Below are positions 1 to 55,568 of a stretch of DNA of 55,568 nt, one piece after another. The stretch covers positions 1-55,568 of the forward strand of contig JACDZG010000040.1 in assembly GCA_013426805.1 (NCBI GenBank). The letters run 5' to 3'. The stretch comes from Chromatiaceae bacterium. GTDB lineage: Bacteria > Pseudomonadota > Gammaproteobacteria > Chromatiales > Chromatiaceae. The notes under the pieces are model-generated. The model saw only the letters and a program-made list of their open reading frames with translations, did not search any database and was not told where the DNA came from. How positions within the stretch are numbered: position 1 is the first letter of the stretch; each line of letters begins with the position of its first letter. The translations under genes were made by a program, and so were the position numbers.

Positions 1-133
1 TGATTCTTGATAGCGTCTTATTCGGAAATCGCCTAAAGTCCGACAGGCTGCTAGTGGTTCCGGCATCGGTGGGCTTGGGGGGCAAAGCATCCGTTCGCGC
101 CCGCGCGGCAGGCGAATCAGCTACCCAGTCTCG

Positions 134-544
134 CTAGCTGCTCGGGAGCCCGATCAGCTCCGGGGCTATCGTTGTCATAGACCGAAAATGGGGATCGGTT
201 GTAACAAAGCGTTCGCATCCGTGGTGCTTGGCGATGGCCACATGCACTGCATCCATTGCCTTCAGTCCGTCGCACACGGCTAGCGCCAAGGCGTCGGCGA
301 AAACGGATGGCGTAATAGCCAGGCCCCGATTTGCGGCGAGCAACGCCCGATAGATTCCGGCCAGTGTGTCGTCCTTCGATCGCAGCGGTCGGATCAGGAC
401 CTCCAGGTACACAGCATCCGATGTGCATAGCTCCCAACCGTCCCGTGCCAGGGCCGCCAAGGCCTCGCGGATCGGCGTCCGGTAGGTGTCCAGACCCTCG
501 ATCAAGGTGATCCAGATGCAGGAGTCCACATAAGCAAGCCTCAT
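134..544 (-). CDS. PIN-domain ribonuclease toxin (VapC-like)
   Basis: The 136-residue product has a PIN-domain layout. An early Asp lies in the opening strand (VDSCIWI, Asp7), a Glu in LEVLIRP sits mid-protein, and DAVHVAIAKHHG followed by TTDPHF supplies the later acidic residues. In this family these residues bind metal for RNA cleavage. The start codon overlaps the stop of the upstream antitoxin-like gene by 4 bp, the usual antitoxin-then-toxin order. The exact PIN subfamily and RNA target cannot be told from the sequence. The length is normal and nothing appears truncated. Confidence 0.85.
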   Translation of the reverse strand: MRLAYVDSCIWITLIEGLDTYRTPIREALAALARDGWELCTSDAVYLEVLIRPLRSKDDTLAGIYRALLAANRGLAITPSVFADALALAVCDGLKAMDAVHVAIAKHHGCERFVTTDPHFRSMTTIAPELIGLPSS

Positions 545-768
545 ACGGACTCCCGGAATCCCCGCACCTCCTCCAGTATCTCCCGATGACTGCGGCGCGC
601 GATCGTCAGGGTCTCGGCCCGGTCGAGAATCTCAGCCAGCCGCGCCCATTGGGGGGACAGGCGCTCATCCTCGTCCTCGACGATCACGCGCACCTGCCGG
701 TCGCGGTAGCGGTCTGGCAATTTTGCAGTCACTACGCCGTCGGGCGAGACTTTGGCCTCAATCTGCAT
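541..768 (-). CDS. Antitoxin of the PIN toxin
   Basis: This 75-residue acidic protein begins MQIEAKVSPDGVVTAKLP, a short beta-rich opening like AbrB/Phd-type or DUF104-like antitoxin N-termini. It is followed by a charged helical tail that would wrap the toxin. It precedes the PIN gene and overlaps it by 4 bp, which is the main reason for the call. A ribosome-binding stretch (GAGGTG) lies just upstream of the ATG. The antitoxin family is uncertain. In other such pairs the antitoxin usually represses its own operon. Confidence 0.65.
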   Translation of the reverse strand: MQIEAKVSPDGVVTAKLPDRYRDRQVRVIVEDEDERLSPQWARLAEILDRAETLTIARRSHREILEEVRGFRESV

Positions 769-797
769 GTGGCACCTCGTTAAATGAAAGCAAATCA

Positions 798-948
798 GGG
801 GCGGACCCTGAGGTATTCCACGAATCTGCGCGAGACATCAGTAGGTTAGCGGAACCCCTGCGTCAGGGCCTTACCTAGCCACTAAATAGCTCTGTATCTA
901 TCTGATCAAAATAGACATTTCGTGGGGATACCTCAGGGTCTGCCCCCC
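798..948. repeat. MITE-like element with ~28-bp imperfect terminal inverted repeats
   Basis: The left arm at 798-825 (GGGGCGGACCCTGAGGTATT and onward) pairs with the right arm at 917-948 read on the other strand, with only a few mismatches or single-base gaps. The arms enclose about 90 bp without coding sense. The element fills most of the gap between the toxin-antitoxin pair and the vWA gene at 1020. A degenerate single arm recurs at 45386-45410, so this is a dispersed family rather than a local hairpin. No transposase is visible. Confidence 0.6.
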
Positions 949-1019
949 GGTTTCCCCCAGGGGGTTTTACTCGCCGCGTCCGCGAGTTACGTATACTGTC
1001 CCCGGAACTCGGGCTGGAA

Positions 1020-4000
1020 TCAGGTCGCCGGTTCGTCCGGCGGGCACCAGACCAACCGGAAGCCGCGGGAGTCGTTGCGACCGGGCGCCCAATCGCGGCC
1101 CCGGTCGTCGGCGCGGGCGGCCTGGGGGGGATTGTCGAAGCAGCCGCCCCGCAGTACCGGACTGCCGGGGCCCGCGTCGCCCGCCGCCGGGTCCGTCGGG
1201 TTCAGGCACCACTCCCAGACCGTCCCGCACAGGTCTTCGACGCCGTAGGCCGACGCCCCGTGCGGGTACAGGCCGACCGCGGTGGTCTGTGGCGGATTCC
1301 ATGGCGGATAGCCGGCGGTCTCATCGACATTGGCGAATCCCGGAAGATAGCCGTTGCCCCAGGGATAGACCAGTCTCTCCGGCCCCCGCGCCGCCCGCTC
1401 CCACTCGGCCTCCGTCGGCAGCCGGATGCTGCCGGAGGGCAGGTCCAGCCGCACGGCCAGCCAGCGCGCGAAGGCCAGCGCTTCCGTCCAGTCCACATCG
1501 GTGCGCGGGCGGTTGGGCTGCGGCCAGCGGGGCCGCGCGGGTCTGGGTCTTGCCAGGCCCCGCCACCAGTCGCCGTCGCCTGCACCCGGGGCCAGCCTCC
1601 TACGCAGGCGTTGCAACAGACCCGTTCCGGCGGCGGGCGGGTAACCGCCGGCGTCGATGAAGGCCTGAAACTGCGCATTGGTGACCGGATAGCGCGCCAT
1701 GCGAAAACCCGGCAAGGTGCGCGGCGTGCCCCGTGGATCGGCGACGGTCAGGGCCGGAATCTCGACCCAGGCGATGTCCGGCAGGCCGTCCGGTCCCAGG
1801 CCGACACCGGGCCGCGGATCGCCCGCGGGCTGCGCGGCCAGCAGATCGCCGATCTCCAGGCGGCGCCGCGGGTTGGTGTGGGGGGCGCGCAGTTCGGCGG
1901 TCAGGACGCGGTCGATCAATCGATCGCGTTCGGCACGGATTGCTAGAGAGCCGGTCTCTACCTGATCGGTTCCAGTTTCTGACCGTACATCAATTGCTAC
2001 TGGACCAACCGTCTCTGGTTCTCCGAATGGATTGCGATTCGGTCGGGAAAGGATGCCGCCAAAGAAGCGGGTGAAGGATGTGAGGCGCCGCCTTCGAATC
2101 GCGGCCTCTACTCCATACTCTAACGCCTCGGCGATGCCGAGGGGCACCCAATCCGACAACCGGGCGATAACGTAGGCACGCGCATTTCCGGAACGGGGTA
2201 GTATCTCACTGGGCGTGGCGCCGAGCGCGGCGACAAACACCACACGAACAACCGCTCGTCGACGCTTCGCAAGCAGAACCTCCGCAAGGGGTCCGGCACC
2301 TTGCCGACGCATGAACTGCCGGAACACTTGCTTGCCGCGCTCGATGGCATCGGCACCCCTGCCGTTGAGTCGGTCGATCTCCGTGGCGATGTATTGCGCC
2401 GGTTTGCCGGCGAACAGCAGGTCTGCCTTCGTCACGACCAGGATGATAGGCCAACCCGATCGGGACTCGGTAAACGCTTGGTAGACGCGCTGGATCGCTT
2501 CCCCCTGACCCTGCTGCAGCATGGCGAGCCATGTGTCCCCATGCTGGCCAGGATGCAGGCTGGCATCAAAGAATAGATACAGGCAGTCGCCGGTCCTGAT
2601 CTGCTCCTGAAGCCTCTCCTCCTGAAGCCGCCACCCTCGGAAGTCAGGCTTCTGGATCACCGCCAGTGTGCCGATATAGTCGAACGTGAGGCACTCAATG
2701 GGTGCATTCCCAGCGAACTCCAATGCCAGCCGGATCGACACCCATTCGTCCATTAAGGGCGCGGGCAACTGCTGGCCCTTGCGCAGCAGATCCAGCCGTG
2801 ATACGCCGCGGTCATCCACCGGACTCGCGAAAAAAGACATTTCGCCTGGTGAAAGCCTTTGCGTGACGGCCAGCGGGCGGCCGGATTCGCTGGAGCGCAA
2901 TCGCCCCAATCCTGAGGCGAGCAGTGCGGCGGTGAGAAAGGTGCTCTTCCCAGCGCCTGAATACCCAAGAAGGGTGAGCTTGATTGGGTCACCTGGGGCA
3001 CGCCCAGAAGCGGCAACAGTCCCTGAGCCGGGTAGCGGCCCAGGCTCGGGTTCCGGACCCTCAGGACCTTTCCGCGGCGTGCCAACACCCGTTTCGGTCA
3101 GAGCACCTCCCGGCGACTGGGCGGGCTCAATCAACTCCACCAGCCCCCCAATCTGCTCCGCATACCGCCCGCCCAGGCGCCGCAGCGCCGCGAGTCGGAT
3201 CACCGCGAACGGGCGCTGGCTCGGCGTCCACCCCGGCCCGTCTAGGTCCGGCGGTTGCTCGGGGTCCATCCAGCGAGCCAGAAAGTCCTGGGTGCTGCCG
3301 AGGTTGCGGCGCACCGTGGCGCTGACCAGGCGCAGCCGTTCGGCCAGCCGGGCGGGGGGCTCGGCGTCAATCAGCAGTTGCCGGACGTCGTCCACATAGT
3401 CGTACAGGACCATCAGCGGGGGTGGCCGGACCTCGGGCTGGTCGGCGTCTGGGGCGCGGCGCAGCAGGCCGCTCAGGAAGAGTTCGGCGATGGCGGCCGG
3501 GCCGCCGCCGGTATGGCAGGTCTGCTGGACCAGGCGCACCACCGACAGGGTCAGCGGCATGCCGGCGCAAGCCTGCGCCAGGGCGCGCGCGCCGGCGCTG
3601 GCGCCGGCCTGAAAGCGCAGCAGGCGGTCGCGGGCGCCCAGCGGCGGCGGCGCGATGCCCGGCGGCGTCGGCGCGGCGTCGAGCCAGACCGCCGGCATTC
3701 GCGCGCCGGGCCGCCCGCCGAGTAGGCGCGCCCAGGCGCCGAGGCCGGCGGCGTCGGGGTGGAGCACCGGCAGCGGCAGGCCGATGGGTCCGTTTTCTGC
3801 CCGCGCGGCCTTGGGCACGTGCTTCACCCGCTTGGGAGTGGGTGGGACCAGCAGCCGCGGCGGCAGCGCCGGGTGCGCGGCCGAGGCGGCGCTGACGCGG
3901 GTTAGCCGGGCACTGCCGAGCGCGGTGCGCGGCCACAGGGTGCCCGGCAGCAGGTGCAACAGCGCGACCGGCTGGCGCCGCTGCCAGTCCGCCAGCACGG

Positions 4001-4874
4001 CGAGGTTGGCCGGCGGCGCGTCCGGCGCGGCGCGCCGCCAGGCCGGGCCGCTGAAGTCGCTAGCGATCAGGATCAGCCGGCGCGGGTCGCGCAGCACGGC
4101 CGGAGCGCGCCCGGCGCCGATGCCCGGACGCGCGCCGGGCCAGAGCCGCACCGGGGGCCGAACCGGGGACGCGGCGTCGCCGGACGCCGACGCCGGCCGC
4201 TCCGGCCCCAGGCACCAGAGGCGCACGTCGCGAAAGGCGCCGTGGCGGGTCAGCAGCCGCGTGAGTTCGTCGATCAACGGCGCCCAGAGTTCGAAGGCCG
4301 GGTGGGCATCCACGACCAGCGCGAGTTCCCAGCGCCGCTCCGGGGCGCCGCGCAGCACCGGGATCGGCACCCGCGCCTCGGCCCAGCGGTGCACGGTGGC
4401 GGCCTCGTCGAGCACCCGGCGGGTCGGCGACGGCAGCCGCCCCATCAGCGGGCGCAGGGCGCGATCGATGGCCAGCGGCTGATCCAGCAGGTTCGGGCGC
4501 CCGACCGCCAGATTCGTCGCGGGCAGGCCGGGGGCGCCGCCGGGCGGTGCGGCGCCGCCCTCGGCGACGTGGACCGGACCCTCGTCGGGGGGCGGGGCGA
4601 TCGGCGCCGGCGGCGCCGATGGGTCCGGCGGCGGCAAGGCCGGCGGCGGGGGCGGTGCCTCCGCGCCCGTGGTGGTCGCCGGGGCCAGGTCGCGCGTGTC
4701 ACCCTGACCGGGCGCGACCGCCGCCGCGCCGGCCGCGGCGCCAATGGTGACCGGCCCCATGAAGCGCGCCAGCCACAGGGCATCGGCCACCGCGTCCGCG
4801 CCCAACGGACGGTGCGCCGTCGGCAGCACGCCGTCGGCGAACAGGGCCTCCAGCAGGGCGGGCAGGTGGCGCAT
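1020..4874 (-). CDS. Large vWA-like / GTPase / FGE-sulfatase-fold protein of a ternary conflict system
   Basis: This 1284-residue multidomain protein has a Pro/Ala-rich low-complexity stretch (about 50-120). Residues 180-320 resemble the degenerate vWA region of SAV_2336-type proteins (LALVVDAHPAF; LILIASDFSG). A P-loop GTPase-like domain follows, with GYSGAGKS at 637-644 and TKAD near 815. The C-terminus (about 1015-1280) is a formylglycine-generating-enzyme fold (RLPTEAEWERAARG, YPWGN, TVWEWC, LRGGCF, RGFRLV). The gene starts 12 bp after the MoxR ATPase stop and is last in the operon. vWA-MoxR-VMAP systems are described as NTP-controlled conflict systems, and this would be the vWA component. 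Whether the C-terminal domain is enzymatic or only a binding fold is unknown. Confidence 0.75.
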   Translation of the reverse strand: MRHLPALLEALFADGVLPTAHRPLGADAVADALWLARFMGPVTIGAAAGAAAVAPGQGDTRDLAPATTTGAEAPPPPPALPPPDPSAPPAPIAPPPDEGPVHVAEGGAAPPGGAPGLPATNLAVGRPNLLDQPLAIDRALRPLMGRLPSPTRRVLDEAATVHRWAEARVPIPVLRGAPERRWELALVVDAHPAFELWAPLIDELTRLLTRHGAFRDVRLWCLGPERPASASGDAASPVRPPVRLWPGARPGIGAGRAPAVLRDPRRLILIASDFSGPAWRRAAPDAPPANLAVLADWQRRQPVALLHLLPGTLWPRTALGSARLTRVSAASAAHPALPPRLLVPPTPKRVKHVPKAARAENGPIGLPLPVLHPDAAGLGAWARLLGGRPGARMPAVWLDAAPTPPGIAPPPLGARDRLLRFQAGASAGARALAQACAGMPLTLSVVRLVQQTCHTGGGPAAIAELFLSGLLRRAPDADQPEVRPPPLMVLYDYVDDVRQLLIDAEPPARLAERLRLVSATVRRNLGSTQDFLARWMDPEQPPDLDGPGWTPSQRPFAVIRLAALRRLGGRYAEQIGGLVELIEPAQSPGGALTETGVGTPRKGPEGPEPEPGPLPGSGTVAASGRAPGDPIKLTLLGYSGAGKSTFLTAALLASGLGRLRSSESGRPLAVTQRLSPGEMSFFASPVDDRGVSRLDLLRKGQQLPAPLMDEWVSIRLALEFAGNAPIECLTFDYIGTLAVIQKPDFRGWRLQEERLQEQIRTGDCLYLFFDASLHPGQHGDTWLAMLQQGQGEAIQRVYQAFTESRSGWPIILVVTKADLLFAGKPAQYIATEIDRLNGRGADAIERGKQVFRQFMRRQGAGPLAEVLLAKRRRAVVRVVFVAALGATPSEILPRSGNARAYVIARLSDWVPLGIAEALEYGVEAAIRRRRLTSFTRFFGGILSRPNRNPFGEPETVGPVAIDVRSETGTDQVETGSLAIRAERDRLIDRVLTAELRAPHTNPRRRLEIGDLLAAQPAGDPRPGVGLGPDGLPDIAWVEIPALTVADPRGTPRTLPGFRMARYPVTNAQFQAFIDAGGYPPAAGTGLLQRLRRRLAPGAGDGDWWRGLARPRPARPRWPQPNRPRTDVDWTEALAFARWLAVRLDLPSGSIRLPTEAEWERAARGPERLVYPWGNGYLPGFANVDETAGYPPWNPPQTTAVGLYPHGASAYGVEDLCGTVWEWCLNPTDPAAGDAGPGSPVLRGGCFDNPPQAARADDRGRDWAPGRNDSRGFRLVWCPPDEPAT

Positions 4875-4886
4875 CGGGTCGGGCCG

Positions 4887-5942
4887 TCAGTCGCCGTCCA
4901 GCGGGGCGTACAGCGTGCCCAGCACGCCGCGGTCCTCGATGCCCTCACCGCAGAATCGCGTCAGATCGACCCCGGCGATGGAGAGCGCGACGGCGTGCAG
5001 CAGTTGGTCGGTAGCGAGCAGCTTACGGTCTTGTTCCCGGCAGCGCAGGAATTCCTCGATCAAGGCATCGATGGCGGCTTGATGCTCCGGCGCCGAGGCC
5101 CAGTGCGCGGCGACGATCTGTGCGAGCTTTTTCTTGCCCGGCGGCTGCATGCGCAGGCGCAGGCAACGGCGCAGGAAGGCCGGCGGAAACTCGCGCTCGC
5201 CGTTGCTGGTCATGACCACGAGCGGAAAAGCGCGACACTGGACCTCGCCCTCAACGATGCGACAGCGCCGAGCGCCGACCCCCCAGCCGCGCACCTCGAC
5301 CGCGGGCTGCTGCTCCTTGAGCCGGACCAGTTCCGGGATTTCGAAGCGGCCTTCTTCAAGCACGTGCAACAGGTCGTTGGGCAGGTCGATGTCGCTCTTG
5401 TCGATCTCATCGATCAGCAGCACGCGCGGGAACGGTTCGTCGGTCGTTTCGGGGTCAGTACCGTAGAACGCGGTGCCGAGGGGCCCGAGGGTCAGATAAC
5501 GGCCGATGTCGGTCGGCTCGGCGGCGCGGCCGTCCGCGGCGAGCCGCATCCGCTCGATGTCCTGCAGCCGCGCCACCGCGTCGTACTGATACTGGCCGTC
5601 CTGGAGGGTACTGCGGCTGGTGATGGACCAGCGCAGCACCGGCCCCAGGCCCAGTTCGCGCGCCACCGCATGGGCGAGCGTGGTCTTGCCGCTGCCGGGT
5701 TGGCCGGTGATCAGCAGCGGCCGGCGCAGTTGCAGCGCGGCGTTGACGTGCAGGACATCGGCCGGGTCCGGTATGAACGCCCTGGCGCGCTCGCTGCCCT
5801 GGTCCGCGCCCGGGTGCGAGAAGACCCGCCAAGGCGGGGGATCTTCGAGCCGTTGCAGGCGTTCTCGGTCTGGCGCCGTGTCGGTGCGGCTGATCGCGGT
5901 ACCGTCGAAGACGTACCAGGCGGGGGTGTCGGGGGTAGGCAT
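4887..5942 (-). CDS. MoxR-family AAA+ ATPase of the ternary conflict system
   Basis: The 351-residue AAA+ ATPase has Walker A at 80-87 (GQPGSGKT), Walker B at about 174-179 (VLLIDE), a sensor-I stretch (VVMTSNGEREFPPAFLRR) with the arginine finger region, and a C-terminal helical lid. MoxR ATPases commonly work with vWA-domain partners as chaperone-like remodelling machines. Here the vWA-like gene begins 12 bp downstream and the caspase-VMAP gene ends 53 bp upstream. Genetic linkage therefore supports a three-part complex in which ATP hydrolysis gates the effector. All the nucleotide-binding motifs appear intact. Confidence 0.88.
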   Translation of the reverse strand: MPTPDTPAWYVFDGTAISRTDTAPDRERLQRLEDPPPWRVFSHPGADQGSERARAFIPDPADVLHVNAALQLRRPLLITGQPGSGKTTLAHAVARELGLGPVLRWSITSRSTLQDGQYQYDAVARLQDIERMRLAADGRAAEPTDIGRYLTLGPLGTAFYGTDPETTDEPFPRVLLIDEIDKSDIDLPNDLLHVLEEGRFEIPELVRLKEQQPAVEVRGWGVGARRCRIVEGEVQCRAFPLVVMTSNGEREFPPAFLRRCLRLRMQPPGKKKLAQIVAAHWASAPEHQAAIDALIEEFLRCREQDRKLLATDQLLHAVALSIAGVDLTRFCGEGIEDRGVLGTLYAPLDGD

Positions 5943-5995
5943 CGGGGTCTCTGTCTGTCAGGGGGTGCGAGGTTGGGATGGCGGGTGGCGCTACC

Positions 5996-8026
5996 TCAGC
6001 CGAAGGTATCGGTGCCGAACGGGGTCAGCATGGCATGGAGCAGCGGCCGGTCAGGGTCATCCCAGAGCAGCGAGAAGTCGCAGACCGGCGGGGATTCGGC
6101 AAGCGCCTGCAGACGGCGGTGGCGATGGAGCGCAGCGGGGAGGTCGGCAAGGGTGACATCAATGTCACCCCCCGCCACTTCGGTGTCCAGGGCGTTCAGC
6201 AACGGCGGCTCCGCGGCCCGTCGACGCGGCCACAGCAAGATCGGCAGGCCGGTCTCCAACAGTTCCCGAAACGCATCCCGGTCGGGGATCGGTTCAGGGC
6301 TCAACAGCGCGAGCGCCGCGCGCTGGCCGCGCGGTCGGACGAGCCGCGCCAAGGCCGCCTCCGCCCAGGTTTGCCCCTGCTTGCGCACCAGCCGATCCAG
6401 GCACGGCGCCGTGGCGGGTGCCTGGAGACAGGGCCGATGTAAGGCCCAATGGTCGCGCAGCGGCGCACCGCCGTAATCCTCGCCGCGTTTGCGCGGGATC
6501 CAGCGCTCGCGACAGCGCAAGACCAGCGGACAATCGAAGGCCAGGTGCCGGGGCCGCAGTCGAACAGCGGTGACCGCCGCGCTGGCATCACCCGTAGACT
6601 GTGACTGGGAAAGCCTGCGTTCCAGGGCATCGACGAACCCATCGTCGATGAGCAGGGCGAAGGGCAGCAGGACCTCGATCCGGGGCGTGTGGACACAGCC
6701 AATCAAGGTGTTGGCGGCGCGGGCGACCGCGGCGGCGAGGCTTGCATGGTCTGCCCGCACCGAGACGGGCAGGCCGTGCTTGCTAGTATCCAGCCGGTCG
6801 GAGTCGGGGTAGAAGTCCCAAGAGATCAGCATCCCCTCATCGGGTGATGTGAGGTCGGGCTCCAGGCGCACCATCAGGTAGGGGTCCGGCTGCACATTCC
6901 GGGCGGGTTGGGGCCGCGGGGCCGCGGCGGCGGCGATGACCTGGGCATCAATGCGGCAGGTCGCTTCCAGCCAGCGACGAGCCTCCTCCAGCCACCCCCA
7001 CAAGAGCGGCGGCTCACCCAGCTCGCACGCGAGCCGGGTGACGAAGGTGAAGAGCGGAAGTCGCAGGCCGCTACTCTCGCAATAGTGGCCGGCGGCGAGC
7101 AATTGGCCGAGCATCCAGCGGCGGTCGGCACCGTCCGGGCAGGATTTCAGGTCCGGATGCCCTGCCGCCAGCGCGCGGCAGTGCTGGTAGGCGCCAAGCA
7201 CCTTGTCGAGATCAGGCTCCAGGGTCTTCAGCGCGCGGTAGAGGTTGTTGCGGAGGTCCAGCGGCCAGCCGGTGTGAAGGTCCACGCGGGCAACCAGGAA
7301 CGGCTCGCCTCGGCGTCCGCCGTAGGCGCGGGGCACCGGCGCCGGACCGTCGCCCTTGTGCTTGGACCAAACAGCAGCGATCCGCTCGGCCAGCCAATGG
7401 GACAGTCGTTCGGAGCGGATTCCGCCGTCGTCATCGACGAGCGCCCCGTCTGCGTGTGGATCCCAGTGTTCAGGATCTTGGAGCGCCTCGCAGAGGCAGT
7501 GGGTAAACAGGCTGCCTTGGAGCCTGGCAAGTTGCTTGGCTGGTGTAAGGCTGTGCGTAGCGACCAGTACCCTGATCGCGAGTTTTTCATCGGGCTTCCA
7601 AACCTCCCGCACCCGATCCGCCTGACAGCAGTCCAGAATGACATACGTCTTCCTGACTTTGTACCGGACCTGCAGCAGCTCGATAATCCATCGAAGCGAA
7701 ATGAGTTTTGGCGTAGCACTGGCCTCCAACACGAGTTGAGGCGCATCAGCATCAGCACGGAGGTGCCCGCTGAAGTAGAACAGGAAATCGTCGTCAGCGT
7801 CGCACCCTTCAAGTGCCAGCTTGAGCATCTTGCTAACGTCTTCTTCCTCACGGCAGTGCGATGGCACCACCTCCACGCGGTACCCGTGCCCAACCAGCGC
7901 ATCGCGCATCCGCCGCACGTCGCATGCCCCGAGACCATCCCGATCGCCGTTGTCCGGTTCGTAGCGACAACACCACTGTAGCCCCTGCCCATCGTTGCGC
8001 CCCAGCAGTAATGCCCTGTGTGCCAT
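5996..8026 (-). CDS. Caspase-like protease fused to VMAP C-terminal domain
   Basis: The 676-residue product has two parts. The N-terminal 250 residues have the caspase/metacaspase core: FYFSGH carries the likely catalytic His88 and ILDCCQA the likely catalytic Cys134, each after a hydrophobic strand. The C-terminal part (about 390-676) ends in FSLLWDDPDRPLL, preceded by ILLWPRR, matching my recollection of the VMAP-C domain of vWA-MoxR-associated proteins. By family logic this is the adaptor-effector of the operon: activation would release proteolysis, possibly causing cell suicide. The substrate is unknown. No signal peptide or TM segment is seen, so it should be cytosolic. Confidence 0.82.
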   Translation of the reverse strand: MAHRALLLGRNDGQGLQWCCRYEPDNGDRDGLGACDVRRMRDALVGHGYRVEVVPSHCREEEDVSKMLKLALEGCDADDDFLFYFSGHLRADADAPQLVLEASATPKLISLRWIIELLQVRYKVRKTYVILDCCQADRVREVWKPDEKLAIRVLVATHSLTPAKQLARLQGSLFTHCLCEALQDPEHWDPHADGALVDDDGGIRSERLSHWLAERIAAVWSKHKGDGPAPVPRAYGGRRGEPFLVARVDLHTGWPLDLRNNLYRALKTLEPDLDKVLGAYQHCRALAAGHPDLKSCPDGADRRWMLGQLLAAGHYCESSGLRLPLFTFVTRLACELGEPPLLWGWLEEARRWLEATCRIDAQVIAAAAAPRPQPARNVQPDPYLMVRLEPDLTSPDEGMLISWDFYPDSDRLDTSKHGLPVSVRADHASLAAAVARAANTLIGCVHTPRIEVLLPFALLIDDGFVDALERRLSQSQSTGDASAAVTAVRLRPRHLAFDCPLVLRCRERWIPRKRGEDYGGAPLRDHWALHRPCLQAPATAPCLDRLVRKQGQTWAEAALARLVRPRGQRAALALLSPEPIPDRDAFRELLETGLPILLWPRRRAAEPPLLNALDTEVAGGDIDVTLADLPAALHRHRRLQALAESPPVCDFSLLWDDPDRPLLHAMLTPFGTDTFG

Positions 8027-8055
8027 GTAGTTGGTGCCTCCCGAGCCGGGCGGCC

Positions 8056-8505
8056 TCAGTCCTCGTACCGAAACTCGATGACGAGTCCCTTGCCCTGTTC
8101 CAACCGGGCCGTCAGTTCCGCCTGCAACTGCGGGCCGGGCTCGATCAGCACCGGGTGTTCGGCACGGCGACGGGTGACGCTGCCGTCGAGCGCGACGGTC
8201 TCGGAGACCTCGTGCAGGACCAGCAGCTTCGGCTGATGGGCGCGGTCGGTCAGGAACTGCGATAGCGCCAGCACGATCATCGAAACCGCGGCGGCGATGG
8301 CGACGACCTTCGCGGGATCGTTCAGGACTTCCAGCACCGGCCCCCAGCCCTTGTCGGCAATGCCGTCGGCGGCGACGGGCAGTGGCGCCTCGCCGAACTG
8401 GACGTCGGCCGGGATGGCGACGCCCTGACCGGCGATGATGTCCGGTAACGGCCAGTCGAGTTGTGCCAGCGCGGTGCCGGGCAGATCGAGATGGATAGAC
8501 GACAT
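8056..8505 (-). CDS. Small membrane protein of the conflict operon, possibly EACC1-like
   Basis: This 149-residue protein is the first gene of the operon. It has one clear membrane helix at about 66-85 (VVAIAAAVSMIVLALSQFL) and a compact alpha/beta tail at 92-149 ending LVIEFRYED. The ATG at 8505 is preferred because GGAGAAG lies 9 bp upstream. Small TM-linked constant components (such as EACC1) are reported with vWA-MoxR-VMAP systems, and size, topology and position fit. The assignment is from context and not from a motif I can name. It may tether the complex to the membrane. Confidence 0.5.
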   Translation of the reverse strand: MSSIHLDLPGTALAQLDWPLPDIIAGQGVAIPADVQFGEAPLPVAADGIADKGWGPVLEVLNDPAKVVAIAAAVSMIVLALSQFLTDRAHQPKLLVLHEVSETVALDGSVTRRRAEHPVLIEPGPQLQAELTARLEQGKGLVIEFRYED

Positions 8506-8686
8506 AGGGCGAGCTTCTCCAAGCGGGTCGGTGCCGATCACTCCGGCTCGGAGATTAGCACGCGACCTGCGCGACCGGGTCGAACGCAGCCGCCCGGTTG
8601 CTGCTCCTAGCCAAACCTGGAGGGAATGACGGGCGGGGGAAAGTGGATAGGGTGTGAAACTCTAGTCTATATCAGAGCCCGGTGGT

Positions 8687-9942
8687 TCAGTCGCTCGACC
8701 CGGTCGCGGCACGCGCACCACGGAACATTCGTACGGTCAGAGCGTCGTCGGTGGCCTCGAATTCCGGTGCCACCCCGTTGTGGCTGATCAGGAGCGGGAC
8801 GATCTTGGTACGTACCCCCATGCCGCGGGCGTCGACATAGCCATAGTCACGCAACACATCGACGATCAGCGGGTTGCGAGGCGAGCGCTGTCCTGCCAGC
8901 ATCTTCTCGACGGTCATGGAGTTCTGCAAGGCACCCGGGCTTTTCACCTCCAGCCGGTCGCCGTAGCTCACCACCTCCACATCCTCCATCCGGGTCCAAT
9001 CCCGGTGCGCGAGGGCGTTTATCAGCGCCTCCCGCGTCGCCGCCGCCGGGTAGAACCAGTGCCGATCGCGGCGGACCCCATCGGCGAGCTCGCCCGACTC
9101 CTCGGAGACAATGGGCCGCATCCGTTCGATCACGGCTTCCAGGAGACCGCCGCGCTCCAGGGTCCGGTCCCCGTCCTCGGTGCGCCAGAGTCCGACCAAG
9201 GCGTCGTCCAGGATCGCGTCATCCTGAGCCGCGTAGTCCATGGAATCCCCCGGAAACGCCATCCACCGCACCCCCGCCTGACGCAGCACCCAGCGCGGGC
9301 GCCTGCCGAACAGGACGATACCCGCAATGGTGCAGACCTCGGCCCCACCAGGACGCTCGGTCATGAAGCCCAGCCTGGTCAGCCGCTTGACCCAGGAATC
9401 CCCGTCCACAGGCACCTCCGGGTCCTTGAGCACCTGCCCCAGATAGTCGTGCAGGCGCTCCAGGTCCAGGTCCGCCAAGCCGGTGCCGGAGACCGGCAGC
9501 AATTCCGCGTGGAGGAGACCGCCCAGCGCGAACAGCCGCGCCTGCTGCTCGCGCGAAGCCTTGCGCGAGGTGCTCCCAACGCGAATGTAGATCTCCTCGC
9601 GGTCCTGGAGCCGCAGGACATAGGGCTTGGCCGTCCCCTGGGTCAGTGAGATCACCGCCACGCGGCGCCCGGCATCCACCTGCACCGTTTCAAAGAAGGG
9701 CAGGATCATCGGATGCACATAGCGCCCGAATACCGTGTCCATCACCCATTCTTCCAGGTTGTGCCGCTGGATACCGGTGATGGCACCGTCGTCTTCGACC
9801 CCGAGCAGGATAGTCCCCCCTGGAAGTTGGCCAGCGCGACGATCTCCTTCGCGAGTTGTTCCGGTCGAACATCGTCGCGTTTGAACTCCAGGCCGGAGCT
9901 CTCACCATTGGTAATCAACTCGAGCAGATCAGTCTTGGTCAT
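8687..9942 (-). pseudogene. AlbA_2 / RecG-like HATPase protein, split by a one-base frameshift
   Basis: From the ATG at 9942 the reading frame gives a Schlafen-type AlbA_2 start (GLEFKRDDV, EIVALANFQGG). It is then thrown out of frame. One base later, in the adjacent frame, the expected continuation appears (TILLGVEDDGAITGI) and runs to 8687. That part contains an HATPase_c_4-like region (REALINALAHRDW) and a winged-helix-like C-terminus. The break is at a run of six C on the plus strand (9815-9820); seven would restore a 418-residue protein. Such proteins are often regulators or defence-associated ATPases. The gene starts 6 bp after the PHP-ATPase gene, suggesting one operon. A homopolymer sequencing error is quite possible. 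Confidence 0.72.
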
Positions 9943-9948
9943 AGCGTG

Positions 9949-12609
9949 TCAATATCCGTAGCCGTATTTGTCCTGGCGTTGACGAAAGGCGGCTTCCCCG
10001 CCCTCCAGGATACGCGCGGCCTGGTCGCGAATCGCCGGGACGTCGATCGAGCCCTGTGCCCCTTCGTCCAGAGTTCCATGCTCCTCGCTCGCACTGAACA
10101 CGCCGATCCATTCCGCGTCACCGAACACCGGGATGTTCGCGTTGTGGGTCGCGAAGATGAACTGCCGCACGGTCTTTGCCGTCCGCAGCTCCATCACGAT
10201 CCGCTCGGCGATAAATGCGTTGTCCAGATTGTCTTCGGGTTGATCCATGATCAGCGGGTCCATATTATCCAGAAGCAGCAGGTGCAGAATCGCAGTGCAT
10301 TGCTGCCCGGTGGAAAGCTGGTGGAGAGACCGATACAGTTCCCCCTCATGGGAGACGTTCAACTGCAGATCGACGCGGTCCTCGAGGTCGATGACTTCCA
10401 ACGCCATGATCTGGGGCTCGTCCAACTGACAGAGGATATCCGCCATCCCAGTGGTGATCCCCCACTGCCGACTGCGCAGGGCGTTCTCTCCCGATCGGAT
10501 GGCATCGACCAGAGCAGGAACGGTCAGGTCTTCGGCGTCGTCCACCCAGGCCGCCCGTTTCTCGCTGATATTCGGCAGCCCGCACAGCCAGGCTTTGAGC
10601 GCCTGGCGATTGTCGCCCGCGCGGACCTTGATCCTTAGTTTGCCGCTGAGACGTGTGTTCAGCCGCTTGGCAATGTTCGTGAGCGCGCTGGTGCGCTGGC
10701 CGCGAAGCTCGGACAACTCCCCCAGCAGGTTACGCCGGTCCTGCTGGAGTGAGGCCGTGAGGGTGCGGGCGGTCGACAAACGGGACTGCTTGGGCTGGAT
10801 CTGCTCGATCTGGCGCAGCAGCGCCTGGTAGGCCCGCCCGACCTCGGCACCACGTTTACCGGACACATCAGGCAGCTTGGCGAACTCGGCCTCCAGTCCC
10901 TTTTCGGCCGCATCCAACGCTCTAGCCAAGTCAGCATCGAGCGTCGCGAGCCCCGCCCGCGTCAGTTCCAGAGCGGCGTTGAGTCCGGTTACAACCTCGT
11001 TACCTGCAACCTGGAGAGCGATCAGCAGTGCCCGTCCTCTGCGCAGCAAGTCGGCGTGCGGCAAGCCCTCCAAGGCGGCGTCGCTCAGGAAGGCCAAGTC
11101 AGGCAACGCGGTATCCAGGGCTTGCACGGCCTCTTCGACGCGTTCGACTTCCTCACCCAGCCTGGGTCCCAACTGGCGTTCCTTCTCCAGCATCGGCACC
11201 TGCTTCAGTTTCTCTTCGATCCCCAGCGCATTGAACTGGGCCGCTTGTTCGCTGAGCTTGGGCAGACGTTCAAGGTCCTGCTCCAGTTCGTCCTGGCCGG
11301 CCAGCGCCTGCTCCAACTGCGCGGCATTCGCCATCAGTTTCTTGCGAAGTTCCGCAAGCCGGCGTTCTTGGTCGGCGTCTTCCGGCATGAACCGGCCCAA
11401 GACCTGAACCAGGGCAGATTCGTCCCGGGCGAGTTCGAAGATCTCGTTCTGACCGTACAGTTCGATCCCCGGGAGCAAATCCCGACTCGGATGCAGCGTC
11501 GAGACATTGCCGTTGGGATCATAGACGCGCGGCGGCTCACCGTAGCGACGCACGACCTTGTAGCGTGCCCCCTGGTTGGCCGCGGAAACCAGGCTGACCT
11601 GAATAGTCCCGCCGGGCCCCAGATTCTCCTTGACGATGCGATCCCCCTGCTTGCGCGCCTCCTGCCCCTTGTGGTCCAGGTCCAGGGCGTAGCGAAGGCA
11701 CTCAAGAAGGGTAGATTTCCCAGTGCCGCGACCGCCAATCGCCGTGTTCAGGTGGTCGGAGAAAGCGATCTTGACATCGTCCAGATAGCCACCCGTGATC
11801 GCCATGGTCTTGATACGACTGTAATGCTGCTCACCAATTTCGTGGTGCAATCGCACCCGCGATTCCGGATCTTTGAAGGCAGTAACGAACGCCTCAAATG
11901 ACGGGCGTGTCATCTTGATGAAGCATGAGGCGCTCGGCTCCGCCAAGTCGCTCGGTTGCGCCACGTCCTTTGCGTTAATGAATGCCATGGGCCGCTCGCG
12001 GCAATAGGCTGGGTCCTGGTTCTTGGCGATCTGCTTGTATTCCACGGGCAGATCATCGACTTTCCCCGGAATCTGCGTCGCCGCCAATGCAGGCAAGTTC
12101 CAGAGATGATTCGCTTGTTGTTTCAGAACGCCATTCTTCTGCGTGGCATGGGCGGCGTAGCAGAAGCCGCCCCATACCTGCTGCACTTTTCGTAGTAGCT
12201 CCTCTCCGCCCAAACGAGAGGGCTGAACACCGTCCTCCGGATCGGTTAGTTCAAGTGAGCCAAGGCAGCGCTTAAGATGGTCTGTCGTCGAATTCTCTGG
12301 AAATAGGCACACCCAATGCACTTTCTCGGTCGACGCGACCTCAAACCCCGGAAAAACCAAAATACCGTGAGGGGAGAGTGCGTCACGGATGCGGTCTACA
12401 TCCTGCACATTCCCGTGGTCCGCAAGGCCGACTACCTGGATGTCGTTCTCCCGGCAGGCAGTGACCAGGGCATGGAGGAACGCATCTCCCGTCAGCCCAT
12501 GGTCCTGTCCGCGATAGGCTCGGCTATACCCCTCCGAATTGACTTGGAGGGCACATTTCCAGAACTGCGCATAGGTGTAGGGGGGAGTCTTTCGTCGGTT
12601 CGTCGTCAC
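9949..12609 (-). CDS. PHP-domain / SMC-like ABC ATPase (TrlF-type)
   Basis: The 886-residue protein starts with a PHP-phosphoesterase-like region (about 35-160, with VVGLADHGNVQD and YAAHATQ). It continues as a Rad50/SMC-type ATPase: Walker A at 292-300 (GGRGTGKST), a long coiled-coil-rich middle (about 430-720), ABC signature LSTGQQ near 765 and Walker B LIMDQPEDNLD. The start is GTG, overlapping the stop of an upstream small ORF by 4 bp. Proteins of this layout often occur in defence islands and are thought to act on nucleic acids. No specific activity is shown here. The AlbA_2 gene follows at once and is probably a partner. Confidence 0.75.
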   Translation of the reverse strand: MTTNRRKTPPYTYAQFWKCALQVNSEGYSRAYRGQDHGLTGDAFLHALVTACRENDIQVVGLADHGNVQDVDRIRDALSPHGILVFPGFEVASTEKVHWVCLFPENSTTDHLKRCLGSLELTDPEDGVQPSRLGGEELLRKVQQVWGGFCYAAHATQKNGVLKQQANHLWNLPALAATQIPGKVDDLPVEYKQIAKNQDPAYCRERPMAFINAKDVAQPSDLAEPSASCFIKMTRPSFEAFVTAFKDPESRVRLHHEIGEQHYSRIKTMAITGGYLDDVKIAFSDHLNTAIGGRGTGKSTLLECLRYALDLDHKGQEARKQGDRIVKENLGPGGTIQVSLVSAANQGARYKVVRRYGEPPRVYDPNGNVSTLHPSRDLLPGIELYGQNEIFELARDESALVQVLGRFMPEDADQERRLAELRKKLMANAAQLEQALAGQDELEQDLERLPKLSEQAAQFNALGIEEKLKQVPMLEKERQLGPRLGEEVERVEEAVQALDTALPDLAFLSDAALEGLPHADLLRRGRALLIALQVAGNEVVTGLNAALELTRAGLATLDADLARALDAAEKGLEAEFAKLPDVSGKRGAEVGRAYQALLRQIEQIQPKQSRLSTARTLTASLQQDRRNLLGELSELRGQRTSALTNIAKRLNTRLSGKLRIKVRAGDNRQALKAWLCGLPNISEKRAAWVDDAEDLTVPALVDAIRSGENALRSRQWGITTGMADILCQLDEPQIMALEVIDLEDRVDLQLNVSHEGELYRSLHQLSTGQQCTAILHLLLLDNMDPLIMDQPEDNLDNAFIAERIVMELRTAKTVRQFIFATHNANIPVFGDAEWIGVFSASEEHGTLDEGAQGSIDVPAIRDQAARILEGGEAAFRQRQDKYGYGY

Positions 12610-12830
12610 GCGTCCTCCAAGGGCTCGCTGGCCTCTCCATCCAAGTCTTCGAATTCTGTCTCTTCAGCCTCGGCGCCTGGCCCCTCCGCCCTCCTCGGTT
12701 GTGGTCAGCGGGTCGTCCGGCGAGACGAGACGCAACAGCAGGGCGGCGCGCTCGGCAACCAAGGGCGGGGTGGCCTGATTCGAAGGGGGCACGGGCCGCG
12801 GGTTCGTCGGGGGCGCGCAGATGGAATCAT
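12606..12830 (-). pseudogene. Small frameshifted ORF translationally coupled to the PHP-ATPase
   Basis: No single frame is open, but two pieces look coding. One reads PPLVAERAALLLRLVSPDDP. The other, nearer the end, reads AEETEFEDLDGEASEPLEDA and stops in the GTGA overlap with the PHP-ATPase start. The pieces join if one base is removed at 12681-12684 (four C on the plus strand). A run of five C near 12810 could likewise connect an ATG at 12830. I do not recognise the product, which would be a short acidic protein of about 75 residues. The reading depends on two homopolymer corrections. Confidence 0.3.
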
Positions 12831-13004
12831 GACGCCGTCATCCAGACGACGAAGGTGCGCCTGTCCGATCATGAATTCCGAGCGCGAGCGGCCCTGAGTC
12901 CTCGCCGCCTGATCGATCAGGTCACGGATGTCCTCCCGCACCCGGAGGCTCAGCGCGCGGGTGCTGTGGTCGGGGGGTACCACCGCGGATTGGGAAGCGG
13001 ACAT
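12705..13004 (-). CDS. Ribbon-helix-helix antitoxin-like protein (DUF1778/TacA-like N-terminus)
   Basis: Residues 15-46 (RALSLRVREDIRDLI, then RTQGRSRSEFMI) match the DNA-binding half of DUF1778/TacA antitoxins. The ATG at 13004 is chosen over a longer upstream extension because it directly precedes this domain and an AAGG lies upstream. After residue 46 the frame gives an Arg/Pro-rich tail unlike the family, while another frame reads DRRTFVVWM and then stops within an ATGA overlap. The 3' part may therefore be frameshifted. No acetyltransferase toxin follows; instead the gene leads into the PHP-ATPase cluster and may be its regulator. Confidence 0.5.
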   Translation of the reverse strand: MSASQSAVVPPDHSTRALSLRVREDIRDLIDQAARTQGRSRSEFMIGQAHLRRLDDGVMIPSARPRRTRGPCPLRIRPPRPWLPSAPPCCCVSSRRTTR

Positions 13005-13201
13005 GGAAACCCTTGCTGCGGGCTGGACGCGCGACTGAAGAATACATTGTCTATCGCTCACCGGATACGCAGGAATCCTTGCCCAGTGTCGGGACCTGGG
13101 CGCGAGGGAGGTGCGCAGGGGAGCCGGCAAGCTGACCTCCCAGCGTCTATGCTTACCCGGATCCGGTCTTGGAACTTGAGGCCGAATCGCTGTTCGCGCG
13201 G

Positions 13202-13207
13202 TATACT
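13202..13207 (+). promoter_or_regulatory. Possible -10 element for lrgAB
   Basis: TATACT lies 87 bp upstream of the lrgA start in otherwise GC-rich DNA. No good -35 hexamer sits at 16-18 bp (TTGAGG is 20 bp away), so this is only a candidate sigma-70 promoter. Confidence 0.3.
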
Positions 13208-13293
13208 TCAAAGTTCGCTATCCCGCCAGACCCCCTCGCGGCCGGAGGTCGCTCTCACGGGCAACCACCAACTGCCTGCCAGGAGACACGCAG

Positions 13294-13659
13294 TTGCTTG
13301 AAGCGCTGACCCTGATTCTGTCCTGCCAACTCGCCGGGGAAGTGCTGGTATTAGTCTCCGGGCTGCCCGTACCGGGACCCGTACTGGGTATGTTGCTGCT
13401 GCTCGCCTGGCTGGGGCTGCGCGGCGGCGTCTCCGAGCGTGTCGCGCACACCGCGGACACCCTGCTCGGCCACCTCTCGCTGTTGTTCGTTCCGGCCGGG
13501 GTCGGGGTCCTGGTCCACTGGGAACGGGTGCGCGACCAATGGCCGGCTATCGCCGCCGCCCTGATCCTCGGCACACTCATCACGCTCGCGGTGACCGCGC
13601 TCACCATGGCGGGTATGCAGCGCCTGCTGGCCTGGCGCCGCGGCGGCCGCCATGAATGA
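13294..13659 (+). CDS. lrgA: Holin-like LrgA/CidA family protein
   Basis: The 121-residue protein has about four hydrophobic segments and the family hallmark VPGPVLGMLLLL at about 26-37, followed by LLGHLSLLFVPAGVGV. LrgA/CidA proteins are small inner-membrane proteins linked to control of murein hydrolase activity and, in some bacteria, to export of small organic acids. The start is TTG at 13294, supported by AGGAG at 13281-13285, 8 bp away. It overlaps lrgB by 8 bp. The locus lies next to a region with GH25 and GH19 peptidoglycan hydrolases, but a functional link is unproven. Confidence 0.85.
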   Translation: MLEALTLILSCQLAGEVLVLVSGLPVPGPVLGMLLLLAWLGLRGGVSERVAHTADTLLGHLSLLFVPAGVGVLVHWERVRDQWPAIAAALILGTLITLAVTALTMAGMQRLLAWRRGGRHE

Positions 13660-14383
13660 CGCCCCCTTGACCCAGATCTGGGTCTACCTGGCCGCCTCGC
13701 CGCTGCTGTGGCTGACCGCCACCCTGGTCTGCTACCTGATCGCGCTCAAGATCTACCGGCTGGGCCGGGACAATGCCCTGCTCAACCCGGTGGCCATCGC
13801 CATCGGCCTGCTGATAGCGCTACTCCAACTCACCGGGACGCCTTACCAGACTTATTTCAACGGTGCCCAGTTCGTGCACTTTCTGCTCGGGCCGGCGACC
13901 GTGGCACTCGCCATCCCGCTCTATCGCCAGCGCGAGCGGCTCAAGACCCTGGCCCTGCCCATCCTGGCGGCCCTGCTGGCCGGGGTGACCACCGCCGGAT
14001 TGAGCGCTGTCGCACTCGGCAGGCTCTTCGGCGCGGACACCAAGACGCTGATCTCACTGGCTCCCAAGTCGGTCACGGCGCCGGTGGCGATGGGCATCAG
14101 CGAAAAGCTCGGCGGACTGCCGTCACTCACCGCCGTACTGGTGATCAGTACCGGCATCGTCGGCGCCATCCTCGGCACCGGGCTCTTGCGGCTGCTGCGG
14201 CTGCGCGATGACGCGGTCAAGGGGTTCGCCCTGGGTCTGACATCCCACGGCATCGGCACCGCCCGCGCCTTCCAGGTCAGCCCGGTCATGGGCGCCTTCG
14301 CCGGTCTGGCGATGGCGCTCTCGGCCTTTGTCACCGCACTCCTACTACCGCCCTTGCTGCGGTGGGTCGGGGTGGTGAGTTAG
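13652..14383 (+). CDS. lrgB: LrgB family membrane protein
   Basis: This 243-residue multi-spanning protein carries the LrgB signature: LNPVAIAIGLLIALL early, LGPATVALAIPLY, then SLAPKSVTAPVAMGISEKLGG and a late FALGLTSHGIGTARAF. Its length is typical of the family. It overlaps lrgA by 8 bp, so the two are translationally coupled and would act together at the membrane. lrgAB ends convergently with the response-regulator operon, with a 13-bp stem hairpin between them. Confidence 0.88.
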   Translation: MNDAPLTQIWVYLAASPLLWLTATLVCYLIALKIYRLGRDNALLNPVAIAIGLLIALLQLTGTPYQTYFNGAQFVHFLLGPATVALAIPLYRQRERLKTLALPILAALLAGVTTAGLSAVALGRLFGADTKTLISLAPKSVTAPVAMGISEKLGGLPSLTAVLVISTGIVGAILGTGLLRLLRLRDDAVKGFALGLTSHGIGTARAFQVSPVMGAFAGLAMALSAFVTALLLPPLLRWVGVVS

Positions 14384-14428
14384 AAGGGCTCACCAAGAAG
14401 TATAGCCGTTGAACGTGATAACCGGACC

Positions 14429-14455
14429 TAGGGGCGGGTTTCAAACCCGCCCCTA
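14429..14455. terminator. Palindromic hairpin between convergent operons
   Basis: TAGGGGCGGGTTT is followed after one base by its exact reverse complement, giving a 13-bp stem. It lies 45 bp after lrgB and before the convergent response-regulator stop. There is no U-tract, so it may be a bidirectional stem-only terminator or a REP-type repeat; a related hairpin is at 37861-37882. Confidence 0.5.
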
Positions 14456-14505
14456 CGCCAAGGACCTGTCTGGATATCAAGTGAGAAGGCTATAACATCA
14501 GCTCC

Positions 14506-15459
14506 TCAGGAAATACCTCTAGCACCGTCGTGCCCGCCCGCCGCCGTTGGCAGCGCCGCCGCTGCCGAGGGTCCGGTTACGCCCGCCGCCGCGCCTTGGT
14601 CGCGGAACACCCGCGGCGACAGGCCGAAGCGCAGATTGAAGGCATTGCTCAGGTCACGCCCGTAGCCGTAGCCGACCAGTTCGGCGATCTCCTGCACCTG
14701 TAGCCTGGTCTGCGACAGCAAGAGCCGCGCCATCTGCAACCGCTGCTCGCGCAGGTAGCCGAACACGCTGAGCCCCAGGTGACGCCGGAACAGCGCCCCC
14801 AGCGTGGTGCGATTGGTGCCCGCGTGACGCGCCAGCGCGTCGAGGGTAGGCACCGTACGCAGATCGCAGAGCAACCGGTCGCGGGTACGCGTCAGCACCC
14901 GCTCCACCTCCGCCGGCAGGTCCGCGGGCAGGTCCGACGGCAACCGCGGCGGGGTGTGCGGCGCCCGCGGCTCGTAGCAGGCGAGCCGGCGCGTCAACGA
15001 GTGCCGCTCGGCGGCCAGCCCGAGATGGCGCAGGACGCGTGCCAGCACCTCCTCGCCGGCCACCGGCTTGGTGACATAGTCGACCGCGCCGGCGCCGAAG
15101 CCGGCGAGCTTGGTGTCGAGATCGGCGCGCGCGGTCAGCAGGATCACCGGCACGTCGCGCAGGCGCGGGTCCGCGCGGAGCACCCCGCACAGCGCAACCC
15201 CGTCGCCGTCGGGCAGGCCGATATCCACCAGCAACAGATCCGGCCGGATCAGCGGCGCATTGTGCAGGGCGATCGCGTAGCTTTGGGCACAGGCCAGTTC
15301 CAGCCCATGACGGCGCAACAGATCCATCAGCGCGCCCAGCGGGCCGGGCTCGTCGTCGATGACCATGACCCGCCCCAGGTAGTGATCCGACCCGGGGTCA
15401 GGGGCTTGAACCGCCGGGTGGACGGGGGCTGAGGATGGCAGCGGCCGGCAATCGCACAT
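14506..15459 (-). CDS. Response regulator with AraC-type DNA-binding output domain
   Basis: The 317-residue protein has a receiver domain (about 30-145): acidic pocket at Asp35/Asp36 (VIDDEP), phospho-acceptor Asp79 in LLVDIGLPDGDG, and Lys131 in YVTKP. An AraC/XylS domain with two helix-turn-helix units lies at about 195-288 (LDALARHAGTNRTTLGALFRRH; VQEIAELVGYGYGRDLSNAF). The ATG at 15459 is preferred because GGAGAGGAG precedes it. It is third in the operon after the membrane protein and the GH25 lysozyme. AraC proteins bind paired direct half-sites about 21 bp apart, so this is the leading candidate for the six 21-bp-period promoters. The kinase at 34561-36906 is a plausible partner. Confidence 0.88.
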   Translation of the reverse strand: MCDCRPLPSSAPVHPAVQAPDPGSDHYLGRVMVIDDEPGPLGALMDLLRRHGLELACAQSYAIALHNAPLIRPDLLLVDIGLPDGDGVALCGVLRADPRLRDVPVILLTARADLDTKLAGFGAGAVDYVTKPVAGEEVLARVLRHLGLAAERHSLTRRLACYEPRAPHTPPRLPSDLPADLPAEVERVLTRTRDRLLCDLRTVPTLDALARHAGTNRTTLGALFRRHLGLSVFGYLREQRLQMARLLLSQTRLQVQEIAELVGYGYGRDLSNAFNLRFGLSPRVFRDQGAAAGVTGPSAAAALPTAAGGHDGARGIS

Positions 15460-15536
15460 GGGGCTCCTCTCCGCAACGGGTGGCAGGTGCGCCCGGTCGC
15501 GCCCACCCGCGGGGCGCATCAGGCTCGGGCGCGGCA

Positions 15537-16466
15537 TCAGCAGCGCCCGCTGAGCGCGGACCAGAAAGCCGCCAGCGCCGCGGCATCGCCGGCGAAGCGG
15601 TCGCAGTCGCAATTGCCGACCCCGGTCACCCCATGCGGCTCCAGGCCGTGAGTGCCGTCGGTGTACTGCCACAGGGTCCAGCCGGCCCAGGCGGCGGGTG
15701 CCACCGGTGCGCTGCCGTACTCGGCCAGCCACAGCCAACAACTGCCCAGGATCGGATCCGCCGCATCGCCGAGCGCCGCGCGCGCCGTGCTGCCGGAGTA
15801 TAACCCCGGCCAGACACCGGTCCGCTGCTGCAGGTGGCTGACGAAGGCACGCGCCTGCGCCAGGGTCATCGACGCGCCTTGCGGATTGGGCTCCCAGTCC
15901 AGCACCAGCAGGGTCCGGCCATCCGGCTTGGCGACACCGAGAAAGTGCTCGGCCTGGACGACGGGGTCGTCGCCGGTGCCGAAGTGATAGGCGCCGAACA
16001 GGAACCCCGCCGCCAGCGCCTTGCCGCGGTTGCTCGCGAACATCGGGTCCGCATAGCCGGTGCCCTCCGTGGCCTTGTGAAACACCGCCCGCTTGCCGGC
16101 CTGATAGGCGGCCGGAAAGTTGACATTGCCGTTGAAGTGCGAGATGTCGAAGACCAGCGTATTCGTCGGCGCGCCGACGCCGGTCGTGGTCGGAGCGACA
16201 ACCGCGCTGCCGCCGGCCGGGGCCGCCGGCGCCGGTCGGGTCGGTGCGGCGTCGGCCGCCGGGCCGGCAACCGCCTGCAGATAGGCCGAATCACACCAGC
16301 CGGTGCACTGCTGCGCCGGTGCGCGGACATTGCGCCAGACGCCCGCGGCACTGACGCCGAGATCCTCGACCTCGGTGCCCCGCGGCAACTGGGTCAGGAC
16401 CCGCTGGTCGGCGCCGGGACCGTCGCGAAGTTCCAGGACACTCGCGGTGACGCGATACAGGGACAT
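15537..16466 (-). CDS. GH25 lysozyme with N-terminal SH3-like domain
   Basis: This 309-residue protein has an SH3-like domain (about 4-65, with two Cys), an Ala/Pro/Thr linker (66-100) and a GH25 domain (103-308). Key GH25 features are FDISHFNG with Asp107, the region ATEGTGYADPMF, and LVLDWEPN holding the Asp-Trp-Glu motif at 190-192. GH25 enzymes cleave the muramic acid-GlcNAc bond of peptidoglycan. The ATG at 16466 has GAGGAG about 8 bp upstream. There is no signal peptide, so it would need lysis, a holin or an unusual route to reach the wall. It lies between the membrane protein (66-bp gap) and the response regulator (77-bp gap). Confidence 0.88.
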   Translation of the reverse strand: MSLYRVTASVLELRDGPGADQRVLTQLPRGTEVEDLGVSAAGVWRNVRAPAQQCTGWCDSAYLQAVAGPAADAAPTRPAPAAPAGGSAVVAPTTTGVGAPTNTLVFDISHFNGNVNFPAAYQAGKRAVFHKATEGTGYADPMFASNRGKALAAGFLFGAYHFGTGDDPVVQAEHFLGVAKPDGRTLLVLDWEPNPQGASMTLAQARAFVSHLQQRTGVWPGLYSGSTARAALGDAADPILGSCWLWLAEYGSAPVAPAAWAGWTLWQYTDGTHGLEPHGVTGVGNCDCDRFAGDAAALAAFWSALSGRC

Positions 16467-16532
16467 GGTCGATTCTCCTCGGGGCATTGGTTGGGACGCG
16501 GGCGGCGGCGGGCCGCGTCGCGCCGGTGGGAA

Positions 16533-18008
16533 TCAGATCGCCGGCGACGGCGTCGGCAGCGGATCGCCTGCCGGCCATGCCGGCGCCGCAGCGCCGACGG
16601 TCGCGGCCGGGGGCGCACCGTCGGCACCGTTGCCGCCGGTCGCCGCCGTGTTGATCCGGATCGGCAGCGACACCGCCCCCGTCACCGCCCCGGCCGGGTG
16701 GGGCGCGACCGGCGCGGTAGCGGTCATCCTCGCCGACACGTCGACGCTGGTACTGCGCCGATAGGCAGTGACGTGGCGGAGGTTCGGACCGTCGGTGAGC
16801 CCGCTCACGATGTTCTCGATCATCGGCGCGGTGATGCTCACCGGCCCGCCCTTGCCGGAACGCCCGACCCCGCGGGCGGCGCAGTTGGCGGCCCCGTCGT
16901 GCAGCCCCTGCAACAGCGTCGCCATGCCGTCCGGACGCGCCAGCGCCGCGATCAGGTCGGTGCCGGTGTAGAGGTGGGCGCATTTGAACACCGTCAGGTC
17001 ATCATCGACCTGGGTGCAGAGCAGCGCGCGGTCCACCCAATTCAGCAACAGGGCAGTATCGAAGCGGGTCTTGATCAGCAGCGACGGGATCTCCTTCATC
17101 GCCAGATCATGCACACTCTCGATCCCCTCCTCGCCGAGCCGGTCCACCTGCCAGAAGCTGATGCCGTCGAGCTTGCGCTGGAGTTCAGAAGGGGCGAACA
17201 GCCCGGTCTCCTCGGCATCGATACCGCCGACGCGCTTCAACTGCTGGGCGACCCAGCGCAGGAACAGATCCGGCACGATACCGACCATGAAGCCGAGCGC
17301 CGCGGCCCATTCGCCAAAGGCACCGGTCGCACCCTCGGCGCCGGCGCCCAAGGCAATCAGCAGGCTGCCGAGGATCACCGTCAGCACGATCCGCACATTG
17401 ATCTTCCAGAGCACGTTGGTCGTCAGGTCGGCCAGCATCCAGCGCCGCACGATCAGCGTCAGCGCGTAAAAATAGGCTCCGAGCAGCGCCCAGGTGAGCG
17501 GTGATGCCGACTTTGCCGCATCGGTCAGCAGCAGCGCAAAGCTGATCGGGCTGCGCGCGCTGTCGCCCATCAGGAGCAGTACGTGATCGATGCCGTAGGG
17601 CACCAGGGCACTCGTCCACACCACGTACATCAGCAGCAGATTCACCATCGACGGCAGGAAGAACGCCGACAGGCTGTTGCGCTCCTCGTACTCGGTGAGC
17701 CGACTTTGCACCTGATCGTCGTCGAGCGCGCACAGCGACAGGCCACGCACCACCGCGCCGGACAGCATCGCGCCCTGCAGGCCGCGGTAGGCAACGATCA
17801 TCAGCAGCGGCAGCGTCGTAAACAGGACGAAAACGCCCATCAGCAGGAAGGCCAGCACATAGGTCTGAGCATCGTCGGCGTCGCCCGGGGCCGCCCGTGC
17901 CACCTCCACGACGTGGCGGGCGAACAGGTCCGTGACCAGGATCATGACCACCAGAAACACCGCCAGCGCGGCGATCAGACTGAGTTTCGCGGAGCGTTTG
18001 TGCGGCAT
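16533..18008 (-). CDS. Multi-spanning membrane protein with helix-hairpin-helix-like cytoplasmic part
   Basis: The 491-residue protein has about five or six membrane helices in the first 250 residues (for example 9-30, 50-75, 112-140, 168-190, 200-220). It then has a soluble region around 270-340 with the pattern GISFWQVDRLGEEGIESVHDL, which looks like an HhH-type helical module, and a Pro/Ala-rich C-terminal tail. I do not recognise a family. It is first in the operon with the lysozyme and the response regulator. It is transcribed divergently from the borosin-like gene and has its own copy of the 21-bp-period promoter. Confidence 0.7.
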   Translation of the reverse strand: MPHKRSAKLSLIAALAVFLVVMILVTDLFARHVVEVARAAPGDADDAQTYVLAFLLMGVFVLFTTLPLLMIVAYRGLQGAMLSGAVVRGLSLCALDDDQVQSRLTEYEERNSLSAFFLPSMVNLLLMYVVWTSALVPYGIDHVLLLMGDSARSPISFALLLTDAAKSASPLTWALLGAYFYALTLIVRRWMLADLTTNVLWKINVRIVLTVILGSLLIALGAGAEGATGAFGEWAAALGFMVGIVPDLFLRWVAQQLKRVGGIDAEETGLFAPSELQRKLDGISFWQVDRLGEEGIESVHDLAMKEIPSLLIKTRFDTALLLNWVDRALLCTQVDDDLTVFKCAHLYTGTDLIAALARPDGMATLLQGLHDGAANCAARGVGRSGKGGPVSITAPMIENIVSGLTDGPNLRHVTAYRRSTSVDVSARMTATAPVAPHPAGAVTGAVSLPIRINTAATGGNGADGAPPAATVGAAAPAWPAGDPLPTPSPAI

Positions 18009-18098
18009 GTGCGGCCTCTATCGTTGCGCCCGCGGCGACGGCGCGGACCGCACGGATCGCCGCGGCAGCGCACGCCCGCACGGGCAGGTGTCGAGGGG

Positions 18099-18162
18099 AG
18101 CATAGGGCGTCGGCACGCCGGGCGGGATCGGCGCGCCGCAATCGCAGGTCGGCGCGCTGCAA
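18099..18162 (-). promoter_or_regulatory. 21-bp-period promoter P1 (membrane protein, lysozyme, regulator operon)
   Basis: On the minus strand TTGCAGCGCGCCGA (18162-18149) is followed by TTGCGGCGCGCCGA (18141-18128), a 21-bp period. A -10-like TATGCT starts exactly 24 bp past the second repeat (18104-18099). The predicted leader to the ATG at 18008 is about 84 nt. No consensus -35 is present, which suggests activator dependence. It is back to back with P2. Confidence 0.72.
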
Positions 18163-18197
18163 TTTCTCGCGCGCGGCGCGGACCGGGGCCGCCGAAA

Positions 18198-18261
18198 TTG
18201 CGGCGCGCCGACCTGCCGTTGCGGCGCGCCGACACCACCGCCGCCCCCCGCGGCCGATACT
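18198..18261 (+). promoter_or_regulatory. 21-bp-period promoter P2 (borosin-like operon)
   Basis: Two identical TTGCGGCGCGCCGA repeats lie at 18198-18211 and 18219-18232. GATACT follows at 18256-18261, 24 bp on. The predicted start site is near 18268, about 80 nt before the ATG. The position where a -35 should lie reads CACCAC, so basal activity should be weak. Confidence 0.72.
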
Positions 18262-18348
18262 TAGCGGGCGATCCACGATGGGACGCGGTGACGGGTCCGG
18301 CGATCTCGGGTCCCGCGCCCACCCAGCAGCGCAATCAGGAGCCCGCCC

Positions 18349-20778
18349 ATGTCAGCCGCGCATCCAGACCCGGCCCCGGCCGCCGCGCCGGACCCCGCCC
18401 CAGCCGCACCCGGCGCGGCCGGCTTTCCGACCCGCGCCGCCCACACCGCGGCCTGGGAGACCCTCGCCCGCGCCATCGCGGCGCGCGCGGATATGATCAG
18501 CGAGACCCCGCCGACCACCCCGCCGGCCGTCCCCGGCACGCTCACCATCATCGGCTCCGGCATCGAGTCGGTCGGCTTCGTGGTCGGCGACGAGGCGCTG
18601 ATCCGCGACGCCGACGCGGTGTTCTTCTGCGTCGCCGACCCCGCCACCGTGGTCTGGATCAAGACCCTGCGCCCCGATGCGCTGGACCTCTACGTCCTCT
18701 ACGACGACCACAAGGTCCGCTACCTGACCTACATGCAGATGGCCGAGGCGCTGCTGCACCCGGTGCGCGCCGGGCAGCGCGTCACCGCGATCTTCTACGG
18801 CCACCCCGGCATCTTCGTGCTCGCCAGCCATCGCGCGGTGCTGATCGCCCGCCGCGAGGGCCATCGCGCGACGCTGCGCCCCGGCATCTCGGCGCTCGAC
18901 TGCCTGTGCGCCGATCTCGGCATCGATCCGGCCCATCCGGGGTTGCAAACCCACGAGGCCACCGATCTGCTGCTACGCCGCCGCCGCCCCGACACCAGCC
19001 TGCATGTGGTGCTGTGGCAGGTCGGGCTGATCGGCGAGCTGGGCTTTCGCCGCCGCGGCTATCTGAACCGCCGCTTCGCGGTGCTGCTCGACTATCTGCA
19101 AGGGTTCTACGGACCCGACTACCCGGTGGTGAACTACATCGCCTCGCGCTATCCGGGCATCCCCCCGCTGATCGACTGCCACCCGCTGTCCGCCCTGCAC
19201 GACCCGGCCCTGCAGAGTGCCGTGACCGGCCTGTCCACCTTCTACCTGGCACCGCAGGACTGCGCCCCGGTGGACACCGCGCTGATGCGCGAACTGGGCC
19301 TGCTCGCACCCGGCCAAACGGTGCGCACCCCGACCTCGCCGCTGCGCGAGATCGGCCGTTACGGGCCGCGCGAGCGGCGCGCCTTTGCCGACTTCGCCCG
19401 TTTCCGCGTGCCGGCCGATTACCAATGGCAGCCCGACACCGCCGCCGGCCGCTTCCTGCTCGCCCTGCGCCAAGACCCGGCCCGCCGTGACCGCTACGCC
19501 CGCGATCCGCAGCGGGCCGTCTCGGCGGCCGAGTTTCCGGGCCTCGACGCCGCGGAACAGCGCCTGCTCGCCACCCGCGATGCCGGGGCCATCCAGGTCG
19601 CGGCCAAGGGCCTGGCGGCGTGCCATCCGGGCAATCAGGCCCTGCTGTCGGCGCTGTTCGCCGCGCCGCGGCTGGTGCGCGAGCTGAGCGGACTGCTGGC
19701 GCGCGCCCGCCCGCCCGCGGTCGCGCAGGAGGTCAGCGACTGGGCTGCCGCTCAGGACCATCCGTTGGATTGGGCGTCGCTGCGCGCGGATCTGGAGCGC
19801 ATCGGGCGCACCTCGCTGGTGCCCTGGGCCGGCGTCTATGGCGGCGCCGAAGGCCCGCTGGTGGTCATCCATGCCTTGGGGCCGCGGGTCGCGGTCTGGG
19901 TGGACCAGACCCCGATCCGCGCCCCAGGCTTTCGCGGCGGCGCGCTCAGTTGGCGCGCCCAGGCCGGCAACCCGCACCACGGACTGCTGCGGGTGGACCT
20001 CGACCGGCACGGCCGGCGCCGGCTGCTCGGCCACCTCTGGCCGGCGGGAGTCGGGGCGCCGGTCGGCGAACTGGCCATCCTGCGCGAGGGCGAGCCCGGT
20101 GCCCAGCATCCGGCCGCCTACCTGGGGCACTGGCCCGGCAGCGGACCGCATGCCGGCCGGACGCTGCGCATCGAGGTCGCCGACGGCGCCGCGGGACGGG
20201 CGCTGGTCATCGCCATTGACGACCAGCCCCTGGCCGGCCCAATCACGCTGCGCGGACGCACGCTGCGCGTCGCCGGACGGGCCTTGCGGCTGGCCCGCAT
20301 CGGCGAGCCCCACAGCGGCGACTGGCAACCCGCGGCCATGCTGCCGCCGGCGCTGTACGGCGACTATCGGCTCGACCCGCCGACCGCTGGGGTCCTCGGC
20401 ATCGGCGCCGACACCCTCGCCTGGAACGGTCAGGCCATCAACGCCTGCCACATCCAGCGCACCGGCATCACCTGGAGCGGCGGACCGGCCGGTGCGCTCG
20501 CCGGTCAGGTCACCGCCCTGCTCGACCCGGTGACCCTGTCGCCGGTGCTGACCGGCTGGATCGAGCCCACCTCCGGCCGACGCCGGCCCTGCACCGGGCG
20601 CGTACCGCCCCCCGCCGACCTGCGCCGGACCGGACCCGAATTCGGGCTGAGTGCACCGGTGTGGGACCGACTCGTCGCCCTGGCCGCCGCCGGCCAGCCC
20701 TTCGTCTGGGCGCGCTGGCGCAAGGCCCGCGCCGCCGCCGACCTGCTCAACCACCAACTGCGACCGCTGCTGCCATGA
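18349..20778 (+). CDS. Fused borosin-type peptide alpha-N-methyltransferase with long C-terminal extension
   Basis: The 809-residue protein has a tetrapyrrole-methylase fold at about 63-300 with GSGIES (69-74), FYGHPG (149-154) and PGISALDCLCADLGIDP. It aligns by eye with OphMA and SonM, including the Tyr115, Tyr118, Arg124, Tyr128 set, which matches the OphMA catalytic Tyr/Tyr/Arg/Tyr pattern. A clasp-like segment (300-360, LSTFYLAP) leads to a helical region (362-420, LLALRQDPARRDRYARDP) like the borosin-binding domain. Borosin enzymes methylate backbone amides of a peptide, here fused in cis. Residues 484-770 form about three degenerate beta repeats not found in OphMA. Any core peptide is unidentified. 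GGAG precedes the start; the stop overlaps the next gene by 4 bp. Confidence 0.85.
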   Translation: MSAAHPDPAPAAAPDPAPAAPGAAGFPTRAAHTAAWETLARAIAARADMISETPPTTPPAVPGTLTIIGSGIESVGFVVGDEALIRDADAVFFCVADPATVVWIKTLRPDALDLYVLYDDHKVRYLTYMQMAEALLHPVRAGQRVTAIFYGHPGIFVLASHRAVLIARREGHRATLRPGISALDCLCADLGIDPAHPGLQTHEATDLLLRRRRPDTSLHVVLWQVGLIGELGFRRRGYLNRRFAVLLDYLQGFYGPDYPVVNYIASRYPGIPPLIDCHPLSALHDPALQSAVTGLSTFYLAPQDCAPVDTALMRELGLLAPGQTVRTPTSPLREIGRYGPRERRAFADFARFRVPADYQWQPDTAAGRFLLALRQDPARRDRYARDPQRAVSAAEFPGLDAAEQRLLATRDAGAIQVAAKGLAACHPGNQALLSALFAAPRLVRELSGLLARARPPAVAQEVSDWAAAQDHPLDWASLRADLERIGRTSLVPWAGVYGGAEGPLVVIHALGPRVAVWVDQTPIRAPGFRGGALSWRAQAGNPHHGLLRVDLDRHGRRRLLGHLWPAGVGAPVGELAILREGEPGAQHPAAYLGHWPGSGPHAGRTLRIEVADGAAGRALVIAIDDQPLAGPITLRGRTLRVAGRALRLARIGEPHSGDWQPAAMLPPALYGDYRLDPPTAGVLGIGADTLAWNGQAINACHIQRTGITWSGGPAGALAGQVTALLDPVTLSPVLTGWIEPTSGRRRPCTGRVPPPADLRRTGPEFGLSAPVWDRLVALAAAGQPFVWARWRKARAAADLLNHQLRPLLP

Positions 20779-22232
20779 ACGCACCCCTCGTCGCCGCCCG
20801 CATCGGGTCGGATACCGCGCGCCACGCGGCCCGCATCGCCGCCGCGGCCCTGGCCCTCGCCGCCGCACCAGCCGCCGCCGACGACGGCCTGCTGGGGTTG
20901 CCGCCTGGGGTCGGTCTCGGCATCCTGGTCGGCGGGGTCGCCCTGATGGTCGGCTTCGTGGTCTGGGGCGTCCGCTACCTCGTGCAGGCGCGCCGCCACG
21001 CGCGGCTGGTGGCCGAAGACCTGGTGGCCGAAGACGAGGCCGCCGCGGCCCGCCGTCGCGTCCTGAGCGAGCAAGCAGACGAACGCGACTTGACGGCGGA
21101 TGAGCGCCATGAACTCGATGAGTTGAAAAAGGTCCCGCGGGGTGCGGCGGAGCGGGCCGGACTCAAAGCCGGCATCGAGGCCGAAATCGCCCGAGAGTTC
21201 GGCATCGTGCTGTGGCTGCTGCCGGGGCTGCCACCCGAGGTACGGGTCGAGCTCTGGGCGCTGCACACCGAGAACCGGGCACTGGCCTTGGATCTCATCG
21301 ACGTCCTCGCTGAACGCGAACCGGACCTCGGTGCGTTGCGCGAGCGGATCGCGGACCACTACCCGGAATTGACCACCTTCATCGAGACCCACCTGTCCGC
21401 GCCACCCGAGGCGCTGGCCGCCGCGCGCCGACGACTCCTGCAGGATGACCCGGCCCTCGACCGGCTCACCACCGGCCTGAGCAACGACGGGAAACGCCTG
21501 CGCCGGCTCGATCCGCGCGACCCTGAGACAGGCGTGCAGCTCCTGGACATCGTCAAGCGCGTGTCCGCCGCACGCCGACAACTGGACGACCGCCTGCAAC
21601 TGGTCCTGCCCCTGAGCGCCGACGAAGCGGCATGGGCCGAGCAGTTCCGCACTGAGGCGGAGGACGCCCGTCTGCAGGCCGTGATGCCGACCGCCTTCGA
21701 TGCCGATGGCAGGCGACTCGGGGACCCGAGGGGGCAACTCGGGTCGGCCGACCTCGACAAGCTCGACTGGCTCGTGCAAGGCGACATGACCGAGGCGCTG
21801 ACCCAGCACCGGCTGCACGCGTTTCACGAGGCGCGCAACAGGCGGCGCAAGACCGACCAATTGGAACAACTCGCCGCCGCGCAGCAAGCCCTCGCGGAAC
21901 AGGCCGCCGACGGCAGCAACCAGGGTCTCCAGCAACAGGAACAGGCCCTCACGGATCTTGCCTTCCAGATCGAGGCCATCGACCCCGCGTCGCCCAATGC
22001 CGCCGACTGGCTCACTGCCACCCAGCGCCAACTCGACCAGGTCAACGGCGCCGACGTGCAGCAGTCGCAAGCGCGCGATCGGCAGGTACAGGGCGGCATC
22101 GACAAGGTCATCCTCGGGGGCCGTGGTTCCACGGAGGAGGAAGAGCACAAGGTCTACAGGGAGCCGTCCCCCACCGATCCGAAGTCTGAGCCAAGCAGCC
22201 CGAGGAAAGAATTCCGGACATTTCCGGACTGA
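20775..22232 (+). CDS. Membrane-anchored coiled-coil protein, member A of a local family
   Basis: The 485-residue protein has a signal-peptide-like Ala-rich start (15-37, ending near AAADDG) and a membrane helix at about 42-70. A long helical domain follows. The last 130 residues are a Gln/Ala-rich module (QLAAAQQALAEQ, then ALTDLAFQIEAIDP, then DRQVQGGIDKVILGGRGS and an acidic EEEEHKVYRE) that recurs in the next gene. The ATG at 20775 overlaps the methyltransferase stop (ATGA), so the two are translationally coupled. I do not recognise the family. It could be a membrane scaffold or a trans substrate of the methyltransferase; neither is shown. Confidence 0.68.
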   Translation: MNAPLVAARIGSDTARHAARIAAAALALAAAPAAADDGLLGLPPGVGLGILVGGVALMVGFVVWGVRYLVQARRHARLVAEDLVAEDEAAAARRRVLSEQADERDLTADERHELDELKKVPRGAAERAGLKAGIEAEIAREFGIVLWLLPGLPPEVRVELWALHTENRALALDLIDVLAEREPDLGALRERIADHYPELTTFIETHLSAPPEALAAARRRLLQDDPALDRLTTGLSNDGKRLRRLDPRDPETGVQLLDIVKRVSAARRQLDDRLQLVLPLSADEAAWAEQFRTEAEDARLQAVMPTAFDADGRRLGDPRGQLGSADLDKLDWLVQGDMTEALTQHRLHAFHEARNRRRKTDQLEQLAAAQQALAEQAADGSNQGLQQQEQALTDLAFQIEAIDPASPNAADWLTATQRQLDQVNGADVQQSQARDRQVQGGIDKVILGGRGSTEEEEHKVYREPSPTDPKSEPSSPRKEFRTFPD

Positions 22233-22240
22233 AGCCGGAC

Positions 22241-22287
22241 CCCGCGCCGTCGCCGACCTGCTCAACCACAAAACTGAGGCTGCTGCC
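22241..22287 (+). repeat. Duplicated remnant of the 3' end of the methyltransferase gene
   Basis: This stretch nearly repeats 20726-20774, the codons for the last residues of the methyltransferase (AADLLNHQ region) up to the next ATG. It precedes the second coiled-coil gene just as the original precedes the first. It marks the left edge of a tandem duplication. Confidence 0.7.
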
Positions 22288-23343
22288 ATGACCGACACCA
22301 CCCCGACCGAACCCCTCGCCGCCACGGCCCCGCTCAAGACAAACACGCTCGGCGACGTCATCGACGCCGTCGGCAATAGTATCGTCGACGACTGGTGGCT
22401 CTGGCTCCTAGGCGCCTTCGCACTGTTCGTGATCGGGACGGTGCTCTGGGTCGCGATCCGCACGCCCGCGCGCGACCGGCTCGCGTTGCCGCCCCGACAG
22501 CGGGCAGCAAGCGACGCCGGCAGCGCGCCCGACGAGCTTATCCGCTATGGGCTGGAGGACCTGGAGCAAAGAACCAGAGAGTACGCGATATTGCAGGCAC
22601 GCAATACCCTCCTGCTTGACGTGCAAGAGCGGATCAAACGAGGTCTGATCGACCAGGGATTGAGTCCAACAGTCGCGGAACTTCCCTTTGCCGTGACCGA
22701 AGAGATCCGCGCCGATTTCAATGCCCAGTTCCCACTCGAGTCGCCGACCAGGACCACCGCCGAACGGCCGCGTGACCCGCGAGCAGACCCTTCGACCGCG
22801 CGTCGGCAGGAGTTCGTGGACGACTGGGTAAAGGCCCTGCACGCGCAGTTGACCAATCCCACCCGATTGGCGGAAGGCCAACAGCGCAGCGCATTGACCG
22901 CCGCCCTCGCCCCGCTCAGCAAAGTGCAAGCCGCCCGCAAACAGCGTAACACGGACCGCAAGAACGTCCAATTGACGCAACTCGCCGCTGCGCAGCAAGC
23001 CCTTGCGGATCAGGCCACCATCGGCAGCACCCAGGGGCTCCAGGAGCAGCAGCAGGCCCTCACGGAACTTGTCTTCCAGGTCCAAGCCATCAACCCCGCG
23101 GCCCCCGATGCCGCTGCCCGGCTCGACGCCACGCAGCACCAACTCGACCAGATCGCCGGCGTCGGCGTGCAACAGTCCCAGCCGGGCGATCGGCAAGTGC
23201 AAAGCGGCATCGACAACGTCATCGCCGCGGGCCGGGGTTCCCCGGAGGAAGAAGAGAAAGAGTTCTACCGGGACCGGCCCGTCAGCGATCCGCGTGACGA
23301 GCCATCCGGCCAGTACCGCGAAGTCAAGCCACGCATCGACTGA
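22288..23343 (+). CDS. Membrane-anchored coiled-coil protein, member B
   Basis: The 351-residue protein has a short cytosolic start and a TM module at 22-58 (LGDVIDAVGN, then DDWWLWLLGAFALFVIG) that recurs in the proteins at 24318 and 25032. The C-terminal 100 residues are close to those of member A (QLAAAQQALADQ, ALTELVFQVQAINP, DRQVQSGIDNVIAAGRGSPEEEE). The TM part differs from member A, so the gene looks like a mosaic: tail duplicated, anchor exchanged. The remnant just upstream supports tandem duplication. Function unknown; likely co-transcribed with the methyltransferase from P2. Confidence 0.68.
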   Translation: MTDTTPTEPLAATAPLKTNTLGDVIDAVGNSIVDDWWLWLLGAFALFVIGTVLWVAIRTPARDRLALPPRQRAASDAGSAPDELIRYGLEDLEQRTREYAILQARNTLLLDVQERIKRGLIDQGLSPTVAELPFAVTEEIRADFNAQFPLESPTRTTAERPRDPRADPSTARRQEFVDDWVKALHAQLTNPTRLAEGQQRSALTAALAPLSKVQAARKQRNTDRKNVQLTQLAAAQQALADQATIGSTQGLQEQQQALTELVFQVQAINPAAPDAAARLDATQHQLDQIAGVGVQQSQPGDRQVQSGIDNVIAAGRGSPEEEEKEFYRDRPVSDPRDEPSGQYREVKPRID

Positions 23344-23437
23344 GCCCAACCCCCGAGCTGTACGGCACCCACCGCCCGCGGTGCGCGGTGCGCGGGCTCG
23401 GCCCGCGCCGGTACCGCCAGCCTCCCCATCGAAACAA

Positions 23438-23501
23438 TTGCGGCGCGCCGACCTCTGGTTGCGGCACGCCGACCCCACCCGATGCCGGTTGCGCGAATAC
23501 T
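23438..23501 (+). promoter_or_regulatory. 21-bp-period promoter P3
   Basis: TTGCGGCGCGCCGA (23438-23451) and TTGCGGCACGCCGA (23459-23472) have a 21-bp period. AATACT follows at 23496-23501, 24 bp on. It lies about 50 bp before the degraded gene at 23554, so the promoter has outlived its gene. Confidence 0.7.
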
Positions 23502-23553
23502 TCACACACCATCCCAACCCGCGCCTGCCGCGCCCTTTCTGGAGCAGCCGAGC

Positions 23554-24136
23554 ATGACCGATACCGCCCCGACTGCCGCCGCCCTCGCTGCCTGGCGCCG
23601 CATCGCCACTGATCCCGAGGCCGGGGCGGCGCGCGGTCTCACCGCCGTCGGCAGCGCCCCGGCAGCGCTGTCGGCGCGCCTCGCCGCGCTGCTGAACAGC
23701 CACGCCGACGGCGTCGCCCCGCAAGACCTGGCTGCCGCTGGCGCCCGGCTGCCCATGAACAGGCCGCGCAACTTGCGGATATCGCGCAAGCCCAACAGAG
23801 GCTCGTCGATAGCGCCGACAATGGGACAACGGCGGGCAATCAAGAGTACGCGACCCTGCTGGCGTTGCAACTGGAGGTGAGCGCGATCGATACCGAGAAG
23901 CCATGGCAGGCCGCACAGACGCTCCAGGACACCAGAAAACAGATCGATGCCGTCCAAGCCAGCAGCACGCCCCAGTCCAAACAGCAGGCCGGGTCGCCGA
24001 GCCAGTCCCTGCCGCGAAGCGACGGTTACCGCTCCCGCGAGGGCGATGAGCCGCACGACCCCACCGGCCGCCCCGAAAGCCCGCAGACCCAGCATCATAC
24101 GGCAGAGGAACCTCGCAACTACGTCGAGCCGCAGAC
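23554..24136 (+). pseudogene. Internally deleted, frameshifted coiled-coil family gene
   Basis: The first 66 codons (MTDTAPTAAALAAWRRIA and onward) match the start of the protein at 25032. At about 23757 the frame jumps. A different frame then reads the family tail (EQAAQLADIAQAQQRL, YATLLALQLEVSAIDTEKP, AQTLQDTRKQIDAVQ), like the last 110 residues of the 25032 product. The central several hundred codons, including the membrane helix, are missing. A palindromic repeat begins at 24137. The tail frame stays open through that repeat to the next ATG. It is a decayed paralogue. Confidence 0.68.
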
Positions 24137-24234
24137 GGTCCGCACAGCGGACCCTACGGTAACGCCGTGGCCTGTAGTCCGCTGTGCGGACCGGCGGCCG
24201 TGCAGGTCGCGCGATGGCCGGGTTGATGACCAAG
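24137..24234. repeat. Palindromic repeat element, two-armed copy
   Basis: GGTCCGCACAGCGGACCCTA at the left faces its near reverse complement about 40 bp on (TCCGCTGTGCGGACC). A conserved flank ending in TTGATGACCAAG follows. Further copies are at 46558-46621 (one arm, inverted) and 50641-50741. One frame through it is free of stops. Confidence 0.75.
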
Positions 24235-24317
24235 GCCCCCGTCGCCCATCGGTGCGCCCGCTACTCATGCCATTCGGTATCACGCGCCGCCCGGCCATCA
24301 CCCAGGAGCAACAACCC

Positions 24318-24735
24318 ATGACCGACCCCGTCTCAACCCTCGCCGCCGCCGACGCCCCGAACAGCGCCACCGCCGCGGTACCGCAGCAGGCGTTCTCGCT
24401 TGGCGATACCGCTGCCGCCGTCGGCAACTTCATTGCCGACAATTGGCCGATCTTGACACTCGTCGCCGTCCTCGGCGTCGTCATCGGCGTTATCGTATTG
24501 GCCCGCAGGGTCTTGGGCGCCAACGCAGAGCAATACCAGCGCGAAGCAGCGCATCCTAGCCGACGACCAAGAGAACCAGACGCGCGCCAAGCAACTCGAC
24601 GCCAGCCTGGCACCAGGCAGGCGAGCGCCGTCGTACGACAACGATGGAGAGGAACGAAAGGTCGATGCGTTGACGAACGATCGGCAGCGCGACCAGCGCC
24701 CTGCAGAGCACAACCGATGGCTGGACCCGGATTAG
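24318..24735 (+). pseudogene. Short membrane-anchored family member with frameshifted tail
   Basis: The ATG at 24318 opens a 67-residue start with the family TM module (SLGDTAAAVGNFIADNWP, then LVAVLGVVIGVIVLARR). After about 24530 the same frame turns Arg/Pro-rich. Another frame reads a plausible helical tail (AKQRILADDQENQTRAKQLD, ending HNRWLDPD) to a stop at 24733-24735. One indel would give a protein of about 138 residues. No 21-bp-period promoter precedes it; the palindromic repeat lies upstream instead. It may be broken or a sequencing artefact. Confidence 0.5.
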
Positions 24736-24801
24736 AGCAAAGTTGAAGGTTCAGTCTTGCCCGTGCGGGACAGCAGGCCCGCCATCCGCCTTGTTCCGTG
24801 C

Positions 24802-24832
24802 TGATTGATCGGGCCGGATGCCCGATCAATCA
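24802..24832. terminator. Strong hairpin after the degraded coiled-coil genes
   Basis: A perfect 13-bp stem (TGATTGATCGGGC with its complement) closes a CGGAT loop. It lies 67 bp after the end of the frameshifted gene and before promoter P4. There is no T-run after it, so it is terminator-like rather than a classical intrinsic terminator. Confidence 0.5.
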
Positions 24833-24916
24833 AGTCCCCTGAGCGCCGAACGCCCGCCTGGTCGGTACCCGGCACCCACCCCGGCACCCGCCGGCCTGGC
24901 CTCCCACCCGCAGAAA

Positions 24917-24980
24917 TTGCGGCGCGCCGATCCATCGTTGCGGCGCGCCGATCCCGCCCGACGCCGGTTGCACGAATACT
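24917..24980 (+). promoter_or_regulatory. 21-bp-period promoter P4
   Basis: Two exact TTGCGGCGCGCCGA copies lie at 24917-24930 and 24938-24951. AATACT is at 24975-24980, 24 bp on. The predicted start site is near 24987, 45 nt before the ATG at 25032. Similarity to P3 extends through the leader, so P3 and P4 come from one duplication. Confidence 0.72.
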
Positions 24981-25031
24981 TCACTCGCCACGCCACCCCG
25001 CGCCTGACGCGCCCTTGCCGGAGCAGCCGAC

Positions 25032-27131
25032 ATGACCGACACCGCCTTGACCCCAGCCGCCGCGGCCCTCGCGACCTACCGGCGGCTCGTCGCCGATCCG
25101 CACCTCATCGCCGCGCTCGACAGCGCGGCCGACGGCCACCCGCCCGCCGACCGGTCGGCGCAGCTTGCCGCGGCCGGGCACGCCGACGGCGGCAGCGTCG
25201 GCCTGGACGAACTGGCGGTGCAGGGCGCCCGGTTGCTCACCGACCCCGCGGCCTGGCTCGGCGACGCACCCGAGCTGGTCTTCCACCTCGCCACGCTGGA
25301 CCACGGCGGCGGCGGGCCGCCGCGCCCGGCCGGGCAGGTGCGCCTGACCCGCTCCGGGGCGCCGGACAACACCGACTGTCCCTGCGAGTACCAGGCCACC
25401 GATGGCACCACCACCGCGCTGCGCCTGGACGCGGGCCGCCTGATTGCCGCCGCCGCGGCCGGCGCGGAGGCCTCGCCGCTATGCCTGTATCTCGGCTTCG
25501 CCGGGGCGCCGGGGGCGGCCTCCGCCGCCCCGGTGTTGGTCGGCAACCTCGGCGACCGGCCCGCCCTGGGGTTGGTCGACCCCGGCACGCAGCAGGCTCT
25601 CTCGATCAACGACATCGCCGACAGCTTCACCGACTATTGGTGGGCCTGGTTGATCGGCGCGCTCGGTTTCTTCGGCATTGTCGGCAGCATCGTCGCCATC
25701 GTGCGTTGGCGGCGGGTCGCGGACGCGCCCCGGGAGCAGCCACAGGGTGCAAACGGAGAGCCACCGGTGCGGGATGCGTTCGACCAGCGCGCCCAGGACC
25801 GCCCGAACCCACCCGTGCCGGAGCAGATCGAGGCGGCCAAGAAGCGCTATCTCGAGCAAGTCACGGACGGGGTCGACGCGGCCCTGACGGAGCGCAAGCT
25901 CCCCCGGCTGACCGAGCCGCAGCGGCAAGCCCTGCAGAGCGCCTTCGAGCAGGCATTCGGATTACCGGAAGGCGACGCCGTGGGCACCTGGGTGATGACC
26001 TGGGCAATGACCAAGCAGAACGCCTTTATCGCCAACCAGGTGGAGAAGTTCATCGACTCGGAGGCACGACCACCGCAGAAGCCCCCGCGGGCTTCCCAAG
26101 CGCTAAAAGACACCGCGGACACCATGAAGCGCCTGTACGACGAGGCGCTCACGGCGATCCGCCAAGGCCTCACAGACACGGGAAAGACCAAGGACTGGAT
26201 CGACCGGGCACTAGAGTATTCGCAGGAGGGTTTGGTCACACGATTCCAGCGAGCCATCGGCAGACCGTCCACAACCGAAGGCGAGAACTGGATCGCCGAC
26301 TGGATCCGTCCTTGGGCAACCGGCGGGCGGGACGCCTATGTCCAAGACTGGATCAAAGACCTGCCGAAGCTCCCATTAGCGGACAACCAGTCGCTCAGCG
26401 ACTCGGCAGACGACCTGATCTTGAGCGTGGAGCTGACGGCGGAAGAAGCGGCGGAACTCGACCAACGCTACCTCCGGATCCAGCAGCAGGACGGCAACGC
26501 GCGAGACCCGGCAGAGCAGCGCAACCGCCGGACCGAGGCCCAGCAAACCATTGAGCAGATGGCCATCAAGACCGGGCTCCAAGGCCAGCGGCCGCAAACC
26601 CGGCAGGAACGCTTCGCCGAGCTGCGCGGGATCCAGACCAACCTGGACCGCTTGGCGAAGGTGCCTGAGGCCGACCTGCAACGGCGGGCTGATGAGACAC
26701 GGGTGCAGTACCAGGCCCGCCTTGAAGCACAGCGCCGGGCCTTGGCGCAGCAAGAACAGGCCGCGCAGCTTCAGGAGATCGCGGACAGCATGCAGGTGCT
26801 CAGTACCAACGCGGCGCTCGGTGTGACCAACGAAGACACAAAGGAGTACGAGGCCTTGCTGCAGCTTCAAACCCAGGTCGCGGCGATCGATCCCAGCGAC
26901 CCACAGGCCCCCGAGCAACTGCGCAGCAGCGCCGAACAGATCAACTTGCTCAACGCCAGCATCGTGCTCCAGTCCGACCGCCAGGTGACGCACCTCGACC
27001 AGTCCCAACGGCTGAAGAACCAGCAGGCCGAGGACGACTACCGAGAGCAGGAAGAGAAGATTCAAGACCTCGATCGGCAGCAGTCTCCAGGAGCGCACGA
27101 GCGCAGTAGGGAGCACTACACCGAAAAGTGA
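25032..27131 (+). CDS. Membrane-anchored coiled-coil protein, full-length member C
   Basis: The 699-residue protein has an N-terminal soluble domain (1-190), the family TM module at about 192-228 (SINDIADSFTDYWWAWLIGALG) and a very long helical, Gln/Glu-rich C-terminal half. The tail around 570-650 (EQAAQLQEIADSMQ, YEALLQLQTQVAAIDP, ASIVLQSDRQV) is the module seen in members A, B and the pseudogene at 23554. Its first 70 residues match that pseudogene. GGAG lies about 10 bp before the ATG. No enzyme motif is visible; a membrane scaffold is one guess. It is driven by its own P4 promoter. Confidence 0.68.
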   Translation: MTDTALTPAAAALATYRRLVADPHLIAALDSAADGHPPADRSAQLAAAGHADGGSVGLDELAVQGARLLTDPAAWLGDAPELVFHLATLDHGGGGPPRPAGQVRLTRSGAPDNTDCPCEYQATDGTTTALRLDAGRLIAAAAAGAEASPLCLYLGFAGAPGAASAAPVLVGNLGDRPALGLVDPGTQQALSINDIADSFTDYWWAWLIGALGFFGIVGSIVAIVRWRRVADAPREQPQGANGEPPVRDAFDQRAQDRPNPPVPEQIEAAKKRYLEQVTDGVDAALTERKLPRLTEPQRQALQSAFEQAFGLPEGDAVGTWVMTWAMTKQNAFIANQVEKFIDSEARPPQKPPRASQALKDTADTMKRLYDEALTAIRQGLTDTGKTKDWIDRALEYSQEGLVTRFQRAIGRPSTTEGENWIADWIRPWATGGRDAYVQDWIKDLPKLPLADNQSLSDSADDLILSVELTAEEAAELDQRYLRIQQQDGNARDPAEQRNRRTEAQQTIEQMAIKTGLQGQRPQTRQERFAELRGIQTNLDRLAKVPEADLQRRADETRVQYQARLEAQRRALAQQEQAAQLQEIADSMQVLSTNAALGVTNEDTKEYEALLQLQTQVAAIDPSDPQAPEQLRSSAEQINLLNASIVLQSDRQVTHLDQSQRLKNQQAEDDYREQEEKIQDLDRQQSPGAHERSREHYTEK

Positions 27132-27227
27132 CCCTACCCGCGCCGCCAGCCGCGGTTGGCGACCGGTCGGGCCGGTGCATCCTGGTGCGGCGCGCAAGGC
27201 CCCCGCCCGTGTGCCGGTTCGCAATGG

Positions 27228-27291
27228 TTGCAGCGCGCCGATGCACCATTGCGGCGCGCCGACCCCGCCGCCCCGCGGCACGCCCTAGGCT
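27228..27291 (+). promoter_or_regulatory. 21-bp-period promoter P5
   Basis: TTGCAGCGCGCCGA (27228-27241) and TTGCGGCGCGCCGA (27249-27262) are 21 bp apart. A weaker TAGGCT lies at 27286-27291, the same 24 bp on. The leader to the ATG at 27323 is only about 25 nt. Confidence 0.65.
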
Positions 27292-27322
27292 TTAACCATC
27301 CATGAACCCGGAGGACCACCGC

Positions 27323-29296
27323 ATGTCAACCAGCACCACCACCATCACCTTCAACCCGGCCTGTGTCGTCACCAACAACCTGACGGCGCCGACGGCGCCC
27401 GCCAACCCCGGCCCCCAGGCGACCTGGGATGGCAGCCTGATCGCCATCAGCGCCTACAACACCGGCAATGGCGTCGCGGCCGGCTATCAGCAGACCCTGC
27501 AACCGCTGCCGTTCAATCAGGGCGTGCCGCCGGCGCTGGAGCAGATCGTCGCGACCACCACCCTGACCACCACCGGCAGCGGCAGCAACGCCACCACCAA
27601 GGCGACTACGTCCTATGGCCCGCCGACCGCGCTGCCCAATACCCTGACCAGCACCACCGGCCCGTGCAGCGGCAATGGGACGACCCTGGCGCCCGGCCAG
27701 TCCGATACGCTGACCCTGGCCAATGCCCCCGGCAGCGCACCGAGCACGGGCAGCGGCAGCACCCCCCCCGGCGGGGTGTTCGACCTGATCTTTGCGCAGC
27801 CCGACAACTGGTTCCCGGTGCAGAGCGTCGGCACCATGGCCCTGTCCATGCCCGGCTTCGGCGCCAGCGCCGGCACCAGCAAGATGACCTACCAGCCGAT
27901 CACACTGACCGCCACCACCACGCCCGACGAGCCCAGCCCCTGCGTCAATGCCTGGCTGTTCTATCAAGAGATCAATGCCAACCCGAGCAGCGAACTGGCA
28001 CAGCAGTTCGGCCAGGTCGGTAATTCGCTCAATCAGACCGCCGGCTCGACCAGCGACATCGACAGCGCCATCGCCGCGTTCTTCAAAGGCACCAAGGACT
28101 ACCAGAACGTCACGTTGGCCGCCTGGACGGCGGTGTCGAGCTGGTTGACGACCTTCGCCACGCCCTGGGCCAACTTCGCGTCGGAGTACACCTATTACCT
28201 GACCAAGCAGCCGACGAACCCGCACGACTCCAAGAAGGCCGGCCGCATCGTGTTCAGCAAGTCCTCGACCGACACCCCATCCATCATCCTGCCCGGCGGC
28301 GGCACCAACGCCATGGCGGGCTATGCGATCACCTATTACGACGACTGGGACGACAAGACCGACGGCGCCATGTCGCTCTACTTCTGCAACGGCCAGTTGG
28401 TGTCGGACCTCCACGCGGACGTCCCCGCGGTGTGCCTGGCGCTCAATTACGCCTCGCTCTCCACCTTCTCGGCACAACAGGAGGATTGGGGCAGCATCGT
28501 CCCGACCTTGGCGGGCAACTTCGAGGGGACGCAGGTGGTCGGCTTGCACTGGAAAAAATCCGACGACGAAGACGGCTGGCAGAAGTTTGAGGCCGGAGCC
28601 GACAAGGTCTGGGGCTCCACCGGCATGCATGTCTTCATGTCGATCACCGCCTTGATGATGAGCTTGGGCATGGTCTTCGAATGCGTCTCGTGGATCTACA
28701 AGAAGCTCAAACCCAAGGAGCAGGCGAGCGGCGAGAAAGCGACCGACGAGGATATCGCGGAGGTGCACAACGACGCTGCGGACAATCTTGACACGACCCA
28801 GAAGGATGCCCAGGCCGACGCCGACAAGCTCGGCCCGAACGCGCCCCAGGTGCCGGAGGGCAGCGAGCTTCTGCAGAACCAGCAGAATGTTCAGCAGAAG
28901 CTCCAGACGAGCGACAACCAGGTGGCAATCGACGGACAGCAGGTCGAGGTCGAGATGCAGGAGCAGCAGATCGAGGAGGACGCCAGCGTATCGGTCGACC
29001 AGAACCTGGAGAACCAAGCCATGAAGGTCGAGACCGAGAGTACGCAGATCAGCGGCGAGAATGCCGCTGACCCGAATGTGAAGCAGGAGATCACCGAAAA
29101 CCAGCAGCAGATCACCGCCGAGCAGTCGCAGCTCAAGGTCATCGACCAGCAGGACAGCGCCGGCTTCTCCGTGCAACAGCAGCAACAGAATGCGGAGGCC
29201 GAGGACGATCTGAACAAGATCACGGAAGAGAAGAACGAGGAACAGGCCAAGGAGAAATCCAAGAACGACGAGTTCAAGCCGGACGAGGAGTTCTAG
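27323..29296 (+). CDS. Large TM protein with Thr/Gly-rich N-terminus and Gln/Glu-rich coiled-coil tail
   Basis: The 657-residue protein was given the ATG at 27323 because GGAGG lies 9 bp upstream; an ATG at 27302 lacks one. Residues 1-190 are Thr/Ser/Gly/Pro-rich and beta-like. A domain at about 205-290 (CVNAWLFYQEINANP, IAAFF, VTLAAWTAVSSW) is shared with the next gene (HCQALWAFYQQ, VADFF, CTLAQWTQVGWW). One membrane helix lies near 434-458. The last 190 residues are highly acidic and Gln-rich (QQVEVEMQEQQIEEDA). I do not recognise a family. It is probably the first gene of an operon with 29425 and 32232. Confidence 0.65.
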   Translation: MSTSTTTITFNPACVVTNNLTAPTAPANPGPQATWDGSLIAISAYNTGNGVAAGYQQTLQPLPFNQGVPPALEQIVATTTLTTTGSGSNATTKATTSYGPPTALPNTLTSTTGPCSGNGTTLAPGQSDTLTLANAPGSAPSTGSGSTPPGGVFDLIFAQPDNWFPVQSVGTMALSMPGFGASAGTSKMTYQPITLTATTTPDEPSPCVNAWLFYQEINANPSSELAQQFGQVGNSLNQTAGSTSDIDSAIAAFFKGTKDYQNVTLAAWTAVSSWLTTFATPWANFASEYTYYLTKQPTNPHDSKKAGRIVFSKSSTDTPSIILPGGGTNAMAGYAITYYDDWDDKTDGAMSLYFCNGQLVSDLHADVPAVCLALNYASLSTFSAQQEDWGSIVPTLAGNFEGTQVVGLHWKKSDDEDGWQKFEAGADKVWGSTGMHVFMSITALMMSLGMVFECVSWIYKKLKPKEQASGEKATDEDIAEVHNDAADNLDTTQKDAQADADKLGPNAPQVPEGSELLQNQQNVQQKLQTSDNQVAIDGQQVEVEMQEQQIEEDASVSVDQNLENQAMKVETESTQISGENAADPNVKQEITENQQQITAEQSQLKVIDQQDSAGFSVQQQQQNAEAEDDLNKITEEKNEEQAKEKSKNDEFKPDEEF

Positions 29297-29310
29297 CCCC
29301 GCGGCCTCAG

Positions 29311-29346
29311 CCGATGGTTGCGGCGCCGCTGCGCCGCGACCATCGG
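29311..29346. terminator. Hairpin between the two large TM-protein genes
   Basis: A 16-bp stem with one T-G wobble (CCGATGGTTGCGGCGC) closes a CGCT loop, 15 bp after the stop of the upstream gene. There is no T-run. With no other promoter seen before 29425, it may act as a partial terminator or attenuator. Confidence 0.5.
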
Positions 29347-29424
29347 CAGCCACGAACGGGGCTCTCCCGGTTCGTCTGTCTTCACTTGCCGGGGCGCCGC
29401 CGTGGCGTCCCGCGGAGCCCCTGC

Positions 29425-32157
29425 ATGACCGACATCGCCGTCACCGTCGTCAATCAACTCGATTGCGCGCTCTGCGTGTGCAATTCGTTCACGCCGACCC
29501 CGCCCGCTACCGCGAACCCGAGCACCGATGCCGCCGACTACCAGGCGGTGCATACACCCATCGGCACGGTGCCGGCCAATGGCTCGGCCACGGTCACGGC
29601 GCCGGGGCCGATCTGTCAATTGGTCATCAGCCGCGCCACGGACGGCTTCCCGGTACAGGAATTCGTGCCGCCGTTCAACGCCACCGCGGCGAGTACCACC
29701 ATCACGGACGACGACCTCGGCCACTGCCAGGCGTTATGGGCCTTCTATCAGCAGGTCTTTGCCCAGCCCTACAGCCCCGCCGCGCTGCAGTTCAATGCGC
29801 TGCTGCTCGGTACCACCAACATCGGCGCCCTATCCGCGCAGGTGGCGGACTTCTTCAATGCCAATGGCCTGCCCGGCTGCACCCTGGCCCAATGGACCCA
29901 GGTCGGCTGGTGGGCCGGCAACGACCTGCACGCCTGGGACGGCACCTATTGGTGCTATCTGCCGCCGGACCTGTCCGGCGGGCTGGTGCTGCCGGACGAA
30001 CCCTGTGCCACGCTCTGTATCAGCAACGGCGCGGCGCGGTGGACGCCGACCGCGGCAACCGGTACCCCGCCGCCGGTGCTGACCTATGCCGACAATCTGC
30101 TCACCTCCGCCGGTGCCGGACCCACCAGCGGGCTCTATCTGACCGCGCTGCCCCGCGAGTTGGCCTGGGAGGGCCAGCCGGGGGTGCAGGCGCTGTGCCT
30201 GATCGGCACCATGGACGGCAAGCAGTTGATCGCGCAGCCCTATCAGAATCCACCGCTGCCCTGGTGGGTCGGGGCCTATGACCTGGCCTGGATCAGCTTC
30301 CAGACGCTGCAGGTGGCGATGACCTTGCAGATGATCGGCGTGGTGTTTGCGCAGAGCGCCGGCGCCCTGGCCTGGCTGTCGGCGCGGGTCGGCGACCTGG
30401 TGCAGTCGATCAGCGCCCGACTCAGCGCGCGTGCCGAGAGCGCGGACCCGGACGCGGCGATGGGCACGGAGGCGGACCCAGTAGACGTGGATGTGGATGT
30501 CGATACCGATACCGACATCGTCGACATCACCGAGACCGATACCGTCACCGACACGGACACCGATACCGACATTGACGTCGACGTGGACGACGACTGCTTT
30601 GCCGTCATCGACGTGGATACCGATGTGGACGTGGATATCGACACCGATATCGACGACGAGACCGATATCGACATCGACACCGATATCGACACCGACATCG
30701 ACACCGAGGTGGCGGTGCCCCCCGGTTCCGTGAGCCGCGCGCTGAGTCGTCTCGGCCATTGGATCATGGCCGAGGGCTTCGCGCTGCTGGTGAAGAACCT
30801 GGCGATCATGGGCGCCTTGATCGGCACCCAGAAGCTGCTCGGCGCCTGGGGTCAGGCCGCCGGCCAGGCGGAGCTGGACCTGGCCCCGGAGCAGTGCACC
30901 GGGCTTGGGCTCCTCACCAATTACATGCGCAACCCGGCCAACCCCATCGGCGAGCGCTGGGACACCTTCGCCGATTACGTGCAGCAGGCCGGCCCCGACG
31001 CCGGCGAGCAGACGGTGTTGCTCAGCGCCATCGTCAGCACCGGGGACCCGAGCGAGGATCAGGCGGCGGCGGCCTGGAACTGGCCGGCGCTGACGCGCGA
31101 GGCGCTGGTGCTGGTGCTGGCGCAATACCACAGCAGCGCGACCGACGACACCGCCTATCGCATCCTGGCGCAGTACGTCGTCAATGGTCAGCCGCTGCCG
31201 CTCAAGGTCGGCGCCGAGACCGCGCTCAGTGCCATCGACACGGTGGTGGACCCGGCGCCCGGGCTCACCTACGGCACGATTGCGCTGGCGGCCACCGCGG
31301 GCGGCACGGCCGGCGCCTTCGGCAAGCCGCGGGCCTTGCAGCAATCGGTGGCCAATCCCGGCGGGCTCGCGCTCGCGGTGTTTGCCGACCGGCTGACCAT
31401 GGCCTTCACCGGGCCGGCGCGCTTCCTGAACCTCTGGTCGAGCAGCGACGGCAAGACCTTCGGCAACCAGGTGGTGCTGCCCTACGCGAGCCGGTATGCG
31501 CCTTCGCTCGCGGTCTGCGCCGGACAACTGGTGCTGACCTTCGTCGGCATGGATGGGCCGCTCTATCTGTGCTGGTCGGCGGACGCGCTGACCTTCAGCA
31601 CGCCGGTGGTGTGGAGCGGCCCGGTGCCCAGCGCCCGGCCGACGCTGACCAGCGCGGACGGTGCGCTGTGGGTGGCCTGGGCCGACGGCGGCCGCCTCGA
31701 GGCCTGGCAGTCGCCGCAGTTGGCGGGCCTGGTCCACGGCCAGCCGGCGTCGAGCTTCCTGTCCGGCTGGCAGGACGGGGGGACCTTCGGCTCGGGTTTC
31801 GGCGCGGTGCCGGTGAGTCTCACGACCCGCGACGGGGCCTTCCGGCTCGCGTATACCACCACCGCGGCGGGTGCCGGCGGCGCCCGGCTCGGGCTCGCCG
31901 GCTCGGCCATCGGTGCCGGCTCCTATCGCCCCATCGCCATGCCCGCGCCGCTCGCCGTAGACGGGGATCTGGCGCTCGCCACCGACGGCGAGGCGCTGGT
32001 GGCCTGTTATGTCAGCGCCGGCCAGGTGATCTGCTGCCAGGCGCCGGACAGCGCCCAGTATCGATTGAGCACCATTGCCGTCGGCGCGCAGCCGGCGGCC
32101 GCGTTGTTCAACGGCAACCTGTATGTCGCCTATACCGTGGCGCGTGCCGCGGCTTGA
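29425..32157 (+). CDS. Large TM protein with Asp-X repeat and propeller-like C-terminus
   Basis: The 910-residue protein has an N-terminal beta-like region with several Cys, a domain at about 105-175 shared with the 27323 product, and a hydrophobic stretch (about 290-330). An extraordinary acidic repeat of Asp alternating with Val/Thr/Ile follows (354-430), then a second hydrophobic segment (about 447-475). The C-terminal 280 residues contain sialidase/propeller-like blades (FLNLWSSSDGKTFGNQVVLP; LYLCWSADALTFSTPVVW). No signal peptide is visible. The Asp repeat may bind Ca2+ or other cations, which is an inference from composition. I know no family with this layout. Confidence 0.68.
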   Translation: MTDIAVTVVNQLDCALCVCNSFTPTPPATANPSTDAADYQAVHTPIGTVPANGSATVTAPGPICQLVISRATDGFPVQEFVPPFNATAASTTITDDDLGHCQALWAFYQQVFAQPYSPAALQFNALLLGTTNIGALSAQVADFFNANGLPGCTLAQWTQVGWWAGNDLHAWDGTYWCYLPPDLSGGLVLPDEPCATLCISNGAARWTPTAATGTPPPVLTYADNLLTSAGAGPTSGLYLTALPRELAWEGQPGVQALCLIGTMDGKQLIAQPYQNPPLPWWVGAYDLAWISFQTLQVAMTLQMIGVVFAQSAGALAWLSARVGDLVQSISARLSARAESADPDAAMGTEADPVDVDVDVDTDTDIVDITETDTVTDTDTDTDIDVDVDDDCFAVIDVDTDVDVDIDTDIDDETDIDIDTDIDTDIDTEVAVPPGSVSRALSRLGHWIMAEGFALLVKNLAIMGALIGTQKLLGAWGQAAGQAELDLAPEQCTGLGLLTNYMRNPANPIGERWDTFADYVQQAGPDAGEQTVLLSAIVSTGDPSEDQAAAAWNWPALTREALVLVLAQYHSSATDDTAYRILAQYVVNGQPLPLKVGAETALSAIDTVVDPAPGLTYGTIALAATAGGTAGAFGKPRALQQSVANPGGLALAVFADRLTMAFTGPARFLNLWSSSDGKTFGNQVVLPYASRYAPSLAVCAGQLVLTFVGMDGPLYLCWSADALTFSTPVVWSGPVPSARPTLTSADGALWVAWADGGRLEAWQSPQLAGLVHGQPASSFLSGWQDGGTFGSGFGAVPVSLTTRDGAFRLAYTTTAAGAGGARLGLAGSAIGAGSYRPIAMPAPLAVDGDLALATDGEALVACYVSAGQVICCQAPDSAQYRLSTIAVGAQPAAALFNGNLYVAYTVARAAA
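30478..30714 (+). repeat. In-frame 6-bp-type repeat coding for an Asp-X tract
   Basis: Degenerate GACACC, GATATC and GACGTG hexamers in tandem encode alternating Asp and Thr/Ile/Val for about 75 residues with few interruptions. Third-base variation suggests selection on the protein rather than recent slippage. Confidence 0.85.
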
Positions 32158-32231
32158 ACCAGCCGGCGACGGCGTGCGACGCACGGCGATTGGAATCGGC
32201 CGATCGCCATTTCCTGTGGAGCAAAAGTCTC

Positions 32232-33728
32232 ATGACGCAATACGTGGGTTATCTCGACGCCGGCCAGGCGATGACTGCCGACGATATTCTGGTACCCTGG
32301 AACTGCAACGTCTCGCTGTGCTTCAACGGCACCAGGCTGGAGTTGATCCAATACGCGCCGGGGGGCAAGACCTCGGCCACGCTGTGGAGTCAGGCCACCC
32401 CCGGCGGCAGCCGCGCGGTACTGCAGCCGGACGGCGATTTCCAGGTGCTCGATGCTGCCGGCAAGCTGATCTGGAACACCAAAACCAGCGGCGCCGGCAG
32501 CCGGCTGGTGTGCGCCGCCGACGGCGCGCTGGCGCTGGTCGGGGCTACCGGGTCCGTGGCCTGGCACCCGGGCGGCGTCGCCGTGGCGGGCAGCACCGGC
32601 TATCTGTACCGCCTGTTCCCGGGTCAACAGCTCGATTGCACCGATGTGCTCTGGTCGGCGAATGCCCGCTATCGCCTGGTGATGCAGCCGGACGGCAACC
32701 TGGTGCAGTACGCCAACCACGGCAACACGCAGCAGCCGCTGTGGTCCTCCGCCACGTGCCAACAGGGCGGGCAAAGCGCGGTGATGCAGGCGGACGGTAA
32801 TTTCGTGCTCTATACCGCCGGCGGCGAGTCGAACGGCAGCGCGCTCTGGGCCAGCCATACCTCCGAACACAACCAGGGTGAAACCGTGCTCACCCTGTCC
32901 GACAACGGCAAGCTGGCAGTGGTGCGCAGCGGCACTGAGGTCTGGTCCAGCGGGTCCGGGCAGGACGACTGCACCAGCTATTCCCCGTTCCTGAACGCCG
33001 GCCAGTCCCTCAAGGTCGGCGACAGCCTGTTCGCGGTCAATCTCGGCTACTCGCTGACGCTCCAGTCGGACGGCGAGCTGGCGCTGTATCGGTTCGTGAG
33101 TGCCCCGGGCGCCTGCGGGGAGACCTGGCAGCGGCTCTGGGCGGCCGGGACCGTCGGCCGGGGAGCAAGCCAGGCGGTGATGCAGGACGACGGCAATTTC
33201 GTCGTCTACGACGGCGCGAACCGACCGCTCTGGGGTGCCGGCAGCAACAACAGCGCCAGCGGCAACTACCTGTTTCTGGAAGACACCGGCAACCTGTCGG
33301 TCGTCAACGACGGCAAGACCTGCTGGACCAGCGCCACCACCCAGGCGCCGCAGCGGATCGTCGGCGCGCTCCTGCCCGCTTGCAGCCTTCAGGTCGGCGA
33401 CACGCTGGTGTCGCCCAATGGGTTGTACCGGCTGACGTTGACCGCGACCGGCGATGTGGTGTGGTCCGTGATCGAGGGCGACCGGCAGCTCTGGCACAGC
33501 AACACCGCGGGCCAGGGCGGCCATGTCCTGGTGATGCAGACCGACGGCAATCTGGTGCTTTACAGCCTCGGCGGTGAACCGCGCGGTCATGCGCTCTGGG
33601 CCAGCCACACCTCGAAGTACGGCTGCAGCGCGCTGCAGGCCCAGGACGACGGCAATCTGGTGCTCTACGACGACTGCGGCAACGGCAAGGCACGCTGGTC
33701 CTCCGGCACCGTGCAGTCGAGCGGCTGA
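32232..33728 (+). CDS. Multi-domain B-lectin (bulb-type mannose-binding lectin) protein
   Basis: The 498-residue protein is made almost entirely of B-lectin repeats. The carbohydrate-binding pattern Q-x-D-x-N-x-V-x-Y recurs: MQPDGNLVQY, MQADGNFVLY, MQDDGNFVVY, MQTDGNLVLY and AQDDGNLVLY are intact, and LQPDGDFQVL and LQSDGELALY are weaker. LWSS/LWAS motifs follow each. About four domains are present. The family typically binds mannose-type glycans. There is no signal peptide. The ATG at 32232 has GGAG upstream. It follows the Asp-repeat protein by 74 bp and is likely in its operon, suggesting a surface or target-recognition role; the target glycan is unknown. Confidence 0.88.
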   Translation: MTQYVGYLDAGQAMTADDILVPWNCNVSLCFNGTRLELIQYAPGGKTSATLWSQATPGGSRAVLQPDGDFQVLDAAGKLIWNTKTSGAGSRLVCAADGALALVGATGSVAWHPGGVAVAGSTGYLYRLFPGQQLDCTDVLWSANARYRLVMQPDGNLVQYANHGNTQQPLWSSATCQQGGQSAVMQADGNFVLYTAGGESNGSALWASHTSEHNQGETVLTLSDNGKLAVVRSGTEVWSSGSGQDDCTSYSPFLNAGQSLKVGDSLFAVNLGYSLTLQSDGELALYRFVSAPGACGETWQRLWAAGTVGRGASQAVMQDDGNFVVYDGANRPLWGAGSNNSASGNYLFLEDTGNLSVVNDGKTCWTSATTQAPQRIVGALLPACSLQVGDTLVSPNGLYRLTLTATGDVVWSVIEGDRQLWHSNTAGQGGHVLVMQTDGNLVLYSLGGEPRGHALWASHTSKYGCSALQAQDDGNLVLYDDCGNGKARWSSGTVQSSG

Positions 33729-33778
33729 GCCTGGCCCACGGGACCGCGGACGTGCCCGCGGCCCCCGCCGGAGTGGCT

Positions 33779-34408
33779 TCAAGCCCCGGCGCCGATCAGC
33801 GAATGCACGAGCAGGTCGTCGAACTGCCGCCCGAGCAGCGCGATCTTGCCGGCCTGGTCATGGCCGTTGATGATGGTGCGCGCGTCCTCCCATTGCGGCA
33901 TCTGGCCCTGGCGGAAGAATTCGTCGAGCCGCTTGCCGGTGAACCAACCCTCCAGCATACCGGTGGTGGCGATGCGATAGGCGATCGGCGGGTTCTTGGC
34001 CTGGTCCGGGTCGCCGAGCAGATCGGCCCCGACCTCCGTGCCGGCGCGGGCGTAGTTGGTGCGCCCGGTCAACTGCACATAGCCACGCCCGTGGAAACGC
34101 GCTCCGTCGCCGGCTGCGGTATTGCCGAGCTGCTTGCCGACCGCGGTCTGCGGGCCGTAGCGCTGATTGAAGTAATCAGTGCTGCCGTATTCGTCGATCG
34201 GGCGCAGGGTGTGCGCGGTCTCCCAATCGAAGGTGGCAAAGCAATAGCCCAATTGCTGCCGGCCGGTGACGGGGTCGGCCGGGTTATCGAAGCGGGTGTC
34301 CGCCGCGATCGCATCGAGCAGGGCGTTGATGGCGTCCACCAGGTCCTGGTGCAGGGCGCCGAAGTGCTGGCGGAAGCCGGCGAAGAACTTGTCGCGGTCG
34401 ATGTGCAT
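33779..34408 (-). CDS. GH19 chitinase/endolysin-like enzyme
   Basis: The 209-residue protein matches the GH19 core of phage and bacterial endolysins: GYCFATFDWETAHT with an acidic residue near the start of the cleft, then FHGRGYVQLTGRTNYARAG, the family signature, and a C-terminal NGHDQAGKIALLGR. Small single-domain GH19 proteins cleave peptidoglycan or chitin glycans. The ATG at 34408 follows AGGTGA. There is no signal peptide, as for the GH25 enzyme. It is convergent with the lectin gene and has its own 21-bp-period promoter P6, linking it to the regulon. Confidence 0.85.
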   Translation of the reverse strand: MHIDRDKFFAGFRQHFGALHQDLVDAINALLDAIAADTRFDNPADPVTGRQQLGYCFATFDWETAHTLRPIDEYGSTDYFNQRYGPQTAVGKQLGNTAAGDGARFHGRGYVQLTGRTNYARAGTEVGADLLGDPDQAKNPPIAYRIATTGMLEGWFTGKRLDEFFRQGQMPQWEDARTIINGHDQAGKIALLGRQFDDLLVHSLIGAGA

Positions 34409-34475
34409 GGGATCACCTGTGCGGCTGGGGCGAGCGTGTCGAAGCGACGGCGACGCGCTGCGCCGTCTCACCCCA

Positions 34476-34538
34476 AGTATCGACCATCACCACGCGTGTC
34501 GGCGCGGCCGGCCGCAACCGCACGACGGCGCGCCGCAA
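34476..34538 (-). promoter_or_regulatory. 21-bp-period promoter P6 (GH19 gene)
   Basis: On the minus strand TTGCGGCGCGCCGT (34538-34525) and a more degenerate TTGCGGCCGGCCGC (34517-34504) are 21 bp apart. GATACT lies at 34481-34476, 23 bp on. The leader to the ATG is about 61 nt. Confidence 0.6.
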
Positions 34539-34560
34539 TTTCGCCCGCCCGTGCCGGGCC

Positions 34561-36906
34561 TCAGTTCGCCCCGTCGTCGGGGTCCAGGCCGGCGTCCACC
34601 AGCCGCAGTAACGCCTCCTGATCGAAGGCCTGGGTCAGGCCGAGCACGAGCTCGGCAAAGGCCGCCGCCCGCGGCCCGCGACCGGCCTGAGCGTCGCACC
34701 AGTCGTCGATGCGGGTGATCAGGCCCAACTCCACCAGTCCGCGCAGTTGCGCCAGCTCCGCCGCCGGCGGCGGGCGCGGCAGAAAGCGCCGGAAACCGCG
34801 CAGCAGCGGACCGATCGCCGATGCGTCGGTCTGTGCGGCCTGGGCGAGCCGCGTGGCCCAGGCCTCCAGGGTGCTGTCGGCGTGCGCGGTGGCGAGGCGC
34901 TGCACCGCCTCGGCGAAGTCGCGAACGGCCGCGGGATCACGGCGGTCGAGCCGCCGCCAACGCGGGCGCATCACCCGGAGCAGGGTCAGCGTCAGGGCCG
35001 GCGTGGCGGTCGGCACCCAGACCTCGGCCGGGTGCGTCGGGCGTGCCGCCGGCGGCCCCGCGCCGGGCGCGGTCGCGGTCGCGGCGGACGCGTCGCCCCG
35101 CCGCGGCGGGGCCGGCCCGGTCGTCCGTGCCGCGACCGGCAGTTCCACCACGAAGCGGCTGCCGCGCCCGAGCCGGCTCTGGACCGCGAGGTGACCGCCC
35201 AGGGCCTCCATCACCTCGCGGCCGATCGCCAGTCCGAGCCCGAGCCCGCGCGCGGCCCCGGGCCGCGCGCTCGGCCAGGGCGGCGCCGTCACGACCGTCG
35301 GCGCGGGGTCGGGCGGCACCTGGAAGAACGGCTCGAACAGCCGTGCCCGCGCCGCCACCGGGATACCCGGCCCGGTATCGGCCACGACGATGCGCAGCAC
35401 CCCGTCGACCTCGGCGGCGCTCGCGCGCCACGACGCGGTGAGGCGGACCCGTCCCTGCGCGGTGAACTTGACCGCGTTCTCCAGCAGGTTCACCACCACC
35501 TGCGCGAGCCGGTCCGGGTCCAGCCGAACCTGCCCGGGCAGGCCCTCCACCAGCCGCAGGTCGAGCCGCAGCCCCTTGACGCGGGCCTGCTCACGCACCT
35601 GCCCGAGCACATGCCGCAAGAGCCCGTCGAGATCGCACCAGTGCGCCTGCACCCGCAGTCCGCCGCGGCCGAGCCGGGCCAGCTCCAGCAAGTCCTCGAC
35701 CCGTCGGCACAGGTCGCCCGCGGTGCGACGGATGTCCTCGATCTGCACGGCGGCGTGCCCACGACACTGGCCGGACAACGCGAGTGCCTCGGCATGCGCG
35801 AGCAGGGCATGCAGCGGCGTGCGCAGGTCGTGGCTCACCGCGGCCAGCACCCGGTCCTTGTCCCGGTTCGCCGCTTCCGCCGCAGCCCGCGCCGCCGCGT
35901 CGGCCTGCTCGGCCAGACGGCGCCGGTCGATGTCCACCAGAACCAGCGTGGCCCCGCGTGCCGGTTGGCGCGGATTGAGCGGATTCAGCTGCAGCTCGCA
36001 CCAGGGACCGGCGCCACCGGGCCTGGCCAGGCGGGCCTCCAGGTGCACCCGCTGCATCTGCGCCAGCGCGCCCAGCAGGTGCTGCCGGTCGGCGGGATCG
36101 GCCGCACCGATCAGGTCCGCCATCAGGCGGCCGCGCAGGTCGGCACGCCGCCGCCCCAGCAGCACACAGCCATGCGCATTGGCGTCGACCAGCCGCCCGC
36201 CGCCGTCGAGAACGACGATGCCGACGGCACTGCTGTGGTAAACCGAACGCTGGCGTTGCAGGACCTTCTGCAACTGCCCACGCAGGCGTTCGAGCGCGGC
36301 GACCCGCTCCGCCAGACGCACCGCCAGGTCCTCCAGCGAGCGCACCAGGCCGGACACGGCCAGCGCGGCGATCAGCGAATAAAAGCTGAAGCCGAACGCG
36401 GATTGGATCCACACCGCGGGCGTGCGCACGTAGCTCGCGTAGTCGAGCGGAAAGCTGAGCACGCCGGCCACCGCCGCGGCGCCGGTGCCCCCGATCAGCA
36501 CCGCCACCAACACCACGCTGGCCCAGCCCCAGGTCCGCGACACCAACAGCATCGACAGCAGGGTCAGCAGCACCAACAGGCCCTTGGAGTTCGCCACCGG
36601 TCCGAGGTTGACGATGCTGAGCCCGACGATAATCCACAGACAGCCGAGGAAGACCGACGCCCGCAGCCGATACGGCAGCCGACGGCGGCCCAGGTACAGG
36701 CCCCAGATCAGCGCGGCCGCCGCGTAGCGCAATGGCAGCGACCACTGGTCACCGAGCAGTTGGTCCTTGTAAAACGCGAGCCCCATGCTCACGCACAGGC
36801 CCAGTCCGGTCAGCAGCACAACCTGATCGAGCAGCTGCGCACGCAGGGGAGCGAGCCCCGCGCGACTGTGCGCTCTGTCGGCGCTGAGGGTAATGGGGTC
36901 AGACAT
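34561..36906 (-). CDS. Membrane sensor histidine kinase with PAS domain
   Basis: From the ATG at 36906 the protein is 781 residues. It has about five or six N-terminal membrane helices (up to about 215), a PAS-like domain (VYHSSAVGIVVLDGGG) and a HisKA domain with the phosphorylated His near 359 in AAVSHDLRTPLHALL. An HATPase domain follows (VVVNLLENAVKF, VADTGPGIP, LFEPFF, GLGLGLAIG), then Ala-rich helical regions. There is no receiver domain, so it must signal to a separate regulator. The response regulator at 14506-15459 on the other side of the locus is the natural candidate; this pairing is inferred. An in-frame upstream ATG at 37110 is less likely because that stretch is not protein-like. 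Confidence 0.85.
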   Translation of the reverse strand: MSDPITLSADRAHSRAGLAPLRAQLLDQVVLLTGLGLCVSMGLAFYKDQLLGDQWSLPLRYAAAALIWGLYLGRRRLPYRLRASVFLGCLWIIVGLSIVNLGPVANSKGLLVLLTLLSMLLVSRTWGWASVVLVAVLIGGTGAAAVAGVLSFPLDYASYVRTPAVWIQSAFGFSFYSLIAALAVSGLVRSLEDLAVRLAERVAALERLRGQLQKVLQRQRSVYHSSAVGIVVLDGGGRLVDANAHGCVLLGRRRADLRGRLMADLIGAADPADRQHLLGALAQMQRVHLEARLARPGGAGPWCELQLNPLNPRQPARGATLVLVDIDRRRLAEQADAAARAAAEAANRDKDRVLAAVSHDLRTPLHALLAHAEALALSGQCRGHAAVQIEDIRRTAGDLCRRVEDLLELARLGRGGLRVQAHWCDLDGLLRHVLGQVREQARVKGLRLDLRLVEGLPGQVRLDPDRLAQVVVNLLENAVKFTAQGRVRLTASWRASAAEVDGVLRIVVADTGPGIPVAARARLFEPFFQVPPDPAPTVVTAPPWPSARPGAARGLGLGLAIGREVMEALGGHLAVQSRLGRGSRFVVELPVAARTTGPAPPRRGDASAATATAPGAGPPAARPTHPAEVWVPTATPALTLTLLRVMRPRWRRLDRRDPAAVRDFAEAVQRLATAHADSTLEAWATRLAQAAQTDASAIGPLLRGFRRFLPRPPPAAELAQLRGLVELGLITRIDDWCDAQAGRGPRAAAFAELVLGLTQAFDQEALLRLVDAGLDPDDGAN

Positions 36907-37119
36907 GGGAACGAAGCCGCTGGCCGGGCCGACGTCCGCCCATGATGGGATAGAAGGGGTACGACGATCATCACGCGTAACAGCGCCCGAGGTCAGTCGC
37001 TCGATCGGCGTGACCCGCAAGACGGGCGACAAGACGCGCTGGACGGTAGGGGTTCCGACCGCGATCGCCCAAGGAGGATGGGCAGAGTGATCACTCTGCC
37101 CATCCGGCACCTATGGCAC

Positions 37120-37749
37120 CTATGGCAGATTGACGGCCCGCAACGCGGTGCGGATGATCTCCTCGGAAGTTCTGGCGCCGTCGTCGGCGGCGCGGCCCAT
37201 CCGGTTGGCATCCGCCGGTTTGTAGCCCAAGGCGATCAGGGCGCTCACGGCATCGGCCAGCGCACTCGGGGCGCTCCCCGGCACGGCAACCGCGCCGCCG
37301 CCGGGCGCGCCGGGCAGCGCGGCGGCAACCGTGAACCCGGCACCGATCCCATCCAGCCGATCCCGCATTTCGACCACCAGCCGCTGCGCGGTCTTGGTGC
37401 CGATGCCGGGGATGCGGGTCAGGGCGGTGATGTCCTCCTGTTCGACGCACCGGATGAAGCGGTCCGCATCCATGCCGGAGAGGATCGCCAGGCCGATCTT
37501 GGCCCCGACCCCCGACACCTTGAGCAGCGCCCGAAAGAGGTCGCGATCCCGTTCGCGCCCGAAGCCGTACAGGCAATGCGCGTCTTCCCGCACCGCCAGA
37601 TGCGTGACCAGGGTGACGGTCCCGCCCACCGGCGGCAGGTCGTAGAAGGTGGACATGGGGGCCTCGAGCTCGTAGCCGACACCGTTCACATCCAGCAGCA
37701 GATGCGGCGGGCGCTTGCCGATGATCTCCCCTTTGAGTCTGCCGATCAT
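37120..37749 (-). CDS. ruvA: Holliday junction branch-migration protein RuvA
   Basis: The 209-residue protein starts MIGRLKGE, the conserved RuvA opening, so 37749 is preferred to the ATG three codons earlier. It has the OB-fold, tandem HhH motifs ([38 protein letters not shown]) and the C-terminal domain III ([12 protein letters not shown]). RuvA binds Holliday junctions and loads RuvB. The usual downstream partner ruvB is not next to it: the sensor kinase gene follows 213 bp on. Confidence 0.95.
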
Positions 37750-37860
37750 CGTTGCCATCCCATTCTGTTAATCATGAATCATTCGGTGAATTGCCGGGAG
37801 TCAAGATCCCGACTGCGCATGCCGGCAAGATCCGCAGGGGCAACTGTAGGGGCAACTGTA

Positions 37861-37882
37861 AGGGGCGAATGAATTCGCCCCT
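37861..37882. repeat. REP-like hairpin between ruvC and ruvA
   Basis: AGGGGCGAAT and its complement form a 10-bp stem around GA. It is preceded by two short GTAGGGGCAACT-type direct repeats and resembles the hairpin at 14429-14455. Confidence 0.5.
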
Positions 37883-37953
37883 ACACGCCGATAGATCGGT
37901 TACCGGGCCTGGGGCGGGCGGACTGATGAGCAAACCGGAGGTCGAGGCGTTAC

Positions 37954-38490
37954 TCAGGGCCGCCAATCCCGCCAGGACGCGGCGGCGCGTTTGCGCGCCG
38001 GGATGCCCATGGAATGGGCGTGACACAGGGCGATGGCCAGGGCATCGGCCTCGTCCTCGGTCGGCTCGTCCGGCAAGGTCAACAGAATACGCACCATGTG
38101 CTGGACCTGCGCCTTCTCGGCACCGCCGGTGCCGACCACCGCGAGCTTGACGGTCTTGGGACTGTACTCATGGACGGTCACCCCGCCCTTCAACCCGGCG
38201 CACAGGACAGCCCCGCGCGCCTGGCCGATCTTCAGTGCCGCCGTCGGATCGCGGGCGAAGATCAGTTGCTCCACCGCCATGTCATGCGGGTGATGCAGAG
38301 CCACGAGCTCAGCCACGCGATCGAAGATCAACCCCAGCCGGTCGGGCCAGGGATGCTCACCGACCCGGATGCAACCGCTGGCCACCCGCACGCTGCGCTG
38401 ACCATCGGTGTCGATCACCGCATAACCGGTGATGCGGGAGCCGGGGTCGATGCCCAGGATGCGGTGGCGCAGGGTACCCGCTTCAGTCAT
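37954..38490 (-). CDS. ruvC: Crossover junction endodeoxyribonuclease RuvC
   Basis: The 178-residue protein has the RuvC catalytic pattern: [15 protein letters not shown] with the first Asp, MAVEQLIF with the Glu, and [14 protein letters not shown] with the last acidic residues. It resolves Holliday junctions as a dimer with RuvAB. Its start overlaps the yebC stop by 8 bp, so the genes are coupled. ruvA follows after 204 bp containing a REP-like hairpin. Confidence 0.95.
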
Positions 38491-39235
38491 CAATCGCCGC
38501 CATGATCTCATCGGCGATATCGGCGTTATGATAGACCGCCTGCACGTCGTCCAACTCCTCCAGCGCATCGACCATCTTGAGCAGACGCACCGCGGTGTCC
38601 AGGTCCAGTTCGGCACTGGTCGAGGCATTGAAGGTCACCTCGCCGACCTCGGTGTCGAGCCCGGCCTTGGTCAGCGCATCCTTGACCGCACTGTACTCGT
38701 CCGGATCGGTGATGACGTCCAGTGAGGTGTCATCGTTGACCAGGACATCGAGCGCACCGGCCTCCAGAGCCGCCTCCATCACCTGATCCTCATCGGTGCC
38801 GGGCTGGAAGCTGATCACCCCCTGCTTGGTGAACAGATAGCCCACCGAGCCGTCGGTGCCCAGGTTACCGCCGTACTTGGTGAAGGCGTGACGCACCTCG
38901 CCGGCGGTGCGGTTGCGGTTGTCGGTCATGCAGTCGACCATCACCGCCACCCCGCCGGGTCCATAACCCTCGTAGCGCAGCTCCTCGTAGTCCTCGCCCT
39001 CGGTACCGCCGGTGCCGCGTTTGATGGCGCGTTCCACCGTGTCGCGCGGCATGTTGGCCTGGAACGCCTTGTCCACGGCCAGGCGCAGGCGCGGGTTGAA
39101 GGCCGGATCACCGCTGCCGCCGGCACGGGCCGCCACCGTCACCTCACGGATCAGCTTGGTCCAGACCTTGCCGCGGGTCTTATCCTGGGCGGCCTTGCGG
39201 TGTTTGATATTGGCCCATTTGCTGTGACCGGCCAT
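38483..39235 (-). CDS. yebC: YebC/PmpR family protein
   Basis: The 250-residue protein begins [21 protein letters not shown], diagnostic of YebC/PmpR. It also has the family pattern [22 protein letters not shown] split over its middle, and an acidic C-terminus. Members have been described as DNA-binding regulators and, more recently, as factors that help translation of proline-rich stretches; the role here is not determined. It starts the yebC-ruvC-ruvA cluster, a common gammaproteobacterial order. Confidence 0.95.
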
Positions 39236-39417
39236 CGGTATGATCTCCTGCATGCTGACGCGACCGGCGCGCGCGGGCCGCAGTGGCCTCAAGGGTTGCG
39301 TTGCGCCGGTCGCGGATGGAAAAACCCTGTATTCTACCGGCAGCGCGTCACAGCGGTGTCGGGTTTGTGCAGGTCGCGCGCGTCCGGCGGATGGCCGACC
39401 ATCGGCGCGCACCCGGC

Positions 39418-39570
39418 TCAAGCCGCTTCGCGCAGGTGCATGTCCACATGGATATCGCCGTACGGACAACAGACGGTCCCGCTCACCGTGCGCTCCACCA
39501 ACCCCAAGTCCATCAAAGTTTTGACATTCCGGCCTGGGCACACCCCGTAGCGCCCGGCATGGAAAGCCAT
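39418..39570 (-). CDS. Small uncharacterised ORF upstream of yebC
   Basis: A 50-codon frame starts at the ATG at 39570 (AGAGGA 9 bp upstream). It reads [19 protein letters not shown], continues with a [19 protein letters not shown]-like end and then stops. Three Cys, including a Cys-Cys pair, could suit a metal site. Codon sense and a good ribosome site favour a real gene; I do not recognise a family. It is divergent from higB only 14 bp away, so the two may share a control region. Confidence 0.4.
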
Positions 39571-39584
39571 GCTATCATCCTCTC

Positions 39585-39878
39585 ATGATCGAGTCGTTCC
39601 ACGATCAAGCGACAGAAGACATCTTCAACGGCGTCAACTCCAAGATCGCCAGGAAGTGCTGCCCACAGCGGATTTGGGCCATCGCCGTGCGCAAGCTTGA
39701 TCAGCTCGATTCGGCGCAGTCGCTCGACGATCTCAAGGTTCCGCCCGGCAACCGGCTGGAAGCCCTGAGCGGAGATAGAGCCGGACAATACAGCATCCGG
39801 ATCAACAACCAGTATCGAATTTGCTTTGTCTGGGGCGACAGCGGTCCGAGCCGAGTAGAGGTTACGGATTATCATTAG
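39585..39878 (+). CDS. higB: HigB-type mRNA interferase toxin
   Basis: The 97-residue protein has the RelE/HigB layout: MIESFHDQATEDIFNG, a central ARKCCPQRIWAIAVRKLDQLD helix, KVPPGNRLEALSGDRAGQYSIRINNQYRICFVW, and a final EVTDYH. These are the usual HigB basic and aromatic positions for ribosome-dependent mRNA cleavage. higA follows after 11 bp, the inverted toxin-first order typical of higBA. Length is normal and no residue appears missing. Confidence 0.92.
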   Translation: MIESFHDQATEDIFNGVNSKIARKCCPQRIWAIAVRKLDQLDSAQSLDDLKVPPGNRLEALSGDRAGQYSIRINNQYRICFVWGDSGPSRVEVTDYH

Positions 39879-39889
39879 GGGTATGCAAG

Positions 39890-40207
39890 ATGGTCAGAAT
39901 TCCAACGCATCGCTCGCCTACCCATCCCGGCGAAATGCTGCGGGACGAGTTTCTGATGCCGATGAATATCAGTCAGCGGGATCTGGCAAGCGCAATCCAT
40001 GTACCCTATCGGCAGGTAAACGAGATCGTAAACGGGCGGCGCGGTATAACCCCAAGTATCGCACTGCGTTTGGCGAAATTCTTCGGCGTCTCGGCAGATT
40101 TCTGGCTAAGTCTTCAGGTTCGGTGGGACCTGTACCGCGCGCGACTGTCCGAGGCGGATGAGCTCGGGGCAATCATGGATTTTCATCATCTGCGAAAGAC
40201 GGCCTGA
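39890..40207 (+). CDS. higA: HigA antitoxin, XRE-type DNA-binding protein
   Basis: The 105-residue protein begins with the HigA motif THPGEMLRDEFLMPMNIS. It has an XRE helix-turn-helix (SQRDLASAIHVPYRQVNEIVNGRRG) and the family tail SIALRLAKFFGVSADFWLSLQ. It neutralises HigB and, in characterised systems, represses the operon through its HTH. It lies directly after higB. A decayed relative of the C-terminal half is at about 45420-45611. Confidence 0.93.
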   Translation: MVRIPTHRSPTHPGEMLRDEFLMPMNISQRDLASAIHVPYRQVNEIVNGRRGITPSIALRLAKFFGVSADFWLSLQVRWDLYRARLSEADELGAIMDFHHLRKTA

Positions 40208-40346
40208 TCCCCAGGACCGTCGGGCGGATACCCGAACGGCGCGATCCGCCGTTGCAGACACCGAAGCTGGCGCGATGAGCGCAGACTCATAAGCCTCCCC
40301 GTGGCGCGATGCCGATTCACGCCGATCTCACTAAACGCTTAAGCGA

Positions 40347-43300
40347 ATGATCCCTCAAGAGTCGCAGAACCTGCTTGAATCGGAAGAGGACGTTCGCGGC
40401 AAGGTACTGTTGCCGTATCTCCATGCGCTCGGGTTCGGCCCCGACCAAGTGCGGTTGGAAGCCGGATTTTCGATTCGCCTCGGAACGAACCTTCATCGGG
40501 TGGGTGGTTCATTCCCAGAGGATCGGGTCAAACGGGGCCGGGCAGACTGCGTTGTGAGGTCGGTTCTGGGTCGCAGCCTGTTCCTGGTCGAAGTGAAGGC
40601 CGATGGCCATGCCCTCTCGGACGATGACCGTGATCAGGGCATCAGCTACGCGCGATTACTCGAGGAGATCGCACCGTTCGTTATGCTGACGAACGGACGC
40701 GAGACCAAGGTCTTCGACACCATTACCAGGGAAGAGATCGGGACGGCGGATCGTCTCGCGCAAACCGAATTCTGGCGCAACGACTGCGTGTTGGCGTCAG
40801 GCGTCGACCTGCGCATTCGCTGTGAAGCGCTACGCCATTTTATCGGCTATTCTCCGGCCAACGTCCGTACCTTTTCGTCATTGCAGCAAAGGGCTCGAAT
40901 GCTTGGACTCCTGGGGAGCACGGCAGACCGTACCAAGAAATACATACCCGAGATCTATGTCCCGCGCCACCAAGCGCGCGAGGCCATAGACAGCTTCATG
41001 CTCCGCGGAGAGCCAGTCTTTGCACTGGTCGGCGAGGCGGGAGTCGGCAAGACCAACGAGATGTGCGCCCTTGCCGAGTATCTTGGCAACCGGCACTTGG
41101 CACTGTTCTTCTCGGCGAGCGGCATTACCACTACCTTGCAGCAAACGCTAGCCGACGATTTCAACTGGTTTTTCGCTGAGCACCGTGAGCTTGCGCAGAT
41201 CATCCGCAACCTGGAGTCGATCGTTTCCGGCACCGACGCGAAAGTCGTGATCCTGGTCGACGGTCTCGACGAGATCGAAGTGGATGGGTTTTCACGATCG
41301 CTCAGCGACTTTGCGCTGCGTCTCATCGGCACCAACGGCAAGATCAAGCTGATCGTATCCTGCAAATCTACCGATTGGAACCGTTTCGCCCGGTTCCGCG
41401 ACGAACCTTCCGGGCTCGCGAATGCGATGTGCCCGGATGCGGATCCGCGCAGCCCCGCGGATGACATGGCTCTTGCTGAGAAGACGAAGCCGACCTCCCT
41501 GAACCCACTATCCGCACCGGAGATCGAGACTTTCCTGGACCGGTATGTCGCGTTTTTCGCGCTGCCGGAACGACCGCAAGGCAAGCTCAAAGAGCACTGC
41601 CGTTCTCCATTCATGCTCCGCATCGCTTCCGAGGTTTACGGCGGCCGCACCGACAGCCTGCCCAACGATATTTCTGTCAGCGAATTGTGCGATGCCTGGT
41701 TGGAAAAGAAGCTGGCGCGGATGCCCGAGCGCACAAGGCCCGGTGCAAGAGCGGCTCTGCGGGAACTCGGCAAGGCGCTCGCTGAGCCGCCGCCGTTGGC
41801 AGGGGCGGACGTTGAGGAAGATCGCACCGGGGACAGTCTAGAGGAGTCCGCGCTTTGCCGGCGGTGTGGAGGCCCGATCACAGGACCGGTAGCGGACGAG
41901 CTTGTCTCTCAGGGGGTCTTGATCAGGATCGACCGCGTCAATGGGCCAACGCTGAAGTTCTACTTCTCCGAGGTGCGCAATTTCTTCGTTGCGAGAAAGG
42001 TGCTTGCGCTGCAAGATTGGCCCGCCGCCAAGCTTCGGGACCGACTGCCCGCGCTGCTGCGCGGTTACGTGACCTGCGAGGCCCTTTATTGGTACCTTCC
42101 GAATGCCCCCGCTGCGCATATCGAAGTCTGGATGTCGGATCTTGTCGGGCGTGTGCTCTTGTTCCTGTCAAGCTATGAGCGCATCCTTGAGAATCTTGGC
42201 AGCGGTATTAGACAGGGAGTGGAGCCCTATTCGAGCGGGCCGATAGGGATCGCCTATGAGATTGGCGTCGGAGGATTACGCAGATGGGGGTTATTTCCGT
42301 GCATCGGCAGCGCGAACCGGCTCGTGGAGATTGCGCGTGAACTTGCCGACGTCGGCGCCGATGGCGAGTGTGATGAACCGTATTGGAAGCTGGGTTGCCA
42401 CACGGTGCATTCCGGTGGAGAATCTATTTTCGCCGATCCGGCCAAGGATGCCGCCAAATACCTGAGAAAGGAATCGACAGAGGCGATCAGAAGGGGGCGT
42501 CTCGACGAATCGGGCTCGCTGCCTTTGCAAGAAGAGCGGGTCTGGGCACTCGTTTCCCGCTCCGAGTGTTGGCGGTTTCTCAAGTATCATGCGAGGGACA
42601 AGTGGACTGACAGCGGACGCCCCATGGTGGAGGGTTGTCTCGATCTCGGAGAAATCGCCAGACGGTTTCAGGTGTCTTTTGGCGTAGCCTGTTATCGAAG
42701 CCAACATGGCCGAGGATTTAACGAAGGTTCTGCTGTCTTCTCTATTGCGGAAGAGAATTGCGCCAGATCCTGGGCAGAAGCGCAAGTGGACGCTGGTCAG
42801 ACCTTTCCAGAGCCGCAACCGTGGGTGCGTGGACCCTGGGTCAGGGGCTTGTGGGCAGCCGTTTGTGCATGTCGCGGAATGAATGCGCGCGCGATAGTCC
42901 AACCTTGTGCTTCAACCGAGCTCTATCGAATCCTGAGAGACGACCCGACGGCCCTTCTGCGGGAGACAGTGGAAAATTCCTTGTCATGCCTGTTCTCGGA
43001 AGGCATTAATGCGTATCAATGCCTCATTGAGAGGAGCTTCTGGGGGCTCAGAGGATTGTTTTCGCTCTATTCTCGGTTGCCGGTGACTGTGGTCGCCATT
43101 GTTCGGGCAAAGTATGCGGAGCCTGATACTCATCGGTGGACAGTGAGCTATGGTTTTGTTCAGGCCGATGCTGCGGATTCGCTTGCCCAGATAGTCTTCG
43201 ATGACGATGAAAATGCGCAACAGGCGAGGCGCCTGCTATCAAGTGCGCCGTATACCTGCCGCACAAGTCTGCGGAATTTGCTGCACCCCGATACCGCGCC

Positions 43301-43427
43301 CGGATTCAGCGTGACGCGGTTCGAGCAGTCGGGGGGCGAATATGCGCCGGTGCGGGCTCTTGCGTACCACTTGATCGCGGGAGAGTTTGAGAAGATTGCG
43401 CTGTCTGCGCTGGACCCAGGCGTCTAG
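40347..43427 (+). CDS. STAND/NACHT-type NTPase with N-terminal HsdR-like nuclease domain
   Basis: The 1026-residue protein has an HsdR_N-like PD-(D/E)XK nuclease at about 15-140 (Asp67 in RADCVV, Glu82 and Lys84 in LVEVKADG). A P-loop NTPase follows: Walker A near 228-236 (GEAGVGKT) and a NACHT-style Walker B near 302-311 (ILVDGLDEIE). The large C-terminal part (about 500-1026) has no motif I recognise and could be the sensor. Nuclease-NTPase-sensor proteins of this size are typical of Avs/bNACHT antiphage immunity, where recognition of a phage product triggers DNA cleavage. Flanking toxin-antitoxin genes support a defence island. The trigger cannot be inferred. Confidence 0.78.
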   Translation: MIPQESQNLLESEEDVRGKVLLPYLHALGFGPDQVRLEAGFSIRLGTNLHRVGGSFPEDRVKRGRADCVVRSVLGRSLFLVEVKADGHALSDDDRDQGISYARLLEEIAPFVMLTNGRETKVFDTITREEIGTADRLAQTEFWRNDCVLASGVDLRIRCEALRHFIGYSPANVRTFSSLQQRARMLGLLGSTADRTKKYIPEIYVPRHQAREAIDSFMLRGEPVFALVGEAGVGKTNEMCALAEYLGNRHLALFFSASGITTTLQQTLADDFNWFFAEHRELAQIIRNLESIVSGTDAKVVILVDGLDEIEVDGFSRSLSDFALRLIGTNGKIKLIVSCKSTDWNRFARFRDEPSGLANAMCPDADPRSPADDMALAEKTKPTSLNPLSAPEIETFLDRYVAFFALPERPQGKLKEHCRSPFMLRIASEVYGGRTDSLPNDISVSELCDAWLEKKLARMPERTRPGARAALRELGKALAEPPPLAGADVEEDRTGDSLEESALCRRCGGPITGPVADELVSQGVLIRIDRVNGPTLKFYFSEVRNFFVARKVLALQDWPAAKLRDRLPALLRGYVTCEALYWYLPNAPAAHIEVWMSDLVGRVLLFLSSYERILENLGSGIRQGVEPYSSGPIGIAYEIGVGGLRRWGLFPCIGSANRLVEIARELADVGADGECDEPYWKLGCHTVHSGGESIFADPAKDAAKYLRKESTEAIRRGRLDESGSLPLQEERVWALVSRSECWRFLKYHARDKWTDSGRPMVEGCLDLGEIARRFQVSFGVACYRSQHGRGFNEGSAVFSIAEENCARSWAEAQVDAGQTFPEPQPWVRGPWVRGLWAAVCACRGMNARAIVQPCASTELYRILRDDPTALLRETVENSLSCLFSEGINAYQCLIERSFWGLRGLFSLYSRLPVTVVAIVRAKYAEPDTHRWTVSYGFVQADAADSLAQIVFDDDENAQQARRLLSSAPYTCRTSLRNLLHPDTAPGFSVTRFEQSGGEYAPVRALAYHLIAGEFEKIALSALDPGV

Positions 43428-43546
43428 AGCCAGGGTATCCGAGGCGAAGCAAATTCAGGTGGCCCCATGGTAACTTCCGCTGCGGCCGAGGTGCCGCTGT
43501 TGACGGCGGGTGTCGTGATCAAACAGATTCGCGAGACCTTCTTCTG

Positions 43547-43707
43547 GCTCCCACGCTCCAGCGCTCTTCGTTACACATATGTGTCTCCGACACATCGCAA
43601 GCTGTTGATTTCGCAACGTGACGATAATGTTGGGCAAGAGCGGCGGAGTCTGACAAAACAGATACTTAAGGACTTATGTGTAACGAAGAGCGCTCCAGCG
43701 TGGGAGC
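43547..43707. mobile_element. MITE-like element with perfect 33-bp inverted repeats
   Basis: 43547-43579 (GCTCCCACGCTCCAGCGCTC and onward) is the exact reverse complement of 43675-43707. The 95 bp inside is AT-richer than its surroundings and has no convincing gene. The arm ends overlap the common GCTCCCACGCTCC-type repeat. No transposase is seen. It lies just upstream of vapB. Confidence 0.65.
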
Positions 43708-43822
43708 AAGTCCGGACGCTCCAGCGTCCGATCGGCCGACGCGCCGCTGGAGCGGCCGAATGGCATTCCCACGCTGGAGCTTGGGACCAAAATACAGCCA
43801 ACGAATACAATCGGGATTTCAC

Positions 43823-44077
43823 ATGGCACTTCATATCGTCAATCAAGAAGCCGACCGACTCGCACGCGAGATTGCAGACCTGACCGACGAGAGCCTCTCG
43901 GCGGTCGTGGTCAGCGCACTGCGCGAGCGGGCGCTGCGCCTGCGCGAGGCCGCAGGTCGCGGCGCAAGCCTCGCGCAGATGCGCGAAATCGCTGCCCTGA
44001 GTGCGCGCAAATGCGCCGGGGACCGGCGCAGTCACGAGGAAATCGTCGGCTACGACGAACATGGTTTGCCAAGCTGA
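43823..44077 (+). CDS. vapB: VapB-type antitoxin (PSK/Rv0623-like)
   Basis: The 84-residue protein begins MALHIVNQEADRLAREIADLTDESLSAVV-like (split at about 20), which is the ribbon-helix-helix pattern of Rv0623-type VapB antitoxins. An Arg-rich helix and a C-terminal RSHEEIVGYDEHGLP tail that contacts the toxin follow. The ATG at 43823 is chosen because it starts this motif. Its stop overlaps the vapC start by one base (TGATG), so the pair is coupled. Palindromic repeats crowd its upstream region. Confidence 0.88.
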   Translation: MALHIVNQEADRLAREIADLTDESLSAVVVSALRERALRLREAAGRGASLAQMREIAALSARKCAGDRRSHEEIVGYDEHGLPS

Positions 44078-44553
44078 TGGTCATCGATACCTCGGCGATC
44101 ATCACCATCCTGCGCGGCGAGCCAGCAGCCGATCGGTTCCAGCAGTCGATCGCCGCGGCACCCCAGCGTCGACTGAGTGCGGCCACCCTGCTGGAATGCC
44201 GGATCGTGGCCGCCAATCTGGGCATCGCCTCCGAGTTGGATGCCTGGCTGGCCGCCGCGGCGATCATGATCGAGCCATTCACCGCGGACCAATGCCGATT
44301 GGCTGAGGGGGGCTTTCTCGCCTTCGGTAAGGGTCGCCATCCGGCCGGCCTCAACTTCGGCGACTGCTTTGCTTATGCCCTGGCGAAGCAGACCGGCGAG
44401 CCCCTGCTCTCATTCTGGCTCCCACGCTCCTGCGTGGGAGCACGTGCGGGCGCTCCGCGTCCGGCGCCAAGACCGGACGCGGAGCGCCCGCCCGGCATTC
44501 CCACGCGGAGCGTGGGAACGGAATACCGGGGACAGACCACGGCTTCCTGCTAA
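44077..44553 (+). CDS. vapC: VapC-type PIN toxin with C-terminus replaced by a repeat
   Basis: Residues 1-112 are a standard VapC: MVIDTSAIITILRGEP with the first Asp, SAATLLECRIV with the Glu, and NFGDCFAYALAKQTGEPLL with the last Asp. The family normally ends within about 15-20 residues of GEPLL, with a Lys-Gly-x-Asp-Phe stretch. Here 46 residues encoded by the palindromic repeat at 44414-44524 follow instead (from Phe113 on). The catalytic acidic residues before it survive, but the last strand and the fourth acidic site may be lost. Activity is doubtful. Confidence 0.82.
   Translation: MVIDTSAIITILRGEPAADRFQQSIAAAPQRRLSAATLLECRIVAANLGIASELDAWLAAAAIMIEPFTADQCRLAEGGFLAFGKGRHPAGLNFGDCFAYALAKQTGEPLLSFWLPRSCVGARAGAPRPAPRPDAERPPGIPTRSVGTEYRGQTTASC
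44414..44524. repeat. Composite palindromic repeat inserted in the vapC 3' end
   Basis: Three hairpins in a row are seen: GGCTCCCACGC with its complement, GGGCGCTCCGCGTCCGG with its complement, and TTCCCACGC with GCGTGGGAA. Related units lie at about 43695-43790. The element provides the last 46 codons and the stop of vapC. Confidence 0.75.
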
Positions 44554-44741
44554 CCGTTTGATGACGGGCGCGAATCTGCCTCGGCCCTGGGTTTGCGTGG
44601 CGGAAAGCGGAACAGTTTCTCCCCAGATTGCGCCTGACGCTTAAGGATATCATCGAAGATTGCATTGGGGTCGTGTCCGAATTCTGCCGCGTAGGCTTCG
44701 CGCAAAGCCCGGGTTTCGGCGACGATGGGGTCTTGCCACAT
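44550..44741 (-). CDS. Small protein paired with a PIN-domain gene
   Basis: The 63-residue protein reads MWQDPIVAETRALREAYAAEF and later AIFDDILKRQAQSG. This is the type of short helical protein often found directly after PIN-domain genes; it may be the antitoxin or a partner. It starts 3 bp after the PIN gene stop, so the two form one transcript with the PIN gene first. Its stop codon overlaps the end of the convergent vapC by 4 bp, beyond the repeat that gives vapC its tail. Confidence 0.6.
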   Translation of the reverse strand: MWQDPIVAETRALREAYAAEFGHDPNAIFDDILKRQAQSGEKLFRFPPRKPRAEADSRPSSNG

Positions 44742-44744
44742 TCG

Positions 44745-45221
44745 TCAGTCCTCCATTAGCTCGGTTGGGGTGCAAATGATTGGCGGCTCGACGCCATGCG
44801 AACGGCAAACGCTTTCGATCTTCGGGCGTAAGCTCGCATTGGCGATATGCGAGCAGTTCCATGTCAGCAAATAGTCGATGGCGTTTACCGCGGCAATGGC
44901 AACATGATATGCGTCGATCTCGGCTTGACTGGGTAGGGCGCCCTCGGCGACAAGGGCTAGACCAAGCGCCCTGACCTCCTCGGTTGCTTCCAGCTTGGGA
45001 ATGTGCGCAATCGCGTCGAGCCGACGCTTCGCAGCGTCTGGGTGACCTTTGCTCGCCTCGGCAACGACGAAGGATGAAACGTAGACATCGAACTGACTGC
45101 GCCGCCCGTCCCACCAGTCCACCGTCGCAACCTGGTTTGCCGCCGTCCGGAGGTCGTTGCTCGGGCGCGCGGTCAGGTAGCTGATCACTGACGTTTCGAT
45201 GTAAACCTTGGGTTTGGACAT
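44745..45221 (-). CDS. PIN-domain protein (putative toxin)
   Basis: The 158-residue protein starts KVYIETSVISYL (Glu in place of the usual first Asp, as in several PIN subfamilies). It has VSSFVVAEASKG with the mid Glu, SQAEIDAYHVAIAAVNAIDYLLTWNCSHIAN with late acidic residues, and a C-terminal PPIICTPTELMED tail typical of this PIN subgroup. It is predicted to be a ribonuclease. The small gene at 44550-44741 follows 3 bp later and probably supplies the antidote. Confidence 0.82.
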   Translation of the reverse strand: MSKPKVYIETSVISYLTARPSNDLRTAANQVATVDWWDGRRSQFDVYVSSFVVAEASKGHPDAAKRRLDAIAHIPKLEATEEVRALGLALVAEGALPSQAEIDAYHVAIAAVNAIDYLLTWNCSHIANASLRPKIESVCRSHGVEPPIICTPTELMED

Positions 45222-45385
45222 ATCGCTGTCGCTCGTCTCGCGGTCGTCAGGTGCTAAGCCGCAGCCAACTGGCTACCGAATATTACAACCGAGCAGAGTC
45301 TTGCGCCAACTCACGCAAACGCACTCGGCACCGGGGTCGAATCCCGACCGATGTACGAGGCGAATCGGCCGCGCGGGGAATACTC

Positions 45386-45410
45386 AGACCTTGAGGTATC
45401 CCCCACAAAT
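45386..45410 (+). repeat. Degenerate arm of the 798-948 MITE-like family
   Basis: AGACCTTGAGGTATCCCCCA and the next five bases differ only slightly from the right arm of the element near the window start (917-948). No partner arm is seen nearby. It lies just before a decayed higA. Confidence 0.5.
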
Positions 45411-45419
45411 CAGCCACCC

Positions 45420-45611
45420 GGCTCGCGTAACGGCCTTGATCATCGTTTCGGCCATCCCCGCATCTCGCCGGACACGGCACTGCGCCTGGCCCGCTATTTG
45501 GGCTCCACCCCGGAGTTTTGGATGGACTTGCAGACCGCCTACGACCTCAAGGTCAGGCCAGGCCAGGCCGCCGGGGACGCCATCGGGGCCATTGAGCCCC
45601 GCGCGGCATGA
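45420..45611 (+). pseudogene. Remnant of a HigA-type antitoxin gene
   Basis: RISPDTALRLARYLGSTPEFW followed by MDLQTAYDLKV is the C-terminal half of a HigA antitoxin, like the intact copy at 39890-40207. The Met-Thr-His-Pro-Gly-Glu start and the first HTH helix are missing. No HigB toxin precedes it, and the repeat arm at 45386-45410 lies where the 5' half should be. It is probably a dead fragment left after an insertion or deletion. Confidence 0.7.
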
Positions 45612-45633
45612 CGAGAGCGAACGCCATCGACCC

Positions 45634-46983
45634 TCACATCCCCAAAACCCCGATGCTCCGTCCACGATGGGTCTCGATGCGCTGGAAGACCTTCTCCTCC
45701 CAAGGCCGGTCGCTACGGTCGAAGATCACCAGGTGGGCCTCGTCGGCACCGCTCTTGTCGCAATAGGTCCAGGTCTGCGCAAGCCCCGCGGCAAGGGTGC
45801 GCTCCAGACTCTTGTGCAGGAGCTTGAGCTCAATGACGACCTTCTGCACCCCGCCCGGGTGGGGCCAGATGACCAGTAGATCCGTGCGCATCCGGCCCAG
45901 TCCGTACTCGCGTTCGATGCGACCGCCGCCATTGACGATACGTTGCAGAAAGGCCTGCATCAGGAGCTGCGGACCGGCCTCCTTGTAATCGAAGCGCTCG
46001 ATCCAGTGCTCCGAATGCTCGCGGAAGAATTCCTGGAAGGCGGCGAGCAGCTTGGCAAAGTCCAGTCGGCCATCGGGCCGGAGATACCATCGCGTTTCCT
46101 GGTGGATGTCGCTCTGCAAGACCCAGGTCAGGTCGCGCGGGATGATCTCGCGATAGATCGGGTTGGCGACGATCAGCCGGCCGCCCGGAGCGCGGCGGAT
46201 GAGCCCGAGGTCGATCAGGTATTCGACATCGTGCATCCCGTATCCGTGCCGCTCCTCGTCGCCGGTCAGGATCGCCTCGACGACCCGCTGCACCCGGGGC
46301 TCCCGGAGTTTGTCCGTGAGCTGGTCCAGATGGGTGTTGCGGCGCTGGATCAGGGTCTCGGCGGCGGCGTCGATGGCCTCGCCGTCGATCGTGCGGCGAC
46401 GCTCGCGCAGGTCCTTGCGACGGAAGGCGACCTCGTAGCCGAGCGCGTTGACCAACCAGGGCTGGCCGCAGGTCCAGTACCAGACCCGGTCGATCGCCCC
46501 GGGAGCGAAGGGCTGGCCGGTCGCGTCGGTGTGCTGGCGGTAGAGCGCGGCGCGGCCTTGATCATAAGCCCGGCCACCGCGCGAGTCGCAAGGCCGCTGG
46601 TCCGCACAGCGGACCCTACGGAACTCGTCGTGCAGCAGCACCGGGACGATGCGCCGGTTGCCCTTGGACTCGTAGAGTTCGTCGTCGAGCAGCGCGCCCT
46701 CCCAGAAGACGCCCTTGCCGGTGTGCGGATCGACCCGGTTCTCCAGCCGGTCACGATAGACGGCCGAGCAGATCATGAGAACCCAGCGCGCCCGGTCGGC
46801 AGCCAACTGCTCCCGGCACCAGCGCGGCCAGTCGATCAGCTCATGACCGTGGAAGCGGTCCAGCGCGACCGCGATGCCATCCCCGCGCAATGCCTGGGCG
46901 AGTGCCAGCACCGCGTCCGAGTGCCGGTCCGAGTGCTGGGCATAGCTGACGAAGACGCGGATCTGTGGGTCGTCGGTGCGCAT
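45634..46983 (-). CDS. SEFIR/TIR-like domain fused to the C-terminal half of an ATPase-nuclease (chimera)
   Basis: The 449-residue protein has an N-terminal SEFIR-like domain (IRVFVSYAQHSDRHSD, WVLMICSAVYRDR, RRIVPVLL) to about residue 120. Residues 121-142 are encoded by a palindromic repeat. From about 145 it continues with the second half of a P-loop ATPase family (LYRQHTDATGQPF, GQPWLVNALG), ending in a PD-(D/E)XK-like nuclease (DLLVIWPHPGGVQKVVIELK). The P-loop and Walker B that should precede this half are missing. The ATG at 46983 begins the SEFIR domain. It reads as two genes joined at a repeat. Whether it is functional is unknown. Confidence 0.7.
   Translation of the reverse strand: MRTDDPQIRVFVSYAQHSDRHSDAVLALAQALRGDGIAVALDRFHGHELIDWPRWCREQLAADRARWVLMICSAVYRDRLENRVDPHTGKGVFWEGALLDDELYESKGNRRIVPVLLHDEFRRVRCADQRPCDSRGGRAYDQGRAALYRQHTDATGQPFAPGAIDRVWYWTCGQPWLVNALGYEVAFRRKDLRERRRTIDGEAIDAAAETLIQRRNTHLDQLTDKLREPRVQRVVEAILTGDEERHGYGMHDVEYLIDLGLIRRAPGGRLIVANPIYREIIPRDLTWVLQSDIHQETRWYLRPDGRLDFAKLLAAFQEFFREHSEHWIERFDYKEAGPQLLMQAFLQRIVNGGGRIEREYGLGRMRTDLLVIWPHPGGVQKVVIELKLLHKSLERTLAAGLAQTWTYCDKSGADEAHLVIFDRSDRPWEEKVFQRIETHRGRSIGVLGM
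46558..46621 (-). repeat. Palindromic repeat element inside the SEFIR-nuclease gene
   Basis: Read on the minus strand it starts GTAGGGTCCGCTGTGCGGACC and ends CTTATGATCAAG, matching the right half of the copies at 24137-24234 and 50641-50741. It is in frame with the gene and codes VRCADQRPCDSRGGRAYDQG-like residues; the 24137 copy reads VRCADRRPCRSRDGRVDDQG in the same frame. Confidence 0.8.
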
Positions 46984-47495
46984 CGGGCGGGTCCTGGTCA
47001 ACCGGCGTGGCGGCAGTGTAATCCATGGTCCGTTGGCGCGATACGGGACAGCCTGGTTGCGGGGCCGGACCCGGAGCCCGCCGACCCGTCCGGTGCCTTG
47101 CGTCCCCCGCTCGCTCTCGCGCCCGAGGACTGGCCGAGCGGACCCGGCCGGCGGCACTGCTTCGAGCCGGACGGGGTATGCCCCATCAACCGCGGCGCAG
47201 AGCGCCGGACACAGGCGTAACACCGCGGAGCGGTGTTACGAGAACAAAACGAGTCGCCGGGCTTCGCGGCTTAGTGGGTCCAGAGCGAGCGCAGATGGAC
47301 CTCTGTCGCCCGATACAACGGCTTACGCCATACGGTTCCTCCAGGGCGCGGACGGGTAAGACAAGGGCCTCGCCTTCGCCGCCGCTGAGGCCCTCAGGCT
47401 CGCCCTGCTGGAAACGGTCGAGACCCGCTATGGGAGGTGTTCGAGGTGCCGGGGCCGGCGGCGGTCGAACCCACCGACGCTGGAGCCGTCGCCGT
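46984..47495. other. Gap without an assignable gene
   Basis: About 510 bp between the starts/ends of two minus-strand genes. Frames across it are Arg/Pro/Gly-rich and look non-coding; a short stretch near 47365-47425 (AEALRLALLETVETRYG on the plus strand) could be a gene fragment. No repeat, RNA gene or clear promoter was recognised. Confidence 0.5.
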
Positions 47496-50400
47496 TCAGC
47501 GCTCCGCCTCGCCCAACACCCGCTCCGTGGTCCCCAGACCGTAGGGCTTACCGTCGGCCCCGAGCAGCACCGTGGGCACCAGCCAGACCGCGAGTTCCCG
47601 CCCGTCTTGGGTGCGGCGACGGGTGCGGTAGGGCTCCATCGGCCGGCCGGCGCGCAGCGCCGCCAGCATCCGCTCATGCTCCGGCCAGGCGTCCGCGGGG
47701 ATCAGCTCACGGATGTTGAGCGCCAGGGCCGCGGCCTCCGGGTAACCATAGACCCGCTCCGCGGCCGGGTTCCAGGCCAGGATGCCGCCGTCGAACCCTT
47801 GCGCGGTGATGGCGTCCGCCGCGTCGCGCACCAGGGCCGCCAGCCGCTGCTCATCGGCCAGGGTCACGCGCAGGCGCCGCGCTTCCTTGATCTCGTCGAT
47901 CTCCATGAAGGTGATCACCGCCCCGTCGATGCGGTGGTCCAGGGTCTTGTAGGGCCGCAGCCGCACCGCGTACCAGTGACCGGCGTTGTCCTGCAACTCG
48001 AGTGACTCGACCTCCAGGCTGTTGATCACCCGCCGTACCAGATCCTCCAGGTTCGGTACCTCAATGTTGGGTTTGATGTTGCCGATCGGCCGGCCCAGGT
48101 CCGCGCCGATCAGATTCAACAGCCGCTCCGCCTGGGGGGTGAACTGGCGGATACGCAGTTCATTGTCCAGCATCAGGATCGGCAGATTGATACTGGCCAG
48201 CATGTTGTTGATGTCGTTATTGGCGGTGGCCAGCTCGGCGTTACGGCTCTCCAGTTCGTCATTGACGGTGGCCAGTTCCTCGTTGGTAGACTGGAGTTCC
48301 TCCTTGGCGGTCTCCAACTCCTCGTTGGTGCTCTGCAACTCCTCGTTGGCGGACTGGATCTCCTCGTTCATGGAGCGCAGCTCCTCGTTGGTTCCTTCCT
48401 GCTCGGCGATGGCCGACTGCATGTAATCGCGGGTGCTCGCCAGTTCATGCTCCAGGGTCGCAATGTAATCGTCCCGATCCGGAATGGCCGTACTGTCGGC
48501 GGTACCGGGCGCCGACCGGGCCGATTCCGCGGCGGCCGGTCCGACCGCCTCCTCGAACAGGACCAGGAAGCACGGCGCCCCGCCGGCCGCCGCGCGCAGC
48601 GGCAACACCTGAAGATCGACCTGCGCCTCACTGCCGTTGGTCCGATAGTGTACCCCGGTCTTGCGGACCGGGGCGCTGGAGTCACGCGCCTGCACGAGCG
48701 CGGCGCGCAGGGCGACGAAGAGCCCGCGGCGCACCATCTTGAGCAGGTTGAGGCTCGCCGCCCCCGGTGCCGGCTCCAGGTAACGCCCGGTCTGACCGCG
48801 AAAGTGCAGAATGTCCCAATCGGCGGTGACGATCACCCCGGCCGGGCTGAAACGCGCCAGGATCAACTCCTCGGCCTCCTGTTGGGGGCTGCGGCCCGGC
48901 GTCACCGGCCGCGGCGGCGGCAGCTCCGCCAGCCCGTCCTGATATGGCGTGCGCGGCTTGAAGGAATAACCCTCGCGCACCGCCACCGACTTCTTGGAAT
49001 AGAGCTTGGAGGGCTGATCCACCAGGGCGAACAGGTCGGCTTGAGCGCCGATGCTCTCCGAGGGTCCGAGCATCAGGAACCCTTCCGGCTCCAGGGCATA
49101 GTGGAACATCTGCAAGACCCGCTTCTGCAGCATTGGACCCAGATAGATCAATAAATTGCGACACGAAACGAGGTCCAGCCGGGAGAACGGCGGGTCTTTC
49201 ACCACATTCTGCACGGCAAACACACAGCGATCACGCAGGGCCTTGCTGACCTGCCAACCGCCGGTGACCTTCACAAAGAAGCGTCGCAGCCGCTCCGGGG
49301 AGACCTCCGCCTGGATACGTTCCGGATAAACGCCGCGACGCGCCGCACTGATCGCCTGTTCATCAATGTCGGTGGCGAAGATCTGGATGGTGCCGACCAG
49401 CCCAGCGTCGCACTCCCGCTCGTCACAGCCCTCGATCAGGGTCATGGCCAGCGAATACGCCTCCTCCCCGGTCGCGCAGCCGGGGACCCAGATGCGCACC
49501 TGAGACAGGATCTCGGCCGGGGCCGCGCCGGTCTCCGGGATCGCGCCCGGCCGCGTGCGCGCGGCGAAGATCCGCGGCAGGGCCAGCGCACGCAGCACCT
49601 CGAAGGTCTCCGGATCGCGAAAAAAGCCGGTCACATTGATCAGGAGATCGTGAAAGAGCGCGTCCAGTTCCACCGGTGTGTTCTGGAGATAACGCACATA
49701 GTCGCCCAGTCGCTCCAGCTTGTGGAGCAGCATCCGCCGACGGATGCGCCGCCGGATCGTGGACTGCTTGTAGAGCGCGAAGTCATTGCCGGTGCGCGCG
49801 CGCAGCAACAGATAGACCTTGTCGAGTGCCTGACTGGCCGCCTCCCCGAGGTCGGGCTCCGACGGCTGGCGCTGGCGCAGTAAGGGGTGGGCGGCAATGC
49901 GCGCCAGCTCGCGCGCGATCTCCCGCGGCGGCAGCACCAGGTCGGCGCAGCCGGCGGCCACCGCGCTCCCCGGCATGCCCCAGTAGGCGGCGCTCGCCTG
50001 ATCCTGCGCGAAGGTCACACCGCCGGCCGCCTTGATGGCAGCGAGCCCCGCGGTCCCGTCCGATGCGGTCCCGGAGAGCACCACTCCAATCGCCTGACTG
50101 CCGCGGTCCTGCGCCAGACTGCGCAGGAATTCATCCACCGGCAGGTGACGTCCGCGCTCGATCACCCGCTCCAACACCTGCAGGCGCCCGTGCAGAATCC
50201 CCAGCGTCACGTTGGGTGGGATCGTATAGACGTGATTCGGCGCCACGGGCAGTCCATCGGTGGCCTCCAGCACCGGCATGCGGGTGGAGCGCCCGATCAG
50301 TTCAGCCAGCAGGCTCGGGTGCTGCGGGTCGAGGTGCTGGACCAGGACGAAGGCCATGCCGGTATCCGTCGGCAGATCCTCGAACAGCAGCCGATAGGCC

Positions 50401-50579
50401 TCGAGACCGCCGGCGGAGGCGCCGATACCGACCACCGGGAAGTTCTCGGCCACCGCGGGCGCGGCGCTGACCGCATCGGCGTGATCGGACGCCGGGGATT
50501 CAGGGTCCGCCTGGGGCGCCGAGCGTGGCGCCGATTCGGCCGTCTCTGTTGTTTTCGGCATATACTGGCTCTTGAACAT
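47496..50579 (-). CDS. CheB-CheR-PAS fusion chemoreceptor-modifying/sensor protein
   Basis: The 1027-residue protein has a CheB methylesterase domain (about 45-230; VVGIGASAGGLEAYR with the Ser, HLDPQHPSLLAELIGR with the His, VLSGTASDGTAG with the Asp). A CheR methyltransferase follows (about 250-510; LLINVTGFFRDPETFE, PGCATGEEAYSLAM). Next are a PAS-like stretch, a long coiled coil (690-770, repeated NEELQSTNEELE) and two PAS domains. No histidine-kinase domain is present, unlike some relatives. Such proteins are linked to chemosensory or biofilm control. It is divergent from the PAS-GGDEF-EAL gene, which suggests common control. Confidence 0.92.
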   Translation of the reverse strand: MFKSQYMPKTTETAESAPRSAPQADPESPASDHADAVSAAPAVAENFPVVGIGASAGGLEAYRLLFEDLPTDTGMAFVLVQHLDPQHPSLLAELIGRSTRMPVLEATDGLPVAPNHVYTIPPNVTLGILHGRLQVLERVIERGRHLPVDEFLRSLAQDRGSQAIGVVLSGTASDGTAGLAAIKAAGGVTFAQDQASAAYWGMPGSAVAAGCADLVLPPREIARELARIAAHPLLRQRQPSEPDLGEAASQALDKVYLLLRARTGNDFALYKQSTIRRRIRRRMLLHKLERLGDYVRYLQNTPVELDALFHDLLINVTGFFRDPETFEVLRALALPRIFAARTRPGAIPETGAAPAEILSQVRIWVPGCATGEEAYSLAMTLIEGCDERECDAGLVGTIQIFATDIDEQAISAARRGVYPERIQAEVSPERLRRFFVKVTGGWQVSKALRDRCVFAVQNVVKDPPFSRLDLVSCRNLLIYLGPMLQKRVLQMFHYALEPEGFLMLGPSESIGAQADLFALVDQPSKLYSKKSVAVREGYSFKPRTPYQDGLAELPPPRPVTPGRSPQQEAEELILARFSPAGVIVTADWDILHFRGQTGRYLEPAPGAASLNLLKMVRRGLFVALRAALVQARDSSAPVRKTGVHYRTNGSEAQVDLQVLPLRAAAGGAPCFLVLFEEAVGPAAAESARSAPGTADSTAIPDRDDYIATLEHELASTRDYMQSAIAEQEGTNEELRSMNEEIQSANEELQSTNEELETAKEELQSTNEELATVNDELESRNAELATANNDINNMLASINLPILMLDNELRIRQFTPQAERLLNLIGADLGRPIGNIKPNIEVPNLEDLVRRVINSLEVESLELQDNAGHWYAVRLRPYKTLDHRIDGAVITFMEIDEIKEARRLRVTLADEQRLAALVRDAADAITAQGFDGGILAWNPAAERVYGYPEAAALALNIRELIPADAWPEHERMLAALRAGRPMEPYRTRRRTQDGRELAVWLVPTVLLGADGKPYGLGTTERVLGEAER

Positions 50580-50640
50580 CCGGTAGTAGGGAAAGCCTGA
50601 TCACGTCCGGACTCGGGCCGATCGAATAAGGGAGTAGCTC

Positions 50641-50741
50641 GGTCCGCACAGCGGACCCTACGGTCAGGCCGCGATCTGTCGGGTCCGCCGTGCGGACCGG
50701 CCGCCGCGCACAGCGCGAGGTCGCCGGCTTGATGGATCAAG
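50641..50741. repeat. Palindromic repeat element, two-armed copy
   Basis: GGTCCGCACAGCGGACCCTA faces GGGTCCGCCGTGCGGACC about 40 bp on. The same flank ending TTGATGGATCAAG as in the 24137 copy follows. It fills the divergent gap between the CheB-CheR gene and the GGDEF-EAL gene, so it may affect both promoters. Confidence 0.78.
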
Positions 50742-50796
50742 ACCGTTGTTTCACCATGAGCCAATCCGCCCCCTGCCGTCCGACCCCGGAGCCCCC

Positions 50797-53121
50797 ATGG
50801 CTGATTTCAGGGACCTCTCCGACCACGCGCTGAGCGACCTGCTCGCTGCCCTGCGCCGCGAGACCCTGGATCGAGCCGATCATGGCCGCGTGGTCCAGGA
50901 TCTGCAAGTCCACCAGATCGAGCTGGAGATGCAGAACCGTGAACTGCGCGAGGCGCAGCAGGCCTTGGAGGAATCCCGCGACACCTATGCGGATCTCTAC
51001 GACTTTGCCCCGGTTGCCTATGCCACCCTCACCCGCCAGGGCCAGGTCACGCGGATGAACCTCACCGCTGCCGAGTTGTTGGGGGTGCACCGGGGACAGA
51101 CCCCGCACTTGTTCCTGGCGGCGCGGCTCGCCCCGGGAGACGGGCGCGTCCTGCTCTGCGCCCTCGCGCGGGTGCTGGAATCGGGTGAGGAGGAGGCGAT
51201 CGAGGTCGGCTTGGGGCGCCCGCCGCGGCCGCGGCGCGACCTGCGACTGGTCATCCGCCGCGAGCGCCGACCCCCCCCGGGGGCGGTGCCGGCGCAGTGC
51301 CGCTGCGCTCTCTTTGAGATCACCGAGATCCGCCAGGCACAGGCCGCCGTGCTGGCCCAGCAGCGTTTCCTCCAGTCGATCATCGACGGGGTGGCGGACC
51401 CCATCCTGGTCATCGGCACCGACTACCGGATTCTGCTGATGAACATGGCGGCGCGGCAGGCGGCGGGTGCGTCGGCCGCGACCACTGCCGGGCTGACCTG
51501 CCACCGCGCCACCCACGGCAGCGACAGCCCCTGCGACAGCGCGGATCACCCCTGTCCGGTGCGTCAGGTCCTCGCCGGCGGGACAGCAGTGACGGTGATC
51601 CATCGCCATCGGGGGGCCGACGGGCAGCCCCGTTGGATCGAATTGATCGGCTCGCCCCTGCGCGACGCCACCGGCACGGTCATCGGCGTGATCGAGTCCG
51701 CGCGCGATATTACCGCGCACCTGGCGCTGACCGAACGGCTCCAGGAGCGTGAAGTGCAACTGGAGCACCTGGCCCAGCACGACCCGCTCACCGGACTGCC
51801 GAACCGGCTCTTGTTCACCGACCGCCTGCACCAGGCGATCCTGCAGGCCCATCGCGAGCACCGCGGCGTCGCCCTGCTCTTCATTGACCTGGACGGCTTC
51901 AAGTCGATCAACGACAGCCTGGGTCACCCCGCCGGGGACCAGGTCCTGCAGCAGGCCGCCGCGCGTATGCGCGCCCTGGTGCGCGAGGGCGATACGGTCG
52001 CCCGCCTGGGCGGGGACGAATTCACGATCATCATCGGCGCTTTGGAGCAGGACAACGACGCCGGGCTGGTCGCTCACAAACTCATCGAGGCCTTCCGCCA
52101 GCCCTTCACGGTGACGGCGCGATCACTCTATGTGACCGCCAGCATCGGCATCAGCCTCTTTCCCCAAGACGGCACCGCGGTCGACACCCTGATCCGCAAC
52201 GCCGACGCGGCCATGTACCGGGCCAAGGACCAGGGCCGCGACACCTTGCGCTTCTACACCGAGGACATGACGGCGCGCGCCTTCGCCCAGGTCGCCATGG
52301 AGAGCGACCTGCGCCAGGCGCTGGCCCGCGGGGAGTTCGTGCTTCACTATCAGCCCGAGATCGAACTGGCGACGGGCCGGATCGCCGGCCTGGAGGCCCT
52401 GATCCGCTGGCAGCATCCGGAGCGGGGCCTGGTCGGGCCTGATCAGTTCATCCCGCTCGCCGAATCCACCGGGCTCATCGTGCCGATCAGCGCCTGGGTG
52501 GTGCGCACTGCCGCCGCCCAGATGAAGCAGTGGCGTGATCAGGGGTTCCTGGCGGACGCGGCGGTCTGGGTCAACCTGTCCAGCCGCGACTTGCAGAACC
52601 GGGGACTGGCCGAGGCTATCGAGGGCATGATCCGCGAGGTCGGGCTGGATCCCCGCGCCCTGGCGGTGGAGATCACCGAGACCTGGATCATGGCCAACCC
52701 GGAGTCGGCGGCCGGCAACATCCAGCGCCTCCAGACGCTCGGGATCGAGGTCGGAATCGACGACTTCGGCACCGGCTACTCGTCGCTCGCCGCACTCAAG
52801 CAACTGGCGGTGAGCGAGCTCAAGATCGACCGGTCATTCGTGGCCGGGCTCCCGGAGGACGCCGCGGGTTGCGCCATCGCCCGTGCGGTCATCGCCCTCA
52901 GCCAGGCGCTGGGAATCAAGGTGGTCGCCGAGGGCGTCGAAACCCAGGCCCAGGCGGATTTCCTCAAGCGCGAGGGGTGCCGGATTGCTCAGGGTTACCT
53001 GTTCAGCCGGCCGCTTCCGAAGACGGAGTTCGCGGCCTATGTCCGCGACCAGACCGCGGCACTGCCTGATCTGCCCGCGGTCACTGGCGGCCCGGATGCT
53101 GCGGGTCCGCGGCCACGCTGA
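50797..53121 (+). CDS. PAS-PAS-GGDEF-EAL cyclic-di-GMP signalling protein
   Basis: The 774-residue protein has an N-terminal helical segment (3-55), a PAS domain (about 60-170) and a second PAS (about 190-315). A diguanylate cyclase domain has intact GGDEF at 405-409, and an EAL phosphodiesterase domain (about 500-750) has LEALIRW, an ITETWIM stretch and DDFGTGYSS. Both active-site motifs look intact, so the net effect on cyclic-di-GMP depends on sensory control. The ATG at 50797 (GGAG upstream) is chosen over a TTG at 50746. There are no TM segments, so it should be cytosolic. Confidence 0.92.
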   Translation: MADFRDLSDHALSDLLAALRRETLDRADHGRVVQDLQVHQIELEMQNRELREAQQALEESRDTYADLYDFAPVAYATLTRQGQVTRMNLTAAELLGVHRGQTPHLFLAARLAPGDGRVLLCALARVLESGEEEAIEVGLGRPPRPRRDLRLVIRRERRPPPGAVPAQCRCALFEITEIRQAQAAVLAQQRFLQSIIDGVADPILVIGTDYRILLMNMAARQAAGASAATTAGLTCHRATHGSDSPCDSADHPCPVRQVLAGGTAVTVIHRHRGADGQPRWIELIGSPLRDATGTVIGVIESARDITAHLALTERLQEREVQLEHLAQHDPLTGLPNRLLFTDRLHQAILQAHREHRGVALLFIDLDGFKSINDSLGHPAGDQVLQQAAARMRALVREGDTVARLGGDEFTIIIGALEQDNDAGLVAHKLIEAFRQPFTVTARSLYVTASIGISLFPQDGTAVDTLIRNADAAMYRAKDQGRDTLRFYTEDMTARAFAQVAMESDLRQALARGEFVLHYQPEIELATGRIAGLEALIRWQHPERGLVGPDQFIPLAESTGLIVPISAWVVRTAAAQMKQWRDQGFLADAAVWVNLSSRDLQNRGLAEAIEGMIREVGLDPRALAVEITETWIMANPESAAGNIQRLQTLGIEVGIDDFGTGYSSLAALKQLAVSELKIDRSFVAGLPEDAAGCAIARAVIALSQALGIKVVAEGVETQAQADFLKREGCRIAQGYLFSRPLPKTEFAAYVRDQTAALPDLPAVTGGPDAAGPRPR

Positions 53122-53138
53122 CAAAACTTTACGCTGCG

Positions 53139-53321
53139 ATGCAACTCTCGAACGGCTCACTGGCGGACCTGCTCGACGCGCTGCGCCGCGAGGCGCGCTA
53201 CCCCTCCGACCACGCGCGCGTGCTTCATGACCTGCAAGTTCACCAGATCGAATTGGAAATGCAAAACCGCGACCGGACCCCGCCCGCGACCATGCCATGC
53301 GGTGCAGTCGGAGCACCGTAA
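53139..53321 (+). pseudogene. Truncated duplicate of the GGDEF-EAL gene 5' end
   Basis: The first 43 codons (LSNGSLADLLDALRREARYP, then VLHDLQVHQIELEMQNRD) repeat residues 5-50 of the protein starting at 50797 (LSDHALSDLLAALRRETLDR, VVQDLQVHQIELEMQNRE). The similarity then stops abruptly. It lies 17 bp after that gene's stop. It is a partial tandem duplicate, not a complete gene. Confidence 0.75.
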
Positions 53322-53473
53322 TGTTAGCATCGAGCGACCGCTCAGTTGGCGTTGACCGCCCGACCGGATTCCCGGACCGAGTCTGATTGCCGCCGCAAGC
53401 GGGGTTTGATGATGGCCGGAAGTGACCAAGGGCGTTGCGCGCTTCGGCAAACCAACGGACCGAGACCCACCGC

Positions 53474-55438
53474 ATGTATGCAACTCCCGAGACCGACGAT
53501 GGCTGGATCACGGCGATCCGCGAACCAGACGGCGAGGCCCTGGTGGTGGAGGCACGCTTCGCCCTGCCGCGCCGCTTCCGCGAGCTGGTCCGCGGGCGCG
53601 AATCCGAACTGGTGTTCGCGGCGCGCAGCCGCCTGGCGCGGCTCGGCATCAACATCACCCCCTTGGGTGAGCCGGTCTTCAACGGACGCTCCTGCGACCT
53701 GCGGCTGAGCGTCGTCGCCGCCATCCGCGCCTACGGCATGGCCGAGCATCTGGAACGGCTGATCACGGCCGGACTGCGGGTGGGGCGGCTGGTCTACTGC
53801 CCGCGCGATACGCGGCTCTCCTCGACCGAGATTCACGGCCTGATTCAAGACAATCAGATTCAGGTGCCGACCGGCTTCTCGTTGGACGCCCACGGGTACC
53901 TCATCCTGCGTCCGCAGCAGCAGGTCTTCCGCTTCCGCAAGCCGTTGACCTTTCAAGAGGTGAACGCCGTCGCCTACCACGCGGACGGCAAGGAACTGCT
54001 CAACCGCCTCCAGGTTCGCACCATGGTGGACAACATCGAGCTGCTGCCCAATGACGGGCTGGTGACGGCCTGCTCCATGTTCCTGCATCGGCATTACGTG
54101 GTGCTCCAGAACCTGGACGACTCACTCGGCTTTCACCTCCAGGCCACGGTGCTGGACCCGGTCTCCACCCGCGGCACCAACATCTATCTGGAGTTCATCA
54201 ACCGCTCCGATCAACTCATCGTCAACCCTACAGTCGCCGCCACCGTGCACGAGGCCGTGCATTCGGAGCCGCAGCGCCACTATTGGCATGGCGGGCCCAA
54301 GCCGCTGCCGGCTGCCGCGGAACCGGAGTACCGATCACTCTTGCAGGTCTTCGACCGGCTGGAGGGCTCGCCGTTGTTGGTGCCGGGCTGCCACCGCCTG
54401 ATGGCCGCGACCACCGACCCCGCCGCCCTGCTCGCGGGCGGCATGCCGGAGTTGCTCTGCGGCCGGTCGGATAACCCGGGGAACCCGCGGGTGCAGCCGG
54501 ATCCCCAGAGCGACGCCGACCCATCGTCCGTGCTCGATGAGCCGATCGACTGTGCCGGAACCGGACCGCTCGCCGACCTGCCGGACGGTGCCGGAGCGAC
54601 CCTGCTGCTCGGCTACTTCCCCAACCTGATCGAACACACCGAGATCTGCGCCGCCGCGCTGCGCCGGCAGATCGCGCGCATCGTCTTCCGCCGCGCCTCC
54701 TTCGAGCACGGGGTCTTCCTGTCCGACCGTGACCACGGCCGCCTGGCGGACTACGAGGGTCTGGGCGTCGAGGTCTACTGGTGCAACGAGGCACGCGGCC
54801 ATGTGGTGCGGCATGTCTTCCGCGGCCTGCGCGGCTACTTCACCGCGCCGGACATGGTGGACCGTTTCCGCTCCACCCTGGTGTTCGCCATCTATGGCTC
54901 GATCAAGCCGCTGAGTGAACCCGAGATCGCCTGCACCGAGCGGCTGATCACCAACCTGCGAGGACTCTTCGGCAGCGACATCGGCATTCTCACCGGCGGC
55001 GGACCCGGGTCCATGCAGCAGGTCACCGCCACCGCCCACCGACTCGGCCTGATGGTCGGCTCCAGCTTCATCGAGACCATGGATCAGGAGACCAACAAGA
55101 GTGCCGATTTCTACCAGACCTTTCAGGCACGCAGCCGCCAGTCGCGACAACGCTGGTTCGAGATCGCGAGCTTCCACCTGTTTCTGATCGGCGGTGTCGG
55201 CACCCTGGAAGAAATCGGACTCACCCTCACCGACATGAAGCTCGGGGTCATCGAGTCCAGTCCCATCGTCTTCCTGGACAGTTCGGGCGGGGATTTCTAC
55301 TGGCAGGGACTCAAAGACCAGTTCACGCGCATGGCACGCGCGGGGCGGATGCCGACGTCATTGCTGGACAACATCCTGATGACCGCCGATCCGGATGAGG
55401 TGCCGCGGTTCTACAAGAAGGCGCTGCGGTTGGGATAG
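53474..55438 (+). CDS. LOG-family (lysine-decarboxylase-like) protein with long N-terminal extension
   Basis: The 654-residue protein ends in a LOG-type nucleotide-binding domain (about 470-650): GGGPGSMQQVTATAHRLG near 507 and IGGVGTLEEIGLTLTDMK near 572, the PGGxGTxxE-type motif with Ile for the first Pro. LOG enzymes remove the ribose-phosphate from nucleoside monophosphates. The first 450 residues have no motif I recognise. A Ser/Pro-rich linker lies around 345-380. The length far exceeds simple LOG proteins (about 190-250 residues), and the extension does not look like that of PpnN. The ATG at 53474 is the likely start. Confidence 0.75.
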   Translation: MYATPETDDGWITAIREPDGEALVVEARFALPRRFRELVRGRESELVFAARSRLARLGINITPLGEPVFNGRSCDLRLSVVAAIRAYGMAEHLERLITAGLRVGRLVYCPRDTRLSSTEIHGLIQDNQIQVPTGFSLDAHGYLILRPQQQVFRFRKPLTFQEVNAVAYHADGKELLNRLQVRTMVDNIELLPNDGLVTACSMFLHRHYVVLQNLDDSLGFHLQATVLDPVSTRGTNIYLEFINRSDQLIVNPTVAATVHEAVHSEPQRHYWHGGPKPLPAAAEPEYRSLLQVFDRLEGSPLLVPGCHRLMAATTDPAALLAGGMPELLCGRSDNPGNPRVQPDPQSDADPSSVLDEPIDCAGTGPLADLPDGAGATLLLGYFPNLIEHTEICAAALRRQIARIVFRRASFEHGVFLSDRDHGRLADYEGLGVEVYWCNEARGHVVRHVFRGLRGYFTAPDMVDRFRSTLVFAIYGSIKPLSEPEIACTERLITNLRGLFGSDIGILTGGGPGSMQQVTATAHRLGLMVGSSFIETMDQETNKSADFYQTFQARSRQSRQRWFEIASFHLFLIGGVGTLEEIGLTLTDMKLGVIESSPIVFLDSSGGDFYWQGLKDQFTRMARAGRMPTSLLDNILMTADPDEVPRFYKKALRLG

Positions 55439-55568
55439 GCACGAAGACTCAATAAGCGGCAACCCATCCTTGATCGGTGTTCCGGCCGTAGGGTGGACAA
55501 GCGCGAGCCGCAGTCCAACCCGTAGGAGCCCGCTTGCGGGCGACGGGTGGGGCACAATGACGCGATTC
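55439..55568. other. Window end, repeat-like intergenic DNA
   Basis: This end contains GTAGGGTGGACAAGCG and TAGGAGCCCGCTTGCGGGCGAC, short palindromic intergenic motifs. No gene start is supported before the window ends. Confidence 0.4.

Follow-up and report, generated by a model that had tools for sequence, protein, structure and literature searches.

A coreless borosin-type N-methyltransferase in a Chromatiaceae bacterium and a large partner protein proposed as its substrate in trans

To our knowledge, few pathways for backbone N-methylation of translated proteins have been described, and borosins are regarded as makers of peptides. Fungal type I borosins end in a short hydrophobic core, and the catalytic residues of OphMA are Tyr63, Tyr66, Arg72, Tyr76 and Tyr98. 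Split types V-X are reportedly covered by Imani 2022 and Cho 2022. A fused bacterial borosin of type III, KchMA, has been characterised, according to the excerpts of PMC11395268 on which our statements from that source are based. Therefore, the remark in an earlier sequence-only reading of the DNA studied here that known bacterial borosins are split is outdated. The cores of type III alternate acidic and other residues; in KchMA, Xu et al. report up to 11 possible modifications within residues 742-796, with a preference for nonpolar residues such as Ala, Val and Leu and with some on Asp (PMC11395268). Split borosins of types IV-X are also described, in the excerpted part of PMC11285071. In class 2, the enzyme and the borosin-binding domain (BBD) form one protein and the core is separate, and proteins of type VIII extend about 160 residues beyond the core (PMC11395268). 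SonM is without a clasp, and the BBD of that system lies on the small SonA (excerpts of PMC8429565). Here we compare with these systems a locus on a 55,568-nucleotide stretch from a Chromatiaceae bacterium (contig JACDZG010000040.1), hereafter the window.

The ORF at 18349-20778 on the forward strand runs from ATG to TGA and encodes 809 residues, its stop codon overlapping the start codon of the next ORF at 20775 (ATGA). A search of PDB sequences matched residues 60-423 to OphMA (E 5.8e-73), with further matches to MroMA (E 2.5e-66) and, over residues 63-318, to SonM (E 1.5e-40); Pfam reports a TP_methylase domain (E 3e-10). These E-values exclude chance. The methylase fold with GSGIES and FYGHPG, and the succession of methylase, clasp and binding domain in the order of OphMA, had been proposed from the letters alone; both motifs are present and the OphMA alignment spans all three parts. 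Residues 300-420, for which a match to the clasp and binding domain had been predicted, lie within this alignment. In the methyltransferase domain (residues ~60-325; 18526-19323, +), identity over residues 60-300 is 61-76% with the 11 coreless enzymes in our alignment, 63% with the fused Magnetococcales protein L009 and 40% with L015. The clasp/BBD region (residues ~335-423; 19351-19617, +), assigned from the OphMA alignment and from helices at 340-420, shows 47-64% identity to 12 of the 13 aligned relatives and 21% to L015. The Tyr115/Tyr118/Arg124/Tyr128 set of the sequence-only reading holds, as these residues and Y150 are invariant in all 14 aligned rows, the window enzyme among them. Moreover, the nine key residues listed for KchMA (PMC11395268, in excerpt) are all identical in the window enzyme at a constant offset of 45, C94, S181, Q224 and F233 being further residues of that list.

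An AlphaFold model of the enzyme built with 14 sequences (mean pLDDT 79.3) contains the methylase, the helices at 340-420, a second run of helices (427-488), three beta modules (~495-597, 605-648 and 671-751) and C-terminal helices; confidence is low in segments of the methylase region such as 72-78, 191-197, 225-237 and 323-334. The 390-residue extension with about three beta repeats that had been read from the sequence is thus borne out by the model. OphMA ranked first in a Foldseek search (E 5.7e-24), and SonM chains were among the matches with TM-scores of 0.67-0.68 by target length. The whole-chain rmsd to OphMA is ~22 A, which may reflect the clasp being swapped between chains in OphMA. 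No second borosin enzyme was found in the window's genome. By family, this protein is a borosin-type backbone peptide alpha-N-methyltransferase with a fused clasp/BBD, as judged from its sequence.

The extension (19618-20775, +) comprises a helical segment (424-490), the beta modules (491-760) and the C-terminal helices, and is the least conserved part of the protein, at 15-38% identity to the coreless rows versus 61-76% for the methylase. The earlier reading had it replace or follow the core of a protein acting in cis. However, stretches of 30 residues in the window enzyme hold at most 6 acidic ones and no alternation is seen, and the extension is predicted to be folded up to the C-terminus, where helices at 769-780 and 787-807 align among relatives. 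The acidic alternating core within the same polypeptide by which type III is recognised is therefore absent; the enzyme may still hold a short hydrophobic core in cis. For comparison, L009 reaches 17 acidic residues per 30 with an alternating register of 26/30, and L014 and L015 reach 22 with a register of 17/30. Of the 15 coreless enzymes scored, 14 have at most 8 acidic residues in any 30, the exception being L081 with 10, of which the register is just 16/30; L011, whose enzyme gene is broken, was excluded from this scoring and from the tree.

We sought homologues of the extension by profile comparison. It aligns over 280 columns with the beta region of L009 (probability 98.8, E 6.8e-17), past which L009 continues with a hydrophobic helix and an acidic tail. 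Moreover, the extension helices and first module match the precursor of L082, a split system from Burkholderiales (probability 92.5, E 4.9e-7), in which a 385-residue enzyme frame is followed by a separate frame of 571 residues ending in a (TTDV)n tract. By eye there seemed to be a hydrophobic helix ahead of that tract, but all hydrophobicity peaks there stay below 1.3. In L088, a 467-residue enzyme frame is succeeded by one of 323 residues, which carries a (TTEV)n tract close to its end, and then by an oxygenase; neither L088 protein matched the extension significantly (probability 6.6% and 0.2%). No significant match to the extension was found among PDB sequences, and a Nif11-like reading of the helical segment, made by eye, was dropped as Pfam gave no match. 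Given that the homologous scaffolds of L009 and L082 both precede an acidic core, we infer that the enzyme captured, as its extension, the scaffold of a precursor but not the core that went with it. The same homologies speak against reading the extension as the core or as its replacement, as the acidic core of these relatives is separate from the scaffold and comes after it.

A scan of genome contigs recovered 14 loci with a related enzyme, from Methylococcaceae, Paracraurococcus, Massilia, Pseudoduganella, Paraburkholderia, a Pedobacter MAG, three Nannocystis, Ruegeria, Magnetococcales, Methylumidiphilus (a broken gene), Niveispirillum and Azospirillum. Ten of these share the layout of the window enzyme, with 686-754 residues counted from the GSGIE-type motif onward (the window enzyme has 741), the gene of L011 is broken, and L009, L014 and L015 are longer with acidic tails at their end. 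The distribution is patchy. Among 38 genomes of the window and its relatives the gene is found in the window's own only, and it is in none of seven genomes of the same genus. A phylum sample of 398 genomes held the enzyme with its extension twice, in the window's genome and in a Magnetococcales genome, and a Myxococcota sample held the extension in 1 of 282. In a tree of the methyltransferase domain, from which L028 and L032 were excluded by a length filter, Nannocystis groups with Paraburkholderia and the Pedobacter MAG with Ruegeria. Taken together, these sparse occurrences and groupings across taxa point to spread by horizontal transfer or, for the Pedobacter MAG, to mis-binning. The 15 coreless enzymes fall on one side of a branch with support of 93/66, which gives moderate support to a single origin. 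L009 adjoins this clade (16 rows together, support 100/100) and L082 joins next (94/80), an order consistent with capture of the scaffold.

An all-against-all comparison of the loci yielded three conserved neighbours, A, B and C. Gene B (29425-32157, +), the proposed trans substrate, encodes 910 residues in the window, arranged as an N-terminal beta/helical/beta domain, a hydrophobic helix, an Asp tract, a helical C-domain and a further C-terminal region. The tract, the putative core, covers residues 349-437 (89 residues; 30469-30735, +), in which Asp alternates with Val, Ile or Thr, the latter three totalling 40 residues. It scores 37/40 in register; of the 495 frames in the window none scores higher, the runner-up reaching 26, and 5000 shuffles of the tract gave a mean of 25.2 and a maximum of 32. 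Its codons are mixed, so that the alternating pattern is kept at the protein level. A tract of 81-115 residues, with Asp mostly alternating with Val, Ile or Thr, is found in 15/15 B proteins, and two B proteins from plasmids also carry it, scoring 37 and 39 of 40, which makes 17/17. Some of these tracts show slips of register, and a short hydrophobic motif such as CFAVI or FIAVV recurs near the middle. A hydrophobic stretch precedes the tract in all nine B proteins scored, with peaks of 1.35-2.11, a range in which only some would be clear membrane helices. Such a stretch also follows the tract in six of the nine, including that of the window, where the tract sits between two hydrophobic helices. 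About 170 conserved residues follow the tract in B; the ~160-residue tail of L014 and L015, beginning CFLTTA, looks different.

A model of the first 620 residues of B (mean pLDDT 62.6) is unreliable at 280-493, and much of both flanks is ordered. PDB sequences gave no significant match to B, and the 50 structural matches listed for the model were all to pVHL, the best with E 2e-3 and none at or below 0.001. Several candidate relationships of B were rejected. Homology of its leader to the enzyme extension was plausible by eye, and the profiles gave a probability of 2.6% (E 0.017); homology to L009 gave 3.2%. A match to the L082 precursor was not counted as homology, since it comes from the low-complexity tract and the residues preceding it. 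In two Nannocystis genomes, short tract-like matches (model positions 332-404, E 6e-6 to 6e-4) were also found outside B, so that such Asp tracts are not confined to B there.

B is present in 15 of the 16 coreless loci, and in 14 it immediately precedes the enzyme on the same strand. The exceptions are the window, where B is 8.6 kb downstream of the enzyme, and L011, where it is absent locally; in the genome of L011 (G441), a different contig carries B next to a second enzyme gene (L056). All 12 genomes with a coreless enzyme contain B and none of the three with a core-bearing enzyme does, 11 of the 12 having supplied the B profile and hence not being independent. In the Massilia family (294 genomes), B occurs in three genomes, the enzyme with extension occurs in the same three, and 15 genomes have other borosin enzymes without B. 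Coincidence in the same three of 294 would arise by chance once in 4.2 million, but the three genomes are not independent: G434 supplied the profiles and G680 is its near-copy, which leaves G655 as the independent case. Among 72,556 plasmids, nine contained a match to the borosin methylase, and the three of these with the extension are the three with B, from Azospirillum lipoferum 4B and two records of Mycetohabitans endofungorum; the other six contain only part of the methylase region and are without B. In both annotated plasmid regions examined the order is A, B, enzyme, oxygenase, with B directly upstream of the enzyme. In three surveys, the coreless enzyme is the one kind of borosin enzyme found together with B. 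A precursor with a putative core is thus encoded along with the enzyme, as in split borosins, and would be the protein modified.

Gene C encodes a StrG-like oxygenase that directly follows the enzyme in 12 of the 16 coreless loci, with a remnant in L011, and is absent from the window locus, L002 and L056. It also follows the enzyme in both plasmid regions, where the RefSeq product name is StrG, and a relative follows the precursor of L088 (E 2.2e-22). None was found in the window's genome, in a search run without a positive control. H110, D112, H168 and R179 are invariant in 5/5 sequences, which we take to be the pattern of 2OG-Fe(II) oxygenases. Pfam PhyH falls just below its cut-off and TIGR04324 is likewise below cut-off, and no significant match was found among PDB sequences. 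The residue set is that of StrG-like 2OG-Fe(II) oxygenases, from which oxygenase C differs in adjoining borosin genes.

Several further ORFs lie between the enzyme and B. Gene A (27302-29296, +; 664 residues), found in 14 of the 15 loci that contain B, encodes a hydrophobic helix together with a tail that is coiled, acidic and Gln-rich, and its profile aligns with the first ~310 columns of the B profile (hhalign probability 99.0, E 9.4e-18), making it a paralogue of the N-terminal region of B; the tails of the two differ. O2 (20775-22232, +; 485 residues) has a strongly hydrophobic helix and O3 (22288-23343, +; 351 residues) a hydrophobic helix, each with a coiled tail similar to that of the other. 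A 699-residue protein supported by codon-position GC (25032-27131, +), with an N-terminal segment, a hydrophobic helix and a coiled tail, shares a 52-residue tail stretch with O2 (E 3e-5) and has no Pfam family. This family of helix-plus-coil proteins between 20775 and 29296, like gene B, had not featured in the sequence-only reading. The description of a lectin/lysozyme locus in that reading stands, with a GH25 protein by Pfam at 15537-16487 (-) and a B-lectin protein at ~32232-33720 (+; scanned as 32235-33719).

Based on these data, we consider it probable that the window encodes a split, trans-acting borosin whose substrate is the internal tract of the large protein B. The enzyme would keep its own clasp/BBD and, as its extension, the scaffold of an ancestral fused precursor whose acidic core was lost, and the core would have been relocated inside gene B as the 89-residue Asp/(Val, Ile, Thr) tract. 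By homology with OphMA, the enzyme would dimerise head-to-tail. B may then dock via its N-terminal domain, possibly on the enzyme extension; this is a guess, as the profile comparison supported no homology between the two. The extended tract would be threaded through the active site and its backbone amides methylated, most likely at many of the alternating aliphatic and Thr residues and perhaps at some Asp, by analogy with the KchMA core. In most relatives the StrG-like 2OG-Fe(II) oxygenase would subsequently oxidise B. As this internal tract is flanked on either side by conserved domains, what results may well be a modified protein and not a peptide set free from B. The trans-acting proposal draws on the identity of the enzyme and its key residues, the lack of an acidic core, the tract in 17/17 B proteins and its likeness to published type III cores, the linkage and co-occurrence of B and enzyme, and the oxygenase that follows in most relatives, and it has a precedent in L082 and L088, where a separate (TTDV)n or (TTEV)n protein directly follows the enzyme. 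Against it stand the 8.6 kb between enzyme and B in the window, the oxygenase missing at this locus, the Asp tracts outside B in two Nannocystis genomes and the merely moderate branch support for a single origin of the coreless clade.

An enzyme that methylates its own 390-residue extension or C-terminus, as OphMA does, would fit the OphMA-like domain order and the existence of fused bacterial relatives with acidic tails of their own (L009, and KchMA in the excerpts of PMC11395268). However, 14 of 15 coreless enzymes do not exceed 8 acidic residues per 30, L081 reaches 10 with a register of 16/30, and the extension is predicted to be folded to its end and is the least conserved part of the protein; we therefore hold action in cis to be improbable. 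Trans action might instead be directed at A, O2, O3 or the 25032-27131 protein, all of which lie between the enzyme and B in the same direction, A moreover being a paralogue of B that is found in nearly every locus holding it. The alternation speaks against these, with other plus-strand frames of the window scoring at most 24/40 and the A proteins of the plasmid regions at most 27. As O2 and O3 were not found in the other 20 loci compared, they are not general partners, and a substrate among these four proteins seems very unlikely.

The tract of B might also be an unmodified acidic tether or metal-binding segment, its linkage to the enzyme arising from shared export or regulation and the enzyme being inactive or having another substrate. 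Asp tracts can bind cations, the model gives B large folded domains, and two Nannocystis genomes hold short tracts of this kind outside B. Weighed against this are the co-occurrence of B and enzyme, the intact key residues, the position of the tract after a hydrophobic helix, like the acidic tails of L009 and L015, and its resemblance to type III cores as published (PMC11395268, in excerpt), and we regard an unmodified tract as quite unlikely. Within the preferred reading of B as the substrate, we tentatively suggest that the locus is not a peptide pathway: dozens of backbone N-methyls may be placed in the internal tract of B while the domains on both sides are kept, with hydroxyl groups added where the oxygenase occurs and B perhaps linked to a membrane. 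If true, methyl groups on alternate residues would cap an extended acidic strand along one of its edges, and B would permanently contain, as a structural element, an acidic ribbon that is stiff, protease-resistant and aggregation-proof. The earlier suggestion that a large protein and not a small peptide is modified may hold, and gene B is now the specific candidate.

The locus family thus provides a concrete candidate for a large-protein substrate of borosin methylation, and co-inherited pairs of enzyme and substrate are available for co-expression. It also suggests that a fused precursor and enzyme can be separated at different places, the arrangements being all-in-one in L009, split in L082 and L088, and a coreless enzyme with an internal tract in the clade of the window. 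Were the tract methylated in place, bacteria would be found to use backbone N-methylation as a structural modification of proteins, and the reaction could serve to produce long N-methylated segments.

Lastly, we compared the locus with known systems. OphMA, dbOphMA and MroMA, the best PDB matches, share with the window enzyme the order of methylase, clasp and BBD over 364 residues, whereas the window enzyme then continues with a folded 390-residue extension and the fungal type I proteins end in a short hydrophobic core. KchMA shares the kind of methyltransferase, a long protein and the nine key residues of the published list; however, its methylated region is in cis, whilst the window enzyme is coreless and the tract is in gene B. 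As in SonM/SonA (type IV), enzyme and putative core are on separate, co-encoded proteins, but in this locus family the enzyme itself bears the BBD, and the protein proposed as substrate has ~600-1100 residues and an internal tract. The pair of B and enzyme could fall under class 2, or under type VII or VIII. The pair was not found in the literature searched, which left out the papers defining types V-X. Set against the accounts available in excerpt, what is apparently new is a coreless enzyme that keeps the scaffold of a precursor, together with a partner of 600-1100 residues that carries the putative core internally.

The structural model of gene B, the proposed trans substrate of the borosin-type N-methyltransferase, was compared with known folds using Foldseek, and all 50 of the 50 matches listed were to pVHL (best E 2e-3, identity 9-13%). 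The beta domain predicted at the N-terminus of B (residues 1-93; window 29425-29703) may bear a weak likeness to that of pVHL. Adjoining B on its downstream side, on the forward strand at about 32232-33720, is a gene for a B-lectin protein of ~495 aa, which contains five B-lectin stretches (Pfam E 7.5e-22) and, by an NCBIfam match (E 3e-60, yet under the model cut-off), resembles the putidacin L1 lectin-like bacteriocins. A glycosyl hydrolase family 25 (lysozyme) domain together with an SH3_3 domain was matched on the reverse strand at 15537-16487. Between the enzyme and B, a forward-strand remnant (23554-24000) starts like the hydrophobic-helix and coiled-tail protein encoded at 25032-27131 and then switches to another frame; it looks like a broken paralogue.

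Further from these genes, consecutive reverse-strand ORFs at 1020-8026 encode FGE-sulfatase-like, AAA ATPase and caspase/VMAP-C proteins, a series resembling a conflict or signalling cassette. A TIR/SEFIR-domain protein was matched at 45634-47223 (reverse strand), and fairly near it lies an HSDR_N protein with a weak NACHT match too (40347-43427, forward strand).

In two MAGs the A-B-enzyme locus occurs a second time, on a different contig: as L055 in the genome of L002 and as L056 in the genome of L011. The Asp-alternating tract of B has short matches beyond the borosin locus in two Nannocystis genomes, G440 and G442 (E 6e-6 to 6e-4). In two Burkholderiales loci, a separate tract protein is encoded directly after the borosin enzyme, with (TTDV)n repeats in L082 (9379-11091) and (TTEV)n repeats in L088 (7303-8271). 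The enzymes of L014 (Niveispirillum) and L015 (Azospirillum) are ~1000 aa long and contain an Asp/Asn-rich stretch followed by a ~160-residue C-terminal tail starting CFLTTA; these are possibly cluster 4 of PMC11395268.
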